64,000 nucleotides of DNA, from positions 62,001-126,000 of the forward strand of contig CM041196.1 of assembly GCA_023078555.1 (NCBI GenBank). Direction: 5' to 3'. Source of the DNA: Ulva prolifera. Lineage: Eukaryota > Chlorophyta > Ulvophyceae > Ulvales > Ulvaceae. The translations under genes were made by a program, and so were the position numbers. This document shows, piece after piece, positions 1-64,000 of the stretch (position 1 is its first letter; every line of letters begins with the position of its first letter). The notes below the pieces were generated by a model that saw nothing but the letters and a program-made list of their open reading frames with translations, did no database searches and was not told where the DNA came from.

Positions 1-3000
1 GAAGTGCGGGCAGCATGGAACCTAGCTGCATTACGAGAAGTGCCCTGAACACACCGCACCAAGATAATATAGACCGCGTGATGGATCGAGATTCGGTAAT
101 TCAGACACAAATATTCCAAAGGGCGGGCAGCATGGAACCTAGCTGCATTACGAGAAGTGCCCTGAACACAACGCACCAAGTGAATATAGGCCGCGTGATA
201 GATCGAGATTCGGTAACTCAGACACCGATGTTCCGAAGTGCGGGCAGCATGGAACCTAGCTGCATTACGAGAAGGGCCCTGAACACACCGCACCAAGATA
301 ATATAGACCGCGTGATGGATCGAGATTCGGTAACTTAGACACCGATGTTCCGAAGTGCGGAAAGCATGGAACCTAGCTGCATTTCGAGAAGTGCCCTAAA
401 CACACCGCACCAAGTGAATATAGACCGCGTGATAGATCGAGATTCGGTAACTCAGACACCGATGTAACGTAGTGTTGGGGCAATTGAACTTGGCTGCATG
501 ATGAGAAGTGCCCTAAACATAACGCACCAAGTCAACATGGGCCGCGTGATAGATCGACATTCGGTAACTCAGACACCGATGTTCCGTAGTGCGGGCAGCA
601 TGGAACCTAGCTGCATTACGAGAGGTGCCCTGAACACAATGCACCAAGTGAATATAGGCCGCGTGATAGATCGAGATTCGGTAACTCAGACACCGATGTT
701 CCAAAGTGCGGGCAGCATGGAACCTAACTGCATTACGAGAAGTGCCCTGAACACAATGCACCAAGTGAATATAGGCCGCGTGATAGATCGAGATTTGGTA
801 ACTCAGACACCGATGTTCCGAAGTGCGGGCAGCATGGAACCTAGCTGCATTACGAGAAGTGCCCTGAACACAACGCACCAAGTGAATATACGCTGCGTGA
901 TCGATCGAGATTCGGTAACTCAGACACCGATGTTCCGAAGTGCGGGCAGCATGGAACCTAGCTGCATTACGAGAAGTGCCCTGAACACACCGCACCAAGG
1001 GAATATAGGCCGCGTGATAGATCGAGATTCAGTAACTCAGACACCGATGTTCCGAAGTGCGGGCAGCATGGAACCTAGCTGCATTACGAGAAGTGCCCTG
1101 AACACACCGCACCAAGATAATATAGACCGCGTGATGGATCGAGATTCGGTAATTCAGACACAAATATTCCACAGGGCGGGCAGCATGGAACCTAGCTGCA
1201 TTACGAGAAGTGCCCTGAACACAACGCACCAAGTGAATATAGGCCGCGTGATAGATCGAGATTCGGTAACTCAGACACCGATGTTCCGAAGTGCGGGCAG
1301 CATGGAACCTAGCTGCATTACGAGAAGTGCCCTGAACACACCGCACCAAGTGAATATAGGCCGCGTGATAGATCGAGATTCGGTAACTCAGACACCGATG
1401 TTCCGAAGTGCGGGCAGCATGGAACCTAGCTGCATTACGAGAAGTGCCCTGAACACAACGCACCAAGTGAATATACGCTGCGTGATCGATCGAGATTCGG
1501 TAACTCAGACACCGATGTTCCGAAGTGCGGGCAGCATGGAACCTAGCTGCATTACGAGAAGTGCCCTGAACACACCGCACCAAGGGAATATAGGCCGCGT
1601 GATAGATCGAGATTCGGTAACTCAGACACCGATGTTCCGAAGTGCGGGCAGCATGGAACCTAGCTGCATTACGAGAAGTGCCCTGAACACACCGCACCAA
1701 GATAATATAGACCGCGTGATGGATCGAGATTCGGTAATTCAGACACAAATATTCCACAGGGCGGGCAGCATGGAACCTAGCTGCATTACGAGAAGTGCCC
1801 TGAACACAACGCACCAAGTGAATATAGGCCGCGTGATAGATCGAGATTCGGTAACTCAGACACCGATGTTCCGAAGTGCGGGCAGCATGGAACCTAGCTG
1901 CATTACGAGAAGGGCCCTGAACACACCGCACCAAGATAATATAGACCGCGTGATGGATCGAGATTCGGTAACTTAGACACCGATGTTCCGAAGTGCGGAA
2001 AGCATGGAACCTAGCTGCATTTCGAGAAGTGCCCTAAACACACCGCACCAAGTGAATATAGACCGCGTGATAGATCGAGATTCGGTAACTCAGACACCGA
2101 TGTAACGTAGTGTTGGGGCAATTGAACTTGGCTGCATGATGAGAAGTGCCCTAAACATAACGCACCAAGTCAACATGGGCCGCGTGATAGATCGACATTC
2201 GGTAACTCAGACACCGATGTTCCGAAGTGCGGGCAGCATGGAACCTAGCTGCATTACGAGAAGTGCCCTGAACACAATGCACCAAGTGAATATAGGCCGC
2301 GTGATAGATCGAGATTCGGTAACGCAGAAACCGATGTTCCGAAGTGCGGGCAGCATGGAACCTAGCTGCATTACGAGAAGTGCCCTGAACACAACGCACC
2401 AAGTGAATATACGCTGCGTGATCGATCGAGATTCGGTAACTCAGACACCGATGTTCCGAAGTGCGGGCAGCATGGAACCTAGCTGCATTACGAGAGGTGC
2501 CCTGAACACAATGCACCAAGGGAATATAGGCCGCGTGATAGATCGAGATTCGGTAACTCAGACACCGATGTTTCGAAGTGCGGGCAGCATGGAACCTAGC
2601 TGCATTACGAGAAGTGCCCTGAAAACCACGCACGAAGTGAATATGGGCTGCGTGATAGATCGAGATTCGGTAACTCAGACACCGATGTAACGTAGTGTTG
2701 GGGCAATTGAACTTGGCTGCATGATGAGAAGTGCCCTAATCACGATGCACCAAGTCAACATGGGCCGCGTGATAGATCGACATTCGGTAACTCAGACACC
2801 GATGTTCCGAAGTGCGGGCAGCATGGAACCTAGCTGCATTACGAGAAGTGCCCTGAACACAATGCACCAAGTGAATATAGGCCGCGTGATAGATCGAGAT
2901 TCGGTAACTCAGACACCGATGTTCCGAAGTGCGGGCAGCATGGAACCTAGCTGCATTACGAGAGGTGCCCTGAACACAATGCACCAAGGGAATATAGGCC

Positions 3001-6000
3001 GCGTGATAGATCGAGATTCGGTAACTCAGACACCGATGTTTCGAAGTGCGGGCAGCATGGAACCTAGCTGCATTACGAGAAGTGCCCTGAAAACCACGCA
3101 CGAAGTGAATATGGGCCGCGTGATAGATCGAGATTCGGTGACTCAGACACCGATGTAACGTAGTGTTGGGGCAATTGAACTTGGCTGCATGATGAGAAGT
3201 GCCCTAATCACGATGCACCAAGTCAACATGGGCCGCGTGATAGATCGACATTCGGTAACTCAGACACCGATGTTCCGAAGTGCGGGCAGCATGGAACCTA
3301 GCTGCATTACGAGAAGTGCCCTGAACACAATGCACCAAGTGAATATAGGCCGCGTGATAGATCAAGATTCGGTAACTCAGACACCGATGTTCCGAAGTGC
3401 GGGCAGCATGGAACCTAGCTGCATTACGAGAAGTGCCCTGAACACCACGCACGAAGTGAATATGGGCCGCGTGATAGATCGAGATTCGGTAACTCAGACA
3501 CCGATGTAACGTAGTGTTGAGGCAATTGAACTTGGCTGCATGATGAGAAGTGCCCTAAACACAACGCACCAAGTCAACATGGGCCGCGTGATAGATCGAC
3601 ATTCGGTAACTCAGACACCGATGTTCCGAAGTGCGGGCAGCATGGAACCTAGCTGCATTACGAGAAGTGCCCTGAACACAACGCACCAAGTGAATATACG
3701 CCGCGTGATAGATCGAGATTCGGTAACGCAGAAACCGATGTTCCGAAGTGCGGGCAGCATGGAACCTAGCTGCATTACGAGAAGTGCCCTGAACACAACG
3801 CACCAAGTGAATATACGCTGCGTGATCGATCGAGATTCGGTAACTCAGACACCGATGTTCCGAAGTGCGGGCAGCATGGAACCTAGCTGCATTACGAGAG
3901 GTGCCCTGAACACAATGCACCAAGGGAATATAGGCCGCGTGATAGATCGAGATTCGGTAACTCAGACACCGATGTTTCGAAGTGCGGGCAGCATGGAACC
4001 TAGCTGCATTACGAGAAGTGCCCTGAAAACCACGCACGAAGTGAATATGGGCCGCGTGATAGATCGAGATTCGGTAACTCAGACACCGATGTAACGTAGT
4101 GTTGGGGCAATTGAACTTGGCTGCATGATGAGAAGTGCCCTAATCACGATGCACCAAGTCAACATGGGCCGCGTGATAGATCGACATTCGGTAACTCAGA
4201 CACCGATGTTCCGAAGTGCGGGCAGCATGGAACCTAGCTGCATTACGAGAAGTGCCCTGAACACAATGCACCAAGTGAATATAGGCCGCGTGATAGATCA
4301 AGATTCGGTAACTCAGACACCGATGTTCCGAAGTGCGGGCAGCATGGAACCTAGCTGCATTACGAGAAGTGCCCTGAACACCACGCACGAAGTGAATATG
4401 GGCCGCGTGATAGATCGAGATTCGGTAACTCAGACACCGATGTAACGTAGTGTTGAGGCAATTGAACTTGGCTGCATGATGAGAAGTGCCCTAAACACAA
4501 CGCACCAAGTCAACATGGGCCGCGTGATAGATCGACATTCGGTAACTCAGACACCGATGTTCCGTAGTGCGGGCAGCATGGAACCTAGCTGCATTACGAG
4601 AGGTGCCCTGAACACAATGCACCAAGTGAATATAGGCCGCGTGATAGATCGAGATTCGGTAACTCAGACACCGATGTTCCGAAGTGCGGGCAGCATGGAA
4701 CCTAACTGCATTACGAGAAGTGCCCTGAACACAATGCACCAAGTGAATATAGGCCGCGTGATAGATCGAGATTTGGTAACTCAGACACCGATGTTCCGAA
4801 GTGCGGGCAGCATGGAACCTAGCTGCATTACGAGAAGTGCCCTGAACACAATGCACCAAGTGAATATAAGCCGCGTGATAGATCGAGATTCGGTAACGCA
4901 GAAACCGATGTTCCGAAGTGCGGGCAGCATGGAACCTAGCTGCATTACGAGAAGTGCCCTGAACACAACGCACCAAGTGAATATACGCTGCGTGATCGAT
5001 CGAGATTCGGTAACTCAGACACCGATGTTCCGAAGTGCGGGCAGCATGGAACCTAGCTGCATTACGAGAGGTGCCCTGAACACAATGCACCAAGTGAATA
5101 TAGGCCGCGTGATAGATCGAGATTCGGTAACTCAGACACCGATGTTTCGAAGTGCGGGCAGCATGGAACCTAGCTGCATTACGAGAAGTGCCCTGAAAAC
5201 CACGCACGAAGTGAATATGGGCCGCGTGATAGATCGAGATTCGGTAACTCAGACACCGATGTAACGTAGTGTTGGGGCAATTGAACTTGGCTGCATGATG
5301 AGAAGTGCCCTAATCACGATGCACCAAGTCAACATGGGCCGCGTGATAGATCGACATTCGGTAACTCAGACACCGATGTTCCGAAGTGCGGGCAGCATGG
5401 AACCTAGCTGCATTACGAGAAGTGCCCTGAACACAATGCACCAAGTGAATATAGGCCGCGTGATAGATCAAGATTCGGTAACTCAGACACCGATGTTCCG
5501 AAGTGCGGGCAGCATGGAACCTAGCTGCATTACGAGAAGTGCCCTGAACACCACGCACAAAGTGAATATGGGCCGCGTGATAGATCGAGATTCGGTAACT
5601 CAGACACCGATGTAACGCAGTGTTGAGGCAATTGAACTTGGCTGCATGATGAGAAGTGCCCTAAACACAACGCACCAAGTCAACATGGGCCGCGTGATAG
5701 ATCGAGATTCGGTAACTCAGACACCGATGTTCCGAAGTGCGGGCAGCATGGAACCTAGCTGCAATACGAGAAGTGCCCTGAACACAACGCACCAAGTGAA
5801 TATAGGCCGCGTGATAGATCGAGATTCGGTAACTCAGACACCGATGTTCCGAAGTGCGGGCAGCATGGATCCTAGCTGCATTACGAGAAGTTCCCTGAAC
5901 ACCACGCACGAAGTGAATATGGGCCGCGTGATAGATCGAGATTCGGTAACTCAGACACCGATATTCGGCAACTCAGACACCGATGTTCCGAAGTGCGGGC

Positions 6001-9000
6001 AGCATGGAACCTAGCTGCATTACGAGAGGTGCCCTGAACACCATGCACGAAGTGAATATAGGCCGCGTGATAGATCGAGATTCGGTAACTCAGACACCGA
6101 TGTTCCGAAGTGCGGGCAGCATGGAACCTAACTGCATTACGAGAAGTGCCCTGAACACAATGCACCAAGTAAATATAGGCCGCGTGATAGATCGAGATTC
6201 GGTAACGCAGAAACCGATGTTCCGAAGTGCGGGCAGCATGGAACCTAGTTGCATTACGAGAAGTGCCCTGAACACACCGCACCAAGTGAGTATAGACCGC
6301 GTGATGGATCGAGATTCAGTAACTTAGACACCGATGTTCCGAAGTGCGGGCAGCATGGAACCTAGCTGCATTACGAGAGGTGCCCTGAACACCATGCACG
6401 AAGTGAATATAGGCCGCGTGATAGATCGAGATTCGGTAACTCAGACACCGATGTTCCGAAGTGCGGGCAGCATGGAACCTAACTGCATTACGAGAAGTGC
6501 CCTGAACACAATGCACCAAGTGAAAATAGGCCGCGTGATAGATTGAGATTCGGTAACTCAGACACCGATGTTCCGAAGTGCGGGCAGCATGGAACCTAGC
6601 TGCATTACGAGAAGTGCCCTGAACACAATGCACCAAGTGAATATAGGCCGCGTGATAGATCAAGATTCGGTAATTCAGACACCGATATTCGGCAACTCAG
6701 ACACCGATGTTCCGAAGTGCGGGCAGCATGGAACCTAGCTGCATTACGAGAAGTGCCCTGAACACCACGCACGAAGTGAATATAGGCCGCATGATAGATC
6801 GAAATTCGGTAACTCAGACACCGATGTAACGTAGTGTTGGGGCAATTGAACTTGGCTGCATGATGAGAAGTGCCCTGAACACAACGCACCAAGTGAATAT
6901 GGGCCGCGTGATAGATCGACATTCGGTAACTCAGACACAGATGTTCCGAAGTGCGGGCAGCATGGAACCTAGCTGCATTACGAGAAGTGCCCTGAACACA
7001 ATGCACCAAGTGAATATAGGCCGCGTGATAGATCAAGATTCGGTAACTCAGACACCGATGTTCCGAAGTGCGGGCAGCATGGAACCTAGCTGCATTACGA
7101 GAGGTGCCCTGAACACAATGCACCAAGTGAATATAGGCCGCGTGATAGATCGACATTCGGTAACTCAGACACCGATGTTCCGAAGTGCGGGCAGCATGGA
7201 ACCTAGCTGCATTACGAGAGGTGCCCTGAACACAATGCACCAAGTGAATATAGGCCGCGTGATAGATCGAGATTCGGTAACTCAGACACCGATGTTCCGA
7301 AGTGCGGGCAGCATGGAACCTAGCTGCATTACGAGAAGTGCCCTAAACATAACGCACCAAGTCAACATGGGCCGCGTGATAGATCGACATTCGGTAACTC
7401 AGACACCGATGTTCCGTAGTGCGGGCAGCATGGAACCTAGCTGCATTACGAGAAGTGCCCTGAACACCACGCACGAAGTGAGTATAGGCCGCATGATAGA
7501 TCTAGATTCGGTAACTCAGACACCGATGTAACGTAGTGTTGGGGCAATTGAACTTGGCTGCATGATGAGAAGTGCCCTAAACATAACGCACCAAGTCAAC
7601 ATGGGCCGCGTGATAGATCGACATTCGGTAACTCAGACACCGATGTTCCGTAGTGCGGGCAGCATGGAACCTAGCTGCATTACGAGAGGTGCCCTGAACA
7701 CAATGCACCAAGTGAATATAGGCCGCGTGATAGATCGACATTCGGTAACTCAGACACCGATGTTCCGAAGTGCGGGCAGCATGGAACCTAACTGCATTAC
7801 GAGAAGTGCCCTGAACACAATGCACCAAGTGAATATAGGCCGCGTGATAGATCGACATTCGGTAACTCAGACACAGATGTTCCGAAGTGCGGGCAGCATG
7901 GAACCTAGCTGCATTACGAGAAGTGCCTTGAACACAATGCACCAAGTGAATATAGGCCGCGTGATAGATCAAGATTCGGTAACTCCGACACCGATGTTCC
8001 GAAGTGCGGGCAGCATGGAACCTAGCTGCATTACGAGAAGTGCCCTGAACACAACGCACCAAGTGAATATACGCTGCGTGATCGATCGAGATTCGGTAAC
8101 TCAGACACCGATGTTCCGAAGTGCGGGCAGCATGGAACCTAGCTGCATTACGAGAAGTGCCCTAAACATAACGCACCAAGTCAACATGGGCCGCGTGATA
8201 GATCGACATTCGGTAACTCAGACACCGATGTTCCGTAGTGCGGGCAGCATGGAACCTAGCTGCATTACGAGAGGTGCCCTGAACACAATGCACCAAGTAA
8301 ATATAGGCCGCGTGATAGATCGACATTCGGTAACTCAGACACCGATGTTCCGAAGTGCGGGCAGCATGGAACCTAACTGCATTACGAGAAGTGCCCTGAA
8401 CACAATGCACCAAGTGAATATAGGCCGCGTGATAGATCGAGATTCGGTAACGCAGAAACCGATGTTCCGAAGTGCGGGCAGCATGGAACCTAGTTGCATT
8501 ACGAGAAGTGCCCTGAACACACCGCACCAAGTGAGTATAGACCGCGTGATGGATCGAGATTCAGTAACTTAGACACCGATGTTCCGAAGTGCGGGCAGCA
8601 TGGAACCTAGCTGCATTACGAGAAGTGCCCTGAACACAACGCACCAAGTGAAAATAGGCCGCGTGATAGATTGAGATTCGGTAACTCAGACACCGATATT
8701 CGGCAACTCAGACACCGATGTTCCGAAGTGCGGGCCGCATGGAACCTAGCTGCATTACGAGAAGTGCCCTGAACACCACGCACGAAGTGAATATAGGCCG
8801 CATGATAGATCGAGATTCGGTAACTCAGACACCGATGTAACGTAGTGTTGGGGCAATTGAACTTGGCTGCATGATGAGAAGTGCCCTAAACACAACGCAC
8901 CAAGTCAACATGGGCCGCGTGATAGATCGACATTCGGTAACTCAGACACCGATGTTCCGAAGTGCGGGCAGCATGGAACCTAGCTGCATTACGAGAGGTG

Positions 9001-11394
9001 CCCTGAACACAATGCACCAAGTGAATATAGGCCGCGTGATAGATCGAGATTCGGTAACGCAGAAACCGATGTTCCGAAGTGCGGGCAGCATGGAACCTAG
9101 TTGCATTACGAGAAGTGCCCTGAACACACCGCACCAAGTGAGTATAGACCGCGTGATGGATCGAGATTCAGTAACTTAGACACCGATGTTCCGAAGTGCG
9201 GGCAGCATGGAACCTAGCTGCATTACGAGAAGTGCCCTGAACACAACGCACCAAGTGAAAATAGGCCGCGTGATAGATTGAGATTCGGTAACTCAGACAC
9301 CGATGTTCCGAAGTGCGGGCAGCATGGAACCTAGCTGCATTACGAGAAGTGCCCTGAACACAATGCACCAAGTGAATATAGGCCGCGTGATAGATCAAGA
9401 TTCGGTAACTCAGACACCGATATTCGGCAACTCAGACACCGATGTTCCGAAGTGCGGGCAGCATGGAACCTAGCTGCATTACGAGAAGTGCCCTGAACAC
9501 CACGCACGAAGTGAATATAGGCCGCATGATAGATCGAGATTCGGTAACTCAGACACCGATGTAACGTAGTGTTGGGGCAATTGAACTTGGCTGCATGATG
9601 AGAAGTGCCCTAAACACAACGCACCAAGTCAACATGGGCCGCGTGATAGATCGACATTCGGTAACTCAGACACCGATGTTCCGAAGTGCGGGCAGCATGG
9701 AACCTAGCTGCATTACGAGAGGTGCCCTGAACACAATGCACCAAGTGAATATAGGCCGCGTGATAGATTGAGATTCGGTAACTCAGACACCGATGTTCCG
9801 AAGTGCGGGCAGCATGGAACCTAGCTGCATTACGAGAAGTGCCCTGAACACAATGCACCAAGTGAATATAGGCCGCGTGATAGATCAAGATTCGGTAACT
9901 CAGACACCGATATTCGGCAACTCAGACACCGATGTTCCGATGTGCGGGCCGCATGGAACCTAGCTGCATTACGAGAAGTGCCCTGAACACCACGCACGAA
10001 GTGAATATAGGCCGCATGATAGATCGAGATTCGGTAACTCAGACACCGATGTAACGTAGTGTTGGGGCAATTGAACTTGGCTGCATGATGAGAAGTGCCC
10101 TAAACACAACGCACCAAGTCAACATGGGCCGCGTGATAGATCGACATTCGGTAACTCAGACACCGATGTTCCGAAGTGCGGGCAGCATGGAACCTAGCTG
10201 CATTACGAGAGGTGCCCTGAACACAATGCACCAAGTGAATATAGGCCGCGTGATAGATCGAGATTCGGTAACTCAGACACCGATGTTCCGAAGTGCGGGT
10301 AGCATGGAACCTAACTGCATTACGAGAAGTGCCCTGAACACAATGCACCAAGTGAATATAGGCCGCGTGATAGATCGAGATTCGGTAACGCAGAAACCGA
10401 TGTTCCGAAGTGCGGGCAGCATGGAACCTAGTTGCATTACGAGAAGTGCCCTAAACACAACGCACCAAGTGAATATGGGCCGCGTGATAGATCGAAATTC
10501 GGTAACTCAGACACCGATGTTCCGAAGTGCGGGCAGCATGGAACCTAGCTGCATTACGAGAAGTGCCCTGAACACAACGCACCAAGTGAATATACGCCGC
10601 GTGATCGATCGAGATTCGGTAACTCAGACACCGATGTTCCGAAGTGCGGGCAGCATGGAACCTAGCTGCATTACGAGAAGTGCCCTGAACACAATGCACC
10701 AAGTGAATATAGGCCGCGTGATAGATCGAGATTCGGTAACTCAGACACCGATGTTCCGAAGTGCGGGCAGCATGGATCCTAGCTGCATTACGAGAAGTGC
10801 CCTGAACACCACGCACGAAGTGAATATGGGCCGCGTGATAGATCGAGATTCGGTAACTCAAGACACCGATGTAACGTAGTGTTGAGGCAATTGAACTTGG
10901 CTGCATGATGAGAAGTGCCCTAAACACAACGCACCAAGTCAACATGGGCCGCGTGATAGATCGACATTCGGTAACTCAGACACCGATGTTCTGAAGTGCG
11001 GGCAGCATGGAACCTAGCTGCATTACGAGAAGTGCCCTGAACACAACGCACCAAGTGAATATACGCCGCGTGATCGATCGAGATTCGGTAACTCAGACAC
11101 CGATGTTCCGAAGTGCGGGCAGCATGGAACCTAGCTGCATTACGAGAAGTGCTCTGAACACAATGCACCAAGTGAATATAGGCCGCGTGATAGATCGAGA
11201 TTCGGTAACTCAGACACCGATGTTCCGTAGTGCGGGCAGCATGGAACCTAGCTGCAATACGAGAAGTGCCCTGAACACAACGCACCAAGTGAATATAGGC
11301 CGCGTGATAGATCGAGATTCGGTAACTCAGACACCGATGTTCCGAAGTGCGGGCAGCATGGATCCTAGCTGCATTACGAGAAGTGCCCTGAACA
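1..11394 (+). repeat. 117-bp satellite array, segment 1 (array continues beyond left edge)
   Basis: Head-to-tail monomers of 117 bp, about 97 copies; for example the core CGGGCAGCATGG recurs at 7 and 124. Two monomer families share the second half (GTGATAGATCGAGATTCGGT and similar). They differ in the first half: type A carries TTCCGAAGTGCGGGCAGC and type B carries TAACGTAGTGTTGGGGCAAT followed by GCATGATGAG. Because 117 is divisible by 3, the frames stay open on both strands across A monomers. Each B monomer brings an in-frame TAA and then ATGATG, so the apparent proteins are only distances between B monomers. I see no splice structure, codon constraint or recognisable domain. Five-monomer (585 bp) periodicity is visible at about 880-1700, and 4-, 8- and 10-monomer spacing of B units at 2700-5300. 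Confidence 0.97.
5941..9935 (+). repeat. Subarray with 139-bp monomer variants (22-bp internal duplication)
   Basis: Five monomers contain a duplicated 22-bp piece starting ATTCGGCAACTCAG, at 5963, 6687, 8698, 9422 and 9912, which makes a 139-bp unit. The spacings are 724, 2011, 724 and 490 bp. These equal 6, 17, 6 and 4 monomers plus 22 bp each, so the variant sits in an otherwise regular ladder. It breaks the 39-codon frame. I saw it only in this 4-kb stretch, which suggests one origin and local spread by unequal exchange or conversion. Confidence 0.88.
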
Positions 11395-11672
11395 TGTTGT
11401 GAAAGTGCCTCGTAGCGCACAAGGCAGGTGCACATGCGAATGCACGCACGGGGTGACACGTGGCAGTCACCAGCCCGCGAATGAGAAGACACATTCCAGC
11501 TCTCTGTATAGGTCGAACAAGGTCATGGTTCAAGTATCTGACTCAGATACTGACCATGCAGGTGTGATCCCAGATCTCAGGCGTCATGTGCTAAGTACTC
11601 CGCACACATACTTAACATTTCGCCCAACTAAACTTACGGTATGACGCTTCCACTCGCGCTTGCATTCGAACA
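11395..11672 (+). repeat. 5' LTR of the TRIM
   Basis: 278 bp. In the text it differs from the right LTR at one noticed base (C near 11571, A at the matching place near 12041), so the insertion is young relative to the local mutation rate. A possible TATA-like CTGTATAGG lies at about 11505-11513. A 9-bp perfect dyad (AGTATCTGA-C-TCAGATACT) at 11533-11551 is flanked by imperfectly paired CATGGT/ACCATG arms and could form a hairpin. Confidence 0.92.
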
Positions 11673-11684
11673 GGTATCGGTGAG
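11673..11684 (+). other. Putative tRNA primer binding site of the TRIM
   Basis: The internal region starts directly after the left LTR with GGTATCGGTGAG. GGTATC resembles the initiator-methionine primer site TGGTATCAGAGC minus its first T. Position supports the call, but the sequence match is short and the usual leading T is missing. Confidence 0.45.
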
Positions 11685-11852
11685 TAACCACGATCACATG
11701 GGCCCATCATAACGTAAGCACCACATGACGCCTGTGATCGCTCTAACATGACCTCTCGTGTGCACAACTTCCCACAGGACATTCCAAACACTCGACGCGC
11801 TCCGAGAGAACTTCCACCTGTGCCTCATGAGCTCGCACACGCTCGCTCCCGT

Positions 11853-11864
11853 GAAGGGGGGAGG
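11853..11864 (+). other. Polypurine tract of the TRIM
   Basis: GAAGGGGGGAGG lies immediately before the TG start of the right LTR. This is the expected place and composition for the primer of plus-strand DNA synthesis. Confidence 0.82.
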
Positions 11865-12142
11865 TGTTGTGAAAGTGCCTCGTAGCGCACAAGGCAGGTG
11901 CACATGCGAATGCACGCACGGGGTGACACGTGGCAGTCACCAGCCCGCGAATGAGAAGACACATTCCAGCTCTCTGTATAGGTCGAACAAGGTCATGGTT
12001 CAAGTATCTGACTCAGATACTGACCATGCAGGTGTGATCCAAGATCTCAGGCGTCATGTGCTAAGTACTCCGCACACATACTTAACATTTCGCCCAACTA
12101 AACTTACGGTATGACGCTTCCACTCGCGCTTGCATTCGAACA
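11865..12142 (+). repeat. 3' LTR of the TRIM
   Basis: A 278-bp direct copy of the left LTR with the same TG...CA ends and the same internal dyad (about 12003-12021). It is followed by the right copy of the GAACA target duplication and then by satellite DNA in the correct phase. Confidence 0.92.
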
Positions 12143-15100
12143 GAACACCACGCACGAAGTGAATATGGGCCGCGTGATAGATCGAGATTCGGTAACTCAG
12201 ACACCGATGTAACGTAGTGTTGGGGCAATTGAACTTGGCTGCATGATGAGAAGTGCCCTAATCACGATGCACCAAGTCAACATGGGCCGCGTGATAGATC
12301 GACATTCGGTAACTCAGACACCGATGTTCCGAAGTGCGGGCAGCATGGAACCTAGCTGCATTACGAAAAGTGCCCTGAACACAATGCACCAAGTGAATAT
12401 AGGCCGCGTGATAGATCGAGATTCGGTAACTCAGACACCGATGTTCCAAAGTGCGGGCAGCATGGAACCTAGCTGCATGATGAGAAGTGCCCTAAACACA
12501 ACGCACCAAGTCAACATGGGCCGCGTGATAGATCGACATTCGGTAACTCAGACACCGATGTTCCGAAGTGCGGGCAGCATGGAACCTAGCTGCATTACGA
12601 GAAGTGCCCTGAACACCACGCACGAAGTGAATATGGGCCGCGTGATAGATCGAGATTCGGTAACTCAGACACCGATGTAACGTAGTTTTGGGGCAATTGA
12701 ACTTGGCTGCATGATGAGAAGTGCCCTAAACACAACGCACCAAGTGACTATGGGCCGCGTGATAGATCGAAATTCGGTAACTCAGACACCGATGTAACGT
12801 AGTTTTGGGGCAATTGAACTTGGCTGCATGATGAGAAGTGCCCTAAACACAACGCACCAAGTCAACATGGGCCGCGTGATAGATCGACATTCGGTAACTC
12901 AGACACCGATGTTCCGAAGTGCGGGCAGCATGGAACCTAGCTGCATTACGAGAAGTGCCCTGAACACAATGCACCAAGTGAATATGGGCCGCGTGATAGA
13001 TCGAAATTCGGTAACTCAGACACCGATGTTCCGAAGTGCGGGCAGCATGGAACCTAGTTGCATTACCAGAAGTGCCCTGAACACAACGCACCAAGTGAAT
13101 ATAGGCCGCGTGATAGATCGAGATTCGGTAACTCATACACCAATGTTCCGAAGTGCGGGCAGCATGGAACCTAGCTGCAATACGAGAAGTGCCCTGAACA
13201 CAATGCACCAAGTGAATATGGGCCGCGTGATAGATCGAAATTCGGTAACTCAGACACCGATGTTCCGAAGTGCGGGCAGCATGGAACCTAGCTGCAATAC
13301 GAGAAGTGCCCTGAACACAATGCACCAAGTGAATATGGGCCGCGTGATAGATCGAAATTCGGTAACTCAGACACCGATGTTCCGAAGTGCGGGCAGCATG
13401 GAACCTAGCTGCATTACGAGAAGTGCCCTGAACACAATGCACCAAGTGAATATGGGCCGCGTGATAGATCGAAATTCGGTAACTCAGACACCGATGTTCC
13501 GAAGTGCGGGCAGCATGGAACCTAGCTGCATTACGAGAAGTGCCCTGAACACAATGCACCAAGTGAATATGGGCCGCGTGATCGATCGAGATTCGGTAAC
13601 TCAGACACCGATGTTCCGAAGTGCGGGCAGCATGGAACCTAGCTGCATTACGAGAAGTGCCCTGAACACAATGCACCAAGTGAATATAGGCCGCGTGATA
13701 GATCGAGATTCGGTAACTCAGACACCGATGTTCCGTAGTGCGGGCAGCATGGAACCTAGCTGCAATACGAGAAGTGCCCTGAACACAACGCACCAAGTGA
13801 ATATAGGCCGCGTGATAGATCGAGATTCGGTAACTCAGACACCGATGTAACGTAGTGTTGAGGCAATTGAACTTGGCTGCATGATGAGAAGTGCCCTAAA
13901 CACAACGCACCAAGTCAACATGGGCCGCGTGATAGATCGACATTCGGTAACTCAGACACCGATGTTCCGAAGTGCGGGCAGCATGGAACCTAGCTGCATT
14001 ACGAGAGGTGCCCTGAACACAATGCACCAAGTGAATATAGGCCGCGTGATAGATCGAGATTCGGTAACTCAGACACCGATGTTCCAAAGTGCGGGCAGCA
14101 TGGAACCTAGCTGCATGATGAGAAGTGCCCTAAACACAACGCACCAAGTCAACATGGGCCGCGTGATAGATCGACATTCGGTAACTCAGACACCGATGTT
14201 CCGAAGTGCGGGCAGCATGGAACCTAGCTGCATTACGAGAAGTGCCCTGAACACAATGCACCAAGTGAATATAGGCCGCGTGATAGATCGAGATTCGGTA
14301 ACTCAGACACCGATGTTCCGAAGTGCGGGCAGCATGGAACCTAGCTGCATTACGAGAAGTGCCCTGAACACAACGCACCAAGTGAATATAGGCCGCGTGA
14401 TAGATCGAGATTCTGTAACTCAGACACCGATGTTCCGAAGTGCGGGCAGCATGGAACCTAGCTGCATTACGAGAAGTGCCCTAAACACAACGCACCAAGT
14501 CAACATGGGCCGCGTGATAGATCGACATTCGGTAACTCAGACACCGATGTTCCGAAGTGCGGGCAGCATGGAACCTAGCTGCATTACGAGAGGTGCCCTG
14601 AACACAATGCACCAAGTGAATATAGGCCGCGTGATAGATCGAGATTCGGTAACTCAGACACCGATGTAACGTAGTTTTGGGGCAATTGAACTTGGCTGCA
14701 TGATGAGAAGTGCCCTAAACACAACGCACCAAGTGAATATGGGCCGCGTGATAGATCGAGATTCGGTAACTCAGACACCGATGTTCCGAAGTGCGGGCAG
14801 CATGGAACCTAGCTGCATTACGAGAAGTGCCCTGAACACAACGCACCAAGTGAATATAGGCCGCGTGATAGATCGAGATTCGGTAACTCAGACACCGATG
14901 TTCCGAAGTGCGGGCAGCATGGAACCTAGCTGCATTACCAGAAGTCCCCTGAACACAACGCACCAACTGAATATAGGCCGCGTGATAGATCGAGATTCGG
15001 TAACTCAGACACCGATGTAACGTAGTGTTGGGGCAATTGAACTTGGCTGCATGATGAGAAGTGCCCTAAACACAACGCACCAAGTGAATATAGGCCGCGT

Positions 15101-18100
15101 GATAGATCGAGATTCGGTAACTCAGACACCGATCTTCCGAAGTGCGGGCAGCATGGAACCTAGCTGCATTACGAGAGGTGCCCTGAACACAATGCACCAA
15201 GTGAATATAGGCCGCGTGATAGATCAAGATTCGGAAACTCAGCCACCGATGTTCCGAAGTGCGGGCAGCATGGAACCTAGCTGCATTACGAGAGGTGCCC
15301 TGAACACAATGCACCAAGTGAATATAGGCCGCGTGATAGATCGAGATTCGGTAACTCAGACACCGATGTTCCGAAGTGCGGGCAGCATGGAACCTAGCTG
15401 CATTACGAGAAGTGCCATGAACACAACGCACCAAGTGAATATAGGCCGCGTGATAGATCGAGATTCGGTAACTCAGACACCGATGTTCCAAAGTGCGGGC
15501 AGCATGGAACCTAGCTGCATTACGAGAAGTGCCCTGAACACAATGCACCAAGTGAATATAGGCCGCGTGATAGATCGAGATTCGGTAACTCAGACACCGA
15601 TGTAACGTAGTGTTGGGGCAATTGAACTTGGCTGCATGATGAGAAGTGCCCTAAACACAACGCACCAAGTGAATATGGGCCGCGTAATAGATCGAGATTC
15701 GGTAATTCAGACACAGATATTCCAAAGTGCGGGCAGCATGGAACCTAGCTGCATTACGAGAAGTGCCCTGAACACAACGCACCAAGTGAATATAGGCCGC
15801 GTGATAGATCGAGATTCGGTAACTCAGACACCGATGTTCCGAAGTGCGGGCAGCATGGAACCTAGCTGCATTACGAGAACTGCCCTGAACACAACGCACC
15901 AAGTGAATATAGGCCGCGTGATAGATCGAGATTCGGTAACTCAGACACCGATGTAACGTACTGTTGGGGCAATTGAACTTGGCTGCATGATGAGAAGTGC
16001 CCTAAACACAACGCACCAAGTCAACATGGGCCGCGTGATAGATCGACATTCGGTAACTCAGACACCGATTTTCTGAAGTGCGGGCAGCATGGAACCTAGC
16101 TGCATTACGAGAGGTGCCCTGAACACAATGCACCAAGTGAATATAGGCCGCGTGATAGATCGAGATTCGGTAACTCAGACACCGATGTTCCGAAGTGCGG
16201 GCAGCATGGAACCTAGCTGCATTACGAGAACTGCCCTGAACACAACGCACCAAGTGAATATAGGCCGCGTGATAGATCGAGATTCGGTAACTCAGACACC
16301 GATGTAACGTACTGTTGGGGCAATTGAACTTGGCTGCATGATGAGAAGTGCCCTAAACACAACGCACCAAGTAAACATGGGCCGCGTGATAGATCGACAT
16401 TCGGTAACTCAGACACCGATTTTCTGAAGTGCGGGCAGCATGGAACCTAGCTGCATTACGAGAGGTGCCCTGAACACAATGCACCAAGTGAATATAGGCC
16501 GCGTGATAGATCGAGATTCGGTAACTCAGACACCGATGTTCCGAATTGCGGGCAGTATGGAACCTAGCTGCATTACGAGAAGTGCGCTGAACACCACGCA
16601 CGAAGTGAATATGGGCGGCGTGATAGATCGAGATTCGGTAACTCAGACACCGATGTCACGTAGTGTTGGGGCAATTGAACTTGGCTGCATGATGAGAAGT
16701 GCCCTAAACACAATGCACCAAGTCAACATGGGCCGCGTGATAGATCGACATTTGGTAACTCAGACACCGATGTTCCGAAGTGCGGGCAGCATGGATCCTA
16801 GCTGCATTACGAGAAGTGCCCTGAACACCACGCACGAAGTGAATATGGGCCGCGTGATAGATCGAGATTCGGTAACTCAGACACCGATGTAACGTAGTGT
16901 TGGGGCAATTGAACTTGGCTGCATGATGAGAAGTGCCCTAAACACAATGCACCAAGTCAACATGGGCCGCGTGATAGATCGACATTCGGTAACTCAGACA
17001 CCGATGTTCCGAAGTGCGGGCAGCATGGAACCTAGCTGCATTACGAGAAGTGCGCTGAACACCACGCACGAAGTGAATATGGGCGGCGTGATAGATCGAG
17101 ATTCGGTAACTCAGACACCGATGTAACGTAGTGTTGGGGCAATTGAACTTGGCTGCATGATGAGAAGTGCCCTAAACACAATGCACCAAGTCAACATGGG
17201 CCGCGTGATAGATCGACATTTGGTAACTCAGACACCGATGTTCCGAAGTGCGGGCAGCATGGATCCTAGCTGCATTACGAGAAGTGCCCTGAACACCACG
17301 CACGAAGTGAATATGGGCCGCGTGATAGATCGAGATTCGGTAACTCAGACACCGATGTAACGTAGTGTTGGGGCAATTGAACTTGGCTGCATGATGAGAA
17401 GTGCCCTAAACACAATGCACCAAGTCAACATGGGCCGCGTGATAGATCGACATTCGGTAACTCAGACACCGATGTTCCGAAGTGCGGGCAGCATGGAACC
17501 TAGCTGCATTACGAGAAGTGCCCTAAACACAATGCACCAAGTGAATATGGGCCGCGTGATAGATCGAGATTCGGTAACTCAGACACCGATGTTCCGAAGT
17601 GCGGGCAGCATGGAACCTAGCTGCATTACGAGAGGTGCCCTGAACACAATGCACCAAGTGAATATATAGGCCGCGTGATAGATCGAGTTTCGGTAACTCA
17701 GACACCGATGTTCCGAAGTGCGGGCAGCATGGAACCTAGCTGCATTACGAGAAGTGCCCTGAACACCACGCACGAAGTGAATATGGGCCGCGTGATAGAT
17801 CGAGATTCGGTAACTCAGACACCGATGTAACGTAGTGTTGGGGCAATTGAACTTGGCTGCATGATGAGAAGTGCCCTAAACACAATGCACCAAGTCAACA
17901 TGGGCCGCGTGATAGATCGACATTCGGTAACTCAGACACCGATGTTCCGAAGTGCGGGCAGCATGGAACCTAGCTGCATTACGAGAAGTGCCCTAAACAC
18001 AATGCACCAAGTGAATATGGGCCGCGTGATAGATCGAGATTCGGTAACTCAGACACCGATGTTCCGAAGTGCGGGCAGCATGGAACCTAGCTGCATTACG

Positions 18101-21100
18101 AGAGGTGCCCTGAACACAATGCACCAAGTGAATATATAGGCCGCGTGATAGATCGAGTTTCGGTAACTCAGACACCGATGTTCCGAAGTGCGGGCAGCAT
18201 GGAACCTAGCTGCATTACGAAAATGGCCCTGAACACCACGCACGAAGTGAATATGGGCCGCGTGATAGATCGAGATTCGGTAACTCAGACACCGATGTAA
18301 CGTAGTGTTGGGGCAATTGAACTTGGCTGCATGATGAGAAGTGCCCTAAACACAACGCACCAAGTGAATATAGGCCGCGTGATAGATCGAGATTCGGTAA
18401 CTCAGACACCGATGTAACGTACTGTTGGGGCAATTAAACTTGGCTGCATGATGAGAAGTGCCCTAAACACAACGCACCAAGTGAATATGGGCCGCGTAAT
18501 AGATCGAGATTCGGTAATTCAGACACAGATATTCCAAAGTGCGGGCAGCATGGAACCTAGCTGCATTACGAGAAGTGCCCTGAACACAACGCACCAAGTG
18601 AATATAGGCCGCGTGATAGATCGAGATTCGGTAACTCAGACACCGATGTTCCAAAGTGCGGGCAGCATGGAACCTAGCTGCATTACGAGAAGTGCCCTGA
18701 ACACAATGCACCAAGTGAATATAGGCCGCGTGATAGATCGAGATTCGGTAACTCAGACACCGATGTAACGTAGTGTTGGGGCAATTGAACTTGGCTGCAT
18801 GATGAGAAGTGCCCTAAACACAACGCACCAAGTGAATATGGGCCGCGTAATAGATCGAGATTCGGTAATTCAGACACAGATATTCCAAAGTGCGGGCAGC
18901 ATGGAACCTAGCTGCATTACGAGAAGTGCCCTGAACACAACGCACCAAGTGAATATAGGCCGCGTGATAGATCGAGATTCGGTAACTCAGACACCGATGT
19001 AACGTACTGTTGGGGCAATTGAACTTGGCTGCATGATGAGAAGTGCCCTAAACACAACGCACCAAGTCAACATGGGCCGCGTGATAGATCTACATTCGGT
19101 AACTCAGACACCGATCTTCCGAAGTGCGGGCAGCATGGAACCTAGCTGCATTACGAGAGGTGCCCTGAACACAATGCACCAAGTGAATATAGGCCGCGTG
19201 ATAGATCAAGATTCGGAAACTCAGCCACCGATGTTCCGAAGTGCGGGCAGCATGGAACCTAGCTGCATTACGAGAGGTGCCCTGAACACAATGCACCAAG
19301 TGAATATAGGCCGCGTGATAGATCGAGATTCGGTAACTCAGACACCGATGTTCTGAAGTGCGGGCAGCATGGAGCTGCATTACGAGAGGTGCCCTGAACA
19401 CAATGCACCAAGTGAATATATAGGCCGCGTGATAGATCGAGTTTCGGTAACTCAGACACCGATGTTCCGAAGTGCGGGCAGCATGGAACCTAGCTGCATT
19501 ACGAAAATGGCCCTGAACACCACGCACGAAGTGAATATGGGCCGCGTGATAGATCGAGATTCGGTAACTCAGACACCGATGTAACGTAGTGTTGGGGCAA
19601 TTGAACTTGGCTGCATGATGAGAAGTGCCCTAAACACAACGCACCAAGTGAATATAGGCCGCGTGATAGATCGAGATTCGGTAACTCAGACACCGATGTA
19701 ACGTACTGTTGGGGCAATTGAACTTGGCTGCATGATGAGAAGTGCCCTAAACACAACGCACCAAGTGAATATGGGCCGCGTAATAGATCGAGATTCGGTA
19801 ATTCAGACACAGATATTCCAAAGTGCGGGCAGCATGGAACCTAGCTGCATTACGAGAAGTGCCCTGAACACAACGCACCAAGTGAATATAGGCCGCGTGA
19901 TAGATCGAGATTCGGTAACTCAGACACCGATGTTCCAAAGTGCGGGCAGCATGGAACCTAGCTGCATTACGAGAAGTGCCCTGAACACAATGCACCAAGT
20001 GAATATAGGCCGCGTGATAGATCGAGATTCGGTAACTCAGACACCGATGTAACGTAGTGTTGGGGCAATTGAACTTGGCTGCATGATGAGAAGTGCCCTA
20101 AACACAACGCACCAAGTGAATATGGGCCGCGTAATAGATCGAGATTCGGTAATTCAGACACAGATATTCCAAAGTGCGGGCAGCATGGAACCTAGCTGCA
20201 TTACGAGAAGTGCCCTGAACACAACGCACCAAGTGAATATAGGCCGCGTGATAGATCGAGATTCGGTAACTCAGACACCGATGTAACGTACTGTTGGGGC
20301 AATTGAACTTGGCTGCATGATGAGAAGTGCCCTAAACACAACGCACCAAGTCAACATGGGCCGCGTGATAGATCTACATTCGGTAACTCAGACACCGATC
20401 TTCCGAAGTGCGGGCAGCATGGAACCTAGCTGCATTACGAGAGGTGCCCTGAACACAATGCACCAAGTGAATATAGGCCGCGTGATAGATCAAGATTCGG
20501 AAACTCAGCCACCGATGTTCCGAAGTGCGGGCAGCATGGAACCTAGCTGCATTACGAGAACTGCCCTGAACACAACGCACCAAGTGAATATAGGCCGCGT
20601 GATAGATCGAGATTCGGTAACTCAGACACCGATGTTCCGAAGTGCGGGCAGCATGGAACCTAGCTGCATTACGAGAACTGCCCTGAACACAACGCACCAA
20701 GTGAATATAGGCCGCGTGATAGATCGAGATTCGGTAACTCAGACACCGATGTAACGTAGTGTTGGGGCAATTGAACTTGGCTGCATGATGAGAAGTGCCC
20801 TAAACACAACGCACCAAGTGAATATGGGCCGCGTAATAGATCGAGATTCGGTAATTCAGACACAGATATTCCAAAGTGCGGGCAGCATGGAACCTAGCTG
20901 CATTACGAGAAGTGCCCTGAACACAACGCACCAAGTGAATATAGGCCGCGTGATAGATCGAGATTCGGTAACTCAGACACCGATGTTCCGAAGTGCGGGC
21001 AGCATGGAACCTAGCTGCATTACGAGAACTGCCCTGAACACAACGCACCAAGTGAATATAGGCCGCGTGATAGATCGAGATTCGGTAACTCAGACACCGA

Positions 21101-24100
21101 TGTAACGTACTGTTGGGGCAATTGAACTTGGCTGCATGATGAGAAGTGCCCTAAACACAACGCACCAAGTGAATATGGGCCGCGTAATAGATCGAGATTC
21201 GGTAATTCAGACACAGATATTCCAAAGTGCGGGCAGCATGGAACCTAGCTGCATTACGAGAAGTGCCCTGAACACAACGCACCAAGTGAATATAGGCCGC
21301 GTGATAGATCGAGATTCGGTAACTCAGACACCGATGTTCCGAAGTGCGGGCAGCATGGAACCTAGCTGCATTACGAGAACTGCCCTGAACACAACGCACC
21401 AAGTGAATATAGGCCGCGTGATAGATCGAGATTCGGTAACTCAGACACCGATGTTCCGAAGTGCGGGCAGCATGGAACCTAGCTGCATTACGAGAGGTGC
21501 CCTGAACACAATGCACCAAGTGAATATAGGCCGCGTGATAGATCAAGATTCGGAAACTCAGCCACCGATGTTCCGAAGTGCGGGCAGCATGGAACCTAGC
21601 TGCATTACGAGAGGTGCCCTGAACACAATGCACCAAGTGAATATAGGCCGCGTGATAGATCGAGATTCGGTAACTCAGACACCGATGTTCCGAAGTGCGG
21701 GCAGCATGGAACCTAGCTGCATTACGAGAACTGCCCTGAACACAACGCACCAAGTGAATATAGGCCGCGTGATAGATTGAGATTCGGTAACTCAGACACC
21801 GATGTAACGTACTGTTGGGGCAATTGAACTTGGCTGCATGATGAGAAGTGCCCTAAACACAACGCACCAAGTCAACATGGGCCGCGTGATAGATCTACAT
21901 TCGGTAACTCAGACACCGATCTTCCGAAGTGCGGGCAGCATGGAACCTAGCTGCATTACGAGAGGTGCCCTGAACACAATGCACCAAGTGAATATAGGCC
22001 GCGTGATAGATCAAGATTCGGAAACTCAGCCACCGATGTTCCGAAGTGCGGGCAGCATGGAACCTAGCTGCATTACGAGAGGTGCCCTGAACACAATGCA
22101 CCAAGTGAATATAGGCCGCGTGATAGATCGAGATTCGGTAACTCAGACACCGATGTTCTGAAGTGCGGGCAGCATGGAGCTGCATTACGAGAACTGCCCT
22201 GAACACAATGCACCAAGTGAATATAGGCCGCGTGATAGATCGAGATTCGGTAACTCAGACACCGATGTTCCGAAGTGCGGGTAGCATGGAACCTAGCTGC
22301 ATTACGAGAAGTGCCCTGAACACAACGCACCAAGTGAATATAGGCCGCGTGATAGATCGAGATTCGGTAACTCAGACACCGATGTAACGTACTGTTGGGG
22401 CAATTGAACTTGGCTGCATGATGAGAAGTGCCCTAAACACAACGCACCAAGTCAACATGGGCCGCGTGATAGATCGACATTCGGTAACTCAGACACCGAT
22501 TTTCTGAAGTGCGGGCAGCATGGAACCTAGCTGCATTACGAGAGGTGCCCTGAACACAATGCACCAAGTGAATATAGGCCGCGTGATAGATCGAGATTCG
22601 GTAACTCAGACACCGATGTTCTGAAGTGCGGGCAGCATGGAGCTGCATTACGAGAACTGCCCTGAACACAATGCACCAAGTGAATATAGGCCGCGTGATA
22701 GATCGAGATTCGGTAACTCAGACACCGATGTTCCGAAGTGCGGGTAGCATGGAACCTAGCTGCATTACGAGAAGTGCCCTGAACACAACGCACCAAGTGA
22801 ATATAGGCCGCGTGATAGATCGAGATTCGGTAACTCAGACACCGATGTAACGTAGTGTTGGGGCAATTGAACTTGGCTGCATGATGAGAAGTGCCCTAAA
22901 CACAATGCACCAAGTCAACATGGGCCGCGTGATAGATCGACATTCGGTAACTCAGACACCGATGTTTCGAAGTGCGGGCAGCATGGAACCTAGCTGCATT
23001 ACGAGAAGTGCGCTGAACACCACGCACGAAGTGAATATGGGCGGCGTGATAGATCGAGATTCGGTAACTCAGACACCGATGTAACGTAGTGTTGGGGCAA
23101 TTGAACTTGGCTGCATGATGAGAAGTGCCCTAAACACAATGCACCAAGTCAACATGGGCCGCGTGATAGATCGACATTTGGTAACTCAGACACCGATGTT
23201 CCGAAGTGCGGGCAGCATGGATCCTAGCTGCATTACGAGAAGTGCCCTGAACACCACGCACGAAGTGAATATGGGCCGCGTGATAGATCGAGATTCGGTA
23301 ACTCAGACACCGATGTAACGTAGTGTTGGGGCAATTGAACTTGGCTGCATGATGAGAAGTGCCCTAAACACAATGCACCAAGTCAACATGGGCCGCGTGA
23401 TAGATCGACATTCGGTAACTCAGACACCGATGTTCCGAAGTGCGGGCAGCATGGAACCTAGCTGCATTACGAGAAGTGCGCTGAACACCACGCACGAAGT
23501 GAATATGGGCGGCGTGATAGATCGAGATTCGGTAACTCAGACACCGATGTAACGTAGTGTTGGGGCAATTGAACTTGGCTGCATGATGAGAAGTGCCCTA
23601 AACACAATGCACCAAGTCAACATGGGCCGCGTGATAGATCGACATTCGGTAACTCAGACACCGATGTTCCGAAGTGCGGGCAGCATGGAACCTAGCTGCA
23701 TTACGAGAAGTGCCCTAAACACAATGCACCAAGTGAATATGGGCCGCGTGATAGATCGAGATTCGGTAACTCAGACACCGATGTTCCGAAGTGCGGGCAG
23801 CATGGAACCTAGCTGCATTACGAGAGGTGCCCTGAACACAATGCACCAAGTGAATATATAGGCCGCGTGATAGATCGAGTTTCGGTAACTCAGACACCGA
23901 TGTTCCGAAGTGCGGGCAGCATGGAACCTAGCTGCATTACGAAAATGGCCCTGAACACCACGCACGAAGTGAATATGGGCCGCGTGATAAATCGAGATTC
24001 GGTAACTCAGACACCGATGTTCCGAAGTGCGGGCAGCATGGAACCTAGCTGCATTACGAGAAGTGCCCTGAACACCACGCACGAAGTGAATATGGGCCGC

Positions 24101-27100
24101 GTGATAGATCGAGATTCGGTAACTCAGACACCGATGTAACGTAGTGTTGGGGCAATTGAACTTGGCTGCATGATGAGAAGTGCCCTAAACACAATGCACC
24201 AAGTCAACATGGGCCGCGTGATAGATCGACATTCGGTAACTCAGACACCGATGTTCCGAAGTGCGGGCAGCATGGAACCTAGCTGCATTACGAGAAGTGC
24301 CCTGAACACCACGCACGAAGTGAATATGGGCCGCGTGATAGATCGAGATTCGGTAACTCAGACACCGATGTAACGTAGTGTTGGGGCAATTGAACTTGGC
24401 TGCATGATGAGAAGTGCCCTAAACACAATGCACCAAGTCAACATGGGCCGCGTGATAGATCGACATTCGGAAACTCAGACACCGATGTTCCGAAGTGCGG
24501 GCAGCATGGAACCTAGCTGCATTACGAGAAGTGCCCTGAACACCACGCACGAAGTGAATATGGGCCGCGTGATAGATCGAGATTCGGTAACTCAGACACC
24601 GATGTAACGTAGTGTTGGGGCAATTGAACTTGGCTGCATGATGAGAAGTGCCCTAAACACAATGCACCAAGTCAACATGGGCCGCGTGATAGATCGACAT
24701 TTGGTAACTCAGACACCGATGTTCCGAAGTGCGGGCAGCATGGAACCTAGCTGCATTACGAGAGGTGCCCTGAACACAATGCACCAAGTGAATATAGGCC
24801 GCGTGATAGATCGAGATTCGGTAACTCAGACACCGATGTTCCGAAGTGCGGGCAGCATGGAACCTAGCTGCATTACGAGAAGTGCCCTGAACACAATGCA
24901 CCAAGTGAATATAGGCCGCGTGATAGATCGAGATTCGGTAACTCAGACACCGATGTTCCGAAGTGCGGGCAGCATGGAACCTAGCTGCAATATGAGAAGT
25001 GCCCTGAACACAACGCACCAAGTGAATATAGGCCGCGTGATAGATCGAGATTCGGTAACTCAGACACCGATGTTCCGAAGTGCGGGCAGCATGGAACCTA
25101 GCTGTATTACGAGAAGTGCCCTGAACACAACGCACCATGTGAATATAGGCCGCGTGATAGATCGAGATTCGGTAACTCAGACACAGATGTAACGTAGTGT
25201 TGGGGCAATTGAACTTGGCTGCATGATGAGAAGTGCCCTAAACACAATGCACCAAGTGAATATGGGCCGCGTGATAGATCGAGATTCGGTAACTCAGACA
25301 CCGATGTTCCGAAGTGCGGGCAGCATGGAACCTAGCTGCATTACCAGAAGTGCCCTGAACACAACGCACCAAATGAATATAGGCCGCGTGATAGATCGAG
25401 ATTCGGTAACTCAGACACCGATGTTCCGAAGTGCGGGCAGCATGGAACCTAGCTGCATTACGAGAAGTGCCCTGAACACCACGCACGAAGTGAATATGGG
25501 CCGCGTGATAGATCGAGATTCGGTAACTCAGACACCGATGTAACGTAGTTTTGGGGCAATTGAACTTGGCTGCATGATGAGAAGTGCCCTAAACACAACG
25601 CACCAAGTCAACATGGGCCGCGTGATAGATCGACATTCGGTAACTCAGACACCGATGTTCCGAAGTGCGGGCAGCATGGAACCTAGCTGCATTACGAGAG
25701 GTGCCCTGAACACAATGCACCAAGTGAATATGGGCCGCGTGATAGATCGAGATTCGGTAACTCAGACACCGATGTTCCGAAGTGCGGGCAGCATGGAACC
25801 TAGCTGCATTACCAGAAGTGCCCTGAACACAACGCACCAAATGAATATAGGCCGCGTGATAGATCGAGATTCGGTAACTCAGACACCGATGTTCCGAAGT
25901 GCGGGCAGCATGGAACCTAGCTGCATTACGAGAAGTGCCCTGAACACCACGCACGAAGTGAATATGGGCCGCGTGATAGATCGAGATTCGGTAACTCAGA
26001 CACCGATGTAACGTAGTTTTGGGGCAATTGAACTTGGCTGCATGATGAGAAGTGCCCTAAACACAATGCACCAATTCAACATGGGCCGCGTGATAGATCG
26101 ACATTCGGTAACTCAGACACCGATGTTCCGAAGTGCGGGCAGCATGGAACCTAGCTGCATTACGAGAAGTGCCCTAAACACAATGCACCAAGTGAATATA
26201 GGCCGCGTGATATATCGAGATTCGGCAACTCAGACACCGATGTTCCGAAGTGCGGGCATCATGGAACCTAGCTGCATTACGAGAAGTGCCCTGAACACCA
26301 CGCACGAAGTGAATATGGGCCGCGTGATAGATCGAGATTCGGTAACTCAGACACCGATGTAACGTAGTTTTGGGGCAATTGAACTTGGCTGCATGATGAG
26401 AAGTGCCCTAAACACAACGCACCAAGTCAACATGGGCCGCGTGATAGATCGACATTCGGTAACTCAGACACCGATGTTCCGAAGTGCGGGCAGCATGGAA
26501 CCTAGCTGCATTACGAGAGGTGCCCTGAACACAATGCACCAAGTGAATATAGGCCGCGTGATAGATCGAGATTCGGTAACTCAGACACCGATGTTCCGAA
26601 GTGCGGGCAGCATGGAACCTAGCTGCATTACAAGAGGTGCCCTGAACACAATGCACCAAGTGAATATAGGCCGCGTGATAGATCGAGATTCGGTAACTCA
26701 GACACCGATGTTTCGAAGTGCGGGCAGCATGGAACCTAGCTGCATTACCAGAAGTGCCCTGAACACAACGCACCAAATGAATATAGGCCGCGTGATAGAT
26801 CGAGATTCGGTAACTCAGACACCGATGTTCCGAAGTGCGGGCAGCATGGAACCTAGCTGCATTACGAGAAGTGCCCTGAACACCACGCACGAAGTGAATA
26901 TGGGCCGCGTGATAGATCGAGATTCGGTAACTCAGACACCGATGTAACGTAGTTTTGGGGCAATTGAACTTGGCTGCATGATGAGAAGTGCCCTAAACAC
27001 AATGCACCAATTCAATATGGGCCGCGTGATAGATCGACATTCGGTAACTCAGACACCGATGTTCCGAAGTGCGGGCAGCATGGAACCTAGCTGCATTACC

Positions 27101-30100
27101 AGAAGTGCCCTGAACACAACGCACCAAATGAATATAGGCCGCGTGATAGATCGAGATTCGGTAACTCAGACACCGATGTTCCGAAGTGCGGGCAGCATGG
27201 AACCTAGCTGCATTACGAGAAGTGCCCTGAACACCACGCACGAAGTGAATATGGGCCGCGTGATAGATCGAGATTCGGTAACTCAGACACCGATGTAACG
27301 TAGTTTTGGGGCAATTGAACTTGGCTGCATGATGAGAAGTGCCCTAAACACAACGCACCAAGTCAACATGGGCCGCGTGATAGATCGACATTCGGTAACT
27401 CAGACACCGATGTTCCGAAGTGCGGGCAGCATGGAACCTAGCTGCATTACGAGAGGTGCCCTGAACACAATGCACCAAGTGAATATGGGCCGCGTGATAG
27501 ATCGAGATTCGGTAACTCAGACACCGATGTTCCGAAGTGCGGGCAGCATGGAACCTAGCTGCATTACCAGAAGTGCCCTGAACACAACGCACCAAATGAA
27601 TATAGGCCGCGTGATAGATCGAGATTCGGTAACTCAGACACCGATGTTCCGAAGTGCGGGCAGCATGGAACCTAGCTGCATTACGAGAAGTGCCCTGAAC
27701 ACCACGCACGAAGTGAATATGGGCCGCGTGATAGATCGAGATTCGGTAACTCAGACACCGATGTAACGTAGTTTTGGGGCAATTGAACTTGGCTGCATGA
27801 TGAGAAGTGCCCTAAACACAATGCACCAATTCAACATGGGCCGCGTGATAGATCGACATTCGGTAACTCAGACACCGATGTTCCGAAGTGCGGGCAGCAT
27901 GGAACCTAGCTGCATTACGAGAAGTGCCCTAAACACAATGCACCAAGTGAATATAGGCCGCGTGATATATCGAGATTCGGCAACTCAGACACCGATGTTC
28001 CGAAGTGCGGGCATCATGGAACCTAGCTGCATTACGAGAAGTGCCCTGAACACCACGCACGAAGTGAATATGGGCCGCGTGATAGATCGAGATTCGGTAA
28101 CTCAGACACCGATGTAACGTAGTTTTGGGGCAATTGAACTTGGCTGCATGATGAGAAGTGCCCTAAACACAACGCACCAAGTCAACATGGGCCGCGTGAT
28201 AGATCGACATTCGGTAACTCAGACACCGATGTTCCGAAGTGCGGGCAGCATGGAACCTAGCTGCATTACGAGAAGTGCCCTGAACACAACGCACCAAGTG
28301 AATATAGGCCGCGTGATAGATCGAGATTCGGTAACTCAGACACCGATGTAACGTAGTTTTGGGGCAATTGAACTTGGCTGCATGATGAGAAGTGCCCTAA
28401 ACACAATGCACCAATTCAACATGGGCCGCGTGATAGATCGACATTCGGTAACTCAGACACCGATGTTCCGAAGTGCGGGCAGCATGGAACCTAGCTGCAT
28501 TACGAGAAGTGCCCTAAACACAATGCACCAAGTGAATATAGGCCGCGTGATATATCGAGATTCGGCAACTCAGACACCGATGTTCCGAAGTGCGGGCATC
28601 ATGGAACCTAGCTGCATTACGAGAAGTGCCCTGAACACCACGCACGAAGTGAATATGGGCCGCGTGATAGATCGAGATTCGGTAACTCAGACACCGATGT
28701 AACGTAGTTTTGGGGCAATTGAACTTGGCTGCATGATGAGAAGTGCCCTAAACACAACGCACCAAGTCAACATGGGCCGCGTGATAGATCGACATTCGGT
28801 AACTCAGACACCGATGTTCCGAAGTGCGGGCAGCATGGAACCTAGCTGCATTACGAGAAGTGCCCTGAACACCACGCACGAAGTGAATATGGGCCGCGTG
28901 ATAGATCGAGATTCGGTAACTCAGACACCGATGTAACGTAGTGTTGGGGCAATTGAACTTGGCTGCATGATGAGAAGTGCCCTAAACACAACGCACCAAG
29001 TGAATATGGGCCGCGTAATAGATCGAGATTCGGTAATTCAGACACAGATATTCCAAAGTGCGGGCAGCATGGAACCTAGCTGCATTACAAGAGGTGCCCT
29101 GAACACAATGCACCAAGTGAATATAGGCCGCGTGATAGATCGAGATTCGGTAACTCAGACACCGATGTTCCGAAGTGCGGGCAGCATGGAACCTAGCTGC
29201 ATTACGAGAGGTGCCCTGAACACAATGCACCAAGTGAATATAGGCCGCGTGATATATCGAGATTCGGCAACTCAGACACCGATGTTCCGAAGTGCGGGCA
29301 GCATGGAACCTAGCTGCATTACGAGAAGTGCCCTGAACACCACGCACGAAGTGAATATGGGCCGCGTGATAGATCGAGATTCGGTAACTCAGACACCGAT
29401 GTAACGTAGTGTGGGGGCAATTGAACTTGGCTGCATGATGAGAAGTGCCCTAAACACAATGCACCAAGTGAATATGGGCCGCGTGATAGATCGAGATTCG
29501 GTAACTCAGACACCGATGTTCCGAAGTGCGGGCAGCATGGAACCTAGCTGCATTACGAGAAGTGCCCTGAACACAACGCACCATGTGAATATAGGCCGCG
29601 TGATAGATCGAGATTCGGTAACTCAGACACCGATGTAACGTAGTGTTGGGGCAATTGAACTTGGCTGCATGATGAGAAGTGCCCTGAACACAACGCACCA
29701 AGTGAATATAGGCCGCGTGATAGATCGAGATTCGGTAACTCAGACACCGATGTTCCGAAGTGCGGGCAGCATGGAACCTAGCTGTATTACGAGAAGTGCC
29801 CTGAACACAACGCACCATGTGAATATAGGCCGCGTGATAGATCGAGATTCGGTAACTCAGACACCGATGTAACGTAGTGTTGGGGCAATTGAACTTGGCT
29901 GCATGATGAGAAGTGCCCTAAACACAATGCACCAAGTGAATATGGGCCGCGTGATAGATCGAGATTCGGTAACTCAGACACCGATGTTCCGAAGTGCGGG
30001 CAGCATGGAACCTAGCTGCATTACCAGAAGTGCCCTGAACACAACGCACCAAATGAATATAGGCCGCGTGATAGATCGAGATTCGGTAACTCAGACACCG

Positions 30101-33100
30101 ATGTTCCGAAGTGCGGGCAGCATGGAACCTAGCTGCATTACGAGAAGTGCCCTGAACACCACGCACGAAGTGAATATGGGCCGCGTGATAGATCGAGATT
30201 CGGTAACTCAGACACCGATGTAACGTAGTTTTGGGGCAATTGAACTTGGCTGCATGATGAGAAGTGCCCTAAACACAATGCACCAATTCAACATGGGCCG
30301 CGTGATAGATCGACATTCGGTAACTCAGACACCGATGTTCCGAAGTGCGGGCAGCATGGAACCTAGCTGCATTACGAGAAGTGCCCTAAACACAATGCAC
30401 CAAGTGAATATAGGCCGCGTGATATATCGAGATTCGGCAACTCAGACACCGATGTTCCGAAGTGCGGGCAGCATGGAACCTAGCTGCATTACGAGAAGTG
30501 CCCTGAACACCACGCACCAAGTGAATATAGGCCGCGTGATAGATCGAGATTCGGCAACTCAGACACCGATGTTCCGAAGTGCGGGCAGCATGGAACCTAG
30601 CTGCATTACCAGAAGTGCCCTGAACACAACGCACCAAATGAATATAGGCCGCGTGATAGATCGAGATTCGGTAACTCAGACACCGATGTTCCGAAGTGCG
30701 GGCAGCATGGAACCTAGCTGCATTACGAGAAGTGCCCTGAACACCACGCACGAAGTGAATATTGGCCGCGTGATAGATCGAGATTCGGTAACTCAGACAC
30801 CGATGTAACGTAGTGTTGGGGCAATTGAACTTGGCTGCATGATGAGAAGTGCCCTAAACACAACGCACCAAGTGAATATGGGCCGCGTAATAGATCGAGA
30901 TTCGGTAATTCAGACACAGATATTCCAAAGTGCGGGCAGCATGGAACCTAGCTGCATTACGAGAGGTGCCCTGAACACAATGCACCAAGTGAACATAGGC
31001 CGCGTGATAGATCGAGATTCGGTAACTCAGACACCGATGTTCCGAAGTGCGGGCAGCATGGAACCTAGATGCATTACGAGAAGTGCCCTGAACACAATGC
31101 ACCAAGTGAATATAGGCCGCGTGATATATCGAGATTCGGCAACTCAGACACCGATGTTCCGAAGTGCGGGCAGCATGGAACCTAGCTGCATTACGAGAGG
31201 TGCCCTGAACACCACGCACGAAGTGAATATGGGCCGCGTGATAGATCGAGATTCGGTAACTCAGACACCGATGTAACGTAGTGTTGGGGCAATTGAACTT
31301 GGCTGCATGATGAGAAGTGCCCTAAACACAACGCACCAAGTGAATATGGGCCGCGTAATAGATCGAGATTCGGTAATTCAGACACAGATATTCCAAAGTG
31401 CGGGCAGCATGGAACCTAGCTGCATTACGAGAGGTGCCCTGAACACAATGCACCAAGTGAACATAGGCCGCGTGATAGATCGAGATTCGGTAACTCAGAC
31501 ACCGATGTTCCGAAGTGCGGGCAGCATGGAACCTAGCTGCATTACGAGAAGTGCCCTGAACACAATGCACCAAGTGAATATAGGCCGCGTGATAGATCGA
31601 GATTCGGTAACTCTGACACCGATGTTCCGAAGTGCGGGCAGCATGGAACCTAGCTGTATTACGAGAAGTGCCCTGAACACAACGCACCATGTGAATATAG
31701 GCCGCGTGATAGATCGAGATTCGGTAACTCAGACACCGATGTAACGTAGTGTTGGGGCAATTGAACTTGGCTGCATGATGAGAAGTGCCCTAAACACAAT
31801 GCACCAAGTGAATATGGGCCGCGTGATAGATCGAGATTCGGTAACTCAGACACCGATGTTCCGAAGTGCGGGCAGCATGGAACCTAGCTGCATTACCAGA
31901 AGTGCCCTGAACACAACGCACCAAATGAATATAGGCCGCGTGATAGATTGAGATTCGGTAACTCAGACACCGATGTAACGTACTGTTGGGGCAATTGAAC
32001 TTGGCTGCATGATGAGAAGTGCCCTAAACACAACGCACCAAGTCAACATGGGCCGCGTGATAGATCGACATTCGGTAACTCAGACACCGATGTTCTGAAG
32101 TGCGGGCAGCATGGAACCTAGCTGCATTACGAAAAGTGCGCTGAACACCACGCACGAAGTGAATATAGGCCGCGTGATAGATCGAGATTCGGTAACTCAG
32201 ACACCAATGTAACGTACTGTTGGGGCAATTGAACTTGGCTGCATGATGAGAAGTGCCCTAAACACAACGCACCAAGTCAACATGGGCCGCGTGATAGATC
32301 GACATTCGGTAACTCAGACACCGATGTTCCGAAGTGCGGGCAGCATGGAACCTAGCTGCATTACGAGAAGTGCCCTGAACACCACGCACGAAGTGAATAT
32401 GGGCCGCGTGATAGATCGAGATTCGGTAACTCAGACACCGATGTAACGTAGTGTTGGGGCAATTGAACTTGGCTGCATGATGAGAAGTGCCCTAAACACA
32501 ATGCACCAAGTCAACATGGGCCGCGTGATAGATCGACATTCGGTAACTCAGACACCGATGTTCCGAAGTGCGGGCAGCATGGAACCTAGCTGCATTACGA
32601 GAAGTGCCCTAAACACAATGCACCAAGTGAATATAGGCCGCGTGATATATCGAGATTCGGCAACTCAGACACCGATGTTCCGAAGTGCGGGCAGCATGGA
32701 ACCTAGCTGCATTACGAGAAGTGCCCTGAACACCACGCACGAAGTGAATATGGGCCGCGTGATAGATCGAGATTCGGTAACTCAGACACCGATGTAACGT
32801 AGTGTTGGGGCAATTGAACTTGGCTGCATGATGAGAAGTGCCCTAAACACAACGCACCAAGTGAATATGGGCCGCGTAATAGATCGAGATTCGGTAACTC
32901 AGACACCGATGTTCCGAAGTGCGGGCAGCATGGAACCTAGCTGCATGATGATAAGTGCCCTAAACACAACGCACCAAGTGAATATGGGCCGCGTAATAGA
33001 TCGAGATTCGGTAATTCAGACACAGATATTCCAAAGTGAGGGCAGCATGGAACCTAGCTGCATTACGAGAGGTGCCCTGAACACAATGCACAAAGTGAAT

Positions 33101-36100
33101 ATAGGCCGCGTGATATATCGAGATTCGGTAACTCAGACACCGATGTAACGTACTGTTGGGGCAATTGAACTTGGCTGCATGATGAGAAGTGCCCTAAACA
33201 CAACGCACCAAGTCAACATGGGCCGCGTGATAGATCGACATTCGGTAACTCAGACACCGATGTTCTGAAGTGCGGGCAGCATGGAACCTAGCTGCATTAC
33301 GAAAAGTGCGCTGAACACCACGCACGAAGTGAATATAGGCCGCGTGATAGATCGAGATTCGGTAACTCAGACACCAATGTAACGTACTGTTGGGGCAATT
33401 GAACTTGGCTGCATGATGAGAAGTGCCCTAAACACAACGCACCAAGTCAACATGGGCCGCGTGATAGATCGACATTCGGTAACTCAGACACCGATGTTCC
33501 GAAGTGCGGGCAGCATGGAACCTAGCTGCATTACGAGAAGTGCCCTGAACACCACGCACGAAGTGAATATGGGCCGCGTGATAGATCGAGATTCGGTAAC
33601 TCAGACACCGATGTACCGTAGTGTTGGGGCAATTGAACTTGGCTGCATGATGAGAAGTGCCCTAAACACAACGCACCAAGTGAATATGGGCCGCGTAATA
33701 GATCGAGATTCGGTAATTCAGACACAGATATTCCAAAGTGCGGGCAGCATGGAACCTAGCTGCATTACGAGAAGTGCCCTGAACACAACGCACCAAATGA
33801 ATATAGGCCGCGTGATATATCGAGATTCGGCAACTCAGACACCGATGTTCCGAAGTGCGGGCAGCATGGAACCTAGCTGCATTACGAGAAGTGCCCTGAA
33901 CACAATGCACCAAGTGAATATAGGCCGCGTGATAGATCGAGATTCGGTAACTCAGACACCGATGTTCCGAAGTGCGGGCAGCATGGAACCTAGATGCATT
34001 ACGAGAAGTGCCCTGAACACAATGCACCAAGTGAATATAGGCCGCGTGATATATCGAGATTCGGCAACTCAGACACCGATGTAACGTAGTGTTGGGGCAA
34101 TTGAACTTGGCTGCATGATGAGAAGTGCCCTAAACACAACGCACCAAGTGAATATGGGCCGCGTAATAGATCGAGATTCGGTAACTCAGACACCGATGTT
34201 CCGAAGTGCGGGCAGCATGGAACCTAGCTGCATTACGAGAAGTGCCCTAAACACAATGCACCAAGTGAATATAGGCCGCGTGATATATCGAGATTCGGCA
34301 ACTCAGACACCGATGTTCCGAAGTGCGGGCAGCATGGAACCTAGCTGCATTACGAGAAGTGCCCTGAACACCACGCACGAAGTGAATATGGGCCGCGTGA
34401 TAGATCGAGATTCGGTAACTCAGACACCGATGTAACGTAGTGTTGGGGCAATTGAACTTGGCTGCATGATGAGAAGTGCCCTAAACACAACGCACCAAGT
34501 GAATATGGGCCGCGTAATAGATCGAGATTCGGTAACTCAGACACCGATGTTCCGAAGTGCGGGCAGCATGGAACCTAGCTGCATGATGATAAGTGCCCTA
34601 AACACAACGCACCAAGTGAATATGGGCCGCGTAATAGATCGAGATTCGGTAATTCAGACACAGATATTCCAAAGTGAGGGCAGCATGGAACCTAGCTGCA
34701 TTACGAGAGGTGCCCTGAACACAATGCACAAAGTGAATATAGGCCGCGTGATATATCGAGATTCGGCAACTCAGACACCGATGTTCCGAAGTGCGGGCAG
34801 CATGGAACCTAGCTGCATTACGAGAAGTGCCCTGAACACCACGCACGAAGTGAATATGGGCCGCGTGATAGATCGAGATTCGGTAACTCAGACACCGATG
34901 TAACGTACTGTTGGGGCAATTGAACTTGGCTGCATGATGAGAAGTGCCCTAAACACAACGCACCAAGTCAACATGGGCCGCGTGATAGATCGACATTCGG
35001 TAACTCAGACACCGATGTTCTGAAGTGCGGGCAGCATGGAACCTAGCTGCATTACGAAAAGTGCGCTGAACACCACGCACGAAGTGAATATAGGCCGCGT
35101 GATAGATCGAGATTCGGTAACTCAGACACCAATGTAACGTACTGTTGGGGCAATTGAACTTGGCTGCATGATGAGAAGTGCCCTAAACACAATGCACCAA
35201 GTCAACATGGGCCGCGTGATAGATCGACATTCGGTAACTCAGACACCGATGTTCCGAAGTGCGGGCAGCATGGAACCTAGCTGCATTACGAGAAGTGCCC
35301 TAAACACAATGCACCAAGTGAATATAGGCCGCGTGATATATCGAGATTCGGCAACTCAGACACCGATGTTCCGAAGTGCGGGCAGCATGGAACCTAGCTG
35401 CATTACGAGAAGTGCCCTGAACACCACGCACGAAGTGAATATGGGCCGCGTGATAGATCGAGATTCGGTAACTCAGACACCGATGTAACGTAGTGTTGGG
35501 GCAATTGAACTTGGCTGCATGATGAGAAGTGCCCTAAACACAACGCACCAAGTGAATATGGGCCGCGTAATAGATCGAGATTCGGTAATTCAGACACAGA
35601 TATTCCAAAGTGAGGGCAGCATGGAACCTAGCTGCATTACGAGAGGTGCCCTGAACACAATGCACAAAGTGAATATAGGCCGCGTGATATATCGAGATTC
35701 GGCAACTCAGACACCGATGTTCCGAAGTGCGGGCAGCATGGAACCTAGCTGCATTACGAGAAGTGCCCTGAACACCACGCACGAAGTGAATATGGGCCGC
35801 GTGATAGATCGAGATTCGGTAACTCAGACACCGATGTTCCGAAGTGCGGGCAGCATGGAACCTAGCTGCATGATGATAAGTGCCCTAAACACAACGCACC
35901 AAGTGAATATGGGCCGCGTAATAGATCGAGATTCGGTAATTCAGACACAGATATTCCAAAGTGCGGGCAGCATGGAACCTAGCTGCATTACGAGAGGTGC
36001 CCTGAACACAATGCACCAAGTGAATATAGGCCGCGTGATAGATCGAGATTCGGTAACTCAGACACCGATGTTCCGAAGTGCGGGCAGCATGGAACCTAGC

Positions 36101-36110
36101 TGCATTACGA
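12143..36110 (+). repeat. 117-bp satellite array, segment 2
   Basis: About 205 monomers continue in the same orientation and phase as segment 1. Local higher-order patterns visible from shared variants include B-A dimers of 234 bp (16684-17390, 22880-23580, 24170-24640) and a 470-bp tetramer carrying a 2-bp gain AATATATAGG (17391 and 17861). There is also a block of about 11 monomers repeated at 1284 bp (18448 and 19732), where the offset of 1287 minus 3 is explained by that 2-bp gain plus a 5-bp loss in GCATGGAGCTGC. Tetramers of 463 bp carry the same 5-bp loss (22163 and 22626). B monomers show spelling variants after TAACGTA (GTGTTGGGG, GTTTTGGGG, CTGTTGGGG) that cluster regionally. No gene is supported here. 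Confidence 0.97.
36109..36110 (+). other. Target site duplication (left), CACTA-like element
   Basis: GA precedes the element, and a second GA follows it at 49719-49720. The joined flanks read TGCATTACGAGAGGTGCCCT, a normal satellite monomer sequence. A 2-bp duplication is within the range reported for CACTA-superfamily insertions outside plants. Confidence 0.82.
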
Positions 36111-36123
36111 CACAGGAGCTACG
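36111..36123 (+). repeat. Left terminal inverted repeat
   Basis: CACAGGAGCTACG pairs with the reverse complement of 49706-49718 (CACAGAAGCTACG) at 12 of 13 positions. Sequence inside this point diverges quickly. Confidence 0.9.
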
Positions 36124-36600
36124 GTGGACATGACTCACCCAGGTGGTCCACATGGTTGGGTGATCCACAGAAAGGTGATCCAATAAATATATTCCGTGAA
36201 AGACCTCCGTTACTGCTGTGACAGCGTTTATGAGTGTACGGTGTGGACATGCAGTGCTTGAGCATCGATTGCCTAGGTGTATGATCGTGTAGTGTGGAGG
36301 TGGCAAGTACCAGGTGCACTTGAGGCACACTTTTGGGGTGCGCCAGACGTCTGGGTGAGCTACCAGCAGGTGTTCCACATGGGAACTGGGCTGCCAAGAT
36401 GTTAAAATGGGATGCAGTGCCCCCTTATTATCAATTCTTATATTGTAGACTCAATTCAAGCCATATGTGTCCCACTTGAGCAGGTTGGCCTCAACCGCAC
36501 ACGGGCTGGAGCCCCACCCGCTTGGTGCGCCGTGAATATGGGTGCGCCATATCCAGGTGAGTTACATGTGGTTGGGGCCCCGTCGTAAAACTACAGTAAG
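36124..36600 (+). repeat. Left subterminal repeat region
   Basis: Short motifs recur here. GGTG(G/T)TCCACATGG occurs at 36142-36155 and 36369-36382. Related GGGTGATCCAC is at 36158 and AAGGTGATCCAAT at 36172-36184, and a looser CAGGTGAGTTACATGTGG is near 36554. GTGCGCC occurs near 36338, 36519 and 36542. AAGGTGATCCAAT has a perfect inverted partner near the right end at 49663-49675. Such subterminal motifs are typical binding sites for CACTA transposition proteins; binding here is inferred. Confidence 0.7.
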
Positions 36601-37047
36601 TATGCGTGGCCACATACACGGCTTTGTCGGATATGGCTTTGAGTCAAGCGTGCACTACTTCGTTACTAAGTGCGTTAGTAACGTTTGCGTTCCGGCCGAT
36701 CACTCCAGGCTGGAGCAGATACCAGCACCCTCCGGAGTGAGTAAGTGCTTCATGCAAGTGCTGTATGTTATCGAATTCTGCTAGGCCCGATCGACGGCCA
36801 TGCCTGGCGATTAAGCGGGCTTACCGGTGGCGTCCGGGGCTGTGGCTCTGGTGCGATACGTAGGATGCTTTGCGTTTATGCAGCCAAGGTTCCCGTACGA
36901 AGCCACCGTCACTAGTTACTATTGATTTCTATGACACTGCAATCGGTACTATTGGTGCCAGTGTGCCCTGGCCTTGTGGGTGCGTCGTTCCTGTACAAAT
37001 GTCTTGCATGCAGGCATCGCCGTGATTGCCACCCTTCCACATGAGTA
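36601..37047 (+). other. Upstream region of the transposase gene; no gene seen
   Basis: About 450 bp between the subterminal repeats and the first transposase ATG. Short open frames here have no recognisable content. The region presumably holds the promoter and 5' leader, but I see no convincing TATA box or other core element. Confidence 0.5.
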
Positions 37048-40000
37048 ATGGCGGAGAAGCGGTCCAGAGACTTCTTCGTAGCCTTGGATCACGATTGGTA
37101 TTTCTGTTCTGTCTGTGATAAACCGTGTCGCTTCACGAAAAACTTGAGCAGGCATCTGTGTAATCCGAATCACCAAGAGCAGGCGCAACTCGCTCGCGAA
37201 GCTGGGGTAACTTCTTTTTACCCTGTTCCAAATGAAGTAACACCAACTGTCTGCCGGTACGTTGCACCTCTGAAGCCTGCCGAGACAGAGTCGTCGCCAC
37301 CTGCGGAGGCATTGGAACTGCCGGATCTGCCTAACAGCCCCAATCCGAACAACGAACCCGAAGTAGACGACACTTCGGACTCTGAACACGGAGAAGCGCC
37401 GAAGTTGGTTGATCTAGTGACATCGCAATGTCCGTATCTGCCATCAGATGATGAGGATGAAACGATTCTGCATTGGGAGGTTGACGACAGTCCCACTGAC
37501 GGCTCTCTCCGTGTACACCCAGACATTGATGACACTGACAACTTCATCAACGCCGTACGCCCTTTCGTGTTACCAAAGCTATGTGCGTATCCATAGGTCC
37601 ATGCTCATGCCCAGATAGCCAAGGGTGGGGGTATGATCCACTTGCATGCCAGCGCACCATGCTCTGTTCTTGGATGCAGGATATTGAGGACTTTGTCAGA
37701 TTCGCCGTTGATGACTGGAGGGCTCGTGGGGGTTCAGGTGTCGATGATCTTCTGCGTGATGCCCGTGCGTCTGGTTTGTGTGCAGGATCAGACCTTTCCA
37801 TGGAGATACTGACAGCTGAGTTGGCCTGTCGCATGGACACTCTGAAACTTCAACAGTTGGATCCAGCTCTTGCAGTGCCGAAGGCACGCACCGTGCGTTG
37901 GTATCAGCAGAATGCTGATGAGCCAGTGGCAGCGGGTTCTACAGTAACAGTACGACAAGCTTGCTTTTGTCTCGCAGCGCTCAAGTTTCGCGGGGGGATG
38001 ACTGGGACTTGTTTGGACACAATTTGTAGAATGCTGTCACTAGGGGGATTTTTTGTAGATGAAAACAATATGATACCCAGGTGGCGTCCCTCCGTTGTGA
38101 CAATCTGGGTGCAATTGTCGTTGTACATGATTACCCGTCTCGATGATTTACTTCAATTGGCAAGTCCGTTCACGAGACATGGGTCCATGTATGTGCAGGT
38201 CCGAGCACATCATCAATGGTGTACTGTGCTTGCAAAAGCCAGACGAGTACTCGTGGGATATGTGTGACAACGGGCAGTGTCCCACTGTTTTTGGACGACA
38301 GTTGCCTTCGGCGCAACGCCATCAGAGACAAGGCGAAAGGTGCAAGCGGTGTGGAAATCAACGTTTTCAGAAGCGAAATAAACAGCTGCAGGCAGTCCGG
38401 AGGTGCGTGTCTCTAATCCCACCTCAATCCGATGCTACTGTATGCACTTCCCTACACACGTGTCGAGGCGGGCAACATGCGTTTTAGTATTTATTTGTGG
38501 CATGCAGTGCTTATGTGCTCAAAGTTGAAGATGTGGTGAGCCACTTGTTCAGAGCAGATCAGTTTGCTCGTTTTGCCGGTATGAGGTCACGAGCCATGCT
38601 GGACTCGCCTCTCTACCAGCAACTGGATGAGGCGCATGGCCGTGCTCTTTCTGCTTTGGATAGTAGTCAGACGCAGTCTGAGGTTCCCGTCGGTGGTGCT
38701 GTACCTATGCATCCACCTGCTGAGGCAGCACCAGCAGCTCCTTACCGAGATCCCTTACATGAGCCTGTGGACACGGATCCAAGCGACGAGGTCATGACCG
38801 GGGCGGGTGACACCCTTACACTGTTGTTTGCTCTGTTCGTTGATGGCGTGCAGTTGCATGGGCATGGAAGGGATACTACCACAGTCATTGGGCTGAAGTG
38901 CCTCGATTTGCCTGCTTTTTTGTGCCACACAGATTTGGCCTGCTACGCTCTTGCCTTCATTGGAGGCCCGAAGGAGCCTTCAGATTTGTCTGAAATCATT
39001 TCGATCATTCTTGATCAATTCAAATGCCACGAGCCATTGACTCAGACTGACAGAGAAGGTAAATGAACCAACAAATGGGTGCTGATTGATTTGCGTAGCG
39101 TCTTGCATGCACCTGTCACATGGTTGCCTCTACATTGTCGAAACATTGACATAGCGGGGCAGTCTGCACATTCTCTGTAGGTAAGAAGTTTATTCGAGGG
39201 GATCCAATCCGGGTGTGGGACAGCCACAGAAAAAAGTGGCGTCGCGTATTCCCAGTCATTGTTTTTGGATTTGCGGATACACCTGCAAGACGAATATGGG
39301 CGCTCACAACGGGCCATACAGGTATCAGAGGGTGTGACAAGTGCGGTGTGCGGGGTATCCGATCATTGCTGGACGGAGTGCAGCTGGGGTGGACAGCCTT
39401 TGTGGGATTTCGGAAACCTTGCAAGGCAGTGATACTGTGTCCAGAGGAGGACTCGGTGTGGGGCTGCTCTTCAGGTTACCCTCTTTCGTCCATCTTGGCT
39501 ACATTTGTTCAGACCTTCGTGATTGGCTGCGCAGGATACTCCCTGGAAGGCCATCAAGGTTCAATTCGGGAGGAAGGGGCAACCTGACCAGGCAGCACTC
39601 GCCACAGTCAGGATCACTGATGCCGTTCACCGAATCCGTAGTGAAGAGGCTGACCAAATCACCCGGGACTCAGAGGCAATGTTCCCTCTGCCGCCCCTCG
39701 CCGCTGGAGGGGGGTCTCTCACAGCTGATCCAAATTCGACCGAACAGCGTCGGCTCACCAGAGGTGCGTGCCATAACACGTACTTCGTCTTTGCTGCATT
39801 AAAAGTGGGACGCCCTTGTATGCTTGTTCATGCTTCATTCCATGTTTGCATCCATTGAATTCACATCCGTTCTACACATAGAGTGTCAGGCCAAATGGGA
39901 GGAGAGGTTTAAATACGCAAATGAGAAGCATAAAACCCTCGGGTGTCGCGGTGTGAACTCTTTTCAGGCCAGTGACCTGAAGGGATATGAGTGTGTTCCC

Positions 40001-41786
40001 ACCCCCATCACCAGTCCCGCCCACTGCTTATTATTTGTTTGGATTTCGGACTAGTATTAATTTTGGCAAAGCTCGATCGTCGGAAGTCGGTGCAATGCAG
40101 TTTCCAGCATACATTTGTCGAACCCGTTTCGCACTCGATTCTGTACGCTCTTGTGCGTAATTTCTTGGAGCTCATTTGCCACACCGGTAATGGCCTCAAA
40201 GTGGATGGCCGGAAGTTCAGTTTGCCAAGAAACTTGAAAGACAGATTGGATACCTTTACCGACAAGTTCAAGTACCCCTCGGCTTATAACCGCACTCCTC
40301 CAAGACTCAACAGGTGTGTTGTGAAGGTCTATGTTGTGCCACAGCCACGGCGTCGACTCCTGCTGTAAGCTTTACATTATCTCCACAGTGACCACGGTGC
40401 AGAGGAATTGCAGTAAGTAGATGGCTCTTTGAGGAGGTCAACACGTTTGTGGAGGTCACAGGTGCCATGCTATTTTATGTTGCCAGGGATGAAGTCCACC
40501 CAGGAATCTTGAAGATGTGGACTCATTTACGGAAGTTTGCTATATACTTTTTGCATTATCGACCCGGACAACATACAGAATCTCAGGTCCTGGCGGCCCA
40601 GAAGGAGATGTTTCAGTTTGGAGAATACGCAGAGGAGCACCTGCGATGCAAGACGCTGACTCTCCTCATTCATAGGTGTTTTGCCCATTTGCCTTATCAA
40701 GTCCTGTCCACATTACCAGGAGCCTATCTTAAAGAAGATTGGGGGGAGAGGTTAGTACGCCGCACCAAGGGCAAGATCACGGGACACTCCACGAAGCAGG
40801 CGCCCAGGGCCTCAGCTGGTGTGTGCCTGGTAGAGATGGGTTTGAGGATTTGTCAGCAAGAACATCCAGGTATTGATGCGCCGTTATTACGAATCAGGCC
40901 ACCCACCTCCTCCAGGGATATGGACCCAGGTGATGTTTTTGGAACAGCGTTGCATCAGCTGAAGCTAGCCTTCACTGGAGACGATGGCGACGAGGTCAGT
41001 TTCTCGAACATCAAGCATGCTCTTTGATGCTCTTGTGTGAATTGTGCATTGAGGAAAGGCTTCGTAACGCTGAGTGTGTTGTAGGGTTCAAAGTTTGCAG
41101 CGGTTTTGGAAGAGATGGCTGCCAAAGCCGGACGATCGCATCAAGTCGTAGGTGAGCTGGAGTTGGCGGGGGTTTTAAGAGAGAGGCATGTCAGGGGAAA
41201 CTTCCACGTCCCCACTGGCTGTGTGGTGTGGGACGGGGGGATTCAGGCCACGGTGATGTGTTCGGACTCTGCAACCATCCAGAGTGGGGCATTTGTGATT
41301 CGGACAGCAGTGGGTTCTTCGGCAGATGGCCGGACACACACTGACCAGTTCGTGTACGTGCCGTTCCGATCGAGAACGAAGCATAATGCGTGCATCATGG
41401 AGATCAAGCACCTGATGCTGGTGCACAGGCAGGGGATGGGGTGGCCCAATGACGAGGCTAGGCTAGCTGTAGGTACGCTGTGGGACAACCTCAGTATACG
41501 AGAAGGCGCAGGCCTCGAGACTGCATTCAACGACGATCCTACACGAGGGGCATGTTCCATTCCTCGTGCCTTGTTCATGTCTCCTACTCGCCGTAAGAAG
41601 GGTTACAATCACATTGTCCATATTCGGCAGATTGCATGCCCATGTGTGTATATACCAGATCGCGAGAAAGGCGATTACTTTATTACCATTAGTAAGATGG
41701 GGTTCACAGGCAGGCGGGACTTGTTGTTTGAGGCGGCTTGTGGACAATCTCAAGAGGATGATAGTGGCGGGGGCGGTTCATCGTGA
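37048..41786 (+). CDS. Tnp2-like transposase of the CACTA element, ten predicted exons
   Basis: Predicted exons: 37048-37566 (end uncertain, 37554 also fits), 37680-38080, 38199-38402, 38508-39058, 39181-39428, 39535-39763, 39882-39990, 40101-40313, 40421-40994, 41085-41786. All phases join into about 1,250 residues. The first ATG precedes a C2H2 finger (Cys20, Cys23, His36, His42) and an acidic stretch. A Cys pair cluster (DMCDNGQCP, later CKRCGNQRF) comes before the Tnp2 core. The core has FVDGVQLHG (probable first catalytic Asp), TTGHTGIRGCDKCG, GYDFQHTFVEPVSHSILY, and a late KEDWGERLVRRTKG with the likely Glu. The second acidic position, usually in a D-P-M-H context, reads VEPVSH. The protein should bind the element ends and catalyse excision and insertion in the nucleus. 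Family assignment rests on motif order. Introns are 90-122 nt, mostly with GTG-type donors. The stop is TGA at 41784. Confidence 0.85.
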
Positions 41787-41857
41787 CTAGTGCAGCACTA
41801 GGCCTCTTTACTAGCTAATGCCATGTAACACTACAAAGATGGCAGGCACTCTAGAAG

Positions 41858-44210
41858 AAAAGTCATTAAACAAGTGCAGTGATCGATGGAATCCGGACGT
41901 CTGCATAATTTTCCGGCACTGATCTGACACAACCAGCTCCAAGTGGCCAAGCAGGTTGTCAAAAAAAAAAATAGCGGTCCGGGTATTGAAAGCTTGTTTA
42001 CTGTTGCAAAAGGTCATTAAACAAGAGCTGTGATTCATTGAATCCGGACAGGCACATATTTTCGGGCACTGATGGGACAGAGCCACCTCCTGCTTGCAAG
42101 CAAGTTGTCCACAAAAAAAAGTAGCGGTCCGGGTATTGAAAGCTTGATTACTGTCGCAAAATGGCATTAAACAAGAGCTGTGATTCATTGAATCCGGACA
42201 GGTACATATTTTCGGGCACCGATCTGACACAACCAGCTCCAAGTGGCCAAGCAGGTTGTCCAAAAAAAAAGTAGCGGTCCGGGTATTGAAAGCTTGTTTA
42301 CTGTCGAGAAATGGCATTAAACAAGAGCTGTGATTCATTGAATCCGGACAGGTACATATTTTCGGGCACCGATCTGACACAACCAGCTCCAAGTGGCCAA
42401 GCAGGTTGTCCAAAAAAAAAAAGTAGCGGTCCGGGTATTGAAAGCTTGTTTACTGTTGCAAAAGGTCATTAAACAAGAGCTGTGATTCATTGAATCCGGA
42501 CAGGTACATATTTTCGGGCACTGATGGGACAGAGCCACCTCCTGCTTGCAAGCAAGTTGTCCAAAAAAAAAAGTAGCGGTCCGGGTATTGAAAGCTTGTT
42601 TACTGTCGCAAAATGGCATTAAACAAGAGCTGTGATTCATTGAATCCGGACAGGTACATATTTTCGGGCACCGATCTGACACAACCAGCTCCAAGTGGCC
42701 AAGCAGGTTGTCCAAAAAAAAAAGTAGCGGTCCGGGTATTGAAAGCTTGTTTACTGTCGCAAAATGGCATTAAACAAGAGCTGTGATTCATTGAATCCGG
42801 ACAGGTACATATTTTCGGGCACCGATCTGACACAACCAGCTCCAAGTGGCCAAGCAGGTTGTCAAAAAAAAGTAGCGGTCCGGGTATTGAAAGCTTGTTT
42901 ACTGTCGCAAAATGGCATTAAACAAGAGCTGTGATTCATTGAATCCGGACAGGTACATATTTTCGGGCACCGATCTGACACAACCAGCTCCAAGTGGCCA
43001 AGCAGGTTGTCCAAAAAAAAAAAGTAGCGGTCCGGGTATTGAAAGCTTGTTTACTGTTGCAAAAGGTCATTAAACAAGAGCTGTGATTCATTGAATCCGG
43101 ACAGGTACATATTTTCGGGCACTGATGGGACAGAGCCACCTCCTGCTTGCAAGCAAGTTGTCCAAAAAAAAAAGTAGCGGTCCGGGTATTGAAAGCTTGT
43201 TTACTGTCGCAAAATGGCATTAAACAAGAGCTGTGATTCATTGAATCCGGACAGGTACATATTTTCGGGCACCGATCTGACACAACCAGCTCCAAGTGGC
43301 CAAGCAGGTTGTCCAAAAAAAAAAAGTAGCGGTCCGGGTATTGAAAGCTTGTTTACTGTTGCAAAAGGTCATTTAACAAGAGCTGTGATTCATTGAATCC
43401 GGACAGGTACTTATTTTCGGGCACTGATGGGACAGAGCCACCTCCTGCTTGCAAGCAAGTTGTCCAAAAAAAAAAGTAGCGGTCCGGGTATTGAAAGCTT
43501 GTTTACTGTCGCAAAATGGCATTAAACAAGAGCTGTGATTCATTGAATCCGGACAGGTACATATTCTCGGGCACCGATCTGACACAACCAGCTCCAAGTG
43601 GCCAAGCAGGTTGTCCAAAAAAAAAAAGTAGCGGTCCGGGTATTGAAAGCTTGTTTACTGTTGCAAAAGGTCATTAAACAAGAGCTGTGATTCATTGAAT
43701 CCGGACAGGTACTTATTTTCGGGCACTGATGGGACAGAGCCACCTCCTGCTTGCAAGCAAGTTGTCCAAAAAAAAAAGTAGCGGTCCGGGTATTGAAAGC
43801 TTGTTTACTGTCGCAAAATGGCATTAAACAAGAGCTGTGATTCATTGAATCCGGACAGGTACATATTTTCGGGCACCGATCTGACACAACCAGCTCCAAG
43901 TGGCCAAGCAGGTTGTCCAAAAAAAAAAAGTAGCGGTCCGGGTATTGAAAGCTTGTTTACTGTCGCAAAATGGCATTAAACAAGAGCTGTGATTCATTGA
44001 ATCCGGACAGGTACATATTTTCGGGCACCGATCTGACACAACCAGCTCCAAGTGGCCAAGCAGGTTGTCAAAAAAAAAAGGTGCGGTCCGGGTATTGAAA
44101 GCTTGTTTACTGTCGCAAAATGGCATTAAACAAGAGCTGTGATTCAATGAATCCGGACAGGTACATATTTTCGGGCACCGATGGGACAGAGCCACCTCCA
44201 GGCCGTCCAA
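41858..44210 (+). repeat. 150-bp minisatellite inside the transposon (about 15.5 copies)
   Basis: Units of 148-152 bp begin GTAGCGGTCCGGGTATTGAA at 42121, 42271, 42423, 42573, 42724, 42872, 43024, 43174, 43326, 43476, 43628, 43778 and 43930; the 44080 unit has GGTGCGG instead. Each unit ends in an A-run of about 7-11, which accounts for most of the length variation. Two versions of the last third occur: X (CCGATCTGACACAACCAG) and Y (TGATGGGACAGAGCCACC, with the 12-bp palindrome TGCTTGCAAGCA). From 42121 the order is X X Y X X X Y X Y X Y X X, then a truncated Y-like unit. The first copy is diverged and lies about 70 bp after the transposase stop. Apparent minus-strand proteins here are repeat translations. 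Confidence 0.94.
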
Positions 44211-45292
44211 TTTTTTTTAGCAATCCATGTAATGCAAAATTCTGTATCGAACACAAGTGTAGTAGAGGAGAACAACAAAACACTCACAGACTCGAAACAC
44301 ACTGCATTGACAGCAATGCAACTCTGATATGTTACATTGGGCGGCAGCAGCCAAGTATCGACATGGGCTACAAGAAAGCAAACAGCAGATAGCACAACAT
44401 GCAGGTTCTCGAGGCAAAGGAATCTAATCATTCATTCTCAACTGTGGTATCAGGCAATGGTACATATTCAGTGTTGAATCTGATCACACTGGCACGGCCA
44501 GTGGTGCGCCAATCTTGTGAAAGAGCCACCTGCACAGCCATAACTATCAGATAATATCGACATTATTCCTATTCAAACCTGCAACCCAGGACTCATCTAC
44601 TGTTTCGAGTGGATGACTGGCCGGTAGACCACAAGTATATGCAGGTATTATGGGCACAAGCCTGTCTGCAACGTCGGGATAGCCACTCTCTCTGCACACG
44701 ATCCAGTCTGAAATCTTCCTGAATCCGGTTTGTTGTTGCCGCGTCTGGCCAAGAGGTCTGGGTGCGGAGTTGGTGTATCCCTACTGCAATCCGCAGAAAC
44801 CAATGGCCGTCAACACCGGGGTCAGCGGGGTCATCAAGCGGCACACACATAGGCACCGATAAAGCGCCCCTAAACGTTGGCTGCTGATGGAGTCGGCTGT
44901 CTATGACACTTCCGGCGAAGGTCGGTTAGTTAATTACCGTCAGCATACAGACAATTCAGTACGGGTCGTCACGATCGCACATTTGCGCACAGGGCAAGCA
45001 ATTGACATCACATATACCGCGGAATATTTTTGTTTTCTTGCTTATGTCACAACCTTCTTGCCCTTCGTGCAAAACGCGGACTCGTTAGCGTCACAGGCGA
45101 ACTCTAGCTGTGTGGCTACATGGGTGGGTGTCTGGCGGACACCACCACGTCGCCCTAGTCGCGAGAAGTCGTGCAGCCATTCGAAATAACAGCTCACAGC
45201 CCCGTCGTCTGCCGGTGGGGCTCCCCAGGTTATCTCAATTCGCACGGATGTGTTGCGTGCATCGAATTCGTATCTCGTAGTCAATTCGCAGA
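44211..45292. other. Spacer between the two transposon genes; no gene seen
   Basis: About 1.1 kb between the minisatellite and the second gene. Open frames on both strands are short and unrecognised, with no domain or clear splice pattern. The segment must contain the promoter of the downstream gene if that gene is transcribed separately. No core promoter element stands out. Confidence 0.5.
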
Positions 45293-48267
45293 ATGGACGA
45301 GGAGACGCAGACCATCGCTGTGAGGAAGCTTGAGGCCATACTGGTCCTCCTTGGCGACGATGAAGTGTGTATTAGTCTACGGAAAAAAGAAAATGAATGC
45401 ATCGAAACTTTCCTCAATGATCGCCAGGATACTTTCGTCCGGAAGGTGCACGCCAAGACAACACAACGCTTCTTTTACGTTCCAGGCATTGCCGGCCTTG
45501 ACGCGGACACAGCGGAGGCGATTTTTGTGGACGTGGTGTATGTAGCTTATCAAAAAGACGAGGTGTGGAAGCTGGCGACTGCAGGAAAGAAGGGGCTCGT
45601 TGGAGTCATGCGGATGGAGTCTCCAAACTCTCGCGTCCCGACCCACGTTGCGCCGAAGGCGGGAAGTAAAAATGGCAAGAAGACATACCGCGATCCCACA
45701 AAGGTACGATTGGTCAACCTAATGGCGTTGGCATCCACTGCCTCGGGAGTCACTGTTGTTGTTATGTGTCCATTCGAATTCGCCTAGACCGAGCCAGCTC
45801 AACCCGGCCGCATGTAGGCAGAAAAGAAATTATTGAGAGATCTCGAACTTTACACGCCGCGAGTTTCGATGGAAGCCTTCATCCATATCAGTGTGTATTT
45901 GGGAGCAGACATCCATAGACTCGGAGCTTCTCTTTTCCCTGGTGCGGTCGTGTCCCAACTCATTCGCAAGCAACTAAGAGGCAAGCTCGGTTGGGCCAGG
46001 GACTGTGTGACATTGGTGCGTTGACCGATCCACTGATTTTCGAACAATGTCGCTTCGCACGAGCCCACTCGGCGCCTTGTATGCACATTACCTTCAGCGA
46101 CGAATGTACATGCGATGGAGCGTGTTTGTAATCTTAGAAACGCCAATTTGTAGAGCCTAGAAGGCCTTGATCAACTGCGGACGGCATTTAGCTTCGGAGG
46201 GAGCGCACAGAAGTGCTGAGGATGACGCTTTCATACATCAAGCGTTTCGCTGCCAAACACCACAAGCCGTTGGCAGCGAGGCTCGCCAAAGCTGTTTTCA
46301 GGCATTTCACCAAGAGTCACAACACCAATAATGCACGCAAGGTAAGAGCTGCATTCGATGTGCTGTTCTTGTCTTGGCTGTTCAACAAGAACAAGACCGG
46401 CGAACTCAGCAAGCTCTTGGCGGAAGCCCCCTGGAGTTTCGGTGAGGATGTGGTGAACGACACATTGACAGGTCTCGGGGGCATTTTCGAGCAGAGGAAG
46501 GAAGCCGTTCCAGGCTTGATCTCGAAACTGTTCAGAGACGCCCTACGCAAAGACATTGTTGGCCTAGTGAAATCTAAAAACGCAGAAACGGTATGAACCG
46601 ATGTTGTATTCAAGTACCCTTACAAATGTACCTGCTGACACAACTACATCACAATGGAGTATTCAATCCCGGAGGCCTGTGACCTCCAGCAGGGATGTTT
46701 GTAGGGAGTGCGGGCCCTGCAAATTGAATTTGCGAAGACCTTCAAGAATGACAATACACTGCAGACCGCAATTGAAAACGGTGTGCCGTCTTTTGCCCAT
46801 CTACCACCTGAGCTGAACTTGACAGAGGTAATAGATTGGGGTGTAGATTGGGGCACATCCGGGGATCCCAGCGAGGCTTCGCCGTTGGCCTTCAGCTGCG
46901 AAGACAGATACCTCCCTCGTCCATGCGAGCAAAAGGACCGACGGCTGCGCCAGTCAACGGAGACCTGCAATCTGTCACAACTCCTTGCTCCCTCGGGAGA
47001 AAATGCTCCTGCGGCCATGGTCGTTTTCTCGAAGCTCCGGCCCCTGCTCGAATGGAAGGTGCCAGTGCCAGAACGTGAAGATGAGTCACCAGACTCCCCC
47101 AAACCAGACGACCTGTCAGAATTTTTTCATGTATCCGCAGAATCCGAGGTTACGGAAGGTGATGACGGATCAGGGAGCACGCCATCAGCAGCTGAAGTCG
47201 ATGATGTGCCTTTCCCGGGGCCTTCAGGTGGCTTCCTGCATGTCCACGGAGTGCTCCTACTAGAACCATTGTTGGAGTATGTGGTGCGCTACAGCGAGAA
47301 ATGTGTGGACATTATCCGTTGTGAGCAACTGCATGTGCATCGATGATGTGTCATTGTGGCTTATTACAGGAGGATCTATTCAAATTTTATGGCATGCCAC
47401 CGCCGCTGGCACTGAAACACTTTGTCGATACAATGCGGTGTGTCACACCGCAGAAGCCCGGGTCTGAGGTTCAAGTGGCAGCTGATGACAACAAGCCAGA
47501 CATCACGACCGACAATGAGTTCTCCTCTGACGACGAAGATGAGTCGGCAGATGCAAGACGCTAGCTCGCAGCACAGGAACAAGCCAGATCAGAGCGAAGA
47601 CAGCGAAGGACAGGCATATCTCTCAAGTCTGGTCACGGTTCGTCGCGTGTAGGGCCATCCAACAACAAAGCAAGTGCTTCAGATGCTCAGGAGCAACGAG
47701 TGCCAGGCGTGCCCGAAGAAACAGAGATTGCCGCTACAACTGAGATCTGCAACGCGGTGAGTCTTCCTAGTCCTCAAGCTTGAGACATTGTGTCACCTTT
47801 TACTCACAACATTTTGCTAGATTAATGTGACATGAGCATACTGTACATGGACAATCACACACACGTCATCACGTTTCCAGGTGACAGAGACAAGTGAACA
47901 AACGCAGCGTCTTTTGACAATGGCACCTGGAGACGCAGCTGAGACAGGCCCTTCGAAGAGGCGTAGGACAACAAGCCGTCCCCAAACGAAGCTGTCCCCC
48001 AAGGTAAGTCTGTGCTGAGCCCTGTTAGCTATGGAACGAGATGTATGTCTACAGAGACGTGTGTTTGTGCCACATGCTGCAACTGCCCCGGACACTGTGT
48101 GCATGCATTTTAGTCAAAGACACTATCGACCTTTGCAGGATCCCGAGGGAACCGAGGATGAGGAGGAGGCTGACACAACACAGGGGGTACATCCTGCTCC
48201 AGGAGGTCTCAAGAGGCGAGCATCACAACGCAGGAAGCAACCGAGCACCAGACTGGCTGCAAAATGA
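45293..48267 (+). CDS. Second gene of the transposon, unknown function, seven predicted exons
   Basis: I do not recognise this protein. A consistent model has exons 45293-45703, 45818-46015, 46192-46590, 46705 to about 47283 (47250 or 47280 also possible), 47370-47756, 47881-48003 and 48139-48267. Every exon is a multiple of three, so all introns are phase 0. The last donors are textbook GTGAGT and GTAAGT. The product would be about 740 residues. Exons 1-3 look like compact helical, basic sequence (ends ..RKVRAAFDVLFLSWLF, ..KSKNAET). Exon 4 turns acidic and Ser/Pro-rich, exon 5 has SSDDEDESADARR, and the tail is Lys/Arg-rich (KRRRTTSR, LKRRASQRRKQ), resembling nuclear localisation signals. 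An in-frame TAG at 47562-47564 splits exon 5, yet the same frame stays open for 64 more codons to a good splice donor. By position it could be the accessory DNA-binding protein of a CACTA element. This is inference. Confidence 0.6.
47562..47564 (+). other. In-frame TAG stop inside exon 5 of the second gene
   Basis: The frame GCA AGA CGC TAG CTC GCA GCA continues open past the stop for 64 codons to the donor at 47757, and the next two exons keep phase. It may be a nonsense mutation, a real end with alternative 3' exons, or a site missed by my splice model. Confidence 0.6.
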
Positions 48268-49676
48268 TAGTTCAATGTGTTGATGTGTTGATGCCACCGG
48301 CAAGGTGTCAGCCTGTTCATGATGGAGGGGGATGGGTGCCTGCACCAGTGATGGGTGCCAGCACCAATGATGGGTGCTAGCACCAATGGCCAGATGTAAT
48401 AAAAAACATATGTACCATCGCAGTGAGGAAACAAGCAGCATTCTACCATTCTGGATTTGTTTTTATCGGCTTCTGTGATGTATGGCACACTTCGTGAGCG
48501 CATCCTGACAGCTTGGCACACCCGGCCGGGTGCTCCCCCTGGGTGAGACAACCCCCGGGAGGAGGGGCTATGGTTTTAGGTGTGCCACGGAACAGTGAGC
48601 CGGTCAGAAACTTCACCGGAAAGGACCTCAATGACACGAGACACTGTATTAATATGTATAATCAACATCCGCAACCGCACGTTACGCTTGTAGGGGGTCA
48701 GCGACGCATGCCGGAGCTATTTAAACTTCCCGATTGAAGAGCCGGCGCAGTGGGATGACGGCTTGACACTCTCCATAGGTTCCAGAAGATGGGAGGGTGC
48801 CATTGAAGCTAAAAGCGTTTTATTCAGCCGTCGGCGGGCTATGGTTGCCTCGCGCAGCTATCGTGTCCGGTGATGCGTACAGCATGATCTGGAATTAACG
48901 AAGCACAGGGAATGCACGCCGGTACGTCAGACAGCACTCCAGTGGTGTCCATTACTGTAATATATTTTAAACGACGGCGTACAGTTGTCCAGCTGCTGTG
49001 CGGTCCTTAACATTGGCACTGAGCCAAGGCTGAAGGGCACACGCATACCCCACCGGTAACCAAGTACAGGGCAGCGGGTCACACCTGCGGCTAAAGTAGA
49101 GCTCTAAGTGATGAAAGTCACTCAACTGAGTGTCATGGTTCGCTGTTTGGGAGCCCAAAACATGGCCTTGCGCCAGAGACCAGACACGTTGCACATGCCG
49201 ATGCCCGCGCATATACAACCGCAAGCCTTCGCTACACAGCGGCAACAGCTACCGATCAACACAGATGCATCAACAACCTAATGTATGCATTGTACGAACG
49301 CCACAGCATGTCTATGGTTGTCTAACCACGAGGGCGCCAGAGTGGTGCAAGCAAAGCCAAGCGGGTAAGTGGCGGAACGATGACCCGAGCTACACGATAG
49401 GCGACGTTGATCGACACAGAGCCACAACATGTTATACAATTGAGCTTCTCGTCGCGTTTCTTGCGGAAACGTAGGCCCGAGCAGCCCGTATCCGCCTGCG
49501 CGTCATGATATAGTGCTGTATTGGCGACACGCACAGTTCATCGTAAACTCCTCCGATTCATTACGGATCAACGCCATGTGTACATATACACAATGTTCTA
49601 TCCACTACAAGCAACAGCGGACGTTTACAGGCTCTGGAGCCACTTTGACCTGATCGCGTTTCATTGGATCACCTTC
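48268..49676. other. Right non-coding portion of the transposon
   Basis: About 1.4 kb after the second gene. Open frames are short and unrecognised. It includes three 19-bp palindromic repeats, listed separately, and the right subterminal region. ATTGGATCACCTT at 49663-49675 is the exact inverted copy of 36172-36184 at the left end. Confidence 0.6.
48331..48387 (+). repeat. Three 19-bp units with GGTGC..GCACC dyads
   Basis: Tandem units at 48331, 48350 and 48369 each start GATGGGTGC and contain an inverted pair GGTGC-NN-GCACC; the third is a perfect 12-bp palindrome GGTGCTAGCACC. It lies just after the second gene's stop codon and could act as a protein-binding or 3' structure site, but no function is shown. 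Confidence 0.8.
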
Positions 49677-49700
49677 GTGGCGCACCAACCTGTGCGCCAC
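49677..49700 (+). repeat. Right subterminal perfect hairpin
   Basis: GTGGCGCAC and GTGCGCCAC form a perfect 9-bp inverted repeat around the loop CAACCT, ending 18 bp from the transposon tip. GTGCGCC also occurs near the left end, so this is a candidate recognition site for the element's proteins. Confidence 0.8.
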
Positions 49701-49705
49701 TTTCG

Positions 49706-49718
49706 CGTAGCTTCTGTG
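49706..49718 (-). repeat. Right terminal inverted repeat
   Basis: CGTAGCTTCTGTG reads CACAGAAGCTACG on the minus strand, one mismatch from the left end. It is followed directly by the GA target duplication and satellite sequence. Confidence 0.9.
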
Positions 49719-52249
49719 GAGAGGTGCCCTGAACACAATGCACCAAGTGAATATAGGCCGCGTGATAGATCGAGATTCGGTAACTCAGACACCGATGTTC
49801 CGAAGTGCGGGCAGCATGGAACCTAGCTGCATTACGAGAAGTGCCCTGAACACCACGCACGAAGTGAATATGGGCCGCGTGATAGATCGAGATTCGGTAA
49901 CTCAGACACCGATGTAACGTAGTGTTGGGGCAATTGAACTTGGCTGCATGATGAGAAGTGCCTTAGACACAACGCACCAAGTGAATATAGGCCGCGTGAT
50001 AGATCGAGATTCGGTAACTCAGACACCGATGTTCCGAAGTGCGGGCAGCATGGAACCTAGCTGCATTACGAGAAGTGCCCTGAACACAACGCACCAAGTG
50101 AATATAGGCTGCGTGATAGATCGAGATTTGGTAACTCAGACACCGATGTAACGTACTGTTAGGGCAATTGAACTTGGCTGCATGATGAGAAGTGCCCTAA
50201 ACACAACGCACCAAGTCAACATGGGCCGCGTGATAGATCGACATTCGGTAACTCAGACACCGATGTTCCGAAGTGCGGGCAGCATGGAACCTAGCTGCAT
50301 TACGAGAAGTGCCCTGAACACCACGCACGAAGTGAATATGGGCCGCGTGATAGATCGAGATTCGGTAACTCAGACACCGATGTAACGTAGTGTTGGGGCA
50401 ATTGAACTTGGCTGCATGATGAGAAGTGCCCTAAACACAACGCACCAAGTGAATATGGGCCGCGTAATAGATCGAGATTCGGTAATTCAGACACAGATAT
50501 TCCAAAGTGCGGGCAGCATGGAACCTAGCTGCATTACGAGAAGTGCCCTGAACACAACGCACCAAGTGAATATAGGCCGCGTGATAGATCGAGATTCGGT
50601 AACTCAGACACCGATGTTCCTAAGTGCGGGCAGCATGGAACCTAGCTGCATTACCAGAAGTGCCCTGAACACAACGCACCAAGTGAATATAGGCCGCGTG
50701 ATAGATCGAGATTCGGTAACTCAGACACCGATATTCCGAAGTGCGGGCAGCATGGAACCTTGCTGCATTACGAGAAGTGCCCTGAACACAACGCACCAAG
50801 TGAATATAGGCCGCGTGATAGATCGAGATTCGGTAACTCAGACACCGATGTTCCGAAGTACGGGCAGCATGGAACCTAGCTGCATTACGAGAAGTGCCCT
50901 GAACACAATGCACCAAGTGAATATAGGCCGCGTGATAGATCGAGATTCGGTAACTCAGACACCGATGTTCCGAAGTACGGGCAGCATGGAACCTAGCTGC
51001 ATTACGAGAAGTGCCCTGAACACAATGCACCAAGTGAATATAGGCCGCGTGATAGATCGAGATTCGGTAACTCAGACACCGATGTTCCGAAGTGCGGGCA
51101 GCTAGGAACCTAGCTGCATTACGAGAAGTGCCCTGAACTCAACGCACCAAGTGAATATAGGCCGCGTGATAGATCGAGATTCGGTAACTCAGACACCGAT
51201 GTTCCGAAGTGCGGGCAGCATGGAACCTAGCTGCATTACGAGAGGTGCCCTGAACACAATGCACCAAGTGAATATAGGCCGCGTGATAGATCGAGATTCG
51301 GTAACTCAGACACCGATGTTCCGAAGTGCCGGCAGCATGGAACCTAGCTGCATTACGAGAAGTGCCCTGAACACAACGCACCAAGTGAATATAGGCCGCG
51401 TGATAGATCGAGATTCGGTAACTCAGACACCGATGTTCCGAAGTGCGGGCAGCATGGAACCTAGCTGCATTACGAGAAGTGCCCTAAACACCACGCACGA
51501 GGTGAATATAGGCCGCGTGATAGATCGAGATTTGGCAACTCAGACACCGATGTTCCGAAGTGCGGGCAGCATGGAACCTAGCTGCATTTCGAGAGGTGCC
51601 CTGAACACAATGCACCAAGTGAATATAGGCCGCGTGATAGATCGAGATTTGGCAACTCAGACACCGATGTTCCGAAGTGCGGGCAGCATGGAACCTAGCT
51701 GCATTTCGAGAGGTGCCCTGAACACAATGCACCAAGTGAATATAGGCCGCGTGATAGATCGAGATTTGGCAACTCAGACACCGATGTTCCGAAGTGCGGG
51801 CAGCATGGAACCTAGCTGCATTACGAGAAGTGCCCTGAACACCACGCACGAAGTGAATATGGGCCGCGTGATAGATCGAGATTCGGTAACTCAGACACCG
51901 ATGTAACGTAGTGTTGGGGCAATTGAACTTGGCTGCATGATGAGAAGTGCCCTAAACACAATGCACCAAGTCAACATGGGCCGCGTGATAGATCGACATT
52001 CGGTAACTCAGACACCGATGTTCCGAAGTGCGGGCAGCATGGAACCTAGCTGCATTACGAGAAGTGCCCTAAACACAATGCACCAAGTGAATATAGGCCG
52101 CGTGATAGATCGAGATTTGGCAACTCAGACACCGATGTTCCGAAGTGCGGGCAGCATGGAACCTAGCTGCATTACGAGAAGTGCCCTGAACACCACGCAC
52201 GAAGTGAATATGGGCCACGTGATAGATTGAGATTCGGTAACTCAGACAC

Positions 52250-55200
52250 CGATGTAACGTAGTTTTGGGGCAATTGAACTTGGCTGCATGATGAGAAGTG
52301 CCCTAAACACAACGCACCAAGTGAATATGGGCCGCGTGATAGATCGAAATTCGGTAACTCAGACACCGATGTTCCGAAGTGCGGGCAGCATGGAACCTAG
52401 TTGCATTACCAGAAGTGCCCTAAACACAATGCACCAAGTGAATATAGGCCGCGTGATAGATCGAGATTTGGCAACTCAGACACCGATGTTCCGAAGTGCG
52501 GGCAGCATGGAACCTAGCTGCATTACGAGAAGTGCCCTGAACACCACGCACGAAGTGAATATGGGCCGCGTGATAGATCGAGATTCGGTAACTCGGACAC
52601 CGATGTAACGTAGTTTTGGGGCAATTGAACTTGGCTGCATGATGAGAAGTGCCCTAAACACAACGCACCAAGTGAATATGGGCCGCGTGATAGATCAAGA
52701 TTCAGTAACTCAGACACCGATGTTCCGAAGTGCGGGCAGCATGGAACCTAGCTGCATTACCAGAAGTGCCCTGAACACAACGCACCAAATGAATATAGGC
52801 CGCGTGATAGATCGAGATTCGGTAACTTAGACACCGATGTAACGTAGTGTTGGGGAAATTGAACTTGGCTGCATGATGAGAAGTGCCCTAAACACAACGC
52901 ACCAAGTGAATATGGGCCGCGTAATAGATCGAGATTCGGTAATTCAGACACAGATATTCCAAAGTGCGGGCAGCATGGAACCTAGCTGCATTACGAGAAG
53001 TGCCCTGAACACAACGTACCAAATGAATATAGGATGCGTGATAGATCGAGATTCGGTAACTTAGACACCAATGTAACGTAGTGTTGGGGAAATTGAACTT
53101 GGCTGCATGATGGGAAGTGCCCTAAACACAACGCACCAAGTGAATATGGGCCGCGTAATAGATCGAGATTCGGTAATTCAGACACAGATATTCCAAAGTG
53201 CGGGCAGCATGGAACCTAGCTGCATTACGAGAGGTGCCCTGAACACAACGCACCACGTGAATATAGGCCGCGTGATAGATCGAGATTCGGTAACTCAGAC
53301 ACCGATGCTCCGAAGTGCGGGCAGCATGGAACCTAGCTGCATTACGAGAAGTGCCCTTAACACACCGCACCAAGTGAATATAGACCGCGTGATGGATCGA
53401 GATTCGGTAACTTAGACACCGATGTTCCGAAGTGCGGGCAGCATGGAACCTAGCTGCATTACGAGAGGTGCCCTGAACACAATGCACCAAGTGAATATAG
53501 GCCGCGTGATAGATCGAGATTCGGTAACTCAGACACCGATGTTCCGAAGTGCGGGCAGCATGGAACCTAGCTGCATTACGAGAAGTGCCCTGAACACAAC
53601 GCACCACGTGAATATAGGCCGCGTGATAGATCGAGATTCGGTAACTCAGACACCGATGCTCCGAAGTGCGGGCAGCATGGAACCTAGCTACATTACGAGA
53701 AGTGCCCTGAACACAACGCACCAAGTGAATATAGGCCGCGTGATAGATCGAGATTCGGTAACTCAGACACCGATGTTCCGAAGTGCGGGCAGCATGGAAC
53801 CTAGCTGCATTACGAGAAGTGCCCTGAACACAACGCACCAAGTGAATATAGGCCGCGTGATAGATTGAGATTCGGTAACTCAGACACCGATGTTCCGAAG
53901 TGCGGGCAGCATGGAACCTAGCTGCATTACGAGAAGTGCCCTTAACACACCGCACCAAGTGAATATAGGCCGCGTGATAGATCGAGATTCGGTAACTCAG
54001 ACACCGATGTTCCGAAGTGCGGGCAGCATGGAACCTAGCTGCATTACGAGAAGTGCCCTAAACACCACGCACGAGGTGAATATAGGCCGCGTGATAGATC
54101 GAGATTTGGCAACTCAGACACCGATGTTCCGAAGTGCGGGCAGCATGGAACCTAGCTGCATTTCGAGAGGTGCCCTGAACACAATGCACCAAGTGAATAT
54201 AGGCCGCGTGATAGATCGAGATTTGGCAACTCAGACACCGATGTTCCGAAGTGCGGGCAGCATGGAACCTAGCTGCATTTCGAGAGGTGCCCTGAACACA
54301 ATGCACCAAGTGAATATAGGCCGCGTGATAGATCGAGATTCGGTAACTCAGACACCGATGTTCCGAAGTGCGGGCAGCATGGAACCTAGCTGCATTACGA
54401 GAAGTGCCCTGAACACCACGCACGAAGTGAATATGGGCCGCGTGATGGATCGAGATTCGGTAACTTAGACACCGATGTTCCGAAGTGCGGGCAGCATGGA
54501 ACCTAGCTGCATTACGAGAAGTGCCCTTAACACACCGCACCAAGTGAATATAGACCGCGTGATGGATCGAGATTCGGTAACTTAGACACCGATGTTCCGA
54601 AGTGCGGGCAGCGTGGAACCTAGCTGCATTACGAGAGGTGCCCTGAACACAATGCACCAAGTGAATATAGGCCGCGTGATAGATCGAGATTCGGTAACTC
54701 AGACACCGATGTTCCGAAGTGCGGGCAGCATGGAACCTAGGTGCATTACGAGAAGTGCCCTGAACACCACGCACGAAGTGAATATGGGCCGCGTGATAGA
54801 TCGAGATTCGGTAACTCAGACACCGATGTAACGTAGTGTTGGGGCAATTGAACTTGGCTGCATGATGAAAAGTGCCCTAAACACAATGCACCAAGTCAAC
54901 ATGGGCCGCGTGATAGATCGACATTCGGTAACTCAGACACCGATGTTCCGAAGTGCGGGCAGCATGGAACCTAGCTGCATTACGAGAGGTGCCCTGAACA
55001 CAATGCACCAAGTGAATATAGGCCGCGTGATAGATCGAGATTCGGTAACTCAGACACCGATGTTCCGAAGTGCGGGCAGCGTGGAACCTAGCTGCATTAC
55101 GAGAGGTGCCCTGAACACAATGCACCAAGTGAATATAGGCCGCGTGATAGATCGAGATTCGGTAACTCAGACACCGATGTTCCGAAGTGCGGGCAGCATG

Positions 55201-57300
55201 GAACCTAGCTGCATTACGAGAAGTGCCCTAAACACAATGCACCAAGTGAATATAGGCCGCGTGATAGATCGAGATTTGGCAACTACTCAGACACCGATGT
55301 TCCGAAGTGCGGGCAGCATGGAACCTAGCTGCATTACGAGAAGTGCCCTGAACACCACGCACGAAGTGAATATGGGCCGCGTGATAGATCGAGATTCGGT
55401 AACTCGGACACCGATGTAACGTAGTTTTGGGGCAATTGAACTTGGCTGCATGATGAGAAGTGCCCTAAACACAACGCACCAAGTGAATATGGGCCGCGTG
55501 ATAGATCAAGATTCAGTAACTCAGACACCGATGTTCCGAAGTGCGGGCAGCATGGAACCTAGCTGCATTACCAGAAGTGCCCTGAACACAACGCACCAAA
55601 TGAATATAGGCCGCGTGATAGATCGAGATTCGGTAACTTAGACACCGATGTAACGTAGTGTTGGGGAAATTGAACTTGGCTGCATGATGAGAAGTGCCCT
55701 AAACACAACGCACCAAGTGAATATGGGCCGCGTAATAGATCGAGATTCGGTAATTCAGACACAGATATTCCAAAGTGCGGGCAGCATGGAACCTAGCTGC
55801 ATTACGAGAGGTGCCCTGAACACAACGCACCACGTGAATATAGGCCGCGTGATAGATCGAGATTCGGTAACTCAGACACCGATGCTCCGAAGTGCGGGCA
55901 GCATGGAACCTAGCTGCATTACGAGAAGTGCCCTTAACACACCGCACCAAGTGAATATAGACCGCGTGATGGATCGAGATTCGGTAACTTAGACACCGAT
56001 GTTCCGAAGTGCGGGCAGCATGGAACCTAGCTGCATTACGAGAGGTGCCCTGAACACAATGCACCAAGTGAATATAGGCCGCGTGATAGATCGAGATTCG
56101 GTAACTCAGACACCGATGTTCCGAAGTGCGGGCAGCATGGAACCTAGCTGCATTACGAGAAGTGCCCTGAACACAACGCACCACGTGAATATAGGCCGCG
56201 TGATAGATCGAGATTCGGTAACTCAGACACCGATGCTCCGAAGTTGCGGGCAGCATGGAACCTAGCTACATTACGAGAAGTGCCCTGAACACAACGCACC
56301 AAGTGAATATAGGCCGCGTGATAGATCAAGATTCGGTAACTCAGACACCGATGTTCCGAAGTGCGGTCAGCATGGAACCTAGCTGCATTACGAGAAGTGC
56401 CCTGAACACAACGCACCAAGTGAATATAGGCCGCGTGATAGATTGAGATTCGGTAACTCAGACACCGATGTTCCGAAGTGCGGGCAGCATGGAACCTAGC
56501 TGCATTACGAGAAGTGCCCTTAACACACCGCACCAAGTGAATATAGACCGCGTGATGGATCGAGATTCGGTAACTTAGACACCGATGTTCCGAAGTGCGG
56601 GCAGCGTGGAACCTAGCTGCATTACGAGAGGTGCCCTGAACACAATGCACCAAGTGAATATAGGCCGCGTGATAGATCGAGATTCGGTAACTCAGACACC
56701 GATGTTCCGAAGTGCGGGCAGCATGGAACCTAGGTGCATTACGAGAAGTGCCCTGAACACCACGCACGAAGTGAATATGGGCCGCGTGATAGATCGAGAT
56801 TCGGTAACTCAGACACCGATGTAACGTAGTGTTGGGGCAATTGAACTTGGCTGCATGATGAAAAGTGCCCTAAACACAATGCACCAAGTCAACATGGGCC
56901 GCGTGATAGATCGAGATTCGGTAACTCAGACACCGATGTTCCGAAGTGCGGGCAGCATGGAACCTAGCTGCATTACGAGAGGTGCCCTGAACACAATGCA
57001 CCAAGTGAATATAGGCCGCGTGATAGATCGAGATTCGGTAACTCAGACACCGATGTTCCGAAGTGCGGGCAGCATGGAACCTAGGTGCATTACGAGAAGT
57101 GCCCTGAACACCACGCACGAAGTGAATATGGGCCGCGTGATAGATCGAGATTCGGTAACTCAGACACCGATGTTCCGAAGTGCGGGCAGCATGGAACCTA
57201 GGTGCATTACGAGAAGTGCCCTGAACACCACGCACGAAGTGAATATGGGCCGCGTGATAGATCGAGATTCGGTAACTCAGACACCGATGTAACGTAGTTT
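52250..57300 (+). repeat. Large segmental duplication inside the satellite (about 2.8 kb period)
   Basis: Ordered variant monomers around 52476-52951 recur at 55287-55762, an offset of 2811 bp (24 monomers plus a 3-bp gain in GGCAACTACTCAG near 55275). Further right the offset falls to 2577 bp (53107 to 55684), so the second copy lacks two monomers. This indicates duplication followed by an internal deletion or unequal exchange. Confidence 0.8.
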
Positions 57301-60000
57301 TGGGGCAATTGAACTTGGCTGCATGATGAGAAGTGCCCTAAACACAACGCACCAAGTGAATATGGGCCGCGTGATAGATCGAGATTCGGTAACTCAAACA
57401 CCGATGTTCCGAAGTGCGGGCAGCATGGAACCTAGCTGCATTACTAGAAGTGCCCTGAACACAACGCACCAAATGAATATAAGCCGCGTGATAGATCGAG
57501 ATTCGGTAACTCAGACACCGATGTAACGTAGTGTTGGGGCAATTGAACTTGGCTGCATGATGAGAAGTGCCCTAAACACAACGCACCAAGTGAATATGGG
57601 CCGCGTTATAGATCGAGATTCGGTAATTCAGACACAGATATTCCAAAGTGCGGGCAGCATGGAACCTAGCTGCATTACGAGAAGTGCCCTGAACACAAAG
57701 CACCAAGTGAATATAGGCCGCGTGATAGATCGAGATTCGTTAACTCAGACACCGATGTTCCGAAGTGCGGGCAGCATGGAACCTAGCTGCATTACGAGAA
57801 GTGCCCTAAACACAATGCACCAAGTGAATATAGGCCGCGTGATAGATTGAGATTCGGTAGCTCAGACATCGATGTTCCGAAGTTTGGGCAGCATGGAACC
57901 TAGCTGCATTACGAGAAGTGCCCTGAACACAACGCACCAAGTGAATATTGGCCGCGTGATAGATCGAGATTCGGTAACTCAGACACCGATGTAACGTACT
58001 GTTGGGGCAATTGAACTTGGCTGCATGATGAGAAGTGCCCTAAACACAACGCACCAAGTGAATATGGGCCGCGTAATAGATCGAGATTCGGTAATTCAGA
58101 CACAGATATTCCAAAGTGCGGGCAGCATGGAACCTAGCTGCATTACGAGAAGTGCCCTGAACACAAAGCACCAAGTGAATATAGGCCGCGTGATAGATTG
58201 AGATTCGTTAACTCAGACACCGATGTTCCGAAGTGCGGGCAGCATGGAACCTAGCTGCATTACGAGAAGTGCCCTAAACACAATGCACCAAGTGAATATA
58301 GGCCGCATGATAGATTGAGATTCGGTAGCTCAGACATCGATGTTCCGAAGTTTGGGCAGCATGGAACCTAGCTGCATTACGAGAAGTGCCCTGAACACAA
58401 CGCACCAAGTGAATATTGGCCGCGTGATAGATCGAGATTCGGTAACTCAGACACCGATGTAACGTACTGTTGGGGCAATTGAACTTGGCTGCATGATGAG
58501 AAGTGCCCTAAACACAACGCACCAAGTCAACATGGGCCGCGTGATAGATCGACATTCGGTAACTCAGACACCGATGTTCCGAAGTGCGGGCAGCATGGAA
58601 CCTAGGTGCATTACGAGAAGTGCCCTGAACACCACGCACGAAGTGAATATGGGCCGCGTGATAGATCGAGATTCGGTAACTCAGACACCGATGTAACGTA
58701 GTTTTGGGGCAATTGAACTTGGCTGCATGATGAGAAGTGCCCTAAACACAACGCACCAAGTGAATATGGGCCGCGTGATAGATCGAGATTCGGTAACTCA
58801 AACACCGATGTTCCGAAGTGCGGGCAGCATGGAACCTAGCTGCATTACTAGAAGTGCCCTGAACACAACGCACCAAATGAATATAAGCCGCGTGATAGAT
58901 CGAGATTCGGTAACTCAGACACCGATGTAACGTAGTGTTGGGGCAATTGAACTTGGCTGCATGATGAGAAGTGCCCTAAACACAACGCACCAAGTGAATA
59001 TGGGCCGCGTTATAGATCGAGATTCGGTAATTCAGACACAGATATTCCAAAGTGCGGGCAGCATGGAACCTAGCTGCATTACGAGAAGTGCCCTGAACAC
59101 AAAGCACCAAGTGAATATAGGCCGCGTGATAGATCGAGATTCGTTAACTCAGACACCGATGTTCCGAAGTGCGGGCAGCATGGAACCTAGCTGCATTACG
59201 AGAAGTGCCCTAAACACAATGCACCAAGTGAATATAGGCCGCGTGATAGATTGAGATTCGGTAGCTCAGACATCGATGTTCCGAAGTTTGGGCAGCATGG
59301 AACCTAGCTGCATTACGAGAAGTGCCCTGAACACAACGCACCAAGTGAATATTGGCCGCGTGATAGATCGAGATTCGGTAACTCAGACACCGATGTAACG
59401 TACTGTTGGGGCAATTGAACTTGGCTGCATGATGAGAAGTGCCCTAAACACAACGCACCAAGTGAATATGGGCCGCGTAATAGATCGAGATTCGGTAATT
59501 CAGACACAGATATTCCAAAGTGCGGGCAGCATGGAACCTAGCTGCATTACGAGAAGTGCCCTGAACACAAAGCACCAAGTGAATATAGGCCGCGTGATAG
59601 ATTGAGATTCGTTAACTCAGACACCGATGTTCCGAAGTGCGGGCAGCATGGAACCTAGCTGCATTACGAGAAGTGCCCTAAACACAATGCACCAAGTGAA
59701 TATAGGCCGCATGATAGATTGAGATTCGGTAGCTCAGACATCGATGTTCCGAAGTTTGGGCAGCATGGAACCTAGCTGCATTACGAGAAGTGCCCTGAAC
59801 ACAACGCACCAAGTGAATATTGGCCGCGTGATAGATCGAGATTCGGTAACTCAGACACCGATGTAACGTACTGTTGGGGCAATTGAACTTGGCTGCATGA
59901 TGAGAAGTGCCCTAAACACAACGCACCAAGTCAACATGGGCCGCGTGATAGATCGACATTCGGTAACTCAGACACCGATGTTCCGAAGTGCGGGCAGCAT
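57200..60000 (+). repeat. Twelve-monomer higher-order repeat (1404 bp), two copies
   Basis: Matching rare variants are offset by exactly 1404 bp: GTAACGTAGTTTTGG at 57289 and 58693, and GATTCGGTAGCTCAGACATC at 57851 and 59255. Inside each copy the same variant repeats at 468 bp (58319 and 59723), so a tetramer is nested within a dodecamer. Boundaries are approximate because the flanks are the same satellite. Confidence 0.88.
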
Positions 60001-60450
60001 GGAACCTAGCTGCATTACGAGAGGTGCCATGAACACAATGCACCAAGTGAATATAGGCCGCGTGATAGATCGAGATTCGGTAACTCAGACACCGATGTTC
60101 CTAAGTGCGGGCAGCATGGAACCTAGCTGCATTACGAGAAGTGCCCTGAACACCACGCACGAAGTGAATATGGGCCGCGTGATAGATCGAGATTCGGTAA
60201 CTCAGACACCGATGTAACGTAGTTTTGGGGCAATTGAACTTGGCTGCATGATGAGAAGTGCCCTAAACACAACGCACCAAGTGAATATGGGCCGCGTAAT
60301 AGATCGAGATTCGGTAATTCAGACACCGATGATCCGAAGTGCGGGCAGCATGGAACCTACGAGAAGTGCCCGGAACACAATGCACCAAGTCAATAGGGCC
60401 GCGTGATAGATTTAGATTCGGGAACTCACATACACATGTAACGTAGTGTA

Positions 60451-61022
60451 CTAAAGATGCTAGAGAACATGTTTGGAAACAGTGGACAAGATGCGGTTGA
60501 TTGGCTAGAGATGTGATGGGAACGGTAATTCCGGCTCTTACTCCGCCTCCACCGTACAAAGTGGCTACATGCGTCACCACGCCGTGTCCTCCAAAACGAC
60601 ATTCAATGAGAACTCGCTCTTACGACATGCATGACGTTCTTGGAGTAGCGCTCGATGTCTTGAACTCAACTCAGTTCGTCGTTCTATCTACGCTCAGCAA
60701 ACATCGGTGTGGTCTGACGACAGTCGTCAATCCACCTTGCATGTGCACTGCTCTGAGCCAATCCAACATCCCTGAAGATGCTAGAAAACATGTTTGGAAG
60801 TAGTGGACAAGATGCGGTTGATTGGCTAGAGATGTGATGGGAACGGTAATTCCGGCGCTCACTCCGGCTCCACCGTACAAAGTGGCTACATGTGTCAACG
60901 CGACGTATCCGCCAAATTGCCAATGAATGAGACCATGTCCCTTAAAACTGGCATGCACGATAACCTATCTTGGAGTAGCGCACGAATACTTGACTTGTAT
61001 CTAGTTTGCTGTTCTATGTAAG
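60451..61022 (+). repeat. Diverged tandem repeat of about 321 bp at the array edge
   Basis: Two copies begin near 60451 and 60772. Matching blocks GTGGACAAGATGCGGTTGAT and GATGTGATGGGAACGGTAAT are offset by about 321 bp. The first ~130 bp are well conserved; later parts (CTTGGAGTAGCGC, AGTT..GCTGTTCTA) match with gaps. It is unrelated to the 117-bp monomer. Reading frames here look accidental. Confidence 0.82.
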
Positions 61023-62979
61023 GGTGCCCTAGCTACCCCCGCGAGCGTGGGACCCTTATCATACGTTGTCATGATGAGTCATCAGCACTCAAGTATATAT
61101 ATGATCAGATCCTCAAAGGAAGTAGTACACCTTCGGGTGGGCGCTTTTCCTGACATACGTATGAGAGTATTCTTGTTTCACTTTTCTGGGCAAGATGTGC
61201 TGTTGAATTACGCTGTTCTTGCTAGCGTGATACACCAACGGCACGAGGTTGTTTTTTGGGCCTCACCAGTCTCCTGCTATCCTTGCCACAGCCTTGCGTG
61301 ACCTCAGCATCTGTTCCAGTTGTCATCCCGCAGATACTATTTCATGGTAGATAGCTTCAGTCACGTGGACCAACATGGGTTCCGTTCGCACGATGGCGGC
61401 TAGACTAAAATCAACTGTTGCAGATCAAACCTGTTTTGCAGACAAGAAAGTTGCGGTAAGTTATCATTGGTGACCAGGCGTTGAATCGGACAGCTGCCCT
61501 CAGTCCACCGCCAGCTCAGTGGATTCTGTGCTTTGAATTTCCTTTAACATTTGATCAAAAAGAAAGCGTGTGGATGTACCGCCGGTCTTGCTGCCCGGTA
61601 ATGATCACAGCTTTGCACTACTCATCCACTATGAGCACGTCACCGTCACCAGCTGGGTCTCAAGCTCTGGACCCTGGTGCCACGCAGGCTGGTGGACACA
61701 CACGCCGGACACCAAGAAGGCACACATGCCCCAAATCCATATCAGGTTAGAAAACGCGAATACCTTTGCATGTAAGCTCAGTGTCAAGTGGTTGTGCTGT
61801 CGATCTATTTGTTTAAATGATATACTGTCATTTACATTCCAATGGGGTGGCCTTGATATTTGTGTCACAAAGTCACCCCACCACTGACACTCAAGCATCA
61901 TGATAGCGTTGCGGACGGTCTGCTGCATAGATTGGTGACATGTGCAAAGCAAATCGCATGACTTTTGCGACTTGGCAGCTTGGCGACATGTGCCAGGTGC
62001 CCAAACACGGGTACTCTTGTGCTCTAGATCTGCACCCCGGTGACCAGCCCCGACCTATGTCCTATGCTATCACCGGAGCAGTGGCTAGTATTGCATTGGC
62101 TAGCTACAAATCGGAGTCGCTTACCTTTCGCTGGACATCCCTGCACCGCCTTGACATAGCCGAGCGTTGAAAACAGTTGCAATACTCTCGCAAAGCAGCA
62201 AGATTCATTTCGTATTCTTTATCACCTAAATCTTGGTCCGGTACGTCTGGCTTGCGCCATAAAAGGCCTTGCCAGCCAATTTCCAATGAGTCTATCGATG
62301 ACAGAGTCGATCGAGGCTGGCAAAACGCGCTTTTGGAACGTGAATTAAGATCTAAAGTTGCTCGCGTGGTAGCCAGTAGCATGGCGGTTCGTGCCAGGCT
62401 CCCCAGATCTGCCCAGAAATTAGAAATGTTTTTCGTTATTTGGGGGTCTCCCGGGTAACGAGATACATGACTACACCCTGCATGCATCTCGGTCCGGAGG
62501 CTGCGTCTGCGAGGGCGATGTCTGGCCAACACCAGCAACACCGCTGCGACACCGCTGCTCCTCGTGTATTCCCCAAACACACCACATTGCGATAATGATT
62601 GATGTTGATGACTGATCTGGTGGTGGCAGCGGCAGCGATGCAACCGTGCAATTGACCGTGCACGTAGGCGGCAGAACCGTCGCTCCGTAGAGTCGCTGTA
62701 GTGCCTTGCACATTATGTAGCACAGGGACTGAGTTTCAGCTACTTGGTGTATGCATGTGGCGCACAGCATACGTATCGTTGTTTCGACTTCCGAATCGTC
62801 TGAACGCAAGCGACAGTACCTTTCCATCAAGGACTCAAGAGATTGCGACAGGTGCTGTGCATCGTGTTGAGTGATCTAGCGTCTCAAATCATGCAGAAAC
62901 TACATGTCTCTGCATCACTGATATCAAGGAAGCGCTCGCTTGCTACCGTCAGGACATGTCATTGTTCATACCTTATAAT
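61023..62979. other. Low-copy flanking DNA without a confident gene
   Basis: No gene is convincing. Items seen: a 27-codon ATG frame at 61375-61455 ending directly at a consensus donor GTAAGT, which could be a first exon; and minus-strand open stretches at 62830-62471 (containing ETTIRMLCATCIHQVAETQ) and 62643-62104 (containing IDSLEIGWQGLLWRK) that read like protein but match no family I know. They could be exons of one minus-strand gene, or chance. Confidence 0.4.
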
Positions 62980-63340
62980 CCTGTGCACGTCAATATCTGC
63001 GATGTGGAGATTGCCTAAAATTATGAACTTATTGGGAACTGTAATTGCCTCTACATCACACCTTTGACAGATCGTTGCTACATTGCCCTGACTCAAGCAC
63101 AGCGCCTGGTGCTGGGCGGCGCGCCACCAGGAGCCGCCGGAATGGGAAAGACAGAGAGAGCCAAGGATCTAGCTCGTGCACTGGGAGTGCAGTGGTATGG
63201 TCCCCCATTCCAGAATCGCTGAAGGCTCTTCCAGCCTGTGTCAATCGTCCTACCTGATCTGGCTTTGATCTGTGAGACTATGCACATGGCAGAGGGCTTG
63301 CAAATGTCCAAGCTGCTGAGTCGAAAGTTTGTAATTGTGT
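62980..63340 (+). pseudogene. Dynein heavy chain relic (AAA1 region), axonemal type
   Basis: Frame 63019-63222 reads [22 protein letters not shown] then [17 protein letters not shown] and KDLARALG. These are the hallmark run before and through the AAA1 Walker A of dynein heavy chains, with GAAGMGKT fitting GxxGxGKT. A TAA at 63016-63018 breaks the frame where the upstream VHVNICDVEIA could align. After the P-loop part about 90 residues of normal dynein are missing. Then PESLKAL (63210-63230, another frame) and FQPVSIVLPDLALICETM (63229 onward, original frame) match the later AAA1 segment LPENLKALFRPV..VPDYALI, whose wording is nearer axonemal than cytoplasmic dynein. Stop, deletion and frame shifts indicate a pseudogene fragment. 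An intact gene would encode a protein of over 4,000 residues moving along axonemal microtubules. Confidence 0.85.
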
Positions 63341-63503
63341 GGAAGCTGTGGATCAAGACATTCTTAATCATTTTACATACAATCGTGAGGAATCATTTGG
63401 GGACATCGCCAAAAAGTTTCACGACTTTCGTGAAGGATGTGAGCGCGGTGTTGTGGGATATCCATATCAAGAATCCAAGTATAAAGATAACATAATCAAG
63501 TGA
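63276..63503 (+). other. Unrecognised open frame, 75 codons, no ATG start
   Basis: An open frame overlaps the end of the dynein relic in another frame and ends with TGA at 63501. It includes NREESFGDIAKKFHDFREG and GVVGYPYQESKYKDNIIK, hydrophilic and protein-like in composition. It could be an exon after an acceptor such as CTGAG near 63320, a fragment of a mobile element, or chance. No family recognised. Confidence 0.25.
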
Positions 63504-63523
63504 AGAGGCGACTAACAAAGGAC

Positions 63524-63610
63524 TCGTTGCTTCAGGTGCTTCAGTGGTAGAGCATGTGGGTTGTGCTCATGACGTCACCGGTTCAATTCTTACTTTCGTT
63601 TTTGCCGCGC
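63524..63610 (+). other. tRNA-like segment with A-box and B-box (possible SINE head or tRNA relic)
   Basis: TCAGTGGTAGAGCA at 63541-63554 matches the RNA polymerase III A-box of tRNA D-arms, and GGTTCAATTCT at 63580-63590 resembles the B-box. The D stem GCTT/GAGC can pair. The T stem and acceptor do not pair well and no reliable anticodon can be assigned, so it is not a functional tRNA. It is followed by a short T-rich stretch. A tRNA-derived SINE fragment is the best guess. Confidence 0.4.
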
Positions 63611-64000
63611 GTTTTTACGCCATGGCAAGGTACGCTCCCCTCCACGTCGTCATGCACAGTCAGCATGCTTACCAGCTCAGGCACGCGCATTAACCCCTGT
63701 GCACACTCGATGAGACTAACACGCGTCTTGACACGCGGCGCTCGCGTCCCGCGGCTCCCTCTTGCACAAGGAGGTTGTTGTGCGCGCGGCCTGCTGCGGC
63801 AGCGCGCTGGACCGCTCCCAAAGACGGCCGGGCTCAATCGAGGCACACCGGCGGCGCAGGGCCGATCAGCGACCGCGTTTCGATGGCGCTGATAGGAATG
63901 GGCTTGGCGGCAGCGCGATTCACCTAGCCATGGCCTCCTTATGGCGACGACAGCCGCCGTCGGTGCCGGCGTGGGGGGCGTCGAGCCGCATCGATGCCGC
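63611..64000. other. GC-rich terminal segment, no gene confirmed
   Basis: Base composition rises sharply, with many CG dinucleotides (GCGCGCGGCC, GCGGCAGCGC). An ATG at 63930 opens a frame to the window edge (MASLWRRQPPSV...), only 23 codons, too short to judge. The change could mark a CpG-rich gene start or another repeat just outside the window. Confidence 0.3.

Follow-up and report, generated by a model that had tools for sequence, protein, structure and literature searches.

A complete CACAG-tipped DNA transposon with a 2-bp target duplication in algal satellite DNA, very probably of the CMCT clade

As a norm in plants, CACTA elements have CACTA or CACTG tips and generate a 3-bp target duplication. 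The published descriptions of CACTA elements give CAC..GTG tips, short terminal repeats, a length often above 10 kb, and an intron-bearing transposase gene accompanied by a second gene (PMC4158355, PMC10741241), and CACTA elements that combine 5′-CAC..GTG-3′ tips with a 2-bp duplication are described as well, among them the Ciona savignyi element ENS1_Cis and the miniature CMC-NA elements (PMC6004678). The CACTA/EnSpm-Mirage-Chapaev-Transib (CMCT) clade is described as having a transposase in which D, D, C(2)C, H(3-4)H and E follow one another, with CA..TG tips in most cases and duplications of 2 to 5 bp; the same description gives Plavaka tips as TGT..ACA or CATCA..TGATG and ESTA duplications as TA (PMC12730594). 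Here we set against these systems an element lodged in a satellite array. The window, which is the whole stretch of 64,000 bp that was analysed, corresponds to bases 62,001-126,000 of contig C1, and the genome searched comprises 88.9 Mb in 44 contigs. In this genome 38 stretches match the chlorophyll a/b-binding family; the best of them, compared with PDB sequences, hits chains named chlorophyll a-b binding protein, with a two-domain chain named LHCI-2 first by summed score, so that the host probably is an alga whose plastid is of the green type. The insertion is laid out as follows:

1 to 36110, no strand: left side of the 117-bp satellite array (Tandem Repeats Finder), interrupted by a 748-bp insertion at 11395-12142
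36109 to 36110, no strand: left copy of the target duplication GA
36111 to 49718, plus strand: whole transposon, 13,608 bp, defined by tips, duplication, empty site and other copies
36111 to 36123, plus strand: left terminal inverted repeat, CACAGGAGCTACG
49706 to 49718, plus strand: right terminal inverted repeat, CGTAGCTTCTGTG
49719 to 49720, no strand: right copy of the target duplication GA
49719 to 60428, no strand: right side of the 117-bp satellite array (Tandem Repeats Finder)

The satellite itself supplies the uninterrupted target. When the flanks are joined with one GA removed, the resulting 38-mer has 51 exact matches in the window, and 600 bp of joined flanks align with the array at 96.7% at best, over 602 columns with 2 gaps and no large break. 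The tandem GAGA of the satellite could blur the call of a GA duplication, and the bases that follow GCTGCATTACGA were therefore counted: its 235 occurrences in the window are followed by GAAG (162), GAGG (56), GAAC (9), AAAG (4), AAAT (3) and CACA (1), the single CACA being the transposon insertion, and none of the other 234 comparable sites holds a GAGAGA variant that would mimic the duplication. The boundaries, the GA duplication and the reconstructed satellite empty site put forward in an earlier note on this DNA are thus all borne out. Its 13-bp terminal repeats are present as well, though not as a perfect match in the window copy, where CACAGGAGCTACG and CGTAGCTTCTGTG pair at 12 of 13 bases with the mismatch at position 6.

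Several other features of the satellite and its surroundings were observed. The 748-bp insertion at 11395-12142 has 278-bp direct terminal repeats (277/278 identical), TG..CA ends and a 5-bp GAACA duplication, and looks like a miniature LTR retrotransposon (TRIM). Between 5937 and 9937 there are five places where satellite units are longer by 22 bp (139-bp units), the added bases being a part of the monomer that is duplicated. Just outside the satellite, at 60450-60980, a segment of roughly 80 bp can be made out by eye as two diverged copies in direct orientation, and at 63530-63590 lies a tRNA-like stretch that ARAGORN does not call, in which motifs resembling box A and box B are visible by eye. 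Rfam gave no match in the window.

The genome holds further copies with the same boundaries. The first 190 bases of the transposon match eight places and the last 319 bases match five, the window included in both counts; the first 60 bp of the left end likewise match eight places, six of which (again including the window) are 100% identical over 59-60 bp. Both ends are present in five copies. Besides the one in the window, these are a 12,271-bp copy on contig C4, a 24,138-bp copy on C6 with two nested inserts, an 18,480-bp copy on C3 with one nested insert and an internal deletion of about 820 bp close to the left end, and a second, small copy on C3, a 1,669-bp deletion derivative in which about 0.3 kb from the left end and 1.4 kb from the right remain. 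The main collinear blocks of the four other copies are 94.2-99.7% identical to the window copy, and identity is lower in blocks between shifted units of an internal repeat. The three further left ends are truncated or attached to another body. A 57-bp stretch on C4 (3.706 Mb) that is 91% like the left tip sits on a different body, perhaps that of a related element family.

The check suggested in the earlier note, a search for further copies sharing the tips and a 2-bp duplication, gave a clear answer for the tips and a divided one for the duplication. CACAG..CTGTG tips occur in all five two-ended copies, and the 13 terminal bases are common to them apart from a single varying base in the right tip; in the C4 copy the terminal inverted repeat is perfect. 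A 2-bp duplication flanks three of the five, GA in the window, CA on C4 and AG on C6, and is absent from the large (CG/CT) and the small (GT/TC) C3 copies, for which rearranged flanks would be our guess. With a chance of 0.065 for a random 2-bp match, at least three in five has a probability of about 0.0025. No two-ended copy has different ends or, at the tested lengths of 1 to 9, a longer duplication, so that the boundary call stands. Five-base tips are frequent by chance, and CACAG-like tips might on that ground happen to bracket an insertion of another origin or a join made in assembly; the copies on other contigs that start and end at the same bases refute this, and we give it practically no credence. 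Abutting the right end of the 1,669-bp copy, which has no 2-bp duplication, is a palindromic stretch made of AAGTCATAGAGGGTAAACG and its complement.

A second kind of empty site comes from the C6 copy, whose flanks belong to a dispersed repeat that is retrotransposon-like by eye. A 398-bp query of its joined flanks is spanned fully by 13 places at 89-90% identity, and an 82-bp junction query by 14 places. These sites are 5 bp longer than the query; since the extra bases could have spoiled the boundary call, four of the sites were read. Each of them has the extra bases farther upstream, inside the host repeat, and a single AA at the junction, as against AG on both sides in the C6 copy. For the C4 and small C3 copies, a search of the genome found no uninterrupted site. 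The window copy lies within the satellite array, as it would if the element preferred the satellite as a target rather than landing there by chance. Against such a preference, the 1-kb flanks of the other four two-ended copies contain no satellite match, the C6 copy sits in another repeat, and an array of more than 46 kb in the window alone is a large random target; this is a weak test on five copies, in which the large C3 copy had its flanks checked against the satellite only. We regard a preference as very unlikely, and given that the other four copies have no satellite within 1 kb on each side, the satellite would be a chance target of the window copy.

The C6 copy also contains a nested element of 11,125 bp with tips CACAGGCCAGATG and CATCTGGCCTGTG, again of the CACAG..CTGTG type, a 20-bp perfect inverted repeat by eye and a CT duplication, its empty site being the intact sequence of the window-type element. 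The C6 copy and this nested element are bounded about as cleanly as the window copy, and the rarity that had been claimed for such clean bounding was therefore overstated. The other insert in the C6 copy (about 1.737-1.739 Mb) is 1.48 kb long; its edges carry an 8-bp repeat, TACATTTG, and inverted tips are not obvious. The insert in the large C3 copy (7.8 kb, about 4.796-4.804 Mb) starts with CACTAGG and ends with CCTAGTG, with a 3-bp ACA duplication by reading, and has no match to the coding segments of the window element at E 1e-3; it reads as a CACTA element of the classical type within this genome.

The left part of the window element carries nine plus-strand segments between 37048 and 41783 that are open in the window copy and kept in relatives:

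37048 to 37557, plus strand: core segment E1, with a C2H2-like finger as a weak Pfam match (E 0.13, below cut-off)
37677 to 38078, plus strand: core segment E2
38194 to 38403, plus strand: core segment E3, with cysteine pairs, zinc-ribbon-like by eye
38503 to 39036, plus strand: core segment E4, with VDG as the proposed first catalytic D
39198 to 39437, plus strand: core segment E5, with ADTPAR as the proposed second D and CDKC as the C(2)C pair
39553 to 39765, plus strand: core segment E6
40096 to 40314, plus strand: core segment E7
40398 to 40997, plus strand: core segment E8, with HRCFAH as H(4)H and GER as the proposed catalytic E
41088 to 41783, plus strand: segment E9, conserved C-terminal domain

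Frame-preserving GT..AG candidates occur at all eight segment junctions, with 2 to 10 choices each, and from the frames and these candidates we infer that the nine segments would form one spliced transposase gene. In five diverged relatives (L052, L025, L058, L053 and L066; 70-77% identity), drawn from a chosen set of 16 loci, E8 differs from the window copy by 0.75-0.89 per synonymous site and 0.14-0.19 per non-synonymous site, an excess of synonymous differences which indicates that these segments encode protein and are subject to selection; the diverged relatives were taken because the phase of differences among the near-identical copies is too sparse for use. At E <= 0.001 the genome has at least 159 matches to E4 and at least 150 to E8, counted as segments and not as elements, both being lower bounds with 150 candidates scored of 218 (E4) and of 220 (E8).

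The motifs of the window protein follow one another as VDG, ADTPAR, CDKC, HRCFAH and GER. Alignments were built from stop-free, non-identical segments of the fetched loci, each motif set including the window and three near-identical copies, with the window sequence representing its own locus; they hold 15 of 16 listed sequences for E4, 17 of 18 for E5, 14 of 16 for E8 and 12 of 12 for E9. Segments with stops or breaks were left out, for example E2 of L031, E9 of L051, and E5 and E8 of L063, whose E9 is open and was aligned. D119 is kept in 15/15 sequences of the E4 alignment (A4), D43, C62 and C65 in 17/17 of the E5 alignment (A3), and H99 and E119 in 14/14, with H94 in 13/14, of the E8 alignment (A1). 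We propose that the catalytic D, D and E are the residues of VDG, ADTPAR and GER, chosen by motif since other conserved acidic residues are also present, and read from the motifs because the predicted structures, made for segments E9 and E8 only, were unusable (mean pLDDT 34 and 42) for judging an RNase H fold. RAG1 probably has a similar H-H-E spacing.

Family models do not recover this protein. Pfam scans of all 12 coding segments, those of the second gene included, gave no transposase and only weak unrelated matches below cut-off; Transposase_21 (PF02992) against the genome gave nothing over cut-off and two sub-threshold matches (best E 0.03), neither in the window element, and divergence may mask a homology to Tnp2, the family of this model. 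Profiles of E9 and E8 had no match among PDB sequences. Pattern matches to A1 and A3 in viral contigs, and to A1 in bacterial and archaeal genomes, were found, none of them confirmed.

The remainder of the element holds an internal repeat and a second gene:

41864 to 44200, no strand: 150-bp internal tandem repeat, 15.5 units
45281 to 47346, plus strand: second gene, three open segments (45281-45787, 46192-46596 and 46705-47346)

As estimated from anchors on either side, the repeat is shorter elsewhere, with about 6.6 units in the C4 copy and 1.5 in both the C6 and the large C3 copies. The second gene, which has no Pfam match in any of its three segments, stands beside the transposase as in CACTA/EnSpm and is collinear in the 11,125-bp nested relative. 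That relative keeps all 12 coding segments in the same order, at 55-67% identity to the window copy for E3-E5 and E7-E9, 30-46% for E1, E2 and E6, and 25-30% for the second gene. At the ends, subterminal repeats are not significant, since 20 (300-bp ends) and 23 (400-bp ends) of 200 shuffles matched or exceeded the top 8-mer count, and shuffles attained the top 6- and 7-mer counts more often still; GGTG(N1-3)CCA, a pattern picked after looking, occurs 7 times in 800 bp of ends versus 6 times in 12.8 kb of interior. Phage records gave no match to the first 790 bp.

Based on these findings, the window element is very probably a complete cut-and-paste DNA transposon of the CMCT clade, its completeness as a DNA transposon, already claimed in the earlier note, being borne out by the boundaries, the other copies and the empty sites. 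It has three putative acidic residues, with C(2)C and H(4)H lying between the second and the last by motif, and tips of the CA..TG form in five of five copies, with a 2-bp duplication at three and none at two; in motif order, tips and duplication length it resembles the clade as published, a likeness to the description rather than to member sequences, and its CACAG tips and 2-bp duplications are within the range given there. Likewise, 5′-CAC..GTG-3′ tips together with a 2-bp duplication recall ENS1_Cis and the CMC-NA elements, as these are described rather than by sequence. With CACTA/EnSpm, as far as the cited descriptions go, it shares CAC..GTG tips, short terminal repeats, size, a second gene and, as inferred here, a transposase gene with introns. 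The earlier label of CACTA-like therefore holds for the tips, the two-gene layout, the multi-segment transposase gene and the D-D-C(2)C-H(4)H-E order, whereas strict CACTA membership goes beyond the evidence, because the tips are CACAG in all five copies and not CACTA or CACTG, the duplication where present is 2 bp and not 3 bp, and Pfam, Transposase_21 included, has no transposase match. As Pfam gave no transposase and the E9 and E8 structures were unusable, the assignment reaches the CMCT clade and not CACTA/EnSpm proper.

Within the same broad clade, the element could instead lie outside CACTA/EnSpm proper, in a separate lineage nearer Plavaka or ESTA, or in an unnamed one, which would refine the CMCT assignment and not oppose it. 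The lack of a Pfam transposase match, the CACAG tips with 2-bp duplications, and the several such lineages that the clade's description contains (PMC12730594) speak for this placement; the two genes, the size and the CAC..GTG tips fit the CACTA descriptions (PMC4158355, PMC10741241), and neither the Plavaka tips nor the TA duplications of ESTA fit the element (PMC12730594), so that we consider it rather doubtful, if still a serious contender. We also propose tentatively, at a little under an even chance, that the element represents a separate CMCT lineage which has expanded in an alga and which current family models overlook. Its hallmarks would be CACAG..CTGTG tips and 2-bp duplications, together with a second gene and a transposase of nine segments that has a conserved C-terminal domain of its own; the nested relative keeps this whole layout while its core transposase segments have diverged to 55-67% identity.

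For the CMCT-clade transposon described here, we propose that the transposase would bind the CACAG tips, cut the element out and join it to the target with a 2-bp stagger, which repair would turn into the target duplication. The second protein may assist transposition, and the 1,669-bp copy might have been moved by the transposase of a full copy.

In conclusion, this work reports a new family of a known broad transposon class, set against the named families by description, whose least usual trait is that CACAG tips and 2-bp duplications come together with a transposase missed by family models. Since its ends and 2-bp duplication hold in other copies, it is a well-bounded but ordinary member of that class; some CACTA elements with a 2-bp duplication are already on record (PMC6004678), and the general view of how such elements work is unchanged. 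What is gained, for a lineage missed by Pfam scans, is that its ends are known to the base, its 2-bp duplication has been measured and its empty sites have been located in two host repeats unrelated to each other; this could seed the annotation of a large repeat fraction in the host genome.
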